From Closterium sp. NIES-65 (taxonomy: Eukaryota; Streptophyta; Zygnematophyceae; Desmidiales; Closteriaceae): a DNA stretch of 64,000 bases. A program made the translations under genes and the position numbers. Below, piece after piece: positions 1 to 64,000 of the stretch (its first letter is position 1; every line of letters begins with the position of its first letter). The notes beneath the pieces were generated by a model. It had not been told where the DNA came from. It saw only the letters and a program-made list of their open reading frames with translations, and did no database searches. Location of the stretch: assembly GCA_948144175.1 (NCBI GenBank), contig CANXME010002497.1, positions 1,818,501-1,882,500 on the forward strand, read 5' to 3'.

Positions 1-13
1 CGTCACTGCTTAC

Positions 14-80
14 CGTGCTGATGGCGTGTAGCGAGTGGATGGAAGAAAACAGGGTGGCTGGCCGTGAAGTGTATTGGGCT
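14..80 (-). pseudogene. Diverged duplicate of the helicase exon at 149-347 (exon end)
   Basis: Reverse-strand reading gives HFTASHPVFFH..., matching HLMANHLVFFH... of the neighbouring exon at 149-347. The nucleotide match is about 30 of 35 by eye between 41-80 and 181-216. This copy ends with a good splice donor (CACG|GTAAGC, exon end at 14). It is either an alternative exon end or a relic of tandem duplication. The window edge prevents reading further. Confidence 0.5.
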
Positions 81-148
81 AGCTCAAAACACACTCTAAT
101 CATGCACGTAGCATCCATTTCTTGTCCACCTATCCACACACCTAAAAC

Positions 149-347
149 CCGTCGCTGTCTGCTGTGGTGGTGGGGTGCAGCGCGTGGAAGAAAACGAGGT
201 GGTTGGCCATGAGGTGCGCAGCGATGGAGCGCCACGTGACAGCCGCTATGTTGGCGCTGCGCTGCTGCAGCGCGTCGCTGTACGTGGCTATCACCTCCTC
301 CACCTCGCCCAGCGTGCTGTGCACCTCATAGGTCGAGTGCTTGTACG
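149..347 (-). CDS. Helicase exon after the RVGKRCKSE block
   Basis: The acceptor GAGCAG|CGTACAAG at 347 puts the exon in the phase left by the previous donor (Q-G|CG gives Ala), so reading continues AYKHSTYEVHSTLGEVEEV... to VTWRSIAAHLMANH. NFX1-type helicases have a similar charged helical stretch followed by a W-x-D/S-L-x-x-H segment here. The exon end is uncertain: reading reaches TAG at 142-144 and the best donor is CGG|GTTTTA at 149. An AC/GC-rich microsatellite sits directly upstream in the intron, in place of a normal pyrimidine tract. Confidence 0.55.
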
Positions 348-355
348 CTGCTCTC

Positions 356-495
356 ACATGCACGCAAGCACACACGCACGTACGCAAGCAAGCAAACACA
401 CACACGCATGCATGCATGCACGCAAGCAAACACACGCGTACGTAAGCAAACAAACACACACACACACGCAAGACACACGCAAGCAGACACGTATG
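356..495. repeat. AC/GCAT-rich microsatellite in helicase intron
   Basis: Alternating purine-pyrimidine tract of acac, acgc and gcatgcatgcatgc units. It fills the 3' half of the intron between the exons ending at 594 and starting at 347. Such tracts are prone to Z-DNA and slippage. It reads open in several frames on both strands, which is an artefact. Confidence 0.85.
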
Positions 496-593
496 CACGC
501 GCACGCGCCCCCAGACAACCTCACATAACAGATGCTAAGTAGGAACTTTGGAAGCAAGAGGTTGGGAAGCATCTGCTGTGGTGCAGTGCTCAC

Positions 594-687
594 CTTGGCT
601 GCGATCCACATTGGAGGTGCGAATGATGTTGAGGAGATTTTGCCCCTGCAGTACCTCCGACTTGCACCTTTTTCCCACTCGCACCAC
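594..687 (-). CDS. Helicase exon, RVGKRCKSE block
   Basis: The exon runs from acceptor CATGGCAG|GTGGTG (687) to donor AGCCAAG|GTGAGC (594), 94 bp. It encodes VVRVGKRCKSEVLQ followed by NLLNIIRTSNVDRSQ, the block that follows motif Ia in ZNFX1-type helicases (family form roughly V-R-I/V-G-x-R-C/S-K-S-E...NL). Its phase joins cleanly to GIKK of the exon ending at 1045 and to AYKH of the exon starting at 347. A conserved Gly is replaced by Lys (VGKRC), which is a difference from the usual family consensus. Confidence 0.7.
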
Positions 688-1044
688 CTGCCATGACGCA
701 TGGCACAGCAGGAGCCGCACATGTAATGTAAGCTCCACAGCCAGAGATACAACCAAGGACATTGCGTGCAATGCAGATGCGCACGTTTGTAAAAGCGACA
801 TGCCAGTGATCCCTTCCGAGCGAAAGCGCCTGCTTCCAGCAAGAACAACAACAACATACATAAATAACCCCCTCACATTTACGTGAGAAATCTGTGGGAT
901 GCAGTCTAACTCATGCTCTTGATGCCACCTTTGGACTCCCTCTCCTTACCTACATATTCTTTTGTTTAGGCGCCTCAAAAGCTGAGACGCGTGCATGGCA
1001 ACGCAAATGATTAGTGCATTGGCGCAATAATGAATTTGACTCAC

Positions 1045-1227
1045 CTTCTTGATGCCGCTAGCAATGATGCCCTCTAGGAACTCATCCAGGGCGTGGTTGG
1101 TGAAGCACACGCACAGGATGGGACCCATGGCACTGCCCGCCTCCCTGCCTCGAGACACATGCCCCTTAGCGCTGCTCTTGAACGCATTGCTCAGCAGAAT
1201 CTCCACCAGCTTTATCTTCACGAACGT
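1045..1227 (-). CDS. Helicase exon, end of Walker A and motif Ia
   Basis: Acceptor CCATGGCAG|ACG at 1227 and donor AAGAAG|GTGAGT at 1045 define a 183-bp phase-0 exon of 61 codons. It starts TFVKIKLVEILL, so the Thr that completes GPQGTGK-T comes from this exon. It ends GPILCVCFTNHALDEFLEGIIASGIKK, the motif Ia region; the TNHALD-x-FLEGI signature is characteristic of NFX1/ZNFX1-type helicases. The insert between (SSAKGHVSRGREAGSAM) is a typical variable loop. No damage is seen in this exon. Confidence 0.8.
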
Positions 1228-1342
1228 CTGCCATGGGAACACACGACACCACCTTAGTGAGTCACAGAGACAGAAGTTGCCAAATTTCTTCCTGCGAGAT
1301 GTTCAGGAGCGAGAGCAAGAAACATGTCTTTAGCTCACACAC

Positions 1343-1703
1343 CTTGCCGGTTCCTTGGGGGCCCTGCAGTAGAGCAAACTCATGGGTAAGGGCCGCAGCT
1401 TGGGACTGGTTCTGCGACATGCAGCGCAGGAGAGCATCTATGGGGAAGGCCGTGGGGCAGGTAATCCTCACGTTGCTGAGGGCATACTCGTCCTCTGGAG
1501 CGATCTGCTCCTGCTGGGCCTGGGTCTTGAGCAGTAGGCTCAAGTCGTACCTTCCAAGGAAATGCACAACACAGGTATAGTCACGATGGGAAGGCCATGG
1601 GCTGGAGATTGGCACGTTGCTGATGGCATTCTCGTCCTCTGGTGGGATCTGTGCTTGCTGGGAGGAGGATACCTTGGTCTTGAGCAACAACCTCAAGTCG
1701 TAC
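1343..1703 (-). CDS. Helicase exon with Walker A; contains a 153-bp in-frame duplication
   Basis: Reading RYDL.LLLKT occurs twice, 153 bp (51 codons) apart, from acceptors at 1703 (TTGGCAG|GTACGAC) and 1550 (TTGGAAG|GTACGAC). The second copy leads on through PEDEYALSNVRITCP, NQSQAAALTHEFALLQ and GPQGTGK to donor GGCAAG|GTGTGTG at 1343. This is the motif Q-like region and Walker A of an NFX1-type helicase. The upstream copy reads PEDENAISNVPISSPW and stays open into the second copy, so splicing to either acceptor keeps frame. The duplicated unit seems to include the intron 3' end plus exon start. Which acceptor is used cannot be seen. Confidence 0.75.
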
Positions 1704-2054
1704 CTGCCAAGGAAGGGGGGTAAAGGAGGGGGAAGACAACACATGCCTTGTCCAGTGCCTAAGTGCAAGAGAGACTTGTGCTCTTACAAGAGTTGAAGCA
1801 GGCTCGAGTTTACATCACTCATACCTGCAAGAAGCACACATGGCTCCTCATGTTAGCCTCATGAGGATGCACCAATTGAACCTCCTTGTCCCTCCTCTCT
1901 CTTCAACACCAACACCTCCACCTTTTCCCATATTCTTTCTATATCTTCTTTCTCTCGCTAACAGTGCAGCCCTCAAACTATTCCCCTCTCCTTCCATCCC
2001 CATCTTGCCTCTCTCCCCCAACACCCAGTCCTCTTTCCACCCCTTTGTACTCAC
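1704..2054 (-). other. Intron of the helicase gene
   Basis: About 350 bp between donor GCATGAG|GTGAGT at 2055 and acceptor at 1703. On the plus strand it is rich in CT runs (1890-2040). The phases left on each side (AG|G TAC) join to give RYDL. Nothing else is recognised in it. Confidence 0.6.
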
Positions 2055-2215
2055 CTCATGCCCGTTTGGATGTACGCAGGTAGCTTGTACTCTCCAGGTG
2101 CCCTCCCAGATGCACACCCAGGTGCCCCGTCAGGTACCCCACATATGTACTCAGCAAAGGGCAGAGACGCCTTGGTGATACGCAAAGAAGCTCCCATGGG
2201 CCTCCAGCATCACCA
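2055..2215 (-). pseudogene. Helicase exon with a likely frame change (VVMLEAHGSFF / LPFAEY...PAYIQTGMR)
   Basis: Two frames share this exon. The first part reads VVMLEAHGSFFAYHQ, resembling the family's V-E-A/S-x-x-Y-F-x-A-Y block. The second part, in another frame, reads SLPFAEYICGVPDGAPG and then KLPAYIQTGM, resembling the P-F-x-x-Y...P-x-Y-L block that precedes RYDL. The change falls around 2170-2190, which suggests a small indel in a decaying host gene, or an unrecognised splice. The right-hand end (donor at 2055) is firm; the start at 2215 (CAAG|TGG) is a guess and its phase does not fit the previous donor. Confidence 0.5.
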
Positions 2216-2292
2216 CTTGCGTCCTCCCACCACACCTCCCACTCCCCCCCCAACAGTTCCGCACTGAACCCGTTCCCCCCGCACGGCTACAC

Positions 2293-2548
2293 TGCGATTT
2301 GCAGTCGGGCAGCAGCAAATCTCTTTGTGTCCCGAGCTCTCATGATGGCGAAGATGAGGCGGTGGGAGGAAGTGTCGCTAGCGGCTGGCGTGTTTCTTGC
2401 ATGGGGGGAATGTAATGGCACTCGCAGCTGCTGCTGCAACTTTTGCTGCAAGTGGGTGTGGTGATTGAGGCCTGGCTCGACGTCTCGAATCCATAGGAAG
2501 ACCAGGGCGCCGTGCTGCAGCCTCCGCGTGTTCTCCCAGAACTCAACC
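2293..2548 (-). CDS. Helicase exon, RVEFWENTRRL block
   Basis: Acceptor CACTCGCAG|GGTTGAG at 2548 joins in phase with the exon ending at 2709 (ACT C|GG GTT gives TRV). The exon reads VEFWENTRRLQHGALVFLW and later LIFAIMRARDTKRFAAARLQIA. In ZNFX1-type proteins the corresponding text is roughly R-x-x-F-W-E-x-S/T-K/R-R-L-M-x-G-S/A-L-V, then F-A-T-V-x-x-R-D-x-K-x-L. A Gln/His-rich insert lies between the two. The donor after ATCGCA at 2293 is the likely end. Confidence 0.65.
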
Positions 2549-2708
2549 CTGCGAGTGACAGAGAACAAAGGGTGTAGAGGGGATAGCCGGATACACACAC
2601 CACTAGCAAGCATTTCAACTATCCCATCACACAAGTACGGCCGGCCTGGTTAGGTTAAGTTAAGAGTGAGCCTTGCTTGCCCACACAAGCCAGAGCTCTA
2701 CCCGTTAC

Positions 2709-3147
2709 GAGTTTGCCAGCCGCGTGGCATGGGGGGCTCAAGGAAGTCAATCAAAAAGTACATGCAGCTGTGCTGGTCTGCGTGGATGGAGAGCATTCGC
2801 ACATCCCTTAGTAGATACACGTCTATGCCCTCCGAGGACAACCCCACCATGCCCTTCATCGCATCCGCCACACCCCTCACCGACTCCCTATATGCCCTCA
2901 GCAGCCCCATTGCCTCCCCCCTGCTGCTGCTCCCGCTGCTGCTTGCACCACGGGCACCCCCGAACGATTCGTAAGTGAGGCGATGGAGGAGGAAGAGCGC
3001 CTTGCTCCAGAGGGGGGCGACGAGGTCTTAGCACAGTAGGCGGAATTGAATGTCTACGTGGCGCCCCAGTGACCCCGCTGGCAGGCAGTGCGGCTTGTTG
3101 GGGTGGTTGTGCGGAAAGTAGGGCGCGGCGTCGCAGAGAATCTCGTC
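2709..3147 (-). pseudogene. Helicase exon, ZNFX1 N-terminal block, with in-frame stop
   Basis: Starts at acceptor CTGACAG|GACGAG (3147) and reads DEILCDAAPYFPHN...KPHCLPAGSLGRHVDIQFRLL, close to the ZNFX1-type text P-x-N...L-P-x-G...Y/H-L-D/V-D-x-Q-F-R-L-L-R-E-D. The Arg-Glu of that text is replaced by Cys-stop (TAA at 3028-3030 on the minus strand), after which reading resumes DLVAPLWSKALFLLH, a Ser-rich insert, and IDVYLLRDVRMLSIHADQHSCMYFLIDFLEPP. The donor at 2709 (ACTC|GTAACG) joins in phase to the next exon. The stop is the best evidence that this copy is dead. Confidence 0.65.
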
Positions 3148-3232
3148 CTGTCAGAGGTCCACTGGTGATCCTCGATTGATCCTAGGGAAGGGTTATAGGC
3201 ATGTTGGCCTGGGGGGTTATGGGCGCACTAGC

Positions 3233-3358
3233 TGTCAAGCTTATATCATATAGCTTGTCTAGGCTATAGTGGGGTAGGCACTATGGGGTACAGCTTCCTA
3301 GGGTTTCCTACTTGTACCCAACCTTGTGCTGGTTCATTTCATTCCTCGTTTTTTCACA
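3233..3358 (+). repeat. Copia A 5' LTR (126 bp)
   Basis: Starts TGTCAAGCTTATATC and ends TTTTTTCACA directly before the primer site. Same short LTR family as those at 9742, 13457, 13748, 20947 and 39579. Confidence 0.9.
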
Positions 3359-3370
3359 TGGTATAGAGCA
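3359..3370 (+). promoter_or_regulatory. Copia A primer binding site
   Basis: TGGTATAGAGCA abuts the LTR, matching the initiator-Met tRNA type of primer site used by most plant copia elements (consensus TGGTATCAGAGC). Confidence 0.8.
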
Positions 3371-3449
3371 GGTCCCTAGTGGGAACGCTTCCTTGTGCCC
3401 ACCACTATTTTTTTTTTTTCTCACCGGAGTGTCAGTCACTCCTGCCCAA

Positions 3450-4130
3450 GGTGCGCCGTGTTCGCCGCCCTTCCAGGCCCCTAGTGGCCCCTAGCGGCCT
3501 CGTCACCGCCCCTAGCGGCCCCGTCGCCGCTCCTAGCGGCCCCGTCGCCGCCCCTAGTGGCCCCGTCGCCATCTCTCTCCCTACGCAGCCCCATTGCTGC
3601 CCCTACCCGGCCCCGTTGCCGCCCCTACGCGGCCTCGTCGCCGCCCCTACGCGGCCCTGTCGCCGCCCCTACGCGGCCCCGTCGCCGCCCCTACGCGGCC
3701 CTGTCGCCGCCCCTACGCGGCCCTGTCGCCGCCCTTAGCGGCCCCGTCGCCGCTCCCCTTCCTACGCGGCCACGTTGCCGCCACTACGCGGCCCCGTCGC
3801 CGCCCCTACGCGGGCCCATCGACGCCCCTAGTAGCCCTGTCGCCGCTCCCCTACCTACGCGGCCCCGTAGCCGTCCCTAGCGGCCTCGTCGCCGCCCCTG
3901 CGCAGCCCTGTCGCTGCCACTAACGGCCCCGTCACCGCCCCTAGCGGCCCCGTCGCCACTCCCCTTCCTACGCGGCCCCGTCGCCGCCACTACATGGCCC
4001 TGTCACCGCCTCTACGCGACCCTGTAGCCGCCCCTAGGGGCCCCGTTGCCGCTCCCCTCCCTACGCGGCCCCGTCGCCGCCCCTAGCGGCCCCATCGCCG
4101 CCTCTGCCGGCCCCGACGCTGCCTCTACTG
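3450..4130 (+). repeat. Copia A leader: 22-bp GC-rich tandem repeats
   Basis: Imperfect tandem array with a 22-bp unit of the type CGCCGCCCCTACGCGGCCCT, cleanest at 3640-3740, with ACGCGG and AGCGGC variants. It fills the space between primer site and Gag. It reads open in several frames (Pro/Arg/Ala-rich) but is not coding. Copia D and B have different repeats in the same position. Confidence 0.9.
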
Positions 4131-4134
4131 AGCA

Positions 4135-4911
4135 GCTCAGCAGCTGAGCCGCCCAACAGAAGACTCCCTTTGCTTTGTCAAGGACCACTTCCTCTCAGTT
4201 TGCCCCACCACACTCACCGTTGACCTCCTCGAGGAGCGCCTCCTAGCAGCAGAGAAGAGCATATTCGCTGTAGAAGCCTCTCGTGGTGACCCTCGCACCC
4301 CCGTCTTTGAGGGGTGTTCCCCCTCCCCCCTCTTGCCCTCTGTTGCTTCTGCTGCTGCGGCCGACCTCGTTGGTTTTGAGTCGGTCGGCGCTTCGTCTGC
4401 CCCTAGCGGGAGACGCCGCACCGGCAAGGGCAAGGGGGGCAAGGGCGCTGGAGGGGCTGGCGGGGGCGAAGGAGGTGGTGGTGGAGGCAGTGGAGGGGGT
4501 GGGGGTGGTGGTGGGAGTGGTGGCGGGGGTGGCGGTGTCGGTGGCAGCAGTGGAGGCGGAGGAGGCGGCGGCGGTGGCGGAGGGAGCGGAAGCGGCGGAG
4601 GTGGCGGAGGCAGCGGAGGCAGCGGCGGCAGCGGTGGAGCTGGTCGCAGCCCTGCGCAGAGGAGTGGGTCCGATGGTGGTCCACGCCACCAGCACCAGCG
4701 CAAGCGTGAGACCCTATCCCCTCAGCAGCTTCGTGAGTGGTACGTTGCGTGTCAGCGCGGTGGGGGTACTGGCCCCTGCACCTACGTCCTCCGTACCGGC
4801 GACCGCGCTGGTGAGCAGTGCGGGGGCCCGCACTCCGCACAGCGCTACTTCGGCCGCCTGACAGACGCGTGGCGTCACCAGTTCCCTGAGGCTTCTAATA
4901 TCCCTCGCTAG
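4135..4911 (+). pseudogene. Copia A Gag, C-terminal part with Gly-rich tail
   Basis: The text LTVDLLEERLLAAEKSI, RGDPRTPVFEGCSPSP and SGRRRTGKGKGGKG matches the second half of copia B Gag (15385-15640). After it come about 75 residues that are almost all Gly and Ser, then SPQQLREWY and CTYVLRTGDRAGEQC. The N-terminal half of Gag is not recognisable here. Role in life: capsid-forming Gag of the virus-like particle, with the Gly-rich tail presumably contacting RNA in place of a standard zinc knuckle. Broken, part of an old element. Confidence 0.8.
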
Positions 4912-7900
4912 GCAGAGCTGTCAAAGGCGGGAGTTGCTATCTTTGATCTTGATTATGATGCTATTCTTGCTGCCATGTATGCTGTGTCTGATAGTGTTGA
5001 GGGTGACTGTTACTTGTGTGTTCTGCCTGACCAGGGCATTGAGGCTGCTGCTCTAGGTGCTGGTCACGCTGCTGCTCTAGGTGCTAGTGCGTCTGCTGCC
5101 CCAGGTGCTGGTGAGTCTGCTCTCTCAGATACTACGTCGGCTCAGGCCTTACACACCTTCACCCTTGACTCGGGTGCTTCCCGCTCCTTCTTTCGAGACC
5201 GCACCACGCTTACGCCGCTTCGTCGGCCGGTTGCAGGCTCCTTGGCGGACCCTTCTGGGGGTCCTGTCCTTGCTAGCTTCTCCACTGTCTTACCGTGCCC
5301 GGCAGCCCCCTCTGGCACCCTGTCAGGTCTCTACCTCCCCTCGTTCTCTACGAACTTGATGAGTGGAGCTGATCTACATGATAGGGGGGTTGACCAGTTC
5401 ACTCCTGCGATTCAGCGGGTGACCCACTGCACGTATGCTTGGACAGGCCGACACTTGGCCACGTTCACCCGTCGGCCGGGGTCGAGCCTGTACACACTTA
5501 CTACTGAGTCTCCTCCGGCTGCTGAGTCTGGTCAGGTAGCTGCGTCGAGTCAGGTGTTTGCTGCAGCGTCCAGGTCTGGTCCTGAGTCTGCTCCCTGCTC
5601 ATGTCGTCTCCTGTCCCACCAGACTCTCCTCTGGCACCACCGCTTTGGTCAACCCTCCCAGCCTCGTCTCCAAGGCATGGCCTCCCGTGTCCTTCTCTCT
5701 GGTCTCCCCCGATCTCTCCCTCCCCTCCCTCCGGGGCCTGCCCCTACCTGCGTTCCTTGCGTCGAGGGGCGATAGCGCGCCGCCCCTCACTCGTCCGAGG
5801 TTCCTCCGACAGAGGCTCCACTGCAGACTCTTCACATGGACGTGTGGGGCCCAGCCCGTGTCCGTTGCCAGGGGCACGAGCGTTACTTCCTATTGGTGGT
5901 TGACGACTACTCGCGTTACACCACAGTCTTCCCCTTGTGCAGCAAGGGTGACGTTGCTGAGGTGTTGATCGACTGGATCCGCGCAAATCGTCTCGAGCTC
6001 AGAGAGAGTTTCGGCTCGGACTTTCCTGTTCTGCGTCTGCACTCTAACAGAGGCAGGGAGTTTTCCTCTGCCCGTCTGGGAGCCTTCTGTCGAGCATAGG
6101 GCATCCGCCAGACCTTCACGCTTCCGGCCTCTCCACAGCAAAATGGGATTGCTGAGCGCTACATTGGCATGGTCATGGACGTCGCTCGTACGTTCATGAT
6201 CCGTGCGGCTGCCCCCCATTTTCTGTGGCCGTTTGCGGTTCAGTACGCAGCGCATCAGCTCAACCTTCAGCCCCGGGTCTCCTTGCCAGAGACCTCCCCC
6301 ATCTTGCGGTGGACGGGGAAGGTTGGCGATGCGTCTGGGTTTCATGTCTGGGGTTCTCGGGCGTTTGTCCTCGACTTGTCTACGGACAATCTTTTCCCCC
6401 GTGCTGTTCCCTGCGTCTTCCTTGGCTTCCCATTGAAGCGTCTCGGTGGCAGTTTTACCACCCCACCTCGCGCCGTGTTCTGTCCTCCCAGGACGTCACC
6501 TTTGACGAGGCGGTGCCTTACTACCGTCTCTTCCCCTACCGCATTGCGCCCCTCCCCCCGCCGACGCTCTTCCTTGCGCCAGGTCCTCCCCAGGTAGACC
6601 CACTCCCCCCTCAGGGTCTTGCCCCGTCAGGTGTGTCCCAGGTAGATGCACTCGAGCCTGTCTAGGTAGCTGTTGACTCTGGTGCTGCAAGAGGTGCTGA
6701 GCCTGCGGGTGCCGGGTCTGGAGGTGCTGACCTTGAGGGTTCGGAGCCTAGGGGTGCTGAGTCCAGGGGTGCGGAGCCTGGGGGTGCTGAGCCTGGGGGT
6801 GCTGAGTCTGGGGGTGCTGAGCCTGCGGGTGCTGAGTCAGGGGGTGCTGAGCCTGGGGATGCTGAGCCTAGAGATGTGGAGCCTGGGGTGTTCGGTCTGC
6901 TCATGTAGCCGCTCGCGGTGCTTCGTCGAGGCGGGAGCCACTCTCTCCGCAAGAGGTGCGAGAGTGGTTTGCCCGGCGCTGGAGCCGTGCTGCTGGAGCT
7001 AGAGGTAGTCGTACTGGCGGTGCTGATGCTGCTGGGGCTGCTGGAGTTGGTCCTGCTGGAGGTACTGCTGGAGCTGCTGGCGGTACTGGAGCTGCCGGTC
7101 GTGTTGGAGCTGGAGCTGCATGAGCTGGAGCTGCTGGGGGTGTTGGCGCTGGTGGTTCTGCTGGCGCTTGTGTTTCTGAGGGTGCTAGAGTTGGCGCTAT
7201 TGGAGCTGGAGGTGTTACTGGCGCTGGTGCTGCCGCTGGGAGTTCTGGTGCTGTCCCTGCTGGGTCTGGAGGCGCTGCGCAGCCTCGGCCGTACTTCGTT
7301 CCGCTCCTTGAGTAGGTTCTTGGTCTCCCGCCCTCTACCGGTGCTGCTCCTCCCTTAGAGTGTCCACAGCCTGTCAAGACGCAGTCACAGTTACAGCCTG
7401 CATCCCCCCTACCTGCTCCTTCTCCCTACACTGGTCCTACTAGAGGTCTTGCTGAGCGTGGTGAGCCCGCGTCTTGTCCTGCATCGCCTGTTCGTGCTGC
7501 TCGCACTAGTAGTCGTGTTCTGCGTCAGCGTCGTCCTACGGTCCCAGGCACACACCAGATGGTAGTGCGTCCTTCCACTGCTTCTCTGCGTGTCCCGTTG
7601 CCGTCTCCTCCAGAGTCCTCTCTGCCTGTTCTTGCTGACCCGGAGATTGACTCTCTTCGTGCTGCCAGTCCTACTGTCACGCGTATCCTGGCCACTGTTG
7701 TCACTGACCCTTCCTTTCAGTCCACTGCTCCGTCTGCCTTGGTTGCTAAGCTTGTCGACTTTGCTGCTCGTTGTCGTCTAGACTATGCTGCTAGTCTTGT
7801 TGCTGAGTCTGAGTGTGTCTGTCCTCCGTTCGTCGGGGGTAAGTGTGCTCTTAGCACGGTCGTCCTTGAGGATAGGCAGGAGGAGTTCCAGTGTTTTGCT

Positions 7901-9541
7901 ACTGCTTTGCCTCATCTCGTGTCCACGCTGATTGCCCCTGAGGGAGACCCGGATGCACTAGACATCCCGACTCCTCGATTGTACGCTGAGGCGATTGAAG
8001 TTCCGTACTCCTCACATTGGCAGTCAGCCATGGACGCAGAGATGGCTTCCTCGAAGTCCACAGGCACCTACGTCGACGAGGTTCCCCCACATGGGGCGAA
8101 CATCGTCAGTGGCATGTGGATTTTCAGGGTGAAGCGGCCGCCGGGTTCTCCGCCTGTCTTCAAGGCGCGTTACGTGGCTCGAGGCTTCAGTCAGCGGCAG
8201 GGAGTTTACTACTTTCCGACCTTCTCTCCCACCCTGAAGATGACCGCTCTTCGGGTGCTGCTGCACATAGCCGCTCGGCGCGACTACGACCTTCACTCTC
8301 TTGACTTCAGCAGAGCTTTCCCGCAGGGCAGCCTAAACGAGGAGATCTGGCTGCGCCGCCCACCTGGCTTCACTGGGTAATTTCCTGCTGGTACCCAGTG
8401 GAGCCTCCGGCGGCGAGTCTACGGTCTCCGCCAAGCGCCCCGTGAGTGGCACGACACACTGAGGACTACACTTGCGGCTCTTGGGTTTGCTCCTTCTACT
8501 GCCGACCCGTCTCTATTTCTGCGCACCGACACCTCTTTGCCACCGTTCTACATCCCCGTGTACGTCGACGACTTGGTCTTTCCCACTGCTGACACTGCTG
8601 GACTCGCCCACGTGAAGTCCGAGCTGCAGAAGAGACACACGTGCACAGACCTGGGTGAACTGCGCAGCTACCTTGGCTTGCAGATCACCCGGGACACAGC
8701 ACAGCGCACCATTACCCTGACTCAGTCACACATGGTGCAGCAGGTCCTTCAGCGCTTCGACTTCACGTACTCCTCGCCTCAGGTCACTCCTCTGTCTACT
8801 TGCCACTCGCTCTCAGCTCTCCCTTCGGATGAGTCCGTAGAGCCGAGTGGCCCGTACCGAGAGCTTGTTGGCTGCCTCATGTACCTGATGATCTGCACAC
8901 GACCTGACCTTGCATACCCTCTTAGCATCTTGGCACGCTATGTTGCTCCTGGGAGACATCGACCAGAGCACATGGCTGCAGCAAAGAGGGTGTTGCGCTA
9001 CTTGTGCAGTACGTCGGGCATGGGGCTAGTGCTTGGAGCGCGACGTCAAGTGGTCCTCACAGGTCACGCAGACGCTTCTTGGGCTGACAACCAGGCTACG
9101 CAGCGGTCGTCACAGGGTTATACCTTCAGCCTTGGTTCCGGCTCTGTTTCGTGGCGGGCTTCTCGCTTGTCTTCTGTTCTCGGCTCCAGCTGTGAGGCTG
9201 AGATCTACGCGGGGGCCATGGCTGCACAGGAGCTACGCTGGCTCACCTACCCGCTGACTGACCTAGGAGAGCCACCTCGTTCTCCTCCAGTTCTGTACGT
9301 AGACAACAAGGCCATGCTGGCCTAGTGTCAGGAGCACAGTCTGGAGCTCAGAAGGAAGCACATTGCTCTCCGCTACTTCCTTGCTCGTGAGCTGCAGCAG
9401 CGTGGTCAGCTGCGCCTTGCTTACGTGGCCTCTGAGGCCAACACTGCTGATATCTTTACCAAGGCACTTCCGCCTTGTGATCATCAGCGCTTCTGTACTA
9501 TGCTAGGTTTTGTGCCTACTTGGCCTCACTTGCTCACTTCT
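4912..9541 (+). pseudogene. Copia A Pol: protease, integrase, linker repeats, RT, RNase H
   Basis: Order of parts: protease with LDSGAS (about 5165), pre-integrase WHHRFG (5635), integrase core from HMDVWGPARV (5834) through QQNGIAER (6140), integrase C-terminal part to about 6600, a repeat linker at 6690-6900 and a Gly/Ala-rich linker to 7300, reverse transcriptase from about 8000 (SGMWIFRVKRPPG, YVARGFSQRQG, YVDDLVF at 8560) and RNase H (GHADASW at 9063, SSCEAEIYAG) ending near 9541. Several breaks. Closest relative in the window is copia B, which keeps the same order in long open frames. Confidence 0.85.
6690..6895 (+). repeat. Copia A 15-bp linker repeat (GAEPG type)
   Basis: Tandem 15-bp units GGTGCTGAGCCTGGG with small changes, encoding Gly-Ala-Glu-Pro-Gly in the plus-strand frame. 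It lies between integrase and reverse transcriptase, as in B, C and E. Confidence 0.85.
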
Positions 9542-9741
9542 TGATCTTGCTTGTACTGTGATCTTTCTATACCTGCACTTGCCTGTTTACCTATATGTAT
9601 GATCTTGCATGTGAAATGGCCTTGTGGCCTCGCTCTTGTGCTCGGATTGTGTGGTGACGTTGTGATCCACCCTGAGCTTGCTTTGCTTTGCTTGACATGC
9701 CTTGTGACCTCTTGTTCTCCCCCAATTTGCCTATGGGGGTG

Positions 9742-9866
9742 TGTCAAACTTATATCAGATAGCTTGTCTCGGCTTTTGTGGGGTAGACACTATGGGGTAC
9801 AGCTTCCTAGGGTTTCCTACTTGTACCCAACCTTGTGCTAGTTCATTTCATTCCTTGTTTTTCATA
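9742..9866 (+). repeat. Copia A 3' LTR (about 125 bp)
   Basis: Starts TGTCAAACTTATATC right after the polypurine tract CTATGGGGGTG (9731-9741). The right edge is set by alignment to the 5' LTR. Confidence 0.85.
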
Positions 9867-9894
9867 GTGACCCGCTACTTAACAAGCCCTTTTA

Positions 9895-9920
9895 TCCCAA
9901 TGGTCTAGTGGTTGGGATTC
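9895..9920 (+). other. tRNA-Glu 5'-half-like sequence
   Basis: The stretch TCCCAATGGTCTAGTGGTT plus GGGATTC matches the acceptor, D-arm and A-box part of eukaryotic tRNA-Glu. No anticodon arm, B box or 3' acceptor follows; the next bases are TGACATGGTATCAGAGCG, which look like an LTR-element primer site. So this is a truncated tRNA relic or a chance match at an old LTR end, not a working tRNA gene. It starts 29 bp right of copia A. Confidence 0.4.
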
Positions 9921-9930
9921 TGACATGGTA

Positions 9931-10311
9931 TCAGAGCGACTTTCGCAGCCTGTCGAGCATGGACCACAGGCTGTGGTACCTGCCGTCAAGCACTGGCATC
10001 TGCACCTGCCAGATCTCAACCATTGTGTCCTGCACCTCAACGCCCGCTCTCGCTTGCACAGCGTCAAACAGGGAGTAGAAGCGGTCCATCGCTACATTAA
10101 AGAAGGTGCTTATAACGTGTATGGCCATGTCCCAGTCTGTGATACTGTCTGTGTCGTCCAGTGATGGATCGCGCATCTCTGCACATTCAGTGAGGAGTCG
10201 CATGCGGCAGACGAGGTACTCCTGCAGACCTGGCACCTCCGCGATTGCCGCTAGCGTCACGTTCACCTTGCTTGATGCGGGGTTGATTCGTGCTGCAGAG
10301 AATCGTTTCAA
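9931..10311 (-). pseudogene. Probable upstream exon of the helicase gene
   Basis: An open stretch of about 126 codons reading MKRFSAARINPASSKVN..., then LQEYLVCRMRLLTECAEM, DTDSITDWDMAIHVISTFFN and VEIWQVQMPVLDGRYHSL. Composition is that of a normal helical protein, unlike the repeat-driven frames around it. Its strand and position fit the N-terminal helical part of the ZNFX1-type gene whose later exons lie left of copia A. The family link is inferred from context only; no diagnostic motif was recognised. Exon borders are not determined. Confidence 0.4.
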
Positions 10312-10599
10312 GAATGAAGGGCAGAAGAGACATAGAAGCTGAAATCGGAAAGATAGGAATTGATACAGGGCATCAAACTAAACCTTGGTTCGGCAGATTG
10401 GGAAACAGATTTGCAAGCAAAATTGAATGGCGCCACTTGACAGAAGATGCTGAGCATAGGCAGAATGAGGCCCTGGAAGGACATGAGTGGGTGTGACTCC
10501 CAGCAGCCACGGATCGTGAAGGCCCGCACACCACGGCCTCCTTGCAAGTGCTCACCACCAGCCTCCTGGCAAGTGCTTACCACCATCCGACTGCCTTAC

Positions 10600-10690
10600 A
10601 GCTTGTCATCCACAAGTAAAATCACCAGATCTGCAGCCATGGTTGGTTGGGATGCCAATGAGAGAAATAGTTCCATTGCATTAGCAATAT
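10600..10690 (-). pseudogene. Possible small helicase exon (AMELFLSLASQPTMAADL)
   Basis: Reads IANAMELFLSLASQPTMAAD then LVILLVDDKL and ends at a good donor AAGCT|GTAAGG (10600). The helical, leucine-rich text fits an ARM-like N-terminal region. The acceptor is not clear, and 10312-10599 between this and the previous exon shows nothing else recognised. Confidence 0.3.
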
Positions 10691-10723
10691 TGACGGGGAC
10701 AGTTCTTTATCATGCTGTGGATT

Positions 10724-11206
10724 TTAGAGTAACAAAAAATTGGATGTACTTGAAGCGTCTTGAGCTTTCATCACGTTAATGAAAGTCCTCATGTGCGACT
10801 GATTCACAAAATCTCTATCACTTAGCAGGAAGGGCCACAGGCTAGGCCCCTTCCTTTCCTGGCCGCCTGAACCTGACGTTCCTCCTCCTCTTCCTCCTCC
10901 CCTTCCTCCTCCTCCTCTTCCCCCCCCCCCTTTCTCCTCCTCCTCTGCCTCCTCCTCCTCCTCCTCCTCCTCCTCCTCCTCCTCCTCCTCCTCCTCCCCC
11001 TCCTTCTCCTCCTCCCTCTTCCTCCCCACCCTCTCTCTCCCCCCCCGGCGCCCGCGACCTCCGCTCTGATTCTGATTTTCATTCTCATGATCGGGTTGCC
11101 ACCCTCCTCTGCATCCGGCTGAGTGTCCCCATCTCCCCAAGTTCCAGTCTCGTCCCATGTTGCCTCCCCGAGAGTAGCCGAAGGTAAGATCCATGGCTCT
11201 CCACAC
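10724..11206 (-). pseudogene. Possible first exon with Gly/Arg- and Glu-rich region
   Basis: Open for 160 codons on the minus strand: a start at 11206 (MWRAMDLTFGYSRGG), a Gly/Arg-rich part, a run of over 20 Glu from a TCC/CCT microsatellite (about 10880-11036), another Gly-rich part, then LSDRDFVNQSHMRTFINVMKAQDASS. The last segment looks like real coding text. It would supply a disordered N-terminus to the helicase gene. The microsatellite by itself also produces open frames, so support is modest. A possible donor (TTCAA|GTACAT) follows DASS. Confidence 0.35.
10880..11036. repeat. TCC/CCT microsatellite with interruptions
   Basis: Pyrimidine-only tract on the plus strand built of TCC units, longest uninterrupted part about 10945-10995, flanked by C runs. 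It is able to form triplex (H-DNA) structures. On the minus strand it encodes poly-Glu. Confidence 0.9.
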
Positions 11207-11441
11207 TCTAGGTGAAAGTTAGGAGTCTGTCCTTGGAGAAAGCGCTCAAGGAGAGTGTGGTGGAGGAGAGAGATGGAGTTCCAGGTCCAACCTAAGAGGA
11301 CATGTCAACACCGAGTTTGGTGCTTGTGCTGGTGGTCCTCCCACCTAGGAGATTTTCCTCGGTGCACTCCGTTGACACTCCTGAAAACCGGATGCAGTAT
11401 GGTCTGTTGATCTTGATCATACACCCTCCAGCAGTAGCTAG
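11207..11441. other. Unassigned spacer before copia D
   Basis: Unique-looking sequence between the putative first helicase exon and the copia D LTR. No repeat, promoter motif or coding signal is recognised. If 11206 is the true start, this would be its upstream region. Confidence 0.4.
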
Positions 11442-11555
11442 TGTCAAACTATTATAATGTTAGCGGTGTAGCCCATAAGGGGTACAACCCAATTAGGGTG
11501 AGTACTTGTACCAACTTTCTTCACAATGTTATCATTCTCATTCAGTATTCTAACA
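11442..11555 (+). repeat. Copia D 5' LTR (114 bp) and primer site
   Basis: Begins TGTCAAACTATTATAATG and ends TATTCTAACA; the primer site TGGTTTCAGAGC follows at 11556-11567. It is recognisably related to the copia A LTR at the start and in the GGGGTACAACCC block only. Confidence 0.8.
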
Positions 11556-11639
11556 TGGTTTCAGAGCAGGTCCTGTTCCATGACCGCTTTTTTTTTTCAG
11601 AATAGTTCCCTCCCGTAACGCGTTACCCTAGTCATAGCA

Positions 11640-12300
11640 CCCTACCCTGCCCGTCGCGCTGCTCCACCAGTCGCGCTGCCCTGCCCTGCATGCGCGCCGC
11701 CCTGCTGGCCGCGGGCTGCCTTCCCCTGCCCGTCGCGCCGCCCTGCTGGCCTTGCACTGCCCTGCCTTGCCCACGCGCCGTCCTGCTGGCCGCGCGCTGC
11801 TCTGCCCTGCCCGTCGCGCCGCCCTGCTAGCGCCGTGCCGCCCTGCCCTGCCCGTCGTGCCGCCCTGCTAGTCGCAAGCCACCCTCCCCTGCCTGTCGCG
11901 CTGCCCTGCTAGCGCCGTGCCGCCCTGCCCTGCTAGCGCCGTGCCGCCCTGCCCTGCCTGTGCACCGCACTGCCCTGCCCTGCCCGCGCGCTGCCCTGCT
12001 GGCTGCCGCACCGCCCTGCCCTGCCCGCGCGCCACCCTACTGGCTGCCGCCCTGCCCTCCCCTGCCCGCGCGCCGCCCTGCTGGCCACCGCCCTGCCCTT
12101 AACTGCCCGCATGCCGCCCTGCTGGCCGCCGCCCTGCCCTGCCCTGCCCGCGGGACGCCTTGCTGGCCGCCGTCTTGCCCTGCCAGTCGTGCCGCCCTGC
12201 CCTAGCCGTGCACCGCCCCGCCCTGCCCTGTGCGATTCCCTAGCAATTGCGCGCCGCCCTACCTGTCGTGCAGTCCTTGCTCACGCGCCACCCTACTCTG
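11640..12300 (+). repeat. Copia D leader: CCGCCCTGC-type GC-rich repeats
   Basis: Degenerate tandem units built on GCCGCCCTGCTGGCC and CCCTGCCCGCGCG, 75-80 percent GC, running from just after the primer site to the Gag start. Short open frames in it on the plus strand are Pro/Ala/Cys-rich artefacts. Confidence 0.85.
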
Positions 12301-12306
12301 CCCGCT

Positions 12307-13456
12307 ATGGCTACTCTCAGCGTCCTCACATTCGATCCTGAGGGCCGTCCGATCCAGTTCGATACGTGGCTTGATGACTTACAGCTGTTGCTACTGAGCG
12401 ATTCTAGAGACGCGTTTCGTTGTTTGACCACACGTCCGGAGACTCTCTCGCCCCTCCCAACACAGCAGACAGAGCGACCTGCTCACAGTAGCTTACCCGT
12501 GACACTGCTGCTCGCCTAGCTGTTTGCAACCACCAACCGTTAGCCGAACGCGCTCACTTTGGCCAGCACAAGACGGCTAAAGCCCTGTACGACGATGTAA
12601 TTGTTCGTTATTCTTCCCTTGCCACTGCTGCTCTTGGCCGCCTTATACTGCCCTACCTTTTTCCCGAGCTGTCCGCCTTTGGCACAGTCGACGGCCTAGT
12701 CACCCACCTTTGCACTAGTGACACTTGCTACCGCGCCGCGCTTCCCACCAAGTTTCAAGACAAGAACCCTTCCCCCATGTACATCGCTCTCTACTTCATC
12801 GTCACCCGCCTCCCTGACTCTCTTAGCGCAGTCAGGGACCTCTTTCTCACCATGGACCCCACGGACCTCACTGTCGACCTGCTCGAGAAGCACCTCCTTG
12901 CAACTAAGGCTAGCATAGTCACTGTAGGTGCTGCTCGTGGCACTCCTCGCACTCCCTTCTTTGAGGGGTGTTCCCCCTCCGCCCTTGCCCCCTCCTACGC
13001 TTCTGCTGCTGCTGTTGACTTCGTTCGTGCTGAGGAGGTCGGGGCTGCGGCAGTGGGAGTGGTGGAGGCGGCACTGGTGGCGGTTGGGATGGAACCGGTT
13101 AGAGGGGAGGTTCTGGCGGTGGTCAGAGGAAGAAGCAGTGGCGTTCGCATGAGACCCCTACGCCCTAGGAGCTTTGTGAGTGGTTTGCTCAGCGTGGGGC
13201 TTCTGGGGGTAGTGTTCGCTGCTAGTACGTCATTAACACAAGTGACTGCGCTGGTCAGACTTGAGGGAAGGTTGGTTACACACAGTCCCGCTGCTCGTCC
13301 CGTCTTGACAACGCCTGGCGCGCAAAGTTTTTCGATGCGACTGAGCTCCCCCGTTGGCTAGAGCTCCTTAGGCAGGGTGTGGATATCTTTGCTCTTGACT
13401 ATGACGCTATCCTTGCTGACATGTATGCTTTGACTATTAGTGCAGAGGGTGACCGT
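12307..13456 (+). pseudogene. Copia D Gag
   Basis: Starts at ATG 12307 with MATLSVLTFDPEGRPI and WLDDLQLLLL, aligned with the B Gag start (MATPSVLAFDAEGRAI). Later text MYIALYFIVTRLPDSL, DLTVDLLEKHLLATKASI and RTPFFEGCSPSALAPS follows B in order. A short Gly/Arg-rich region replaces the long poly-Gly tail. Near 13375 it reads DIFALDYDAILADMYAL, the Gag-Pol border segment. Broken. Confidence 0.75.
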
Positions 13457-13569
13457 TGTGAAAACAAAGAACGAGGAATGGATAAATTAGAAAGCAGGTG
13501 GGTACAAGTAGGAAAACATATTGCCTACCCCACTACAGCCTACATAGACTATAACATATAAGTTTGACA
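13457..13569 (-). repeat. Copia C 3' LTR (113 bp, reverse)
   Basis: Reverse complement begins TGTCAAACTTATATG and ends TTTGTTTTCACA. The polypurine tract CTATGGGGGTG (reverse) lies just right of it at 13570-13580. Confidence 0.85.
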
Positions 13570-13714
13570 CACCCCCATAGGAAAAGAGGGGGAGAACAAG
13601 AGGTCACAAGACCAGTCAAGAAGAGAAAAGCAAGCTCAGGGTGGATTACAAAGTCACTAGACACTCTAGGCACAGACAAATCACCACAAGGCTAGTTCAC
13701 ATGCACGGTTATAT

Positions 13715-13747
13715 TGTGAGAGTACGTCTGCTTATGCTTGTTATTCA
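13715..13747 (+). repeat. Gypsy 5' LTR, left piece
   Basis: Starts TGTGAGAGTACGTCTGC and matches the first 33 bp of the 3' LTR at 26411. It is cut by copia B at ATTCA. Confidence 0.9.
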
Positions 13748-13883
13748 TGTCAGAACATATCTATAGCTTATACTGCTGTGTAGGCTGTAGTGGGGTATCC
13801 CATAGGGGGTACAACCCAGTTAGGGTTTCATATTTGTACTGCTTTCATTCATAGTTCATTCATTCCTGCTTACTCATTTCACA
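13748..13883 (+). repeat. Copia B 5' LTR (136 bp)
   Basis: TGTCAGAACATATCTATAGC to CTCATTTCACA. Short for a copia LTR. Includes GGGGTATCCCATAGGGGGTA. Confidence 0.95.
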
Positions 13884-13896
13884 TGGTATAGAGCGG
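13884..13896 (+). promoter_or_regulatory. Copia B primer binding site
   Basis: TGGTATAGAGCGG directly abuts the LTR; initiator-Met tRNA type. Confidence 0.85.
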
Positions 13897-13984
13897 GTTC
13901 CCTGTGGAACTCTGCCTAGGGCCCACCGAAGCGCGCCCCGAGGCGCGCTCAACTTTTTTTTTCCGCTATCGAGCGACCCTCCGT

Positions 13985-14467
13985 GTCGCCTCCCTCCCAC
14001 ACGCGGCCCAGCCGCCCGCTAAGTCGCGGCCCCAGCCGCCCGCTACGATCGCGGCCCCAGCCGCCTGCTCGACGCGGCCCCCCCCAGCCGCCTGCTCGAC
14101 GCGGCCCCCAGCCGCCTGCTCGACGCGGCCCTGCCGCCCGCTACGCCGCGGCTGCCGCCTGCTACGACCTCGGCCCCCCAGCCGCCTGTTCGACCGCGGC
14201 CCCGCCGCCCGCTCCTGTCGCGGCCCCCAGCCGCCTGCTCGACGCAGCCCCCGGCCGCCTGCTCGACGCGGCCCTGCCGCCCGCTACGCCGCGGCCGCCG
14301 CCCACTACGATCGCGGCCCCGGCCGCCTGCTACGACCGCGGCCCCAGCCGCCTGTTCGACCGCGGCCCCGCCGCCCGCTCCTGTCGCGGCCCCGGCTGCC
14401 TGCTCGCACGGCCTCGCCGCCCGCTACTACCGCGGCCCCGGCCGCCTGCTCGACCGCGGCCCCCCCC

Positions 14468-14536
<69 letters not shown>

Positions 14537-14760
14537 TACTACCGGGAGCCGAGCCGCCCTGCAGCCGAGCCGCCCGGGAGCCGAGCCGCCCTGCACCCGA
14601 GCCGCCCTGTCGCCGAGCCGCCCAGGAGCCGAGCCGCCCTGCCCCCGAGCTGCCCTACCGCCGAGCCGCCCGGGAGCCGAGCCGCCCTGCGCCCGAGCCG
14701 CCCAGCACCCGAGCCGCCAGGTCGCTGAGCCGCCATTCTGCATACCTACTCGACCTGCCC
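13985..14760 (+). repeat. Copia B leader: GC-rich tandem repeats in two blocks
   Basis: First block (13985-14460): units of about 23 bp around GCGGCCCCAGCCGCCTGCT. Second block (14538-14740): units with a shared core CCGAGCCGCCCTG. A cytosine tract separates them. The whole lies between primer site and the Gag start at 14833 and differs in sequence from the leaders of A and D. Confidence 0.9.
14461..14536 (+). repeat. Near-pure cytosine tract in copia B leader
   Basis: About 76 bases that are C except for two short AA or A interruptions. The opposite strand is poly-G. Length is likely imprecise in any assembly. Could form i-motif or G-quadruplex structures in DNA or RNA. Confidence 0.9.
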
Positions 14761-14832
14761 TGCCTGGTGAGCACAGTCCCACTGCCACTGCGGCTCTTTC
14801 CCTACTGCTTGCACTGCGTCGCTGTCGTCGCC

Positions 14833-15984
14833 ATGGCTACCCCTAGTGTCCTAGCTTTTGACGCTGAGGGTCGCGCCATTGATTTTGAGGTCTGGTTAGA
14901 CGACCTGCAGCTGTTCTTACAGTGCGACAGGGCTGACGACCTTTCTCTCTTTGACCTCACCTCTGGCGCCTCTCCTGCTCCTGCTGCTGATGCTGATCCC
15001 GCTGTCCGCTCTAAGTGGGCCACCCGCGATGCTGCTGCACGTCTTGCTGTGCGTCGCCACCTCCCTACCTCTGAGCGTGCGCACTTTAGTCAGTACAAGA
15101 GTGCTCAGACCTTGTACGACGCTGTAGTTGCGCGCTACTCCTCCCCTGCCACTGCTGCACTGAGCCGTCTCATGCTTCCCTACCTCTTTCCTGACCTCTC
15201 TGCCTTTCCCACTGTCGCTGACCTCATTACGCACCTCCGCACTAGTGACACTCGCTACCGCGCCGCCCTTCCTGCTGAGTTCTGCGCTAAGAACCCCCCC
15301 CCCATGTACATCGCTCTCTACTACGTAGTCGCACGCCTCCCTGACTCCCTTCGCGTCGTCAGGGACCACTTTCTCGCAGTCTGTCCCACCACTCTCACCG
15401 TCGACCTCCTCGAGAAGGCCCTCCTTGCAGCGGAGAAGAGCATAGTCGCTGTAGGTGCTTCTCGTGGTGACCCTCGCACCCCCATCTTTGAGGGGTGCTC
15501 TCCTTCCCCCTTGCTGCCCTCTGTTGCCTCTGCTGCTGCTGCCGACCTGCTTGGTCTTGAGTCGGTCGGCGCGGCGTCTGCCCCTAGTGGGAGACGTCGC
15601 TCCAGCAAGGGCAAGGGGGGCAAGGGCGCGGGTGGAGCTGGAGGGGGCGGTGGCGGTGGCGGCGGTGGCGGCGGAGGGAGTGGGGGTGGCGGCGGGGCTA
15701 GTGGCGGGGGTGGTGGTGGTGGTGGCGGCAGCAGCGGCGGAGACGGTGGTGGTGGTGCCAGCGGTGGTGGTGGAGGCAGCGGCGGAGGTGGAGGCGGCGG
15801 AGGTGGAGGCAGTGGAGGCGGCAGCGGAGGAGGCAGTAGTGGTGGAGGAGGTGGAGCTGGTCGAGGTGGTACCCAGCAGCGTAGCGGCGGTGGTGGTGGC
15901 CAGCGCTCGCACCGTCAGCAGCAGCAGCGCTCGCGGGACATCCCTTCGCCTCAGCAGCTTCGTGAGTGGTACGCTGGGCGTTAG
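14833..15984 (+). CDS. Copia B Gag
   Basis: Starts at ATG 14833 (context GCCATGG), chosen because MATPSVLAFDAEGRAI and WLDDLQLFLQ align with the copia D start. Residues 1-230 are the capsid-like helical part (AHFSQYKSAQTLYDAVVARY, MYIALYYVVARLPDSL, LTVDLLEKALLAAEKSIVAV). A basic segment SGRRRSSKGKGGKG follows. Then come about 100 residues of Gly and Ser, then RSHRQQQQRSRDIPSPQQL. No CCHC zinc knuckle is present in this frame. The Gly-rich tail resembles RGG-type RNA-binding regions, so RNA packaging by this tail is an inference. Element looks active-young. Confidence 0.9.
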   Translation: MATPSVLAFDAEGRAIDFEVWLDDLQLFLQCDRADDLSLFDLTSGASPAPAADADPAVRSKWATRDAAARLAVRRHLPTSERAHFSQYKSAQTLYDAVVARYSSPATAALSRLMLPYLFPDLSAFPTVADLITHLRTSDTRYRAALPAEFCAKNPPPMYIALYYVVARLPDSLRVVRDHFLAVCPTTLTVDLLEKALLAAEKSIVAVGASRGDPRTPIFEGCSPSPLLPSVASAAAADLLGLESVGAASAPSGRRRSSKGKGGKGAGGAGGGGGGGGGGGGGSGGGGGASGGGGGGGGGSSGGDGGGGASGGGGGSGGGGGGGGGGSGGGSGGGSSGGGGGAGRGGTQQRSGGGGGQRSHRQQQQRSRDIPSPQQLREWYAGR

Positions 15985-16005
15985 AGGGGTGGGGGTACTG
16001 GTCCC

Positions 16006-16077
16006 TGCACCTACGTTCTTCGTTCCGGCGACCGCGCGGGTGAGCAGTGTGGGGGTGCCCACGCCACCCAGCGCTGC
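16006..16077 (+). other. Atypical C-x13-C-x3-H-x4-C motif at the copia B Gag-Pol border
   Basis: The plus-strand reading contains CTYVLRSGDRAGEQC, GGAH and ATQRC, a C-x13-C-x3-H-x4-C pattern. It is conserved in position in copia A (about 4780) and, more altered, in copia D (about 13230). It is not the C-x2-C-x4-H-x4-C of standard retroelement knuckles. Metal binding is inferred from spacing only. Confidence 0.6.
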
Positions 16078-16203
16078 TTTGGCCGCCTGACGGACGCTTG
16101 GCGTCAGCAGTTCCCTAGGGCTAGTGAGATCCCTCGCTGGGATGAGCTTCTCAGGGCTGGTGTAGCGATCTTTGATCTTGATTTTGATGCTATCCTTACT
16201 GCT

Positions 16204-19200
16204 ATGTATGTTGTGGATTATAGTGAGGAGAATGAGGGTTACCGGTGTTTTCAGCCCGACCCGGGCATTGGTACTGCTGCGCTAGGTGCTTGTGAGGCTG
16301 CTGCTCTAGGTGCCAGTGCGTCTGCGCTCTCAGGTACTGGTGAGACTGCGCTCTCAGGTACTGAGTCGTCCTCGTCCTCCCTCACTTTCACACTTGACTC
16401 CGGAGCTTCTCGCTCCTTCTTTAGAGACCGCACTACCCTTTCGCCGCTAGCCAGGCCGGTTGCGGTCTCCCTTGCTGACCCCTCTGGGGGTCCTGTCCTG
16501 TCTCACTTCTCCACTGTCCTCCCGTGTCCGGCTGCCCCTTCGGGCACCCTGTCGGGTCTGTACCTTCCCTCGTTCTCTACGAACTTGGTGAGTGGAGCGG
16601 ACCTGCAGGATGGGGGTGTTCACCAGTTCACTCCTGCGCGTCAGAGGGTGACCCACTGCACGGAGGCTCGCACAGGCCGACACCTGGCCACGTTCTCACG
16701 TCGGCCGGGGTCGAGTCTCTACACCCTGACCGTTGAGTCTCCTCCTGTCCCTGCGTCTGGTCAGGTGGCTGCGTCGGGTCAGGTACTTGCTGCTGCGTCC
16801 CGGTCAGGTCCTGAGTCTGCCCCCTGTTCTTGTCGCCTCCTGTCTCACGAGACTCTCCTGTGGCACCACCGTCTTGGCCACCCCTCCTTGCCCCGTCTTC
16901 GGAGCATGGCTTCCCGTGTCCTTGTCTCTGGTCTTCCCCAGTCTCTCCCTCCTCTCCCCTCCGGGCCAGGACCTTCCTGTGTCCCCTCTGTCGAGGGTCG
17001 CCTCCGGGCTACTCCTCACTCCTCCCACTTCCCCCCGACAGAGGCTCCCCTGCAGACGCTTCACATGGATGTGTGGGGCCCAGCCCCCGTCCGTGGGCAG
17101 GGTTACGAGCGCTACTTCCTGTTGGTGGTTGACGACTACTCGCGTTACACCACAGTCCTCCCCTTGCGCAGCAAGGGTGCGGTCACTGAGGTGCTGATCG
17201 ACTGGATCCGCGAGGCTCGTCTCCAGCTCAGGAAGAGCTTCGGCTCGGACTTTCCTGTTCTGCGTCTGCACTCTGACAGAGGCGGAGAGTTCTCTTCTCG
17301 CCTTCTGCGAGACTACTGTCGCGCACGGGGGATCCGCCAGACCTTCACGCTTCCGGACTCACCACAGCAAAATGGGATTGCTGAGCGCCGCATTGGCATG
17401 GTCATGGATGTCGCTCGTACGTCCATGATGCATGCGGCTGCCCCCCATTTTCTGTGGCCGTTTGCGGTGAGGTACGCGGCGCATCAGCTCAACCTTCACC
17501 CCCGGGTCTCTCGGCCTGCGATGTCCCCAGCCTTGCTGTGGACGGGGAAGGTTGGCGATGCGTCTGTGTTCCGTGTCTGGGGATCTCGGGCGTTTGTCCG
17601 CGACTTGTCTGCGGACAAGCTGTCCCCTCGTGCTGCTCCCTGTGTCTTCCTTGGCTTCCCCACTGACGCCCCAGGGTGGCAGTTTTACCACCCCTCCTCT
17701 CGTCGTGTTCTGTCCTCCCAGGACGTCACGTTCGACGAGTCAGTCCCCTTCTACCGTCTCTTCCCCTACCGCACTCCTTCCCTCCCCCCTCCCCCGGACT
17801 TCCTTGTGCCGGTTCCCCCCCCGGTAGACCCCCTCCCCCCTCAGGTTCCTGCCCCCTCAGGTGTGTCCCAGGTAGACGCCGTTGACCCGGTCGAGGTTAC
17901 TGGTGACTCTGGTGCTGCTGCGGGTGCTGAGCCTGGGGGTGCTGACTCTGGGGGTGCTGTGCGCGGGGGTGCTGAGCCTGGGGGTGTTTCTGCTGGGGGT
18001 GCTGGGCCTGAGGGTGCTACTGCGGAGGGTGCGGAGCCTGGGGGTGCTGAGCCGGGGGGTGCTGTGCCTGGAGGTGCTGGGTCTGGGGGTGCTGGGTCGG
18101 GAGCTGCTGAGCCTGGGGGTGCTGAGCTGGGAGCTGCTGAGCCTGGGGGTGCTGCGTCTGGAGCTGCTGAGCCTGGGGTTTCTCCTGCTGCTGCGTCTCG
18201 CCGGGAGCCCCTCTCTCCACAGGAGCTGCGCGAGTGGTTTGCTCGCCGCTGGAGGCGTGCTGCTGAGTCTGGAGGTGCTGCTGGAGCTGGAGCTGGAGCT
18301 TCTTCGACCGTCGAGGGTGCGGGTGCAGCCGGTCCCGGAGCTGCTGGCCCTGCAGGTCCTCCTGGAGCTGGAGCTGCTGAGGGCGTTCGTGCTGAGCCTG
18401 CTGCTGTTGGTCCTGCCGCTGGAGGTGTGGGTGGCGCTGGTGCTGTCGCTGAGGGTGCTGGTGCTGTCCCTGCTGAGTCTGGAGCTGCCGCGCGGCCTCG
18501 GCCGTACTTCGTTCCGCTCCTTCAGCAGGTTCTTGGTCTTTCTCCTCCAGTAGAGGGTCCACCGCCTGTCCAGTCGCAGCCCCTACTGGAGCCTTCCTCT
18601 CCACTGCCTGCTCCCTCTCCTTACACTGGTCCTACTGGAGGTCTTTCTGAGCGTCGTGAGCCTGCGTCTCGTCCCGCGTCGCCTGTTCGTGCTGCTCGCG
18701 CTAGTGGTCGCAGTTCGCGTCAGCGTCCTCCTCCTGTCCCTGGCACGCACCGGATGTCTTTACGTCCGTCCACTGCTCCTCTGCGTGCCCCTTTGCCTTC
18801 TCCTCCTGAGTCCTCTCTTCCTGCGCTTGCGGACCCTGAGTCGGACTCTCTTCGTGCTGCCAGTCCCACTGTCACGCGTCTGCTTGCTACTGTCGTCACT
18901 GACCCCTCTTTTGAGTCCACTGCTGCGTCTGCTCTAGTCGCTGAGCTCGTCGACTTTGCTGCTCGCTGTCGTCTCGACTACGCTGCTAGTCTTGTTGCTG
19001 AGTCTGTGTCTGTCTGTCCTCCGTCCGTCGGGGGTGAGTGTGCTCTTGGCACGGACGTCCTAGAGGACAGGCAGGAGGAGTTACAGTGTCTAGCGGCTGC
19101 TTCACCTCATCTCGCGTCTGTACTGCTTGCCCCTGAGGGAGACCCGGATGCACTAGACATCCCGACTCCGCGTTCTTACGCGGAGGCCGTAGAGGGTCCC

Positions 19201-20739
19201 TACTCCTCTCAGTGGCAGGCAGCTATGGATGCACAGATGGCTTCCTGGAAGTCCACAGGCACCTACGTTGACGCGGTTCCCCCTCCTGGGGCGAACATCG
19301 TCAGTGGCATGTGGATCTTCAGGGTGAAGCGGCCGCCGGGCTCGCCGCCTGTCTTCAAGGCGCGTTACGTGGCTCGTGGCTTCAGTCAGCGGCAGGGAGT
19401 TGACTACTTTCAGACCTTCTCTCCCACCCCGAAGATGACTACTCTTCGGGTGCTGCTGCACATAGCCGCTCAGCGCGACTACGAGCTTCACTCTCTCGAC
19501 TTCAGCACTGCGTTCTTGCAGGGTAGCCTGCACGAGGAGATCTGGCTTCGCCGTCCACCTGGCTTCACTGGGACTTTCCCTCCTGGCACCCAGTGGAGCC
19601 TCCGACGGCCAGTCTACGGTCTCCGCCAGGCACCGCGTGAGTGGCACGACACACTGAGGACTACGCTTGCGGCTCTTGGGTTTGCTCCTTCTACTGCTGA
19701 CCCGTCGCTGTTTCTTCGCACCGACACTTCCCTGCCGCCGTTCTACATCCTCGTGTACGTCGACGACCTGGTCTTTGCCACAGCGGACACTGCTGGACTC
19801 GCCTACGTGAAGTCCGAGCTGTTGAAGAGACACACGTGCACAGACCTGGGTGAACTGCGCAGCTACCTTGGCTTGCAGATCACTCGGGACAGAGCACGCC
19901 GCACCATTACCTTGACTCAGTCACACATGGTGCAGCAGGTCCTTCAGCGCTTCGGCTTCACGTACTCCTCGCCTCAGGCCACTCCTCTGCCTACTCGCCA
20001 CTCACTCTCAGCTCTGCCTTCGGATGAGTCCGTAGAGTCGAGTGGTCCGTATGCGGAGCTTGTTGGCTGCCTCATGTACCTGATGACCTGCACACGACCT
20101 GACCTTGCATACCCTCTGAGCATTCTTGCACGCTATGTTGCTCCTGGGAGACACAGACCGGAGCACATGGCTGCAGCGAAGAGGGTATTGCGCTACCTGT
20201 GCAGTACGTCAGGCATGGGGCTAGTGCTTGGAGGGCGGAGTCCAGTGGTCCTTACCGGCCACGCGGACGCTTCTTGGGCTGACGACCAGGCTACGCAGCG
20301 GTCGTCACAGGGTTACACCTTCAGCCTTGGTTCCGGCTCTGTCTCGTGGCGGTCTACTCGCTCGTCTTCGGTTCTCGGCTCCAGTTGTGAGGCTGAGATC
20401 TACGCCGGGGCCATGGCTGCACAGGAGCTTCGCTGGCTCACCTACCTGCTGACTGACCTTGGAGAGCCGCCTCGTTCTCCTCCAGTGCTGTACGTAGACA
20501 ACAAGGCTATGCTGGCCTTGTGTCGAGAGCAGCGCTTGGAGCACAGAACGAAGCACATTGCTCTCCGCTACTTCCTTGCTCGTGAGCTGCAGCAGCGTGG
20601 TCAGTTGCGACTTGCGTACGTGGCCTCTGAGGCCAACACTGCTGATGTGTTCACCAAGGCACTTGCGCCTTGTGACCATCAGCGCTTCTGCACCCAGCTG
20701 GGTCTTGTGCCTGTCTTGCCTCACTTGCTCTCCTCTTGA
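16204..20739 (+). CDS. Copia B Pol: protease, integrase, linker, RT, RNase H
   Basis: An open frame of 1511 codons. Protease LDSGASRSFF at residues 64-73; pre-integrase ETLLWHHRLGHPS about 216; integrase core with LHMDVWGPAPV, VVDDYSRY, LHSDRGGEF and QQNGIAERR (the D, D, E residues) about 290-400; integrase C-part GKVGDASVFRVWGSRAFV; linker of GAEPG-like repeats about 575-660 and Gly/Ala text to 770; reverse transcriptase from SGMWIFRVKRPPG (about 1035) with LVYVDDLVFATAD (about 1180); RNase H GHADASWADD about 1355 and SSCEAEIYAG; ending at LGLVPVLPHLLSS. It ends 200 bp before the 3' LTR. ATG at 16204 is only the first Met in the frame. Confidence 0.95.
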   Translation: MYVVDYSEENEGYRCFQPDPGIGTAALGACEAAALGASASALSGTGETALSGTESSSSSLTFTLDSGASRSFFRDRTTLSPLARPVAVSLADPSGGPVLSHFSTVLPCPAAPSGTLSGLYLPSFSTNLVSGADLQDGGVHQFTPARQRVTHCTEARTGRHLATFSRRPGSSLYTLTVESPPVPASGQVAASGQVLAAASRSGPESAPCSCRLLSHETLLWHHRLGHPSLPRLRSMASRVLVSGLPQSLPPLPSGPGPSCVPSVEGRLRATPHSSHFPPTEAPLQTLHMDVWGPAPVRGQGYERYFLLVVDDYSRYTTVLPLRSKGAVTEVLIDWIREARLQLRKSFGSDFPVLRLHSDRGGEFSSRLLRDYCRARGIRQTFTLPDSPQQNGIAERRIGMVMDVARTSMMHAAAPHFLWPFAVRYAAHQLNLHPRVSRPAMSPALLWTGKVGDASVFRVWGSRAFVRDLSADKLSPRAAPCVFLGFPTDAPGWQFYHPSSRRVLSSQDVTFDESVPFYRLFPYRTPSLPPPPDFLVPVPPPVDPLPPQVPAPSGVSQVDAVDPVEVTGDSGAAAGAEPGGADSGGAVRGGAEPGGVSAGGAGPEGATAEGAEPGGAEPGGAVPGGAGSGGAGSGAAEPGGAELGAAEPGGAASGAAEPGVSPAAASRREPLSPQELREWFARRWRRAAESGGAAGAGAGASSTVEGAGAAGPGAAGPAGPPGAGAAEGVRAEPAAVGPAAGGVGGAGAVAEGAGAVPAESGAAARPRPYFVPLLQQVLGLSPPVEGPPPVQSQPLLEPSSPLPAPSPYTGPTGGLSERREPASRPASPVRAARASGRSSRQRPPPVPGTHRMSLRPSTAPLRAPLPSPPESSLPALADPESDSLRAASPTVTRLLATVVTDPSFESTAASALVAELVDFAARCRLDYAASLVAESVSVCPPSVGGECALGTDVLEDRQEELQCLAAASPHLASVLLAPEGDPDALDIPTPRSYAEAVEGPYSSQWQAAMDAQMASWKSTGTYVDAVPPPGANIVSGMWIFRVKRPPGSPPVFKARYVARGFSQRQGVDYFQTFSPTPKMTTLRVLLHIAAQRDYELHSLDFSTAFLQGSLHEEIWLRRPPGFTGTFPPGTQWSLRRPVYGLRQAPREWHDTLRTTLAALGFAPSTADPSLFLRTDTSLPPFYILVYVDDLVFATADTAGLAYVKSELLKRHTCTDLGELRSYLGLQITRDRARRTITLTQSHMVQQVLQRFGFTYSSPQATPLPTRHSLSALPSDESVESSGPYAELVGCLMYLMTCTRPDLAYPLSILARYVAPGRHRPEHMAAAKRVLRYLCSTSGMGLVLGGRSPVVLTGHADASWADDQATQRSSQGYTFSLGSGSVSWRSTRSSSVLGSSCEAEIYAGAMAAQELRWLTYLLTDLGEPPRSPPVLYVDNKAMLALCREQRLEHRTKHIALRYFLARELQQRGQLRLAYVASEANTADVFTKALAPCDHQRFCTQLGLVPVLPHLLSS
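17910..18185 (+). repeat. Copia B 15-bp linker repeat (GAEPG)
   Basis: About 17 tandem units of the GGTGCTGAGCCTGGG type, in frame, coding GGAEPGGA-like repeats. Units differ slightly, with GAAEP and GGAVP variants. Confidence 0.85.
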
Positions 20740-20936
20740 CTTCACTTGTACTGTGATATATATATATACCTGCTCTTGCTTGTCTAGCTTTATATATATG
20801 TCTGTACTCTTGCTTGTGAACTGGCCTTTGGCCTTGCTCTTGTGCTCGGACTGTGTGGTGACTTTGTGATCCACCCTGAGCTTTGCTTTGTCTTGCTTGA
20901 CTGGTCTTGTGACCCCTTGTTCTCCCCCACTTTGCC

Positions 20937-20946
20937 TATGGGGGTG
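20937..20946 (+). promoter_or_regulatory. Copia B polypurine tract
   Basis: TATGGGGGTG directly before the 3' LTR; the same tract precedes the 3' LTRs of A, C and G. It would prime plus-strand DNA synthesis. Confidence 0.8.
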
Positions 20947-21082
20947 TGTCAGAACATATCTATAGCTTATACTGCTGTGTAGGCTGTAGTGGGGTATCCC
21001 ATAGGGGGTACAACCCAGTTAGGGTTTCATATTTGTACTGCTTTCATTCATAGTTCATTCATTCCTGCTTACTCATTTCACA
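20947..21082 (+). repeat. Copia B 3' LTR (136 bp)
   Basis: Reads identical to 13748-13883. Followed by the ATTCA duplicate. Confidence 0.95.
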
Positions 21083-21087
21083 ATTCA

Positions 21088-21427
21088 TGCTTGCTATTAT
21101 TTCCTTACGCTATTCCTAGCTTAGGATTATTTTCTGCATGCATGAATTGCTTGATTTCCTAGGTTCGTTGCTATACTATAGTTATTATAGTTATAGGCAC
21201 CGAACCAGGTTACGTGCACCGAACTCAAGCTATTCGGTCGCCACCGAATTGCTTTCTACCGAGTTCGGGAAGGCTCTGTTCGGGACGCTTCGCGACCCTC
21301 AGAACATTCGCGTAACACTTGGGTTACCTGCCTTGTGTCGAGCCTATATATACCCTCATGTTGTACCCAGGTGATCATTCAATTCAATTTGAATCATCTT
21401 TTCTGAGCTTGATCCCAGATCCTCACA
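21088..21427 (+). repeat. Gypsy 5' LTR, right piece
   Basis: Continues TGCTTGCTATTATTTCC... after the ATTCA duplicate (21083-21087) and ends GATCCTCACA. It aligns along its length with 26449-26782. Confidence 0.9.
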
Positions 21428-21429
21428 CT

Positions 21430-21443
21430 TGGTAATCAGAGCG
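21430..21443 (+). promoter_or_regulatory. Gypsy primer binding site
   Basis: TGGTAATCAGAGCG two bases after the LTR; initiator-Met type with one extra A compared with the usual form. Confidence 0.7.
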
Positions 21444-21857
21444 GGTTTACACGCGAGGTCTTCAACCGCTTAGTTCCGGCCTTCAAAAACCGCGGGGGCG
21501 ACGACGAAAGCGCCGATACGGGTATGTAAAACCAGTTCCGCGCAATTTTTCTAAGTCCCCCTCGATTCGGTTTTCGAACACCCCTCAGATTTACTGGTGG
21601 AAAGGTTGGAGTTTCGACCGTTCGATCGAGTCTCATCTCAACGGCCCATAGAATTTCACCCAAAAAGGTTGGAATTTGGAGCGTCGGATCGATTTTCTCC
21701 TCAACGGCCAAGATTGGACGCGAATTTCGCCTGAGGGAGATTTACGCAACCTACAGAATTCGCGCTCGTCGATTCTACAGTCAATTTGACTCGCAGTAAG
21801 TCGACCAGCACCTAGAATTCGATTATTTTCGTCGCGCATCTTCTTTTAAATCGCCAA

Positions 21858-23702
21858 ATGGAGGGAAAAGGGGATATTTCAGTACAGAAAATCGCGGAGT
21901 TACGTGCTGAGCATAAGCAAATACATGCGGCGCTCCAACGACTCGAAAAACTCCTTGCGAACCTGTCGGCAACCGCCACAGCAGCAGCGACAACAGTAGC
22001 AGCAAAAGCAGCAGCTACACCGACAATTCTACATGCGACAACGGCAGCAGCTATAGTTAACCTCGAAGTAGTGAAGCTGAGGCTACCGGAGGCGTTCGAT
22101 CCTACAGTAAAAAGGAACGACGTTCGTCGATTTGTAGCTGAACTCGAAATTTACTTCGAAGCCGTTAGATGCACGACCCCGACAAAAGACGCAATGCGCA
22201 TACGGCTCGCAGCAACACTGTTACGAGGCCCAGCTCTAGAGTGGATCAACAACAGAATAGTCCAAGGCGAGGGGACGTGGGCGCAGTTTCCCGCAGCACT
22301 GATCGAACAGCTCGACACGTTGAACAGTAGCTACTACGGAACACGACGCAACAAGCCAACTAGTAGCATGAGGCGATTGGCACCACCCACGACTGCCGAC
22401 CCGATGGAGAACGACGAGGGCGATGTGGAGCAGCGGCTAGCAAATAATGAGACGTGCAAATTTTGCGGCGCTACAGGACATCGTATCTTGGCGTGTTGGA
22501 AAATGGAGAGAAGGTGTGCGGAGCTGAAGGACAAGAGCAGTGCGGCACCCCCGAAGCAGAAAACGGACAACGTGGCAACTTCGGAGAGGGCGAAAAAAGG
22601 AGAATATGGTGGCGCAAATTTAAAACGTCACGACCAGCCGGCACCAGGGGAAATCGCCGAGACTAATGAAGGATCCGCGAAACAAGACCCTGCACCGACC
22701 GGGAAACTCCAGCCGTATACCCCGACAAGTAAGAATATTACTTCTCGTGGGTTTCAAGCCTTTATTAAGGGAGAGTCAGAAATTAAACCGGTACCGGGTA
22801 TTATGGGGACCCTACTCCAGAGCGCTAATACGGGTCGAGCGTTCCGAGGAGTTAATATTCTCTCCCAGCAGCACTGTTTCAAGGCTCCCTGTTCCCCACA
22901 GATGAAGCCTACACAGCTGCAAAGGCTTAGTGGAAGGTTCCAGGCCCAAGAGAAGCCGAATCGGCCTCGGATAAATCCTTCTAACCTTTCTCAGTTGAAA
23001 ACTGATACTGAAGCTGCATCTTTGAGCGCAGGACCTAGGGATAACATATTCGACGTACCCTACGATCCTATAAGCGATACCATCTACGGATACTCGGAGC
23101 AGCAGCAACCACTAGTACTCGAGGTGATCTGCAACGGGCGTCGCCTCCAGACCCTGGTGGACAGTGGTGCGTCCCACGCGGTGTGTGACCGCGGGACGTT
23201 GGAGAAAATTGGAGAATCCTACGAAGAAACCCAGTTTACAGCAACGATGGTGGACGGTACGAAGCTTCCCATCCACGGAAAGTCAACACTGCAGCTGCAG
23301 ATAGGGGCGTTGAGGTGGAAGCCGACGTTGCCGATCACGAACATCAAGGGACTAGATTTCATCTTGGGGCAAGATTTCCTTAAGCGGTTCAACCCCAAGA
23401 TCCACTGGGTCAACCGGAAAACGTGCATCTACAACAACGGGAAACGAGTGGAGCTGCGAAGCTTGACGGATATAGGGAGCGTTCCTGAAACGACACTGGC
23501 ACGGTTCAAACGGACAGTGAACGAGAGTAACACGGGTTACTTAGCACTGGTTATAGCAGCAGCAGAGGAGGAGGTCTTGGAGCAGTACAAGGATATAATG
23601 CCCGACGACGTACCAACAGGCGTACCTCCAGCACGCACCCACGAGCACGAGATCGTGGAGGAACCAGGTGCGAAACCCGTCTCAGTGCACCATACCGACT
23701 AA
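21858..23702 (+). pseudogene. Gypsy Gag and protease
   Basis: Begins MEGKGDISVQKIAELRAEHK with a coiled-coil-like start, then an Ala/Thr-rich stretch, a capsid-like part (LRLPEAFDPTVKRNDVRRF) and a classic zinc knuckle CKFCGATGHRILAC at about residues 199-212. The protease active site is LVDSGASHAVCD at about residue 434. Gag and protease share one open frame of 614 codons, as in many plant chromoviruses. The start at 21858 fits the distance from the primer site. Encoded roles: particle formation and polyprotein cleavage. Part of a broken element. Confidence 0.85.
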
Positions 23703-26400
23703 GTCGGACTGAACTGACAGACATGAAGAAACAGATAGAATATCTACTGGACAGACAACTGATCCGCCCATCCACCTCTCCCTACGGTGCACCAGTCCTC
23801 TTCACTCCAAAACCAGACGGCAGTCTAAGGATGTGCATCGACTACCGCGCACTGAACAAACAGACAGTCAAAAACAAATATCCCATACCACGCATAGACG
23901 ACCTACTGGATCAACTGCGTGGAGCAACAGTATTCTCGAAGTTGGACCTACGGTCGGGTTACTGGCAGATCAAAATGGCGGACAACTCGGTCCACAAGAC
24001 GGCATTCCGTACCAGATACGGCTCCTAGGAATACTTGGTGATGCCGTTCGGACTCTGCAACGCACCAGCAACGTTTCAGGCGGAGATGAATCACATCTTA
24101 CGACCCCTGCTCGACGAGTGCGTAGTTGTGTACCTGGACGACATTCTCATCTACTCCAAGAACATGAAGGAGCACGTGGAGCATCTGCGGAAGGTGTTCG
24201 AGATCCTGCGGAAAAACAAGTTCTACGTGAAGCTGTCGAAAATCGACTTCGCCCTGAAGAAGGTGCAGTTTCTCGGGCACATGGTGAGTGCCGAGGGCGT
24301 ACACGTGGACCCGCGGAAAATCGAAGCTGTCAAGAAATGGAAAGTACCCGAGAACATGAAGGAGTTGCAACAGTTCCTAGGCTTCGCCAACTACTACAAC
24401 AGGTTCGTGCCGCAGTACGCTAAGATAGCAGCGCCACTGACCGACCTACAGAAAGAGGATACGCCCTACAAATGGGATACGCCTCATCAGCAAGCCATGG
24501 AGCAGCTACAAACAGCACTAACTACAGCGCCAGTACTCATCCTACCAGATCCAGACAAGGACTACGTGGTGGAAGCAGACGCTAGTGACCAAGCAGTCGG
24601 AGCAGTACTGATGCAGGATCACGGACGCGTCTGCAACCCATCGCCTACCTCAGTAAGAAACTACACGGAGCAGAACTGAACTACCCCATCCATGACAAGG
24701 AAGCCTTAGCGATCGTCATAGCCTTCAAGGCGTGGAGGTGTTACCTAGAGGGAGCCAAGACTACAGTCTATACTGACCACTGCAGTCTCAAATACCTGAA
24801 GTCGCAGCCGACGCTCTCACGACGACAGGTGCGGTGGGTGGACTTCCTGGAAACTCACTTCCACTACGACATCGTCTACAAGCCCGGGCTACACAACAAA
24901 GCAGACGCATTGAGCCGCCCCGGACATGTAGCAGGCATCCAGCTCGACGGGATGAACCCTCTGCTCAAGGGTCTATTCCAACATGGGTACTCCGTGGATG
25001 CAGAGATTGTTACAGCACAGGCCAAGAAGTTGTTACAGTGGGAGAAAGACTTAGTTGTAAGGAAGGGTTCAGGAAAGATTTGGGTACCGAATTACGCCCC
25101 GCTACGGCAGATCCTATTGGAGGAGTTTCACGACGTACCTTACGCGGGACATTTCGGGAGCAACAAGACGTTAGCAGGGATAGCGAAGTATTACTACTGG
25201 CCCGGGATGGCAGCAGACGTGCAGCAGTTTGTCACCTCTTGCGACACGTGCCAGCGGATGAAGAGTAGCAAGCAGAAAAAAGCAGGGTTACTTCAGCCTC
25301 TACCCGTACCGGAGCAGCCATGGCAAGTCGTTAGCCTCGACTTCATCACGGGACTTCCTTCGACCTCACGAGGGCATGATGCTATACTCGTGGTGATCGA
25401 CAAGTTCTCTAAAATGGGTCACTTCATCCCGACCAACGCCACCGCTACTGCTGAAGCAACTGCTCGCCTCTTCTTTGACCGCATCATCACCATCCACGCC
25501 ATCCCTGCTACACTCATCTCAGACAGAGACCCCAAATTCACGAGTAAGTTCTGGAAGGAGCTCATGGGATTATTGGGGACTAAACTGGCGATGTCCTCAG
25601 CATACCACCCACAGACTGACGGACAGACAGAGCGACTCAATCAAGTGGTTGAACAGTTACTGCGCACAGCTTGCACAGACGACGTCAGCCACTGGGACAC
25701 ACAGTTACCGACCCTAGAGTTCGCTTAGAACAACGCGTCTCATGCGGCCACAGGGAAAACTCCTTTTTTCCTGTGTTACGGACGGGAACCACTTACACCA
25801 CAGCAGCCAACCACACCGGCACACGTCCAAGCCGCACATGACTTCGTCACCACCATGCAGCAGCTATGGGAGAAGACTCAGCAACGTCTCACCACGATGC
25901 AAAACTCCCAGAAGCAGTATGCCGATCGCCAGCGATGAGATCACTCAGTAGTAGTCGGAGATCAGGTGCTTCTTGACACGCGCAACTTGAACATGTCTCA
26001 CCTTCCATCCAAACTCCGGCCTCGCTTCTGTGGTCCTTTTCTCGTTGAGACACAGGTGACACCAGTTACATTCCGCTTGCGCTTACCAGATGCATGGAAG
26101 CTTCACAACGCTTTCCATGTCCAGCTACTGAAGCCCTACAAGGACCCCAACCAACAGTTCCAGGGACGGCAGCTTCTGCCACCTCCTCCTGTTCTCATCC
26201 AGGATGAACCTGAATATGAAGTGGAGCGCGTTCTTTCTCATCGACGCCGCGGCGGCAAGACCCTCGAGTTCCTGATACGCTGGAAGGGTTATGACCCCAC
26301 TGAGGACAGTTGGGCTGTAGAAGCTGATATGGGCAACGCACGCCGTGCTCTAAGGGATTATCTTGTCAAGCATGGTGTATCTCACGCCACCCAGCTTTGA
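23703..26400 (+). pseudogene. Gypsy Pol: RT, RNase H, integrase, chromodomain
   Basis: Reverse transcriptase text from [16 protein letters not shown] (23738) through DLRSGYWQI and VVYLDDILIYS (about 24130), RNase H from VVEADASDQAVGAV (about 24570) to YTDHCSLKYL, integrase zinc-binding part (CDTCQRMK, 25240) and core with SLDFITGLP, LISDRDPKF and YHPQTDGQTERLN. The C-terminal chromodomain runs from about 26215 to 26395 (EYEVERVLSHRRR, FLIRWKGYDP, DSWAVEADM). Chromodomains of this class steer integration to marked chromatin. Broken. Confidence 0.85.
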
Positions 26401-26410
26401 GGGGGGGACG

Positions 26411-26782
26411 TGTGAGAGTACGTCGGCTTATGCTTGTTATTCATGCTTGCTATTATTTCCTTACGCTATTCCTAGCTTAGGATTATTTTTTGCATGCATG
26501 AATTGCTTGATTTCCTAGGTTCGTTGCTATACTATAGTTATTATAGTTATAGGCACTGAACCAGGTTACGTGCACCGAACTCAAGCTATTCGGTCGCCAC
26601 CGAATTGCTTTCTACCGAGTTCGGGAAGGTTCTGTTCGGGACGCTTCGCGACCCTCAGAACATTCGCGTAACACCTGGGTTACCTGCCTTGTGTCGAGCC
26701 TATTAAAGCCTCATGTTGTACCTAGGTGATCATTCAATTCAATTTGAATCATCTTTTCTGAGCTCGGTCCCAGATCCTCACA
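26411..26782 (+). repeat. Gypsy 3' LTR (372 bp)
   Basis: Starts TGTGAGAGTACGTCGGC right after the purine tract GAGGGGGGGACG and ends GATCCTCACA. Contains an AT-rich part near position 100 and the CCTATTAAAGCC box, a possible TATA region (TATATATA in the 5' copy). Confidence 0.9.
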
Positions 26783-26909
26783 TGTATAAAGCAGAATAAG
26801 CAACACTGTGATCAAAGCCTAGCAAGAGTAAACATGAAGGTATATGTTTATAGATCACACTACAAGCAAAGTCAAGAAGTGAGCAAGTGTCGCCAAGTAG
26901 GCACAAGGC

Positions 26910-29900
26910 CTAGAACAATACAGAAACGCTGGTGATAACAAGGCTGAAGTGCCTTGGTGAAGATATCAACAGTGTTGGCACGAGAGGCCACGTAAGCAAG
27001 ATGAAGCTGATCACGCTGCTGCAACTATCGAGCAAGGAAGTAACGCAGAGCGATGTGCTTTGTCCTCTGCTCCAGTATATGCTCCTGACAAAAGGCAATC
27101 ATGGCCTTGTTGTCGACGTACAGCACTGGAGGAGAACGAGGCAGCTCTACCAGGTCGGTCAGGTGAGCCGGCGTAACTCCTGTGCAGCCATGACCCCTGC
27201 GTAGATCTCAGCCTCACAGCTGGACCTGAGAACAGAAGACGAGCTGAGCCGGAGCCAAGGCTGAAAGTGTAACCTTGTGACGACCGCTGCGTAGCCAAGT
27301 CATGAGCCCATGAAGCGTCTGTGTGACCAGTGAGGACAACTCGAGCCCGTCCTCCAAGCACGAGCCTCATGCCCGACGTACTGCACAAGTAGCGCAACAC
27401 CCTCTTAGCGGCATCGATGTGCTCCTTCCTCTGTCTCCCAGGACCAACATAGCGTACCAGGATGCTAAGAGGGTATGCCAGGCTAGGTCATCTGGTACAT
27501 GAGGCAACCCACAAGCTCTGGATACGGGCCACTCGGCTCTACGGACTCATCCGAAGTCAGAGCTGAGAGCGAGTGGCGAATAGGCAGAGGAGTGGGCTGT
27601 GGCGAGGAGTACGTGAAGCCAAAGCACCATGCGTGACTGAGTCACGGTAATGGTGCACTGTGCTCTATCCCGGGTGATCCGCAAGCCAAGATAGCTTGTC
27701 AACTCACCCAGGTCTGTGCACGTGTGTCTCTTCTGCAGCTCCGACTTCACGTGGGCAAGTCCCTCAATGTAAGGAGTGGCAAAGATCAAGTCGTCAACGT
27801 ATACGAGGACGTAGAACGGCGGCAGAGAGGTGTCGGTGCGTAGAAACAGCGACGGTTCAGCAGTGAAGGAGCAAAGCCAAGAGCCGCAAGGCTCATCCTC
27901 ACTATGTCGTGCCACTCACGGGGCGCCTGGCGGAGACCTTAGACTGGCCGCCTGAGGCTCCACTGGGTACCAGGAGGAAATGACCCAGTGAAGCCAGGTG
28001 GGCGGCGCAGCTAGATCTCCTCGTGCAGGCTGCCCACTAGGAAAGCAGTGCTGAAGTCAAGATAGTGCATCTCGTAGTCACGCTGAGCAGCTATGTGCAG
28101 CAGAACTCGAAGAGTGGTCATCTTCGGAGTGGGGGAGAAGGTCTGGAAGAAGTCAACTCCCTCTCGCTGACTGAAGCCTCGTGCAACGTAACGCGCCTTG
28201 AAGACTGGCGGAGAACCCGTCGGCCGCTTCACCCTGAAAATCCACATGCCACTGACGATGTTCGCCCCAGGTGGGGGAACCTCGTCGACGTAGGTGCCTG
28301 TGGACTTTCAAGAAGCCATCTCTGCGTCCATGGCTGTCTGCTACTGAGAGGAGTATGGACCCTCTATCGCCTCTGCGTAAGAGCGTGGGGTCCGGATGTC
28401 TGGTGCATCCGGGTCTCCATCAGGGGCAATCAGCATAAACACGAGATGAGGTAAAGCAGCGGGAAAGCACTCAAACTCCTCCTGCCTGTCCTCAAGGACG
28501 TTCGTGCCAAGAGCACACTCACCCCCGATGGACGGAGGACAGATCAACTCTTACTCAGACTGAGCAACAAGAATATCGGCTTAGTCTAGACGACAAGCGG
28601 CAGCAAAGTCAACAAGCTCAGCAACTAGGGCAGACGCAGCAGTGGGCTCAAACGACGGGTCAGTGACAACAGTGGCTAGTAGACGCGTGACGGTAGGACT
28701 GGCAAGAAGAAGGGAGTCAGACTCCGGGTCCAGACCGTCAGGAAAAGAGGACGCAGGAGAAGACGGCAGAGGGACGCCCAGTGGAGCAGTGGATGGACGA
28801 AGTGCCATGTGGTGCGTGCCAGGGACAGGAGGAGGGCGCGGACGCGAGACACGACTACCAGTGCGAACAACGCAAACAGGCGATGAAGGACGAGACTCAG
28901 GCGACGTAGGATGAGACTCAAGCAACGCAGGACGAGACTCAAGCTACGCAGGACAAGACCTCTAGTTGGCCCAGAGTAAGGAGAAGGACCAGGCAGTGGA
29001 GAGGCTGGCTCTAGCTGCGACTGCGGCTTGGCAGGCTGTGGACACAATAAGGGAAGAGGGGGACCAGTAGAAGGCGGGAGGTCAAGAACCTGCTGAAGAA
29101 GCGGAACGAAGTACGGCAGCGGCCGCGCAGCACCTCCAAAACCAGCAGAGACAGCACCAGTATCCACAACTCCAGGGTCTCCAACTCCAACTCCCACCGT
29201 ACCACCAGCTCTAGCACCTCCAGCAGCTCCAGCTATAGGAGAACCTCCAGCAGTAACTCTGGCAGAACCACCAGCCCCAGCAGCTCTAGTGCCTCCAGTG
29301 CGAGCACCTCCGGGACCAGCGGATCCAGCGCCTCCAGCAGCTCCAACTCCTCAAGCAGCTCCCGCGCCAGCAGTACCTCCAGCAGTTCCAGCTCCAGCAG
29401 CACCTCGCTGGAGTCTCCAGCGGCGAGCAAACCACTCGCGCAGCTGCGGTGGGGAGAGAGGCCCCCGCAGGAACTCCAACAGACTCATCACCCCTAGTCT
29501 CAGCGACCACAGGCTCAGCTCCCTCAGAATCAGCACCCCTAGGCTCCACACCCTCAGACTCAGTAACCCCAAGATCAGCACCCCCAGACTCCACACGCTC
29601 AGGCTCAGAACCCCCACGCTCCACACACTCAGGCTCAGCACCCCCAGGCTCCGCACACGCAGGCTCAGCACCCCCAGGCTCTACACGCTCAGCCTCAGCA
29701 CCCCCAGCAGCACAACTAGAGTCAACCGCTACCTCGACAGGCTCGACAGCGTCTTCCTGGGACACACCTGGGGTAGCAAGACCCTGAGGGGGGAGGGGGT
29801 CTAATGGAGGAGGACCTGGGGCAAAGAAGAGCGGCAGGGGGGGGGGAGGGAAGCAGTGCAATAGGGGAAGAGGTGGTAAAAGGGAACTGACTCATCGAAC

Positions 29901-30062
29901 GTGACGTCCTGAGAGGGCGGGACGCGCCACAAGGTGGGGTGGTAAAACTGCTAGCCAGGCGCGTCAAGGACAAAGCCAAGGAACACGCAGGGAATAGCAC
30001 GGGCGGAGAGCTTTTTCGCGGTAGAATCGCGGACAAAGGCACGAGAACCCGAGACCCGAAAC
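26910..30062 (-). pseudogene. Copia C Pol: integrase C-part, linker, RT, RNase H
   Basis: Reading right to left: integrase C-terminal text (about 29990-29870), the Glu/Pro/Gly linker repeats (29500-29700), Gly/Ala linker, then MALRPSTAPLGVPLPS (about 28810), SGMWIFRVKRPTGSPP and YVARGFSQREGVDFFQ (28250-28100), LVYVDDLIFATP (about 27790) and RNase H text GHTDASWAHD (about 27325). It matches copia B Pol throughout. Several breaks. Confidence 0.8.
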
Positions 30063-32128
30063 ACCGACGCTACTGAGTCTCCTCCGGTTGCTGAGTCTGG
30101 CCAGGTAGCTGCGTCGAGTCAGGTGTTTGCTGCAGCGTCCAGGTCTGGTCCTGAGTCTGCTCCCTGCTCGTGTCGTCTCCTGCCCCGCCAAACTCTCCTC
30201 TGGCACCACCGCCTTGGTCACCCCTCCCTGCCTTGTCTCCGAGGCATGGCCTCCCGTGTCCTTGTCTCTGGTCTCCCCCGGTCCCTCCCTCCCCTCCCTC
30301 TGGGGCCTGCCCCTACCTGCGTTCCCTGCGTCGAAAGACGGCAGCGCCCTGCCCCTCACTCCTCCGAGTTTCCTCCGACAGAGGCTCCGCTGCAGACTCT
30401 TCACATGGACGTGTGGGGCCCCGCCCGCGTCCGTGGCCAGGGTCACGAGCGTTACTTCCTGTTGGTGGTTGACGACTGCTCGTGTTACACCACGGCGTTC
30501 CCCTTGCGCAGCAAGGGTGACGTCACTGAGGTGTTGATCGATTGGATCCGCGCGGCTCGTCTCCAGCTCAGAGAGAGTTTCGGCTCGGACTTTCCTGTTC
30601 TGCGTCTGCACTCTGTCAGAGGCGGGGAGTTTTCCTCTGCCCTTCTGGGAGCCTTCTGTCGTGCACAGGGCATCCGCCAGACCTTCACGCTTCCGGCCTC
30701 TCCACATCAAAATGGGATTGCTGAGCGCCGCATTGGCATGGTCATGGACGTCGCTCGTACGTCCATGATCCATGCGGCTGCTCCCCATTTTCTGTGGCCG
30801 TTTGCGGTTCGGTACACAGCGCATCAGATCAACCTTCAGCCCCGGGTCTCCTTGCCATAGACCTCCCCCACCTTGCGATGGACGGGGAAGGTTGGCGATG
30901 CGTCTGCGTTTCATGTCTGGGGATCTCGGGCGTTTGTCCGCGACTTGTCTGCGGACAAGCTGTTCCCCCGTGCGGTTCCCTGCGTCTTCCTTGGCTTCCC
31001 CCCTGACGCACCTGGTTGGCAGTTTTACCACCCCACCTCGCGCCATGTTCTGTTCTCCCAGGACGTCACGTTTGACGAGTCGGTTCCTTACTACCGTCTC
31101 TTCCCCTACTGCACTGTACCCCTCCCCCCGCCGCCGCTCTTCCTTGCGCCAGGTCCCCCCCCGGTAGACCCCCTCCCCCCCTCAGGGTCCTGCCCCGTCA
31201 GGTGTGTCCCAGGTAGACGCAGTCGAGCCTGTCGAGGTAGCTGTTGACTCTCGTACTGTCAGTGGTGCTGAGCGTGGGGGTGCTGAGTCTGGGGGTGCTG
31301 AGCCTGGGGGTGCTGAGTCTGGGGGTGCTGGGCCTAGGGGTGCGGAGCCTGGGGGTGCTGAGCCTAGGGGTGTGGAGCCTGGGAGTATGGAGCCTGGGGG
31401 TGCTGAGCCTGGGGGTGCGGAGCCTGGGGGTGCTGGGTCTACTTCTGTGGCCTTTAGCGGTGCTGGGTTTGGGGCCCCTTCGGGTGCTTCGTCGAGGCGG
31501 GAGCTACCCTCTCCACAGGAGCTACGCGAGTGGTTTGCCCGGCGCTGGAGCCGTGCTGCTGGAGCTAGAGGTGCTGCTGTTACTACTGACCATGGGGTCG
31601 GCACTGGAGTTAGTGGAGCCACAGGTCCTGGAGGTGCTCGTACTGGCAGTACTGGAGCTGCTGGGCCTGGGGGAGTTGCTGCCGGTTCTGCTGGAGTTTG
31701 TGCTGCTGGAGCTGGAGCTGCTGGAGCTGGAGCTGCTGGGGGTGTTGGCGCTGGTGGTGCTGCTGGCACTAGTGCGTCTGAGGGTGCTGGAGTTGGCGCT
31801 GTTGGAGCTAGAGGTGCTGCTGGCGCTAGTACTGCCGCAAGGGGTATTGGTACTGTCCCTGCTGGTTCTAGAGGCGCTGCGCGGCCGCGGCCGTACTTCT
31901 TTCCGCTCCTTGAGCAGGTTCTTGGTCTCCCGCCCTCTACTAGTCCTGCTCCTCCCTTAGAGTGTCCACAGCCTGTCGAGTCGTGGTCACAGTTACAGCC
32001 CACCTCCCCCCTACCTTCTCCTTCTCCCTACACTGGTCCTACTGGAGGTCTTGCTGAGCGTCGTGAGCCTGCGTCTCTTCTAGCGTCGCCTCTTCGTGCT
32101 ACTCGCACTAGTCATCGTGCTCCGCGTC
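30063..32128 (+). mobile_element. Copia E fragment: integrase and linker, broken
   Basis: Plus-strand Pol fragment very close to A and B. Parts: TESPPVAESGQVAASSQVF start, pre-integrase WHHRLGHPSLP (about 30205), integrase core TLHMDVWGPARV (30400) to QNGIAERRIGMVMDVA, integrase C-part GSRAFVRDLSADKL (about 30920), 15-bp linker repeats (31260-31445), Gly/Ala linker to about 31900, and PTGGLAERREPAS. It stops at the copia F LTR. Fragment G beyond F continues the same family from the reverse transcriptase, so E and G may be one element parted by F. Broken, a few breaks. Confidence 0.8.
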
Positions 32129-32551
32129 ACTAGGGCCTACACCAAGTGAAATGTTACACTACACAAAGTAATGTGACTATCTTCAATATCTTGAGGTGCA
32201 CCCTTTTGGCGAGCTTCGAAATCACTCGAGGCTTGACACAAAGGCTTGGGCTCTTCATCACAAACTCATCCTAGAGTTCTTGATGGGTCTTCTGCACACA
32301 CCTGCGACACGCCGAACGTTCGACACAGGAGAAAATAGAAACCACGCGCGAGACACAAACGACCGCGTAATACGCGTCTAGCGATATCTCGCTATTGACT
32401 CGACACACACACTTGACATCATGAATCAACATTCACACACAATTATAAGCATGAAATATATATTATTCCATGCCCTCATACCATTCCATACACACACACA
32501 TGCACGCACACGGACAACAAGCCGAGTGCAAACCGTAGGGTTGCACCAACA
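32129..32551 (-). repeat. Copia F 3' LTR, partial (reverse)
   Basis: Matches 37781-38203. Reverse complement starts TGTTGGTGCAACCC; the purine tract CCGAGGGGGAGTT lies just right of it (32552-32564). Confidence 0.9.
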
Positions 32552-32592
32552 AACTCCCCCTCGGATTGTTGGCCTTAGTATATGTTGCTCTC

Positions 32593-35500
32593 TCAGTTCA
32601 GAGCCATCCCAGCCAGCTTGCAACACTTCCAATGCTGCTGCTCCACCAGCCTCTTGGTCATCATGTCAGCCGGCTGCCCCGTGGTCTTCACGTAGCGCAA
32701 CTCAACTTCACCCGCGGTTACCATGCTCCTCGTCCAATGCCACTTCACCCTCTTGTGCTTTGCGAGTCCATGCAACACAGGGTTCTTAGCAAGAGCAATG
32801 GCACCCTGGCTGTCACAGTAGAGTGGGGTAGGTCCTTGCTGCTCTTCCCCCAATTCAGCCAACAAACGCCGCTGCCACACAATCTCCCGTACGGCACCGA
32901 AGAGTGCCATGTACTCGGACTCCACCGAGCTCAAAGCTTGGTCAACCTGCTTCTTGCTCTCTCAAGCAGTTGGGCCTCCACCGACACAGCATATGAAGCC
33001 TCCCACACTTGTCATGTCCTCTGGTTACGATGCATATGAAGCATCCGAGTAGGCGGTGAGGAACAAACGCCCGGGTTCAACACCATCCACGCCCTTTTGG
33101 CGCCTTTGTGCCGCTGCCGAGTATTGCAGCCCAACGGTCGGTGTTTGGCCAAGATACTTGGCCACCCTCATTTCAGCTGCTACCAGCTCCTCATTAGGGC
33201 ATTGCACAACCCTAGCCAGCTGCCCGGTAGCAAACGCGACGTCCGGTCGGGTGTTTACCGCCGCATACATGATGCTGCCCACTAACGAGTGAAAACGGCG
33301 CCTCTCCTCTTCTCCAACGCTCTCCTCCTCTGGGCCCTTCACACACTTGAACCCAGAGGGAAAGGGAGTAGCCACATGACCTTCACTCTGGCCGAAGTTG
33401 GCGGCCAACGCCTCCAGGTACTTCCGTTGGTGCACTCGCATGCTCCGCTTCTCCATGTCTCGTTCGATGTGGAGCCCAAGGTAGAAGTTCACATCACCAA
33501 GGGACTTGCACTTGAACTTGTCATGCAGCTTCAGCATCACCTCCTTCACAAGGTCAGAGGAGGGTGAGAATATGAGAATGTCATCCACATAAACCACCAT
33601 GAAGCTCCTCTGCTCCCCCTCGCCAAGCATGAACAAGGAGTGATTGGCCGTTGAGGGAGTGAAGCCGATCTCCTCCAACACTTCGCGCAGCTTCATGTAC
33701 CATTGCCTAGGGGCCTGCTTCAGCCCATAGAGGGCCTTCTTCAGCTTCCACACTCTGCCACTACCATCATCAAACCCCTCTGGCTGTGCCATAAATATCT
33801 CCTCCTCAAGGATGCCGTTAAGGAATGCCGTTACGATGTCCATTTGTTTTACTACCCATCCTTTGATGGCGGCTCCCGCGAATAGGGTTCGCAGCGTCGT
33901 CGGCTTCACCACAGGGGCAAACAGCTCCTTAAAGTCCACCTTCTCCTTCTGCTGGTACCCCTTGGCTACAAGCCTAGACTTGTAGCACTCGATCTTGCCG
34001 TCGGCATCCGACTTGATTTTGAAGAGCCACTTGGACGTTATCGCCGTATGCCCCTCCGGTAGCTCCACCAATTCAAATGTGTCATTCTCCTCGATGCTCT
34101 TCAGCTCACTCTCCATGGCCTTCTTCCACTCCTCAGCATCACTACTCTCCAAAGCCTCCTTGAGAGTTGCTGGTTCTCCTGGCATCTCCACCGGAGAGAA
34201 GAACGCGAAGGCACACTCCTCGTAGTCACTCTCCTCGTCGTCTCCGACCATCATTGCCGCTCCGGCCAGGGCTGTCTTTCCCTGCTTTCCCAGCGCATCA
34301 TAAGTCAGCCTATTAGGGGGTTGAACTCTTCTCTTCCCCCTTCCTTCCTCCTCAGCTGCAGGGACTTGAAGGCCTTGGTGTTGCTGCGGTGTGGCTCGAA
34401 TCCGTGGAGCACTCATAGTACGGGAAGGGAGTGACGGTGCACGCTCGCTCACTTGCTGCACCTCCTCCTCTTCTTCCTCTGCATCATTGGCCTCCTCTCC
34501 CCCATTCACAAGGGAGGATTGCCTCGTGGTTGTGCTGCCGCTGCTCAGCTCCAAAGGCAGCTCCACACGCTCCAAACCGGAACTCTTCACCTCCCCAAAC
34601 CGCACGCCTATCTTCGCCTCATTCTCCGCCTTCCAATCCTTGTACATGAAGTTCTCCATGAACTTGCAGTCCCTGCTCACCAAGAACTTCTTGGTGAATG
34701 GGTCCCAAAGAAGCCATCCCTTGCTGTTTTGAGCCATGCCCAAGTGCACGGCCCACACCGCCTTGGCACCAAACTTGTTGTGCCGAAGATGCTTAGGCAC
34801 GAGCGCCATGCTCATGCACCCGAACACACGAAGCATATCCACCTTTGGCTTCCTTCCTAGCCACTCCACATAGGGCACCCATTTGTCTGCTCCCACATGA
34901 GTCAAGGCTCTGTTCTTGGCCACACACGCGCTCCGCACCGCATCAGGCCAGAAATAGTCGGGTAGCCCGGCTTCAATGAGCAACCCGCGTGCCGCCTCCG
35001 TGATTGTGCGGTTCGCTCGCTCGGCGATGCTGTTCATTGCACGGGAGTATGGCATGGTGAGGGAGTGCCGAATACCATTCTTCTTCAGCCACAACCCAAA
35101 CTCCTTTCTCAGGAACTCTCCCCCTCGATCGGTGCAGATTGACTTGACTAGACGATCTTGTTGTCGCTCCACCATCGGGAACCAATCCGTCTTCAACGTT
35201 TCAGCCACGTCGCTCTTCTTGGCCAGCACATACACCCAAGTCATGCGGGTGTAGACGTCGACAATGGTGAGAAAATACTCAGCTCCAGCAGCTCCAAGCT
35301 TCAGGGGGCCCACCACGTCCATCACCACCTCATCAAGCGGTGCCTTAGCCATCGCCTCCGAACTAGAGAACGGGAATCGGGTGAACTTGGCTTGCATGCA
35401 CGTCGGGCAGCCAAGTACCTCATTGGGCTCCCCCTTCACACGTATGCCAGCAACCATCTCATTCTTCACTAGCTGCTGCAAGATAGGCAGGGCCACATGC

Positions 35501-36912
35501 CCCATTCGCCGATGCAAGGTAAGCCAATCACACTCCCCCGTAGCTGAAGTCGGATTGGAGAATGCCGCGCTCGCAATAGCGCCCCACATGCTCTCTCCGT
35601 AGTCCTCCTCCGCTGCTGCCTCGGGGTTCTTCTCACCCTTTTGCTGCTCCTTGGCTGTTGCACCTCTCTCCATAGGTTCACCAAGCTTGCTGGTCCCTCC
35701 AAGTTTGCACTTCTTGGGCTCCTTCTCCTTAGCGCGACCGTCCGCGCAATCGCCGCTACCAATCGCTCCACCTTTGGTGCTGACGCTTGCTGCCACTTGC
35801 CTCTCCTTAGGCATTGGGACCACAGGGATCTTCCACATCTCACTGTAGACATCTCTGTCCTCATGAAGGTCCCAAAGAATCCGGTCGCCAAGCCTTGCGG
35901 TGTAGGTCTTGGCTCCCTTCGAGTTCTTGTCCATGCCGGCCTTCGCCAACCGCCGCACGGAAATCAGGTTGGCAGCAAGGCTGGGAACCCAAAGCACATT
36001 CTTGAGGCCCATCATCTTCCTATCAGCACCCTTAAACATGGCCTTGCCCATGCCTTTCACCTCCGCTCGCTGCCTCAAAGCCGATGTGACATGCTTCACC
36101 GGTGACGGTTCGAGTTCGGTGAGCAAGTCCGGGCGAGGTGTCATGCTATAGGTAGCGCCACTATCGATCACCCAATAGTCCAGAGGGTGTAGGGTCACCT
36201 TCCCCACAGCTGCTGGCTCCTCAAAGCCTTCATCCTTCTCTGGACCAGTCGGTACTTGCGTCGACACGAAGTAGAATAGACCCGGGTACCGATCGTTGCT
36301 CAGGTCCTTGTCATTGTCTCCGCTCGTCATTTTTGCAGCTCCGCCACCGCGACCGCCACGGCCTCCACGGCCTCGTCCTCTCCCTCCTCCTGCTCCTCTA
36401 CCCTCCTGGACTTGAGGAGGGGTCCAACCATCATCGAGCTTGTAGCAATCACGCCACATATGTCCGCTCTTGTGGCAATAATGGCATTCGCCGTCGGATC
36501 GGCCGCGACCGCGACCGTAGCTCTTGCCATTGCTGCCATAAACGCCACTCCCGCGGCCTTCGCCAAAGTTGCTGCCACCAAACCTTCCTCCCCCTCGTCC
36601 TTTGCCTCTTCCTCGACCATATCCACGGCCGATGCTCGCTGCCCCAGCGCCATCCGCACTCGCCAACTCACGGCGGCGGAAATCCTCTTGAAGGATAGCT
36701 CGCTTCACATCTTCGAGCGAGAGGCGGGGCAAGTCGCGATTCAGGTTGATGATGAGCGAGGACCATGATTCAGGGAGTAGGGCCAGCAACTTGGTCTTCT
36801 TTTGGAGCTCACTATAGTTCAAATCCGCTCCCTCAAGCCGCGTCAACAAGTCGAAGAATTTCTGCACCCCTTCTTCAACCGCTTCATCCTCTTCAATTCG
36901 TAACGTCGCCAT
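32593..36912 (-). CDS. Copia F Pol (zinc knuckle, protease, integrase, RT, RNase H)
   Basis: A 1295-codon open frame (33025-36912) plus the RNase H end (32593-32934). In order: Gag C-part (FFDLLTRLEGADLNYSEL), Gly/Arg-rich region, zinc knuckle CHYCHKSGHMWRDC, protease WVIDSGATYSMT, pre-integrase LHRRMGHVALP, integrase (MDVVGPLKLG, TDRGGEFLRKEF), a Glu-rich linker, reverse transcriptase (ITSKWLFKIKSDADG, MVVYVDDILIFSPS) and RNase H (AYSDASYAS, then SVESEYMALFGAVRE). This is the common plant copia design, unlike the Gly-tail design of copia B. Part of a broken element. Confidence 0.9.
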
Positions 36913-36921
36913 TTGCCGTTC

Positions 36922-37362
36922 CTACACCACAGCTACCGCCGCTGTTGCAGGAGCGTGTACACCCTTGAGAGCAGCCCATGCCTTTGGTCCTTTCTCTGGT
37001 TCACGCTGGAAAGGCTTGATGTGACGGATTTGGCTGCTCCCCAACGCTTGCCCAAGTAGGAGGTAGCCTTGTGCGCTCTTCCGCACCCACGGGCTCTTCC
37101 CCGGGTCGTTCTCGGGACGCTTCTCCGTTCCTTCCATTACCTCCAGCAGGTCATAGTGGTCAAATATGTTCTCCACTCTGAAGGACCACTCAGCAAAGCT
37201 GTCACCATTGAACTTGACAAGGCCAAACACTCTAGGCTCATCCCTAGATGGGCCAACACTTCGTTGCACGGGCGCCGTGGTTGAATCACAGGGTTGGCCT
37301 TGAGCTTGGGCTTCTCCTCTGCCACCAGCACCTCTGCCACCCCTTTCCTCAGGTCCAGCCAT
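36922..37362 (-). pseudogene. Copia F Gag, N-terminal part
   Basis: Starts MAGPEERGGRGAGGRGEAQ at 37362, 20 bp inside the primer site. Contains FGLVKFNGDSFAEWSFRVENIFDHYDLLEVMEG, the W-x-x-x-x-x-x-L segment typical of copia Gag (UBN2-like), and PKAWAALKGVHAPAT. Gag and the following frame belong to one coding unit in relatives. Confidence 0.8.
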
Positions 37363-37380
37363 TGTTGAAACTGCTCCAAG

Positions 37381-37394
37381 GGGCTCTGATACCA
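37381..37394 (-). promoter_or_regulatory. Copia F primer binding site
   Basis: Reverse complement TGGTATCAGAGCCC, the standard initiator-Met copia primer site, two bases from the LTR. Confidence 0.9.
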
Positions 37395-37396
37395 CT

Positions 37397-38203
37397 TGTT
37401 ATAGTCACAGTAGGCTCCAATATGCCTAAAACGAAAGTTAGAGTGCACAGTCGTATTTCTGCACAGCGGCTTCAAACATTCATAGCGATCTGCTCACAAC
37501 TTCAAATAACTTCATTCAACTTGGATCTGGAGCGCCTTGAAATCGCCTACAATAGGCAATTTCAATCGCACGCTTTCATTCAGAACTGACGACACAGCGT
37601 CGGTTTGAACGAACGGCACTATGGCAGCAACATAGTCTTAGAACACAAGATAGGAAGAGTTAGGAAGAGTTACAAATTGGGAATGACTCCCAGCTCCTAC
37701 AAACCCCAAGAGCCGAGGTACAGTGATGTGGAACAGTGCCACACTGTCCCCAACCACGAAGGGTCTCGAAACTACCCTTCACTAGGGCCTACACCAAGTG
37801 AAATGTTACACTACACAAAGTAATGTAACTATCTTCAATATCTTGAGTTGCACCCTTTTGGCGAGCTTCGAAATCACTCGAGGCTTGACACAAAGGCTCG
37901 GGATCTTCATCACAAACTCATCCTTGAGTTATTGATGGGTCTTCTGCACACACCTGCAACACGCCGAACGTTCGACACAGGAGAAAATAGAAACCGCGCG
38001 CGAGACACAAACGACCGCGTAACACGCGTCTAGCGATATCTCGCTATTGACTCGACACACACACTCGACATCATGACTCAACATTCACACACAATTATAA
38101 GCATGAAATATATATTATCCCATGCCCTCATACCATTCCATACACACACACATGCACGCACACGGACAACAAGCCGAGTGCAAACCGTAGGGTTGCACCA
38201 ACA
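37397..38203 (-). repeat. Copia F 5' LTR (807 bp, reverse)
   Basis: Reverse complement runs TGTTGGTGCAACCC to GACTATAACA. It matches the copia H LTR at 49096-49925 closely. Contains a tandem TAGGAAGAGT duplication near 37655. Confidence 0.9.
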
Positions 38204-39703
38204 CTGCCCACCTAGCTTCACTGATCATTTCCCCCTGGTACCCACTGGAGCCTCCGGCGGCCAGTCTATGGTCTCCGCCAGGCGCCCCGTGAGTGGCACA
38301 ACACAATGAGGACTCTACTTGTGGTTCTTAGGTTTGCTCCTTCTACTGCTGACCCGTCGCTGTTTCTGCGCACCGACACCTCTTTGCCGCCGTTCTACAT
38401 CCTCGTGTATGTCGACGACTTGGTCTTTGCCACTGCTGACACTGCTGGACTCGCCCACGTGAAGTCCGAGCTGCAGAAGAGACAAACGTGCACAGACCTG
38501 GGCGAATTGCGCAGCTACCTTGGCTTGCAGATCACCCGGGACAGGGCACAGCGCACCATTACCCTGACTCAGTCACACATAGTGCAGCAGGTCCTTCAGC
38601 GCTTCAACTTCTCGTACTCCTAGCCTCAGGCTCTACTCGCCACTCGCTCTCGGCTCTGCCTTCGGATGAGTCCGTAGAGCCGAATGGCCCGTACCCAGAG
38701 CTTGTTGGCTGCCTCATGTACCTGATGACCTGCACACGACCTGACCTTGCATACCCTCTTAGCATTTTGGCACGCTATGTTGCTCCTGGGAGACACCGAC
38801 CAGAGCACGTGGCTGCATCGAAGAGGGTGTTGCGTTACTTGTGCAGTACGTCAGGCATGGGGCTATTGCTTGGAGGGCGACGTTCAGTGGTCCTCACAGG
38901 TCACGCAGACGCTTCTTGGGTTGTCGACCAGGCTTTGCAGCGGTCGTCACAGGGTTACCCCTTCAGCCTTGGTTCCGGCTCTGTTCTGTGGTGGTCTACC
39001 CGCTCGTCTTCTGTTCTCGGCTCCAGCTGTGAGGCTGAGATCTACGCAGGGGCCATGGCTGCACAGGAGCTACGCTGGCTCACCTACCTGCTGACTGACC
39101 TAGGAGAGCCGCCTCGTTCTCCTCTAGTTCTGTACGTAGACAACAAGGCCATGCTGGCCTTGTGTCGGGAGCACAGACTGGAGCACAGAACGAAGCACAT
39201 TGCTCTTCACTACTTCCTTGCTCGTGAGCTGCAGCGGCGTGGTCAGCTGCGCCTTGCTTACGTGGCCTCTGAAGCCAACACTGCTGATATCTTTACCAAG
39301 GCACTTCCGCCTTGTGATCATCAGCGCTTCTGTACGATGCTAGGTCTTGTGCGTACTTGGCCTCACTTGCTCACTTCTTGACCTTGCTTGTACTGTGATC
39401 TTTCTATACCTGCACTTGCTTGTTTACCTTTATATATGATCTTGCATGTGAACTGGCCTGGTGGCCTTTAACTTGTGCTCGGAATGTGTGGTGACGTTGT
39501 GATCCACCCTGAGCTTGCTTTGCTTTGCTTAACTGGTCTTTTGACCTCTTGTTCTCCCCCACTTTGCCTATGGGGGTGTGTGAAACTCATATGCTATAGT
39601 CTGTGTAGGCTGTAGTGGGGTATACAATATGGGTACAACACTTTAAGGTTTTCCTAGTTGTACCCACCAGCTTGCTAGTTCATTCATTCCTTATTTCTTC
39701 ACA
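38204..39703 (+). mobile_element. Copia G fragment: RT, RNase H and 3' LTR, broken
   Basis: Starts in reverse transcriptase (RRPVYGLRQAPREW-like text near 38250, LVYVDDLVFATAD at about 38405, LGELRSYLGLQITRD) and runs through RNase H (GHADASW at 38899, SSCEAEIYAG at 39020) to FTKALPPCDHQRF, a 3' untranslated part, the tract TATGGGGGTG and the LTR. Same lineage as A and B. Likely the 3' part of the element whose integrase part is E. A few breaks. Confidence 0.85.
39579..39703 (+). repeat. Copia G 3' LTR (125 bp)
   Basis: Starts TGTGAAACTCATATGC after the tract TATGGGGGTG and ends ATTTCTTCACA. Related to the LTRs of A, B and C. Confidence 0.85.
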
Positions 39704-40900
39704 TCCTTAGGAGCACGATCTCCTTGATGGCATGGTACATCGCCATGTATTCTGCCTCTCCGGAAGGCTGAGGAATCTCACTTTGCTTCTTGGACCTCTA
39801 GCTCATTGGTCCACCTCCGACCATGCACACAAAGCCGCCAACGATGACTGATCCTCATCCTCTGAGGCCCATGTGGCGTCGGTGAAGTACGACAGCTTCA
39901 AGGTTCCAAGCGTGACCCCTTCTGCTCCAATCTGTTTCATCTGGCCGCCAGCTGAAAACTGAACACCAGGAGATGGCGTTGATCCGAGGCAGCGCACCAA
40001 GCGCTTTGCCACCTCCAACTGCTCCTCAGTGGACCGTTGCACAACTCTGGCCAGCTGCCCCACTCTGAATAAAGCATCAGGTCGCGTATGCACAGCTGCA
40101 TACATCACACTCCCAATGAGTGACTGGTACTCATTCTGCTGCCCATCCTCGAGTACATCATCCTCTTCAGCTGCCTTCTTCAGTTTGAAGCCCGCAGGGA
40201 ACGGTGTCATAACATTGCAACCCCCAGTCACACCATACCGCTCCATGACACCAGAGATGTAGTGTGACTGATGCACCTTCAGCCACCTCCTCTCAGCATC
40301 CCTCTCAATCTGCAGCCCCAAGTAAAAGTGGACATCCCCCAGCATCTTGCACTTGAAGTTGTCCATCAGCAGCTTCTGTGTCCTCTCAATCTGCTCCATG
40401 GAAGGTGAGAACAGCAGTATGTCGTCGACATACACCAGCAGCAAAAGCATCTGCTCCCCCTCTCCAAGCAGAAACAAGTTGTGATCCGCTTGGGACGTCT
40501 TGAAGCCTCCACCTAGCAGCACCTCCTCCAGCTTCTCGTACCAACACTTGGGCGCTTGCTTAAGGCCATAGATGGCCTTCTTAAGCTTGCACACCTGGCT
40601 GGTCCTATCCTTATAGCCGTCAGGCTGCGCCATGTAGATATCCTCCAACAGCACTCCATTGAGGAACGTAGTGGTGATATCCATCTGCTTCACATGCCAT
40701 CCCTTCACAGCTGCGCCAGCCATGAAAGTCCTCAGTGTCACTAGCTTAGCAACGGGAGCGAAGATCTCCCCGAAGTCGACCTTCTCCTTCTGGTGAAAAC
40801 CCTTGGCGACCAAGCGGCTCTTGAACCGCTCCAACGCACCATCAGCACCACTCTTCACCTTGAAGACCCACTTGCTGCTGATCGGCCGTCGCCCCTCAGG
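39704..40900 (-). pseudogene. Copia K reverse transcriptase and RNase H
   Basis: Text includes RLVAKGFHQKEKVDFGEIF, WHVKQMDITTTFLNGVL, AIYGLKQAPKCWYEKLEE, LLVYVDDILLFSPSMEQ (the YVDD catalytic motif, about 40435), FKCKMLGDVHFYLGLQI and LSYFTDATWASEDEDQ (RNase H start). Further RNase H text continues in pieces to 39704. Confidence 0.85.
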
Positions 40901-40999
40901 TAACTCAACAGGTTACAAGTCCCATTCTCAATGAGATTGTTGAACTCCGCATCCATGGCAGCCTTCAACTCCTCCTTCTAGGGTCCACTCAGTGCCTCC

Positions 41000-42504
41000 T
41001 CCACTGTGGCTGGTTCTCTAGGCAAGGGTGTGAAGAAACAGAACGCCATCTCCTCATCCTCTCCCTCATCCGCCTGAACCGCCATGGCACCTTGCTTGGG
41101 TCCTCCAAAACGGCTATACTTCAGCCTTGAGGGTGCTGCTGCCACTCTCTTCTCGCGGGTTGCAGTCTGCTGCCTATGTGATGAAGCTCCTCTCTACACA
41201 CTCCTCTTGGTAACCTTGGCGTTTGCAGCAGACTCGGGCTGAGTTGATGAGTCCACATGTGCCGACTCATCCTCCAACCCCTCCTTCGCAGCAGGACCAG
41301 TACCTTGCTGCTCACCACCGCCACTGTGGTCACTGTTCAGCTTTGACCTAGGGAGATCCTCAAGGTGCAGCTGAACCTCCTCCACTGCAGACCGCTCAAT
41401 CTCCTGTAGACGCAAGCCAATCTGCACCTGCTGCTGCTGCTGCTGCCAATCCTTGTACATGACGTCCTCCACAAACTTGACGTCATGACTGACCGGCGTC
41501 CTCTTGCTCTTGGGGTCCCACATCAGCCACCCCTTCGAGTCAGGAGCCATCCCAAGATGGACAGCCCACACAGCAGCAACTTCCAGCTTGTGCCTGTGCT
41601 CCTTAGGCACCATCACAAGCCCCATGCAGCCCCACACCCGCAGCATGTCAATGGATGGCTTCTTCCCAAGCCAACGCTCGTACGGCACCCAATGCTTGTC
41701 GCCAACATGAGTCAAGACCCTGTTCTTGACCGTGATGACATGGCAAGAAGCTTCAGGCCAGAACTTGTAAGGCATCCCAGCAGCCCCCAACAAGGTCTTA
41801 GCCGCCTCGCCAATGGTCCGGTTGGCACGCTCAGCAATGCCGTTCTGCTGCGGTGTTCCAGGGCAGGTCAGCTGATGGTGGATGCCGTTCCTCTTGAGGA
41901 ACTTGGTGAATTCCGCTCCAAGGAACTCTCCACCTCGGTCGCTCCTCAGCACCTTCACCAGCCGCATCGCTTGCCGCTCCACCATCTGCAACCAATCCTC
42001 CTTGATCGCCGCTGCAGCATCGCTCTTCTTGGACAAGGGACGCTCCCACGTGAAACGGCTCCATTCGTCCACCATGGTAAGGATGTACAGCACTCCCCCA
42101 GTCCCCTCAGTCCTCATAGGACCCACCAGGTCCATGTGCACCACCTCCAATGGTGCCTTCCCTAAACCCTCCGCTCGTGGGAACGGGAACCGCGCAAACT
42201 TTTTTTGCATGCACGCCTCGCAGCTGCCATAGTGAGTGCCATCTCCTTGCAGTTGCAGCCCATGCATGCACTTCTCCTTGTGCATCACCTCCAGTGATGA
42301 AACAGCCACGTGTGCGAGTCGCCGATGCCAAGTCTCCCAATCCGCTTGGCCCGAGGTAGCCGATGCCTTCACCGCCGCGCTTCCTCCAATCAGCTCCTCT
42401 CCTTGCAAACCTTGCTGCTCCTCCTCGGTGACCCTCTCCTCCATAGATGCCGTCGCTACCGCCTTGGCCGATTTCTGCCAAGGGAGGACCGGGATCTGCC
42501 ACAT
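41000..42504 (-). pseudogene. Copia K integrase and linker
   Basis: Pre-integrase ETWHRRLAHVAVSSLE, HX-C zinc-binding end GSCEACMQKKFARFPF, core with VVHMDLVGPMR, VDEWSRFTWERPLSKKSD, LRSDRGGEFLGAEF and TPQQNGIAERANRT (D, D, E present), and C-part GKKPSIDMLRVWGCMG. An acidic linker follows towards 41000. Confidence 0.85.
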
Positions 42505-42537
42505 CTGCTTGTGGACATCCCCTTTCCACTGCAGGTT

Positions 42538-43095
42538 TCAAATCAGCTGCTCATCGTTGTAGGCACGATAGCGCTCCGAGCGAATCGTCTTTTTGTTCAC
42601 ACCCGCATCTCCCAATCGGCCGGTAGAAATCAGGTTCGCGCACAAGTCCGGCACCCACAACACGTTCTTCAGCCCCACGAGCTCTCCATCCGCTCCCATG
42701 AACTTGGCGCATCCCATGCCCATGACCTTGGCCTTCGCGCCCGTCGCGGATGTGACTGTAGAGATGGGTGCGGGCTGAATCTCATCAAGTAGGTCCGCAC
42801 GAGGAGTCATGTGCCAAGAGCTCCCGGAGTCAATCACCCAATGGGTGAGGGGGTGTAGGAGAACCTTGGCAGCCATAGCGTGGTCGGTTGCGCCTTCGTT
42901 CACAAAGAAGAACCCGGCCTTCCGCTCCTCAGATTTGCCGCCTTTCTCCTCATCCTTCTCCTCTCTACTAGCTCCCATGACTCCCCCACTCCTCGTGCCA
43001 CCAAGCTGGTTTCTTGATGAAGGTGGGGTCCAATCCTTAGGTCGTTGATAGCACTTCCGCCAACTATGTGCGCGCTTCTTGCAGTAGAAGCACAC
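42538..43095 (-). pseudogene. Copia K zinc knuckle and protease
   Basis: CFYCKKRAHSWRKC, a C-x2-C-x4-H-x4-C knuckle, at the start, then a charged region and protease WVIDSGSSWHMTPRADLL, then NVLWVPDLCANLISTGRL. Part of a broken element. Confidence 0.8.
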
Positions 43096-43241
43096 CTCCC
43101 CTTGACCCCCGCCGCCATCCTCCTTAGGGTTATCCTTGTTCTTGCCCTTCTACTTTTTCTTGAAGCCACTCTTTCCACCTCTAACTCCATAGCCAGCCCC
43201 CTCCTCCGAGCGCTCCACACTCCGACGCTGCAGGTCCTCCT

Positions 43242-43946
43242 CTAGGACATGTGCGCGAATGTAATCCACGCTCCATTGGGCTGTTGAGAGTTGAGGTTGA
43301 TCGCAAGGGCAGACCACGACTCCGGCAGCCGTATCACGATCTCCACGCATTGCACAAGCTTCGGGTACACCACACCGCCTCCTTGGAGCTTGGTGAAGAT
43401 GTCGCGCATCTCATCCAACACCGGTTGCATCGGCTCTCCATCAACAAACTTGATGTCGCGCAGCCGCCGCGCGAGTAGTACGATGCCGGTAGCATGTGTC
43501 AGTGAGTGCACATCCAAAAGCTTCCTCCAAGCCTTGGGGCCACACTCTGGATCACCCAAGAGGTCCTTGATGTGGTCAAGTTGTCGCCCGCCAACCGCTT
43601 GCACCATTAGCATGTACGCGTCAAACGATCTCTTCATCCACGCTCCTTTCAGCTCCGCGGCCTCCCGCATTTTCTCCTTCCCCTCCACCAAATCCAATAG
43701 CTTGTATTGGGTATACATCAGCCTCATGCGGAAACTCTAATGCTCGTAGTCCTCCCCCATGAACTTCTCAATAGAGAACGCCTTGACAGGATCCACGGTT
43801 GTAGAAGATGGTGTAGAAGTTGAGGGTAGCATAGGGTTGGCTAGTTGGTGAGTCCCCACTCCTCCACCAACAACTGCCCCTTGCTCTCTAGTCTCTCTAC
43901 TTCTATCCGTCTTGCCATTAGCACCTCTGGATTTCGTACCAACCAT
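43242..43946 (-). pseudogene. Copia K Gag
   Basis: Starts MVGTKSRGANGKTDRSRE at 43946; contains AFSIEKFMGEDYEH and, after it, RLMYTQYKLLDLVEGKEK, GPKAWRKLLDVHSLTHA and RLPESWSALAINLN. Layout follows copia F Gag. Confidence 0.75.
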
Positions 43947-44032
43947 ATTGAGGCCTTATGAATGGTGGAAACTTGAGAAATCGTTTGGAGAGAATTCTGC
44001 CAGAAATTTCGTCGTCTCAAAGTCGACCACCC

Positions 44033-44627
44033 GCTCTGATACCACTTGTTGTTCAGAATCCGTCACTTTGAGAGCTTACGACGAACTCATTACTCAACTA
44101 AACGCAAATCCGCTCGGTAGGAAGTTGCGCCTTAGGCTTATCTACCATCTGCAAGTTGAATCAGTTGTTAAGATGGTCTAGAGAGTGAGAACCATATGAA
44201 AACGTCCAGCAGCCGCATAACTAGTATGGTGGAGGAAGTACAAACATTAGGGCATAGGAAGTCGGAGTTGGGAACCTCCAAGAGATCCATGAGAGGGAAG
44301 GGGTTCTGCAAGAGCTAAGGAAGGATGGTAGGAACCTTCCTAGCAGCAAGGATGCAACCCTCATCATGAGGTCCTTGAGGTGTCACATGCAAAATCCAAT
44401 CTAGTTGGATTTTGCCTAGGTGTTGCAACATTTGCAACCCATGCTAGAAACTCCTAGCCACCCCAATCCAAAATTCAAAGTTGCCTTCCCTAACCACCCA
44501 ACCAAAGATCCCTTTATACTCATGTCCCAAGTAATCACCCAATTGAGAAAGCTTGCTCTCTGTTCTTGCAATGGCAACGTGCTTCATTAGAATGGCAACG
44601 TGCTTCATTAGAATTGGGGTAATTACA
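44033..44627 (-). repeat. Copia K 5' LTR and primer site (reverse)
   Basis: The primer site TGGTATCAGAGC reads on the minus strand at 44033-44044. The LTR then runs from 44047 (reverse-complement end GAACAACA) to about 44627 (reverse-complement start TGTAATTACCCC). It holds a perfect 11-bp hairpin GCAAAATCCAA / TTGGATTTTGC (44389-44415) and a 21-bp tandem duplication AATGGCAACGTGCTTCATTAG (44570-44611). Confidence 0.7.
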
Positions 44628-44681
44628 GCATTCTCGTCCAACTATTAATTGTACATGTATATGACCAGGGTGGGTGGGTGG

Positions 44682-44849
44682 GGACTGTAACTACAAAGTT
44701 CGACTGAAGACGTTGGTGGAGGCCAAATGGCCTCCAACCCTCGTTATATACTCGGCGAATCGTAATTCGCAGTTGCCTTGCTGCGCTACAGTCAGCTGCG
44801 CTTTCACAATACGCATTTTTAGAGAGTGTTACACACTTTCAAAAAAAAA
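44682..44849 (+). repeat. 168-bp poly-A-ended repeat, copy 1
   Basis: Starts GGACTGTAACTACAAAG and ends in a run of 9 A. It contains the perfect palindrome GGAGGCCA-AA-TGGCCTCC and TATATACTCGGCGAAT. About 93 percent alike by eye to copy 2. Size and A tail fit a SINE or the 3' end of a LINE, but no clear A/B boxes and no target duplications were seen. Confidence 0.7.
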
Positions 44850-46379
44850 TCATATTGAGAAACCTTGCTCTCTGTTCTTACAATGGCAACGTGCTTCATT
44901 ATAATTGGGTCATCTGAGACATGAGCGATTGGGGACGTAGGAGACGTGTAGTTGCAGTTGATGGCATCGACAACGTGCTGAGGAGGGTGCCATTGGTGAT
45001 TGCAATCGCCGTGTCGATGGGGTTTGGACTGTTGTTCAGGGAGGTTGCTCTTTCCCTTGATATCCTGGTTGTTGGTGCGGCGGTAGAGTATGGTTGGAAC
45101 TGGTATTAGTTGGTGTTGATCTGTTGAATATGTGACGTAGTGAAGAGCAACTGAGTTTATGCTGGATAAGTATTATTGTCATGAGCTGTCATTCATGGTC
45201 GCATGTGTTCGCTAGAACACACGAGAGGACAAATTGACATTGCCCACTGGCACACGACCATCATGATGAGAAATCGCAACCCAAGGAAGGAGCTGGATGG
45301 CTTGGGTGTAGTTTGAGGCGCGAGAGTTGCGCGAAGGAGTGCACCGTATGAACGCTAGGCAAATGTCGACCATGTCATTATTTGGAATATGGATTTCGAT
45401 TCACAGAATGATCAGTTATTGTATAGCAACGCTCTTTCAACATAGCACTCGCTTGTCTCTATTGCCATGGCCCATATCTACAATTATCGATTAGAGCTGG
45501 CTCATCCCTTCAGTTCTTTAGGGAGAGTACCGCAGCGCGAGTACGGTATTTAGTCGAGCAAGACTTTCTGTAACAAGTACCTAATAGTTCCTGGTGTATC
45601 AAAATGGTATGGGAATTCGACCATCAACGGGTCGATCTATACAGTAATGAGGACCTTGATTAGGTGATTGCATGAGCAGCTCCAAACTACTATATGGCCA
45701 CGCTGGGCCAAATAATGTGCTTGCTTGCCGACGACCATGCAAATTATACGCAAATGGGAGAGAGTTTGGGCGATATGCTTCCACGTTCACCGCATGGTGC
45801 GTGCGTCCAAGCATACCGTATATACGGGACTATAAACGTTGGACTCCTACTCTTTGCATTTAGCGACACATTTGAAAGCAAGTTGACTCTTCCTTGCAAC
45901 CAAACTCTTAATAAGCATCTCCATTTTAAGGCCACACCAAGTGTCATACCAGCCTCCCTTTCTTGGGGAACAACCCTCTAGCCAACAGAAATCTCCTGCC
46001 CCTTTCCCCCTAGGAAACAACCTCTGACAACAGACGTGACCCTCAGCGTAGAATGTGAAACAATGTAGAAGTTGTATTTTGCAATCAAATGTTCCAGATG
46101 TGCTATGCACTTCAAACGTTTTGATGTTCCTTGACAATACAATGCGAGTTGTCAAGAATTAAAACACGAGTGCCTGCAATTGAAATAGACACCAACGTGA
46201 AGTAGCATTTTCTTGACACAAAAATTCAATCCGTAACTCCCAACGGCACATTCATGTTCATACGATGCGCGGACTGTTGATGGGTAGCACGCACGTTTCT
46301 TGTCAAGCATGTACGATGGTGAAAGCCGATACCGTATTCCTTCCGCATTGCACTGCAAAAGAAGCAATGACTGAGGTTT
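44850..46379. other. No recognised gene
   Basis: AT-richer, non-repetitive sequence. A short piece at 44856-44910 copies part of the copia K LTR (TTGAGAAA.CTTGCTCTCTG and CAATGGCAACGTGCTTCATT). A 62-codon frame at 44921-45109 (MSDWGRRRRVV...) has one hydrophobic stretch but no family; I do not call it. Nothing else is seen. Confidence 0.6.
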
Positions 46380-46640
46380 AGGTCTAGTGAGATTCACAAG
46401 CCTTCCTTAGTTGCACTCTACCAACAAAATCTCCCCCAATTTTAGGTGGGGCTTCGAACCAACCATTGTGGATCGAAGAGCTTACTGTAAAGATTAGATG
46501 GGGCTTAAAGCCTTCTCTCTTCATGTTATACACATTGCAATGTCCAAGGATGATCCACATCAACGTATACAAAAATTAAAGGTTTTGCACATCTAACATT
46601 GGAGTCTGCATGGTAGTGGCCCACTGGCCAGCATAGGACT
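46380..46640 (-). mobile_element. Possible LTR-element remnant (M)
   Basis: The minus strand reads a purine tract ATTGGGGGAGATTT followed by TGTTGGTAGAGTGC at 46426, the usual join of polypurine tract and 3' LTR in plant copia elements (compare CCGAGGGGGAGTT|TGTTGG in F and H). No coding text or second LTR was found. Old and broken if real. Confidence 0.3.
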
Positions 46641-46649
46641 TTGGGTAGT

Positions 46650-47050
46650 TATTCCCGCGTGGGGACGGCTCTCAGGCCACACAGGGACCCTCGGTCCTCT
46701 GCCCCCCCTGGGGACGCCTCTCAGGTCACACAGGGACCCTCGGTCCCCTGCCCCCCTTTGGGAACGGCTCACAGGCCACACAAGGACCCTCGGTCCCCTT
46801 CCCCCCCAGTGGAACGGCTCACAGGCCACACGGGGACCCTCGGTCCCCATCCCTCCCTGGGAAACGGCTAACACGCCATACGAGGACCCTCGGTCCCCTT
46901 CCCCTCCTGGGGAACGGCTCACAGGCCACACGGGGACCCTCGGTCCCCTTTCCCCCCCTGGGGAACGGCTCACAAGTCGCACAGGGACCCTCGATCCCCT
47001 TCCCCCCTTGGGGAACGACTCTCAGGCCACACGGGGACCCTCGGCCCCAT
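46650..47050 (+). repeat. Minisatellite, 50-bp unit, 8 copies
   Basis: Eight units of 49-51 bp, each with GGAACGGCTCACAGGCCACA, then GGGGACCCTCGGTCCCC and a C run. The GGGGACC...GGTCCCC part is an inverted repeat, so each unit can form a hairpin. Open frames across it on the minus strand are repeat artefacts. Confidence 0.95.
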
Positions 47051-47334
47051 CTTTTCGTTTGGAGATTTCCTTCCGTGTGCGTGCAGTAGATCCTGTCACT
47101 GGTGCGATTTTTTCCACTGCGACTAGTAAAGTCCCACTTCTGTGGTGTTGAGACCGTTTTTCTACCACCGAGGGATTGAAACGGCAAGGGGATTAATAGA
47201 CAACGAAGAAGATGACATAACGAAGAGAAATAATAATAATAAACAATAAAACAGAACTTGCAGCACTTATATATGGTGGTTGACTCCCAGTCAAACGCCT
47301 TAGGCGCTGTAGAGGCATTTCGTGTTACTTCCGC

Positions 47335-47610
47335 GTCATTGGCGATTCCGTGCCGCAGGCGCGCGTGTGGCGATTTCGCCACTGACACAGTGCCAGAGGC
47401 GAGCGTGTGGCGATTTTGTCTCTGACGTGCGCCACTGGCACCAATGGCGATTTCGTCCCTAGCGCGCGCCACTGGCGCCAGAGGCGATTTCGTCCCTAGC
47501 GCGCACCACTGGCGCCAGTGGAGATTTCGTCCCTGCCGCGCGCCACTGGCGCTAGTGGCGATTTTGTCCTTGGCGTGCGCCACTGGCGATTTCGTCCTTG
47601 GCGCACCAGT
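47335..47610 (+). repeat. Minisatellite, 37-bp unit, about 7 copies
   Basis: Units of the type GGCGATTTCGTCCCTAGCGC followed by GCGCCACTGGCGCCAGT, some shortened. Contains the perfect palindrome CCACTGGCGCCAGTGG. Confidence 0.9.
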
Positions 47611-47812
47611 TGCTGTCTCCTCCGGCGCACTTCGCTTTCAATTGAACGCACGTCAAGTATAGTCGCAGGTCTAAAACTGTTACTTTTCACGGTGAACATG
47701 CGGGGAAGTGCGTGCGTAGCAGTTGGGGAAAACGAAGTAGTAAATGTGGCTTGTCTGCGAAGTAGTACTAGAATCAAGATGACAACGGGAAACCGAGTGG
47801 TTGGACAAGAAT

Positions 47813-47980
47813 GGACTGTAACTACAAAGTTTGACTGAAGACATGGGTGGAGGCCAAATGGCCTCCAGCCCTCGTTATATACTCGGCGAATGGTAATTCG
47901 CAGTTCCTTTGCTGCGCTACAGTCAACTGCGCTTTCACAATACGCATTTTTAGAAAGTGTTACACACTTAAAAAAAAAAA
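47813..47980 (+). repeat. 168-bp poly-A-ended repeat, copy 2
   Basis: Same start GGACTGTAACTACAAAG and same length as copy 1, ending in a run of 11 A. Direct orientation, 3.1 kb from copy 1. Confidence 0.7.
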
Positions 47981-48134
47981 TTCATAATTAGATATATCCC
48001 CAAAAGGTAATAAGAAATCCAAGTCTTGGAAATCTTGTAACTTGTGCGATCTTGGTCGGAATAAGGTGTTGGAAAGCTCTGGATTTCTCCTGCACGATCA
48101 AGCATTTAAACTTAGAGAAAAATACAGAGATGTA

Positions 48135-48572
48135 TGTTGGAATAACCGAAAGGTTACATAAAGCATTCCCAAAGCTGTTCCACTATACCAGTACCGCAAT
48201 AGCTCATATAGAGCATGCGGAATGTCGAGGGTCACCCGAAGGTCAACCGTCTAAGGAAGTCAACGGTCGTGACCCTTGACAATCCAGTAACCGCGCGACA
48301 GTTAATTCACTACAACATGGTAACTGTCGAGGATAGCAATAGTCACGATTACTGTAGCTATGCAATACAGCTAATAAGGGAATGTACCCCTCAGAGTACA
48401 TGGCTAGCTAGATTTGTATTTAATCCCTTGTACTCCTATCTTTCAATCATCTTGTTCTCTTTCAATTATTACTCAACAAGGACACTACAGATACTTCATT
48501 TGTCTCCTCTCAAGCTTAACAGATTCTATCCTGTCCACTGGATCCTTGGTAATATCAGCATGGTATGAGAGC
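48135..48572 (+). repeat. L 5' LTR (426 bp) and primer site
   Basis: TGTTGGAATAACCG to AATATCAGCA, then the primer site TGGTATGAGAGC at 48561-48572. AT-richer than the other LTRs here. Confidence 0.75.
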
Positions 48573-48663
48573 TAGAGTGGATTATACGATCTGTTAAGTC
48601 CTCGTTCTACTCAGAACAATCCCTTTATAAAGATATTCTTTACACCTCAAAGTTTGCAATACT

Positions 48664-49095
48664 ATGGCTCCTGAAGGAAAAGTTACTGCAGACTCACCGG
48701 GCCCACCACCAGCAACAACTAACGCGCCATCAGCGGTGACCTCCGTCAGCGCCGCTGTCGTTGAGGAGCTAGTCGCACGCATCGACGCCCTTGAAAGCCA
48801 TCAAGCAATGAGCGTTGACGGCTCAAGCTATGCACGTGGCATTCCTGGACTTCCTCTCCCAGGAGAAGACCGTCTCGTCAACTCCGAGAGATCCTTCACC
48901 TTTGACAATCGTCAAGGGTCAGCTCCTGCACAAGACAACCCACAGCGCTCACAGTTAGACATTGCTTCAATGCAAACCAAATTTGTATTGACTTCAAAAT
49001 TGAAGACCTCAATTCTTTTCGACGGAAAGGATTTCTATACGTGGATTTTTGAATTCGAGCTTCTCGCAACAACCGCTCAAATCTGGATGTACTAC
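48664..49095 (+). pseudogene. L Gag, N-terminal part
   Basis: Starts MAPEGKVTADSPGPPPATT; a coiled-coil-like AAVVEELVARIDALESHQ; then QTKFVLTSKLKTSILFDGKDFYTWIFEFELLATTA, the copia Gag segment (F-D/N-G-x-x-Y/F-x-x-W). Start chosen by distance from the primer site (about 100 bp). Cut by copia H. Confidence 0.7.
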
Positions 49096-49925
49096 TGTTA
49101 TAATCACCGTAGGCTCCAATGTGCCTAAAACGAAAGATAGAGTGCACAGCCGGATTTCTGCACAGCGGCTTCAAACGATTATAGCGTTCTGGTCACACCT
49201 TTAAATGACCTGATTCAACTTGGATCTGGAGCGTCTTATTGTCGCCTACAATAGGCAATTTAGATTGCACGATTTCAGCAAGAATTGACGACACAACGTC
49301 AGTTTGAACGAACGGCACTATGGCAGCCACTATAGTCTTAGAACACAAGATAGGAAGAGTTAGGAAGAGTTACAAATTGGGAATGACTCCCAGCTCCTAC
49401 AAACCCCAAGAGCCGAGGTACAATGATGTGGAACAGTGCCACACTGTCCCCAACCACGAAGGGTCTCGAAACTACCCTTCACTAGGGCCTACACCAAGTG
49501 AAATGTTACACTACACAAAGTAATGTAACTATCTTCAATATCTTGAGGTGTACCCTTTTTCGCGGTCTTCGCGATTACTTTAATGTTGACACCAGGGCTC
49601 GGGCTCTTCATCACAAACTCATCCTTGAGTTCTTGATGGGTCTGCTGCACACACCTGCGACACGCCGAACGTTCGACACAAGACAGAATAGAAACCGCGC
49701 ACGACAAAATAGATACCACGCGCGAGACACAAACGACCGCGTAACACGCGTCTAGCGATAACTCGCTATTGACTCAACACACACACTCGACATCATGATT
49801 CAACATTCACACACAATTATAAGCATGAAATATATATTATCCCATGCCCTCATACCATTCCATACACACACGCATGCATGCACACGGACAACAAGCCGAG
49901 TGCACACCATAGGCTTGCACCAACA
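49096..49925 (-). repeat. Copia H 3' LTR (830 bp, reverse)
   Basis: Plus-strand edges TGTTATAATCACC and TTGCACCAACA; the purine tract lies at 49926-49938. It has a GACAAAATAGA-type insertion near 49700 compared with F. Confidence 0.9.
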
Positions 49926-49966
49926 AACTCCCCCTCGGATTGTTGGCCTTAGGATATGTTGCTCTC

Positions 49967-52900
49967 TCAGTTCAGAGCCATCCCAGCCAGCTTGCAACAC
50001 TTCCAATGCTGCTGCTCCACCAGCCTCTTGGTCATCATGTCAGCCGGCTGCCCCGTGGTCTTCACGTAGCGCAACTCAACTTCACCCGCGGTTACCATGC
50101 TCCTCGTCCAATGCCACTTCACCCTCATGTGCTTCGTGAGTCCATGCAACACAGGGTTCTTAGCAAGAGCAATGGCGCCCTGCCTGTCACAATACAGTGG
50201 GGTAGGTCCTTGCTGCTCTTCCCCCAATTTAGCCAACAAACGCCGCTGCCACACAATCTCCCGTACGGCACGGAAGAGTGTCATGTACTCGGACTCCACC
50301 GAGCTCAAAGCTTGGTCAACCTGCTTCTTGCTCTCCCAAGCAGTTGGGCTTCCACCAACACAGCATATGAAGCCTCCCACACTTGTCATGTCCTCTGGTT
50401 CCGATGCATATGAAGCATCCGAGTAGGCGGTGAGGAACAAACGCCCAGGTTCAACACCATCCGCGCCCTTTTGGCGCCTTTGTGCCGCCGCCGAGTATTG
50501 CAGCCCAACAGTCGGTGTTTGGCCAAGATACTTGGCCACCCTCATTCCAGCTACTACCTGCTCCTCATTAGGGCATTGCACAACCCTAGCCAGCTGCCCG
50601 GTAGCAAACGCGACGTCCGGTCGGGTGTTTACCGCCGCATACATGAGGCTGCCCACCAACGAGTGAAATCGGCGCCTCTCCTCTTCTCCAACACTCTCCT
50701 CCTCTGGCCCCTTCACACACTTGAACTCAGAGGGAAAGGGACTAGTCACATGACCTTCACTCTGGCCGAAGTTGGCAGCCAACGCCTCCAGGTACTTCCG
50801 TTGGTGCACTCGCATGCTCCGCTTCTCCACATCTCGTTCGATGTGGAGCCCAAGGTAGAAGTTCACGTCACCAAGGGACTTGCACTTGAACTTGTCATGC
50901 AGCTTTAGCATCACCTCCTTCACAAGGTCAGAGGAGGGTGAGAATATGAGAATGTCATCCACATAAATCACCATGAAGCTCCTCTGCTCCCCCTCGCCAA
51001 GCATGAACAAGAAGTGATCGGCCGTTTAGGGAGTGAAGCCGATCTCCTCCAACACTTCGCGCAGCTTCATGTACCATTGCCTAGGGGCCTGCTTCAGCCC
51101 ATAGAGGGCCTTCTTCAGCTTCCACACTCTGCCACTACCATCATCAAACCCCTCTGGCTGCGCCATAAAAATCTCCTCCTCAAGGATGCCGTTAAGAAAT
51201 GCCGTCACAATGTCCATTTGCTTCACCACCCATCCTTTGATGGCGGCTCCCGCGAATAGGGTTCGCAGCGTCGTCGGCTTCACCACAGGGGCAAACAGCT
51301 CCTTGAATTCCACCTTCTCCTTCTGCTGGTACCCCTTGGCTACAAGCCTAGACTTGTAATGCTCGATCTTGCCGTCGGCATCCGACTTGATTTTGAAGAG
51401 CCACTTGGACGTTATCGCCGTACGCCCCTCCGGTAGCTCCACCAATTCAAACGTGTCATTCTCCTCGATGCTCTTCAGCTCACTCTCCATGGCCTTCTTC
51501 CACTCCTCAGCATCACTACTCTCCAAAGCCTCCTTGAGAGTTGCTGGTTCTCCCGGCATCTCCACCGGAGAGTAGAACGCGAAGGCACACTCCTCGTAGT
51601 CACTCTCTTCGTCGTCTCCGACCATCATTGCCGCTCCGGCCAGGGCTGTCTTGCCTTGCTTTCCAAGTGCATCATAAGTCAGCCTATTAGGGGGTTGAAC
51701 TCTCCTCTTCCCCCTTCCTTCCTCCTCAGCTGCAGGGACTTGAAGGCCTTGGCGTTGCTGCGGTGTGGCTCGAATCCGTGGAGCACTCGTGGTACGGGAA
51801 TGGAGTGACGGTGCACGCTCGCTCACTTGCTGCACCTCCTCCTCTTCTTCCTCTACATCATTGGCCTCCTCTCCCCCATTCACAAGGGAGGATTGCCTCG
51901 TGGTTGTGCTGCCGCTGCTCAGCTCCAAAGGCAGCTCCACATGCTCCAAACCGGAACTCTTCACCTCCCCAAACCGCACGCCTATCTTCGCCTCATTCTC
52001 CGCCTTCCAATCCTTGTACATGAAGTTCTCCATGAACTTGCAGTCCCTACTCACCAAGAACTTCTTGGTGAATGGGTCCCAAAGAAGCCATCCCTTGCTG
52101 TTTTGAGCCATGCCCAAGTGCACGGCCCACACCGCCTTGGCACCAAGCTTGTTGTGCCGAAGATGCTTAGGTACAAGCGCCATGCACATGCACCCGAACA
52201 CCCGAAGCATATCCACCTTTGGCTTCCTTCCTAGCCACTCCACATAGGGCACCCATTTGTCTGCTCCCACATGAGTCAAGGCTCTGTTCTTGGCCACACA
52301 TGCGCTCCGCACCGCATCAGGCCAGAAATAGTCGGGTAGCCCGGCTTCAATGAACAACCCGTGTGCCGCCTCCGTGATTGTGCGGTTCGGTCGCTCGACA
52401 TGGTGAGGGAGTGCCGAATACCATTCTTCTTCAGCCACAACCCAAAGTCCTTGCTCAGGAACTCTCCCCCTCGATCGGTGCGGATTGACTTGACTAGACG
52501 GTCTTGTTGACACTCCACCATCGGGAACCAATCCGTCTTCAACGTTTCAGCCACGTCGCTCTTCTTGGCCAGCACATACACCCAAGTCATGCGGGTGTAG
52601 ACGTCGACAATGGTGAGAAAATACTCAACTCCAGCAGCTCCAAGCTTCAGGGGGCCCACCACGTCCATCACCACCTCATCAAGCGGTGCCTTAGCCATCG
52701 CCTCCGAACTAGGGAACGGAAACCGGGTGAACTTGGCTTGAATGCACGTCGGGCAGCCAAGCACCTCATCGGGCTCCCCCTTCACACGTATGCCAGCAAC
52801 CATCTCATTCTTCACTAGCTGCTGCAAGATAGGCAGGGCCACATGCCCCATTCGCCGATGCAAGGTAAGCCAATCACACTCCCCCGTAGCTGAAGTCGGA

Positions 52901-53729
52901 TTTGAGAATGCTGCGCTCGCAATAGCGCCCCACATGCTCTCTCCGTACTCCTCCTCCGCTACTGCCTCAGGGTTCTCCTCACCCTTGTGCTGCTCCTTGG
53001 CTGCTGCACCACTCTCCTTAGGTTCACTGAACTTGCTGGTCCCTCCAGGTTTGCTCTTCTTGAGCTCATTCTCCTTAGCTTGACCGTTCACGCCATCGTC
53101 GCTACCAACCGCTCCATCCTTGGTGCTGGCGCTTGCTGCCACTTGCCTCTCCTTAGGCATAGGGACCACTGGGATCTGCCACATCTCGTTGTAGACATCC
53201 CTGTCCTCATGAAGGTCTCAAAGAACCTGATCGCCAAGCCTTGCGGTGTAGGTCTTGGCTCCCTTCGAGTTAGTGTCCATGCCGGCCTTTGCCAACCGCC
53301 GCACGGAAATCAGGTTTGCATCAAGGCTGGGCACCCAAAGCACATTCTTGAGGCCCACCATCTTCCCATCGGCACCCTTGAACATGGCCTTGCCCATACC
53401 TTTCACCTCTGCTCGCTGCCCCAAAGCCGATGTGACATGCTTCACCGGTGACGGCTCGAGTTCGGTGAGCAAGTCCGGGCGAGGTGTCATGCTATAGGTA
53501 GCGCCACTATCAATCACCCAATAGTCCAGGGGGTGTAGGGTCACCTTCCCCACAGCTGCTGGCTCCTCAAAGCCTTCATCCTTCTCTGGACCAGCCGGTA
53601 CTTGCGTCGACACGAAGTAGAATAGACCCGGGTATCGATCGTCGCTCGGGTCCTTGTCGTTGTCTCCGCTCTTCATGTTTGCAGCTCCGCCACCGCGACC
53701 GCCACGGCCTCCACGGCCTCGACCTCCAA
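49967..53729 (-). pseudogene. Copia H Pol
   Basis: Protease WVIDSGATYSMTPRPDLL (about 53500), pre-integrase TLHRRMGHVALP (about 52870), integrase MDVVGPLKLGAAG and RTDRGGEFLSKDF, C-part GRKPKVDMLRVFGCMCM, reverse transcriptase ITSKWLFKIKSDADG and VIYVDDILIFSPS, RNase H AYSDASYASEPEDMTSVGGF and SVESEYMTLF, ending QHWKCCKLAGMALN. Same order and length as F. Confidence 0.85.
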
Positions 53730-54012
53730 CCCTGCCGAAACAGAACCTGCCACAATGGAAGAAGACAGCGGCACGTCAGGATCTGCAACTTAACCAGCCG
53801 AGGAAAACAAGACAGCGGAGACACACTGGCCGGGCTAGAACACTTCCGAGCCCGCGCTCGGACCCTCGGGAGAAGTACTAACTCCAGAAGAAGCAGCCGC
53901 AGGTGGGAGGGTCGCAGTTCCAGCAGAGGAAGTTGGCGCAACAGCAGGAGAAGCAGTTGGAGAAGCAAAGACCGCTGAAGACACATAGGGCGCCAGAGGA
54001 GGACGAGATACC

Positions 54013-54872
54013 ATGGCCGAAGCAGAACAAGGGCACGTGGAAGCAGCTGGTTTCCCTCCTGCGGAAGTTGCTGTCGTCGACCCATACAGGGCAACTCGCG
54101 GCACCTGCTGGGGAGGTCCACCTCTCCCAAATCAATACGCCCGTGACACACCCGGGCAAATGGAAAAAGAGTCAAAAGAAGAAGCCTACGAGTTTATGGG
54201 AGAACCAACAGAGTTACCCAAACCTACCGAGGAGCCGGAGCCGCCAGTACAAGGACCACAACAAATTGAGGTCATCGGCGCTGAATACAGTTACTTCAGA
54301 ATCCCCGTGAAGGGACTCCCAGTTCGGGAATGGCCCAACCAATGCCTGCTCGTTACCGGAGACCAAGTCGAAGCCGGCAACACCGACGACATCATTGGTA
54401 TTCCCCGCGTGCTTCTGGAGCGAAAAGCAATTCGCGCGCTCGCCGCCGACACCGACTCCGCCACCGACGCAGGACCTGAAGGGGAGGCAAACGACGAAGC
54501 AGCGCGACAAAAATATTATCAAAAGACAATCGGTTACCGTGCGGACCCAGAAACATGGCACCAACGGCTCGGCCATCCCTCCCACGCCACACTCAAAAAC
54601 TCGCTCAAAGCCAGAGTCTTCGACAACGACGCGCTCCTCCTTCCTCGAAACGGTTCCCTCACCGCGGACTCACCTAACCTGCCATGCATCGTCTGCCCAA
54701 CCGCGTCGCTCAATCACTAGCTGTTCCCCAATTTGCCCCCAGGGTATGAACACTACAAGCCGCTGGACAAGGTTTACAGCGACTTTATGGTGCTCGGCCA
54801 GGAGGGGCTCGATAGGGAGCAGTACACACTTACCTTCATCAACGCATCTACTCGCTACGTCTAGGCCGTCAA
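54013..54872 (+). pseudogene. Copia I pre-integrase and integrase start
   Basis: Reads MAEAEQGHVEAAGFPPAE, an acidic/Pro-rich part, then YRADPETWHQRLGHPSHATL (H..H of the zinc-binding domain), LPCIVCPTA (C..C), and YEHYKPLDKVYSDFMV (integrase core start). The acidic upstream text is not typical of the other families here. Confidence 0.75.
54868..54872 (+). repeat. Target duplication GTCAA left of copia J
   Basis: GTCAA here and at 62305-62309 flank J exactly, the 5-bp duplication expected of copia integration. Confidence 0.9.
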
Positions 54873-55914
54873 TGCGGAGATAACTTCAGCAACGGGAGCT
54901 AGGCTGCAGGCTAGGCACGTGTGCTCGTGTGATCTCTGCGTTCTCTGTTCCTTAGTCGTTTTCCTTGTGTTCACACTCCTTGCTAGTTCACGGGGAAAAT
55001 TGGCAAGAGTTTCACTAGGAAAAGTTCAGAACAATTGGTACAATGAAGTTGGCATAGCAAGACTACATCAGAGCAAGCACTCAGGTCGGCCAACTGCCAG
55101 CGCAGCTTGGTCGACCGCGTTCCAGCAAGGCAAGGTCGACGGCGTGCCAACGTCACAGGTTGACGGCGTGACAGCGTTGCTGACGCAGGACAGCAGTGCA
55201 CCCTGCTTCGCAGTTGCGTGCAGGTGATTAGCGTGCAGAGTCTCGTCACCTACACAGCGCACAACACCACGTCATCCTCGAGCTGACGACTGCCTCTGAT
55301 CGGCCACGTCGACCTCGGGATACCACCACCGAGGTCAGGCTCGCCAACTTCGCCTGGGCGACCGTCGCACTCCTCCGCAGCACTTCGTCACCCAGGTAAC
55401 CTGGTCGACCAGGCAACCACGTCGACCAGCAGCTCCCGTACGTGCCCGTCGACCTCCCAAGTCGACGACCACCTCCACGTCGACCAGCACAGGTCGACCA
55501 GCTCCACGTCGACCAGCACAGTCGGCCGACCACCCACGTCGGCCGCCCGAAGCGCGTCACGAAGTTGACGCCCCGCTACTCGACGCCCGACTGCTCGGCG
55601 TATTGTGTAAAGGTCGACGTCGGTCCCTCCTTCGTCGACCACCAGGTCTAGTCGACCACCCACAGGTCGACCAGCGGTCCGTTAGCCGACCGCCTAAGTC
55701 GGCTTCGACGTCTTCCGCAGGTCGACTCCCAAGTCGACCTCCCCGAAGTTGGCACCACCCTGTAGTTGGCGCCCGTGCAGTGGTCCCCCGTGCAGATCGA
55801 TCTCCTCGTCGACCAGCTCGCACATTGCTGCAGGTCGGCTGCTCCCCTCACACCCGACCACAAAGTCGGCTCCGCCCAAGCGAGGACGGGGCCAATACCC
55901 AACTCCCGTTGACA
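54873..55914 (-). repeat. Copia J 3' LTR (1042 bp, reverse)
   Basis: Plus-strand edges TGCGGAGATAACTTC and AACTCCCGTTGACA. Holds 17 GTCGAC palindromes between 55110 and 55815. The purine tract GGCAGGGGAG (minus strand) lies at 55915-55924. Confidence 0.95.
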
Positions 55915-56042
55915 CTCCCCTGCCGCGTTCACGCTTGGGCACCCACCCCACACGGCAGTACAGTTAGGAGACTAGCTCGTCGACGTGCATCCAACACATA
56001 GCACGTCGTCCACCGCACCAGCCATGCAAAAGGGCATGGCAC

Positions 56043-58004
56043 CTACTGCTGCACGTCGTTGTCGCCGTCGCCCACGTCGGCCAAGCGCACTTGGCCGATT
56101 GCGACGGAGCACCGGTTGAAGGCCGGATAGTGCAGCGCCTTCGTCAGGAAGTCGGCCGGCTGCTCAGCGGTTGGGATGTACTGCAGCGAGAACTTCCCGC
56201 GCCTCACCATGTGCTGCAGCCAGGCCTGTCGCCGCTCCATGTGCTTGAGGTTGCCCGTCAACCCCATGCCCTCGGCAACCGTGATGGCCGACTTGTTGTC
56301 CACGCGCAGGACAGTCGGCTTCCCGGCGTCCAGTTGCCGGAACTCGGCGAGGAGGAAGCGAAGGCGACGTCCCTCCTTGCCAGCTTCAGTGGCCGCAACA
56401 TACTCCGACTCGGTCGACGACAACGTCGCGCACTTGATGCGCTGGCTCGACCAGGAGACTGCAGCCCCTCCGTAGATGAACACGTAGCCGCTCGTGCTCG
56501 TCCTGTTCTGCTTGTCACCGGCGTCGTCGGCGTCCACGTAGCCGACCAGCTCCAGTGACTCAGGTCCACCGCCGAACTCCAGGGCGGTGTCGCGTGTGTT
56601 GGCGAGGTAGGCGAGGCAGCGATCGACCTCGCGCCAATGCTGGTCGCTCCTCACCGTGAGGCCGCTCCCCTGCTTGCTGCAGGCGAAGGCGACATCCGGC
56701 CTCGTCGTCGTCGCCGCGAACTGCAGCGAGCCGACCTTCTGCCGGTACTCCTCCTCCTGCCGTTCCTGCGCCTCCTCGTCATCGAAGGTGAGCTCGGCGT
56801 AGGCACCGACTGAGACAAGTGTCTTCGGGGTGCGCCCGGTCTGCTCCTCGTCGAGGAAGCGCCTACGCAGCTTGTCGGCGTAGCCCTGCTGATGCAGCCA
56901 CAGCTTCCCCGCCGACCTGTCGCGCACGATCTCCAGCCCGAGGTACTTCTGCACCGGTGAGATCTCGCGAAGCTCGAAGGCAGCTTCCAGCAGCTCCTTC
57001 AGCTCCCTCAGCATCGCGGGACTGCTGCTGGCGGCGAGCAGGTCGTCGACGTAGACCAGCACCCAGCAGACTACTTCACCCTCGCCGACCTTGAAGTAAA
57101 GAGCCTCGTCGACCTGGCTCTTCTTCCACCCGGCGCCGACCAGCACATCGTTGAGTGCGAAGTACCACAACAGCGGCGACTGCTTCAGCCCGTATAGGCT
57201 CTTCAGCAGCTTACACACCCGGCCGGTTCCGTCGTTGAAGTAGTCCGGCTGAGACATGTACAGCACCCAATCGAGCTTGCTCTGCAGGAAGGCGTTCTTC
57301 ATGTCGAGCTGCATCAGGTTAAGGTTGAGGACGGCGACGATGCTGAGGAAGATCCTCAGCGTGACGTAGCTGCTCACCGGCGCGAACGTCTTGTCGTAGT
57401 CGGCGCCGTACACCTGTGTGAAGCCCTTCACGACCAGCCTCGCCTTCTCTCGCTCGACGGTGTCGTCGATGTGGTACTTCGTCGTCAATACCCACCGGTT
57501 CTTCATGACGTTCACCCCCGGCGGGCGTTCGACCAGCTCCCAAGTGCCCATGTTGATGAGGCTCCGGATCTCCTCCTCCATGGCGGCCTTCACCGCCGGG
57601 CCCTTCCAGCTCGCCAGCGCCTCCTTCACCGTCATCGTCGAGATGTCCCAACGGTGCTCGGGGTCAGCTAGCATGTCGGGGTCGAGCTCTGGAAACTCCT
57701 CATCCTCCTCGGCGTCGTCGTACACCAGGTCGTCGTCATCGTCCACGTCATACACCGTGGTGAAGGCAGCGGGGACAAAGAAGTCAGGCGGCCTCCGAAG
57801 TCGGCCTGAACGTCGCGGTCCTTGCTGGACCTCCTCGGCGTCCCCTCCATCGTCACTGTCGTCACTGCCCTCGGCGTCCTGCTGCTCCTCAGCCGGCGTC
57901 CCAGCCGACTGCTCCACTGTGGTCGGCTTCCCAGCCGACTTCTCCCCTATGGTCGGCTCCCCTGCCGACAACCCGGTCGCCGACTGCTCCGTGGTCGGCT
58001 TCAC
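56043..58004 (-). CDS. Copia J reverse transcriptase and RNase H
   Basis: A 653-codon open frame. Starts with an acidic linker (MKPTTEQSATGLSAGEP), then LRRPPDFFVPAAFTTVYD, the RT block NRWVLTTKYHIDDTV, ARLVVKGFTQVYGADYDKTF, MKNAFLQSKLDWVLYM, LYGLKQSPLLWYFALND and VLVYVDDLLAASSSP (YVDD, about 57060), then RNase H YVDADDAGDKQNRTSTSGYV and STESEYVAATEAGKEGRRL, ending ALHYPAFNRCSVAIGQVRL. Standard copia enzymes: cDNA synthesis and RNA removal. Belongs to a nearly whole element. Confidence 0.9.
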   Translation of the reverse strand: MKPTTEQSATGLSAGEPTIGEKSAGKPTTVEQSAGTPAEEQQDAEGSDDSDDGGDAEEVQQGPRRSGRLRRPPDFFVPAAFTTVYDVDDDDDLVYDDAEEDEEFPELDPDMLADPEHRWDISTMTVKEALASWKGPAVKAAMEEEIRSLINMGTWELVERPPGVNVMKNRWVLTTKYHIDDTVEREKARLVVKGFTQVYGADYDKTFAPVSSYVTLRIFLSIVAVLNLNLMQLDMKNAFLQSKLDWVLYMSQPDYFNDGTGRVCKLLKSLYGLKQSPLLWYFALNDVLVGAGWKKSQVDEALYFKVGEGEVVCWVLVYVDDLLAASSSPAMLRELKELLEAAFELREISPVQKYLGLEIVRDRSAGKLWLHQQGYADKLRRRFLDEEQTGRTPKTLVSVGAYAELTFDDEEAQERQEEEYRQKVGSLQFAATTTRPDVAFACSKQGSGLTVRSDQHWREVDRCLAYLANTRDTALEFGGGPESLELVGYVDADDAGDKQNRTSTSGYVFIYGGAAVSWSSQRIKCATLSSTESEYVAATEAGKEGRRLRFLLAEFRQLDAGKPTVLRVDNKSAITVAEGMGLTGNLKHMERRQAWLQHMVRRGKFSLQYIPTAEQPADFLTKALHYPAFNRCSVAIGQVRLADVGDGDNDVQQ

Positions 58005-58043
58005 GGCAGCCTGCTCCCTTGTCGGCTGCTGCTCCCCTGTCGA

Positions 58044-60146
58044 CTACAATCCCACGTCGATTCGCCGCTCGTCACGTCGGCCGCCGGCGATGCACTTGGC
58101 CGGCGCCGAAGGCGGCGTCCCACTACTCCCCTCATCGCCGGAGGCCGACACCGAGGTCAGCCCACGAAAGTCGGCCACGAGGGGAGGGGCAGGGGTCAGA
58201 GGGAGAGGGGTACAGGAGCGGACGTCCTCGACGTCCTCAGTAGCAAGCTCACCGACCTCGGCAAGCAGCGGCAGTGTCGCCGACGAGGTGTCAAAGGGCG
58301 GCAAGCGATCGGACACCGGCCCATGCTCCTTCTTCCACTCGGCCAGCGACAGCTCCTCGTAGAACACCACGTCCGACGTGGTGACCACCCGGTCAGTGGC
58401 GACATCAAGGAGCTCCCAGCCCTTGCTCGCCTCTGACACACCAAGGTGTAGGCCCCACTTGGCCTTTGGCTGCAGCTTCCCACCACGCTGCTGCTCAGGG
58501 ACAAGGAACTGCGCCATGCAGCCCCACACCCGTGCCAGCAACATGTCGGGCTTCCTCCCGGTCAGCAGCTGGTATGACATCGTCCCCTGTGGCAGTGTCG
58601 ACCTCTGAAGACAGTTGCGGACCCAGACGGCCTGTCGCAGAGCGAGGTGCCACCAGAGGTGCTGCACACCCATGTGCAGCAGCATTGTCCGCACCGACTC
58701 CACCACCGTCCTCATCTCCCGCTCCGCCATGCCGTTCTGCTGCGGGGTGTATGGGCAGGTCAGGTCGTGGACGATCCCCTTGCCGTTCACGAAGTCGGTG
58801 AACTGCTTCCCGAGGAACTCCCCTCCCCGGTCAGAGCGCAGCATCAACACCGACTTCTTCGTCTGCCGCTCAGCCACCGCCAGCCACTGTACGAACGCCT
58901 GCAACGCATCTGACTTCTTGGCGACCGGCTTCACCCACACGTAGCGGGTCTTGCGGTCCTTCAGCAGCAAGAAGTACAGGCTGCCATCCTTGGCAGCCAC
59001 GCGAAACGGCCCGCACAGGTCGATGTGCACGACGGCCAGCACGTCGTCGGCGTCGGAGCCTTGGTCGGGGTAGGTGTGCCGCGCCAGTTTCCCACCGACG
59101 CACGAGACACACGGGGAGTCGGCGTCCGTCGCCGACTTGAGGTCCAGCCCAATTGTGACCTCGTTCTTTGCCGAGCTCCGTATGGTGTCCATGCCGACGT
59201 GCGCAAGCCTCGCATGCATCCGGTTCGGCGTCGACTTCGTCTTCGAGACGATCGCCCGCAGAGCCACCACCTCCGTCGTGGGTGGCGTCGACCTCGTCGC
59301 GCAGGGACGCAGATCGGTGCAGAGGACTCGTCCAGAGTACGTCGCCCGCCCGAGCACCTCCCCTGCTGCCGAGACGAGCAACATGCCGTCTTCGTCCTCC
59401 TGCAGCTTCACGCCATGCTCCTTCAGCTGGCCGGCCGACAGCAGGTTGGCTCTCACACCCGGGACGTACAACACGTCAGGGATGAGCACCTCCTTCCCGG
59501 CCTCTCCTTGCAGGGCGATGGTGCCGCAGCCCTGGACATCCTGCAGCGCCCCATTGAAGCCGCGCACATGCCTGATGGCGCCGCTCGGCTGCAAGTCGAC
59601 GAAGGCTTCCTTCGTTCCCATCAGGTGGTGGGAGCAACCGCTGTCGAGCAGGACCACCGCCGGGTTTGCCTGCACAGCTGCCGCCACCGCCTGGAAGTCC
59701 TCTCTGGCCTCCGGCGCCAGAGAGATGGTCGGCTCCACGACGCCGACCAGCGAGCACGACGCCGTCTTGTCGTCTCGCCCCTTGCCGCTTGCAACGGAGT
59801 CGGCATCCTTCGCCGAAGTCGATGTCTTGGTCGACTGCTTCTCCTTGCGCGGCTGGTTGCCTCCACGACGAGGACGACGGCTGCCAGACCTCCCACGGCC
59901 TCCCTTAGCATCGTCGTCGTCGGAGTCGCTGCGGTTGGGACACTCGAAGGAGAGATGATCGGGATCGCCGCACAGCCAGCACTCCCGACGTCGACCTCGT
60001 CCTCCACGACCGCTGTCCTTGGTCGACTTCCTCTTGTCGACCTCCTTGGCCGGCTTCCAGCCACTGCTCCCGCCGCCACCAGACTGTCCGCGCTGTCCTG
60101 GTCGGCCTCCTTGCTTCGCCGGGGCGACGAAGTTGGCCTGCGCCAA
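58044..60146 (-). CDS. Copia J nucleocapsid, protease and integrase
   Basis: A 700-codon open frame. Basic Gly-rich start, zinc knuckle CWLCGDPDHLSFEC (about 59975), protease VVLLDSGCSHHLMG (about 59640), pre-integrase RMHARLAHVGMDTI and CVSCVGGKLARHTY, integrase core VVHIDLCGPFRVAAKDG, LRSDRGGEFLGKQF and YTPQQNGMAEREMR (D, D, E all present), C-part GRKPDMLLARVWGCMAQF, and an acidic tail. The integrase would join the cDNA to host DNA. Confidence 0.9.
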   Translation of the reverse strand: MAQANFVAPAKQGGRPGQRGQSGGGGSSGWKPAKEVDKRKSTKDSGRGGRGRRRECWLCGDPDHLSFECPNRSDSDDDDAKGGRGRSGSRRPRRGGNQPRKEKQSTKTSTSAKDADSVASGKGRDDKTASCSLVGVVEPTISLAPEAREDFQAVAAAVQANPAVVLLDSGCSHHLMGTKEAFVDLQPSGAIRHVRGFNGALQDVQGCGTIALQGEAGKEVLIPDVLYVPGVRANLLSAGQLKEHGVKLQEDEDGMLLVSAAGEVLGRATYSGRVLCTDLRPCATRSTPPTTEVVALRAIVSKTKSTPNRMHARLAHVGMDTIRSSAKNEVTIGLDLKSATDADSPCVSCVGGKLARHTYPDQGSDADDVLAVVHIDLCGPFRVAAKDGSLYFLLLKDRKTRYVWVKPVAKKSDALQAFVQWLAVAERQTKKSVLMLRSDRGGEFLGKQFTDFVNGKGIVHDLTCPYTPQQNGMAEREMRTVVESVRTMLLHMGVQHLWWHLALRQAVWVRNCLQRSTLPQGTMSYQLLTGRKPDMLLARVWGCMAQFLVPEQQRGGKLQPKAKWGLHLGVSEASKGWELLDVATDRVVTTSDVVFYEELSLAEWKKEHGPVSDRLPPFDTSSATLPLLAEVGELATEDVEDVRSCTPLPLTPAPPLVADFRGLTSVSASGDEGSSGTPPSAPAKCIAGGRRDERRIDVGL

Positions 60147-60152
60147 GAGCTC

Positions 60153-60815
60153 CTACGACCGCTCTGCCTCCTGCATCGCCTCGTCTTGCAGGATATACGA
60201 GGTCAGGTTGTCCTCATTGAGCGTCGCCCTTGTGCTCGGCGCCATAGACAGCCGCTTCAGCAAGTTGTAGCTGCTAGAGAGACCCTGCATGACATGGGTG
60301 ATGTACGACGCCGTGGAGTACTGCGCGCCGGCCATCTTGATGGTGGCGAGAATTGGCCTGGCTCGGTTGCAGTAGTCGGTCGCACTTTCCTCGTCACCCA
60401 TACGCAGGTGTGTCAGTTGTCCCTCCAGCTGGGCGATGAACAGGTCGTCGGTAACCTGGTACGTCGACTCGATGAAATGCCACGCCCGGTGGCCGGCGTC
60501 GAGGTACTCCCGGCACCACTTCAAGGCGATCTGCACGCCCGGCGAGCAGCACCGCGAGATGACCGTAAAGGTCAACAGCTGCACGGCGCGAAACTCCGCA
60601 CGCAGGTCGGAGTTGTGCTCCCCCGGCGTCGCCACGGTCCCTCGGGCGAAGCCGATCAGCCCGGCCATCTCCAGCTGGGGCTCGATGGCTTCCTTCCAGG
60701 TGAGAATGTCGGGTCGACCGACCAGCGGAGGGGTGACCGAGATCCTGTCCGGCGTAAACTTGAAGTAGCCGTAGCTCGGTGCAATCCCACCTGCCGTCAC
60801 CTGGGACGCCGACAT
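60153..60815 (-). CDS. Copia J Gag
   Basis: Starts MSASQVTAGGIAPSYGYFKF at 60815. The copia Gag signature is ILTWKEAIEPQLEMAGLIGF, then WHFIESTYQVTDDLFIAQLE, RMGDEESATDYCNRAR and SYITHVMQGLSSSYN (UBN2-like). Ends a few codons before the nucleocapsid frame. About 430 bp separate the start from the 5' LTR. Confidence 0.85.
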   Translation of the reverse strand: MSASQVTAGGIAPSYGYFKFTPDRISVTPPLVGRPDILTWKEAIEPQLEMAGLIGFARGTVATPGEHNSDLRAEFRAVQLLTFTVISRCCSPGVQIALKWCREYLDAGHRAWHFIESTYQVTDDLFIAQLEGQLTHLRMGDEESATDYCNRARPILATIKMAGAQYSTASYITHVMQGLSSSYNLLKRLSMAPSTRATLNEDNLTSYILQDEAMQEAERS

Positions 60816-61246
60816 AGGCGACAGCCCACTTCGACGCCCACCAGCGTCGCCATGCGAGGAGCCTATGCCGCCGACGACTGCATCCCTCGCGCCTGAACGC
60901 CGCCGACTTCACCGGCGTGTATCACACCTCTCTGCCTCGACGTGCCTCCCGCACTGCTGCCGACCTGACCTCCTCCGGCGTTGATACCCACGTCGACGCC
61001 GCCGTCGTTGTTCACCGGTCGAGGAGAGGCAGGTCGAGAAGGGGGGTGCTTCGCCGCCCACACGGAGCGGAGTCCGGCTTCGACGACTGCCCAGGGTATT
61101 GCCCCATACTCCAGGGTATCCATCACCTCGGCGTCGGCTACGCGCACGCTAGTGACTGCACGGATGCCGGTTTACGAACACGATCGGTATGAGCTAAGTC
61201 GGCTAGACTGAGTTACGTCGCGGTGTCCTCCACGCTCACCGCACCA
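60816..61246 (-). other. Copia J leader
   Basis: Untranslated leader between 5' LTR and Gag. The sequence next to the LTR reads TGGTGCGGTGAGCG on the minus strand; it begins TGG as primer sites do but is not the initiator-Met type, so the primer tRNA is unknown. Confidence 0.6.
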
Positions 61247-62304
61247 TGCGGAGATAACTTCAGCAACGGGAGCTAGGCTGCGGGCTAGGCACGTGTGCTC
61301 GTGTGATCTCTGCGTTCTCTGTTCCTTAGTCGTTTTCCTTGTGTTCACACTCCTTGCTAGTTCACGGGGAAAATTGGCAAGAGTTTCACTAGGAAAAGTT
61401 CAGAACAATTGGTACAATGAAGTTGGCATAGCAAGACTACATCAGAGCAAGCACTCAGGTCGGCCAACTGCCAGCGCAGCTTGGTCGACCGCGTTCCAGC
61501 AAGGCAAGGTCAACGGCGTGCCAACGTCACAGGTTGACGGCGTGACAGCGTTGCTGACGCAGGACAGCAGTGCACCCTGCTTCGCAGTTGCGTGCAGGTG
61601 ATTAGCGTGCAGAGTCTCGTCACCTACACAGCGCACAACACCACGTCATCCTCGAGCTGACGACTGCCTCTGATCGGCCACGTCGACCTCGGGATACCAC
61701 CACCGAGGTCAGGCTCGCCAACTTCGCCTGGGCGACCGTCGCACTCCTCCGCAGCACTTCGTCACCCAGGTAACCTGGTCGACCAGGCAACCACGTCGAC
61801 CAGCAGCTCCCGTACGTGCCCGTCGACCTCCCAAGTCGACGACCACCTCCACGTCGACCAGCACAGGTCGACGTCCCCTCTGGTCGACCAGCTCCACGTC
61901 GACCAGCACAGTCGGCCGACCACCCACGTCGGCCGCCCGAAGCGCGTCACGAAGTTGACGCCCCGCTACTCGACGCCCGACTGCTCGGCGTCTTGCGTAA
62001 AGGTCGACGTCGGTCCCTCCTTCGTCGACCACCAGGTCTAGTCGACCACCCACAGGTCGACCAGCGGTCCGTTAGCCGACCGCCTAAGTCGGCTTCGACG
62101 TCTTCCGCAGGTCGACTCCCAAGTCGACCTCCCCGAAGTTGGCACCACCCTGTAGTTGGCGCCCGTGCAGTGGTCCCCCGTGCAGATCGACCTCCTCGTC
62201 GACCAGCTCGCCCATTGCTGCAGGTCGGCTGCTCCCCTCACACCCGACCACAAAGTCGGCTCCGCCCAAGCGAGGACGGGGCCAATACCCAACTCCCGTT
62301 GACA
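61247..62304 (-). repeat. Copia J 5' LTR (1058 bp, reverse)
   Basis: Same edges as the left copy, with an extra 16 bp (GTCGACGTCCCCTCTG) near 61870. Also holds 17 GTCGAC sites. Confidence 0.95.
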
Positions 62305-63990
62305 GTCAACACCGACAGCAGGTCTCTGGCCTTCGAGTGCTTCATTGCGTGGATGAAGCGGGCTGAGCGACAGTCCGGTCTCAAACTCAAAACCTGGCCG
62401 ACAAACGGAGCCCTGGAGTTCTTCTCAGACGAGTTCAAGGAGCTCCTCAAGCAGAAGGGGATTGAGCACCTGGTGTCCCTGCCCTACGCTCACCAACAGC
62501 AAAGAGTAGCAGAACGGACAAACAAAAGCCTCGCCACGCGGGTGAGGGCCCTGATGAAGCAGTCGGCCATCCCAAGAAAATATTGGCCGTTTGCGATGAA
62601 TCACGCTGTTCGGCTGCACAACTTGCTGTCCTCGCGAAGCCTCGAGAACAACAGCTCTCCCTACCGTGCATGGACGGGCAGAAAAGCAGATTCACACCTG
62701 CTTCGGGTGTTTGGCTGCATGGTACAGTACAGACCCCACACTGCGAGAACCGGAAAATTTTCTGACCGGGCACGATGGGGCATTCACCTCGGGATCGAGA
62801 AGGAATTCAAGGCGTGGATCGTGCTGGACTACGCGACACACGAGGTGACGAAATCACGTGACTGCATCTTCTACGAGAAGCTGACTCTGCCCCTTTTAAG
62901 GAGTACCAGGAAGCCGACAAACTTCCCAAGAGGCTCTTCGAGGGCCACCGCAGCTTCGCCACGTCACACGACGAAGCTGACCTGGCCGAGGATGCAGACG
63001 CATCTGATGTTACCCCAATGGACTCCGCTCCGAGCATCCCCCTCACAAGCCAATTCGAGACTCCGATATTCGTACCTCTACACCAACCCGATCCTAACGA
63101 TACAGCTCGCGCGGCTCATGACTACAACAGTGAGGCGCGCCAATCACCTGATGCCGAGTTACCACAACCCAACATGTCGCAGGATACCCTCCGCCTCGGC
63201 AACAACAGCGATGACGACGTGGTCGAAGTTACCAACTTCCACGACTATGACCGACTTCACTACGAAAAGACTGATGAAACCGGTCTCCGCGTCCTCGGCC
63301 TCGCCGTCGCTGTTCGCTGCACCTCGCCCAAGGAACCAACCACCGTCCGCCAAGCCCTATCTGGCCTCGACAGTGAAAAATGGAAAGCAGCCATGGCCAC
63401 CGAAATCGCATCGCTGAAGAAACGTGGCACCTGGAAGTTGGTCCCTCGGTCATCGGCAAAGGGGAGAAAAATTCTCAGCGGCAAATGGGTTTTCCATATC
63501 AAAACTCTCGTAGATGGCTCGATCAACAGGTACAAGGCGCGTTGGGTAGTGCGGGGATTTGAGCAAACACACCTGGTGGATTTCACTCTCACCTCGGTAC
63601 GCATTCTCATCTGCATCGCCGCCGTCAAACAGCGACCGCTCCGCCAAATCGACGTCGGCAGCGCCTTCCTCTACGCTCCCGTCGATGCCATCATTTTCGT
63701 CGAGCAGCCGCATGCATTCGAAGAAAATGATGGCGTCGTGTGCCTCCTCCAAAAGTTCCCTCTACGGAATCAAGTAGGCGCCTCGTCTATGGCAGCAGTA
63801 CCTCCATTCCGTCCTCCTTGAGCTCGGCTTCACTCAGCTGCCGCACGACCTTGGAATGTACAGGCAGAAATCACGCGGGAAATTTGTACTCCTCGTTGCC
63901 TACGTCGACGACCTTCTCCTCACCGGCGACGACACGGAGCTGCTGGACCAGTTTGAGGCTGACATCAAAGAGAAACTGGAGGTGACAATC
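62305..63990 (+). pseudogene. Copia I integrase (rest) and reverse transcriptase
   Basis: Continues SLAFECFIAWMKRAERQSG, NGALEFFSDEFKELLKQKGI, YAHQQQRVAERTNKSLA (integrase core end), GRKADSHLLRVFGCMVQY, an acidic linker (about 62950-63290), then KWKAAMATEIASLKKRGTW, KWVFHIKTLVDGSINRYKAR and RQIDVGSAFLYAPVDAIIF of reverse transcriptase, with AYVDDLL text near 63900. Cut by the window end. Confidence 0.8.
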
Positions 63991-64000
63991 AATCACAACG

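Follow-up and report, generated by a model that had tools for sequence, protein, structure and literature searches.

Structure of element J

The window (the whole stretch of 64,000 nucleotides of Closterium sp. NIES-65 DNA analysed here) contains a Ty1/copia LTR retrotransposon, element J. That J belongs to this class comes from its paired LTRs, its 5-bp TSD and its domain order on the minus strand, where rve (ORF 58044-60146) is upstream of RVT_2 (ORF 56043-58004), so that the integrase precedes the reverse transcriptase (RT). The left and right LTRs are 98% identical. The parts of J are:

54868-54872: TSD GTCAA, left copy
54873-55914, minus strand: left LTR (3' LTR in the coding sense), 1042 bp, TG...CA ends TGCGGAG / GTTGACA
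55110-55813: array of 17 GTCGAC in the left LTR, with the main cluster at 55308-55813 and a promoter-proximal pair at 55110 and 55135
55226-55231, minus strand: place of the relatives' CCAAT box, between the main array and the proximal pair; J reads CTAATC
55915-55923, minus strand: presumed polypurine tract GCAGGGGAG, adjoining the 3' LTR
56043-58004, minus strand: reverse transcriptase ORF (RVT_2)
58044-60146, minus strand: integrase ORF (Pol_BBD, gag_pre-integrs, rve, SH3_retrovirus)
60153-60815, minus strand: Gag (Retrotran_gag_2)
61230-61246, minus strand: presumed primer binding site TGGTGCGGTGAGCGTGG, directly adjoining the LTR end
61247-62304, minus strand: right LTR (5' LTR in the coding sense), 1058 bp
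61484-62203: array of 17 GTCGAC in the right LTR
61866-61881: 16-bp unit with an extra GTCGAC, missing from the left LTR in the LTR alignment
62305-62309: TSD GTCAA, right copy

J seems to be nested in another copia-like element, as plus-strand integrase-like ORF pieces (54013-54720 and 62305-63417, judged by eye) lie on either side of it and its flanking TSD. Elsewhere in the window, a 4.25-kb stretch is present twice (32127-36380 and 49479-53726) at ~94.6% identity.

GTCGAC is enriched in the LTRs beyond base composition

A preliminary description of this DNA had reported 17 GTCGAC palindromes in each J LTR, and direct counting gave the same number. Alignment of the LTRs shows that the right one has lost one site of the left (GTCAAC at 61509) and gained another in the 16-bp indel. 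Of all hexamers, GTCGAC is the most frequent in the left LTR, where the next palindromic hexamers occur twice each; near-matches comprise six GTCGGC and two GCCGAC in the whole left LTR, and three and two within 55110-55815. The expected count for the left LTR is 0.33 by base composition and 3.6 by a second-order Markov model that already contains parts of the motif. In 2000 dinucleotide shuffles the left LTR yielded a mean of 0.85 and a maximum of 6 sites, and shuffles of the right LTR a mean of 0.89 and a maximum of 5.

The preliminary description had named a general composition bias, with the same density in J coding DNA and host DNA, as the explanation to exclude. We found 16.3 GTCGAC/kb in the left LTR versus 3.0/kb inside J (16 sites over 5332 bp) and 0.40/kb to the left of J (22 sites in positions 1-54872 of the window). 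The 1500-bp flanks of 30 related LTRs agree: inside the elements there are 4.39 sites/kb after the 5' LTR (12 flanks) and 2.47/kb before the 3' LTR (17 flanks), and outside them 0.21 and 0.30/kb (13 and 18 flanks), where five letters of the PBS or PPT decided the label of a flank and L030 and L031, both labelled '3' LTR', have odd upstream DNA. The shuffles and the interior and outside densities together rule out composition bias as the cause of the array.

The interior of J is itself enriched, with 16 GTCGAC against 3.5 by shuffle (maximum 10). The main source is the integrase ORF, which has 8 sites against 2.57 by synonymous-codon shuffle, with none of 2000 shuffles as high; by the same test the remaining two J ORFs show no significant excess. 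Five of the eight sites of the integrase ORF share one reading frame.

The array is located in U3

Since the coding strand of J is the minus strand, the LTR starts at 55914 and the array falls in U3, as the preliminary description had placed it. We examined this layout in 30 diverged LTRs (thinned to 33 by shared 9-mers, minus L064, L071 and L073, each the second LTR of a pair). All sites are within the first 85% of the LTR length and none is in the last 15%; the distance from the last site to the LTR end is 189-301 bp, measured to the end of the fetched stretch for copies that were cut short, such as the L059 lineage. All 30 LTRs have a CCAAT, which in 26 of them separates the main array from the small proximal group, 325-404 bp from the LTR end. 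TATAWA was found in none of the 30 and TATA in three. The layout matches that of a putative promoter with an upstream array, although J itself, which reads CTAATC, is one of the four LTRs with no CCAAT at the conserved place.

The array persists in related LTRs

A search of the 874 Mb genome with the J LTR gave 4528 first-look candidates, of which 40 were scored. We examined 57 LTR copies, namely 33 from the J searches (L009-L038, L006-L008), four from array-pattern hits and the DNA fetched around these (L039, L048, L059, L060) and 20 chosen from 155 rows; some are incomplete at one end and some are both LTRs of one element. All 57 keep 6-23 GTCGAC, with a median of 18, in a sample whose distant lineages entered via array-pattern hits, so that relatives lacking the array would escape detection. 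The smallest number is that of L066, which has six GTCGAC plus seven GTTGAC/GTCAAC. Among the 30 tabulated LTRs, all but L066 and L078 have GTCGAC as their commonest hexamer. Solo LTRs also retain the sites, as three with matching TSDs (L011, L022 and L036) hold 18, 20 and 16.

Individual sites come and go between lineages. Between groups A and C, 36-62% of the sites are kept, 22-36% are one base off, 14-15% are two or more bases off and 1-14% fall in indels.

The solo LTR L011 (contig C1357) and the LTRs L012/L013 (C1925) share identical 20-base flanks and the TSD TATCG. On the first contig the LTR is solo and on the second there are two, with interior ends, as would be seen if LTR-LTR recombination distinguished two haplotypes. 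On C904 (223970-237980) three LTRs (L019, L023 and L021) lie in a row, with interior ends on both sides of L019 and L023, which we read as three or more elements arranged head to tail with LTRs in common.

Six bases are conserved within variable surroundings

To describe the conservation of the motif, we compared pairs of the 30 diverged LTRs at 75-92% identity in gap-free windows (3747 site-pairs). The substitution rates across G-T-C-G-A-C are 0.043, 0.042, 0.087, 0.084, 0.043 and 0.025, and those of the adjoining bases are 0.231 at -1 and 0.174 at +1, with a mean of ~0.16 over ±12; the flanks thus change about 2.5-3 times more than the six bases. When the comparison was instead anchored on unique 11-mers common to both LTRs, the rates were 0.019-0.089 inside the motif, 0.12 at -1/+1 and ~0.10 over ±12. 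With this anchoring no dip was found for NNCGNN control words (13790 site-pairs), although the G of the motif CpG changed as fast as some flanking bases. The site-pairs are non-independent, and the safer number is that of the per-site test on the J side, in which each of the 17 sites is better conserved than the 10 bp on either side of it (p = 1.5e-5). Ranked by retention, GTCGAC is 42nd of 347 words; the 25 best-retained words have 21-39 occurrences each (~1 per LTR), versus 468 for GTCGAC.

The conservation extends to every class of base in the motif. In three bins of identity (at least 90%, 80-90% and 70-80%), T2+A5 change at rates of 0.012, 0.041 and 0.105, which is 10-, 5.9- and 3.3-fold less than other T/A. 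The rates for G1+C6 are 0.022, 0.025 and 0.096 (2.1-, 4.6- and 2.2-fold fewer changes than other non-CpG G/C), and those for the motif CpG are 0.033, 0.076 and 0.099 (2.6-, 2.3- and 2.5-fold fewer than other CpG). Because the non-CpG bases are also conserved, the whole word is kept, beyond its CpG. When aligned sites differ, the variant is most often GTTGAC or GTCAAC (555 of 1528 changed site-pairs), a pattern that resembles ordinary decay of CpG. In the J interior (102 ordered pairs, 12 flanks) the motif changes at 0.047, other CpG at 0.064 and other bases at 0.075, an effect that is weak and confounded with coding constraint.

As a control, we compared the two LTRs of single elements, between which selection should be absent. 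In 14 such pairs, 15/1596 motif bases have changed versus 170/8764 elsewhere in the array, and among the 11 pairs that are 97.4% identical or more, two of which share one LTR, the counts are 7/1284 versus 71/6866. The ratio of motif to elsewhere is 0.48-0.53 within elements and 0.28-0.38 between lineages, from small numbers and with some loose pairs that may be recombinant. Since the ratio is below 1 within elements, part of the footprint could reflect low mutability or recombinant pairs.

Discussion

Here, we have observed directly that GTCGAC sites form an array in U3, that all the LTRs examined have it, and that the six bases are better conserved than what surrounds them. The array is real and conserved, and it is probably regulatory and under selection. 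We are fairly confident that it represents a protein-bound regulatory array, that is, a homotypic cis-regulatory cluster in the U3 of a copia retrotransposon clade. We argue that one sequence-specific host DNA-binding protein would read GTCGAC, perhaps with GCCGAC as its second-best site, and that purifying selection on this recognition would be the cause of the six-base footprint. Many copies of the site would be occupied, upstream of a promoter that has a CCAAT box and no TATA box, and the bound factor could set the transcription of the element, activation being the effect that we infer. Two roles for the array had been offered from the outset, an enhancer array and a methylation target. The putative U3 enhancer array has gained from the position of the sites, their persistence in 57/57 copies and the 6-bp footprint, and the methylation target has lost ground, as the rates of change at T2+A5 and G1+C6 are similar to that of the motif CpG or lie below it.

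It is unlikely that the array is a degenerate minisatellite, in which short tandem duplications spread a GTCGAC-bearing unit and the word itself is unselected. The array clearly grows partly by short duplications. The 16-bp unit differs between the J LTRs, and 573 of the 1932 sites of group A LTRs are in indels relative to group B. Among the short repeats of the left LTR, TRF reports degenerate units of 14-29 bp at 55466-55541. The preliminary description had called the spacing irregular and the array no simple tandem repeat; the irregularity is confirmed, and tandem repetition turns out to be partly true locally, though it does not account for the conservation footprint. The lower variability of the motif within elements is also what a partly non-selective footprint would give. 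On the other hand, neighbouring sites are spaced from 9 bp to more than 50 bp apart, and only six bases are common and conserved while positions -1 and +1 vary freely. Homogenised repeats would have retained their spacers, so the fact that the spacers are not kept argues against a minisatellite.

Equally improbable, in our judgement, is a function at the level of RNA or small RNA, in which the palindromes would structure the U3 transcript for packaging, dimerisation or siRNA production, as has been argued for the palindromes of maize Sireviruses. An excess of smRNA at Sirevirus palindrome clusters has been described (PMC10760457). In J, a 516-nt coding-strand stretch folds to -270.5 kcal/mol, with z = -6.7 against 40 dinucleotide shuffles and z = -3.0 against 40 hexamer-keeping shuffles, the latter value being soft as spacers were shuffled by single bases. 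A perfect 6-bp palindrome is, however, unable to form a hairpin of its own. Nor is the palindrome cleanly extended: -1/+1 fall short of the expected complementarity (0.36 versus 0.46), and positions 2-4 show a slight excess (0.395, 0.274 and 0.365 versus 0.325, 0.236 and 0.287).

We regard as very improbable a methylation or CpG-island function, in which the array would persist as a CpG-dense region that the host marks or protects: 55300-55813 does have a CpG o/e of 1.25 and a GC of 0.66 (versus 0.57 and 0.48 in 54873-55087), and CpG transitions are the leading changes at the sites, but the whole J interior is CpG-rich (o/e 1.04, GC 0.65), so that the island is not specific to the array, and protection is seen at the non-CpG bases of the motif (3.3- to 10-fold for T2+A5 and 2.1- to 4.6-fold for G1+C6, with 2.3- to 2.6-fold for the CpG).

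If the array is read by a host protein, as we favour, the variants of the word could indicate what kind of protein this is. The enrichment of one-base neighbours is graded. In a coding-strand scan of NNCGAC, GTCGAC is enriched 57x, GCCGAC 17.5x, ATCGAC 4.0x and ACCGAC 3.6x. GTAGAC and GTGGAC are below expectation; GTCAAC reaches 13.5x, a value inflated by the LTR end TGTCAAC. Beyond the six bases, a rule that G precedes or C follows the motif shows a weak departure, as neither is present in 32 of 335 distinct sites versus 45 expected. The HvCBF2 site, which has the same six-base core, reportedly goes back to Xue 2003.

The suggested comparison with plant motif collections has yielded a match: in published lists of promoter elements (PMC9138379, PMC4553201), GTCGAC appears as the PLACE entry CRTDREHVCBF2. 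This entry and CBFHV (RYCGAC) denote the sites of HvCBF2, an AP2 protein from barley that acts as an activator, and the core of CRT/DRE elements is given as RCCGAC. In view of these two catalogued cores, an AP2/CBF-type factor is a tentative first candidate for the reader of the array, a link that a barley protein and a six-letter match support weakly. GCCGAC, which falls within RCCGAC, is the most enriched one-base neighbour in J LTRs, but its retention on the coding strand is average (0.54 versus 0.50 for the median word). In those lists the HvCBF2 site is one among many predicted promoter elements, whereas J-type LTRs have 6-23 each. AP2 domains are present in the genome, with at least 125 matches, 112 of them above the cut-off, among the 150 of 195 candidates that were scored, probable haplotype copies included. 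As a separate observation, GCCGAC is enriched 17.5x on the coding strand versus 4.5x on the opposite strand, and 139 of 158 occurrences are in the first 40% of the LTR.

The closest known counterpart of the J array is found in Sireviruses, whose LTRs are described as having palindromic repeated motifs (RM) on CpG islands upstream of a TATA box (PMC2829016). According to the same paper, the RM are Sirevirus-specific and absent from its set of classic copia elements, and no common bound factor could be named for them. Table 3 of that paper gives 3-14 copies of a short palindrome per 3' LTR; J, with 17 per LTR, has the palindromic, LTR-clustered RM in at least eight copies per element that is expected of a Sirevirus. 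Moreover, the RM share with the J array a preference for the upper half of a copia LTR, a CpG island and a place upstream of a promoter element. Among the literature matches listed, as far as titles and abstract openings show, none names a GTCGAC array in an LTR; the nearest is the RM of a Vitis Sirevirus, CGGTCGACCG, which includes GTCGAC (PMC2829016).

J differs from Sireviruses in other features. Sireviruses have several AGGGGGAG polypurine tracts and a linker of 0.5-4 kb, whereas J has a linker of 128 bp and one CAGGGGAG at the LTR junction, with four further matches to AGGGGGAG or CAGGGGAG deeper inside the element. The junction of the 5' LTR and the PBS is CA-ATTGG-TATCAGAGC in Sireviruses and CA-TGGTGCGGTGAGCG in J, and the presumed PBS of J differs from the initiator-Met type described for Sireviruses. 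A TATA box follows the RM/CpG island in all but two of the Sirevirus elements described (PMC2829016), in contrast to the J-type LTRs with their 0/30 TATAWA. All but one of 13 RMs have a CGG-CCG core (PMC2829016), whereas the footprint in J is that of GTCGAC only, with G at -1 in 319 of 468 sites and C at +1 in 273 of 468. Compared by these sequence features, the J array resembles an RM array in kind, while J departs from Sireviruses in several of the features that define them.

Host transcription-factor sites in the LTR also drive the transcription of the copia elements Rider (PMC6762207), ONSEN and EVADE (PMC12786077), in the manner that we propose for J, but a saturated, clade-wide array of one site does not appear in those accounts. 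The U3 of Rider has a predicted CBF site, and cold is reported to have given no induction (PMC6762207). Palindromic LTR arrays were previously described as a Sirevirus speciality (PMC2829016), and a comparable array is now found in a copia clade that lacks several Sirevirus features. The word of the J clade is a short and exact one whose conservation can be measured, and it coincides with a catalogued AP2/CBF site, so that the question of the factor behind such arrays becomes directly testable.

To see the scale of the array in the genome, we counted triples of sites with gaps of 2-30 bases. There are 41,806 GTCGAC triples, versus 7,162 of CAGCTG and 2,906 of GACGTC, although CTGCAG triples are also common (25,811). 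Single sites number 428,060 for GTCGAC and 494,477 for CAGCTG; from the two counts, GTCGAC is not commoner singly, yet it is ~7 times more clustered. At 7.23 triples per LTR (57 LTRs), the triples correspond to ~5,800 LTR-equivalents, an upper guess inflated by other repeats and by probable double counting of haplotype contigs. It is conceivable, though we think it rather unlikely, that the whole copia clade, with perhaps several thousand LTRs, is locked on one host regulator via 6-23 exact sites per LTR, and that these tens of thousands of arrayed sites are enough for a genome-wide factor sponge or for a rewiring of neighbouring host genes.

We also considered whether the array is common to many unrelated families, which is unsupported among the matches listed (contigs C1-C10 of the 41,806 triple places). 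The places on C1, C2 and C3 align to the J LTR, the judgement on C4 and C10 relied on the appearance of the matched strings only, and those on C9 are a 24-bp minisatellite plus a weak cluster. In a 24-bp minisatellite at L058:1530-1595, which has no similarity to J, GTCGAC is inside the palindrome GAGTCGACTC. Finally, an rbcL of this genome has rubisco large chains as its best PDB matches and places the host in the green lineage; equal-scoring rbcL copies occur many times and in both orientations (C75, C97, C162, C1848, C2174 and others), as if plastid DNA had been assembled into several odd contigs.
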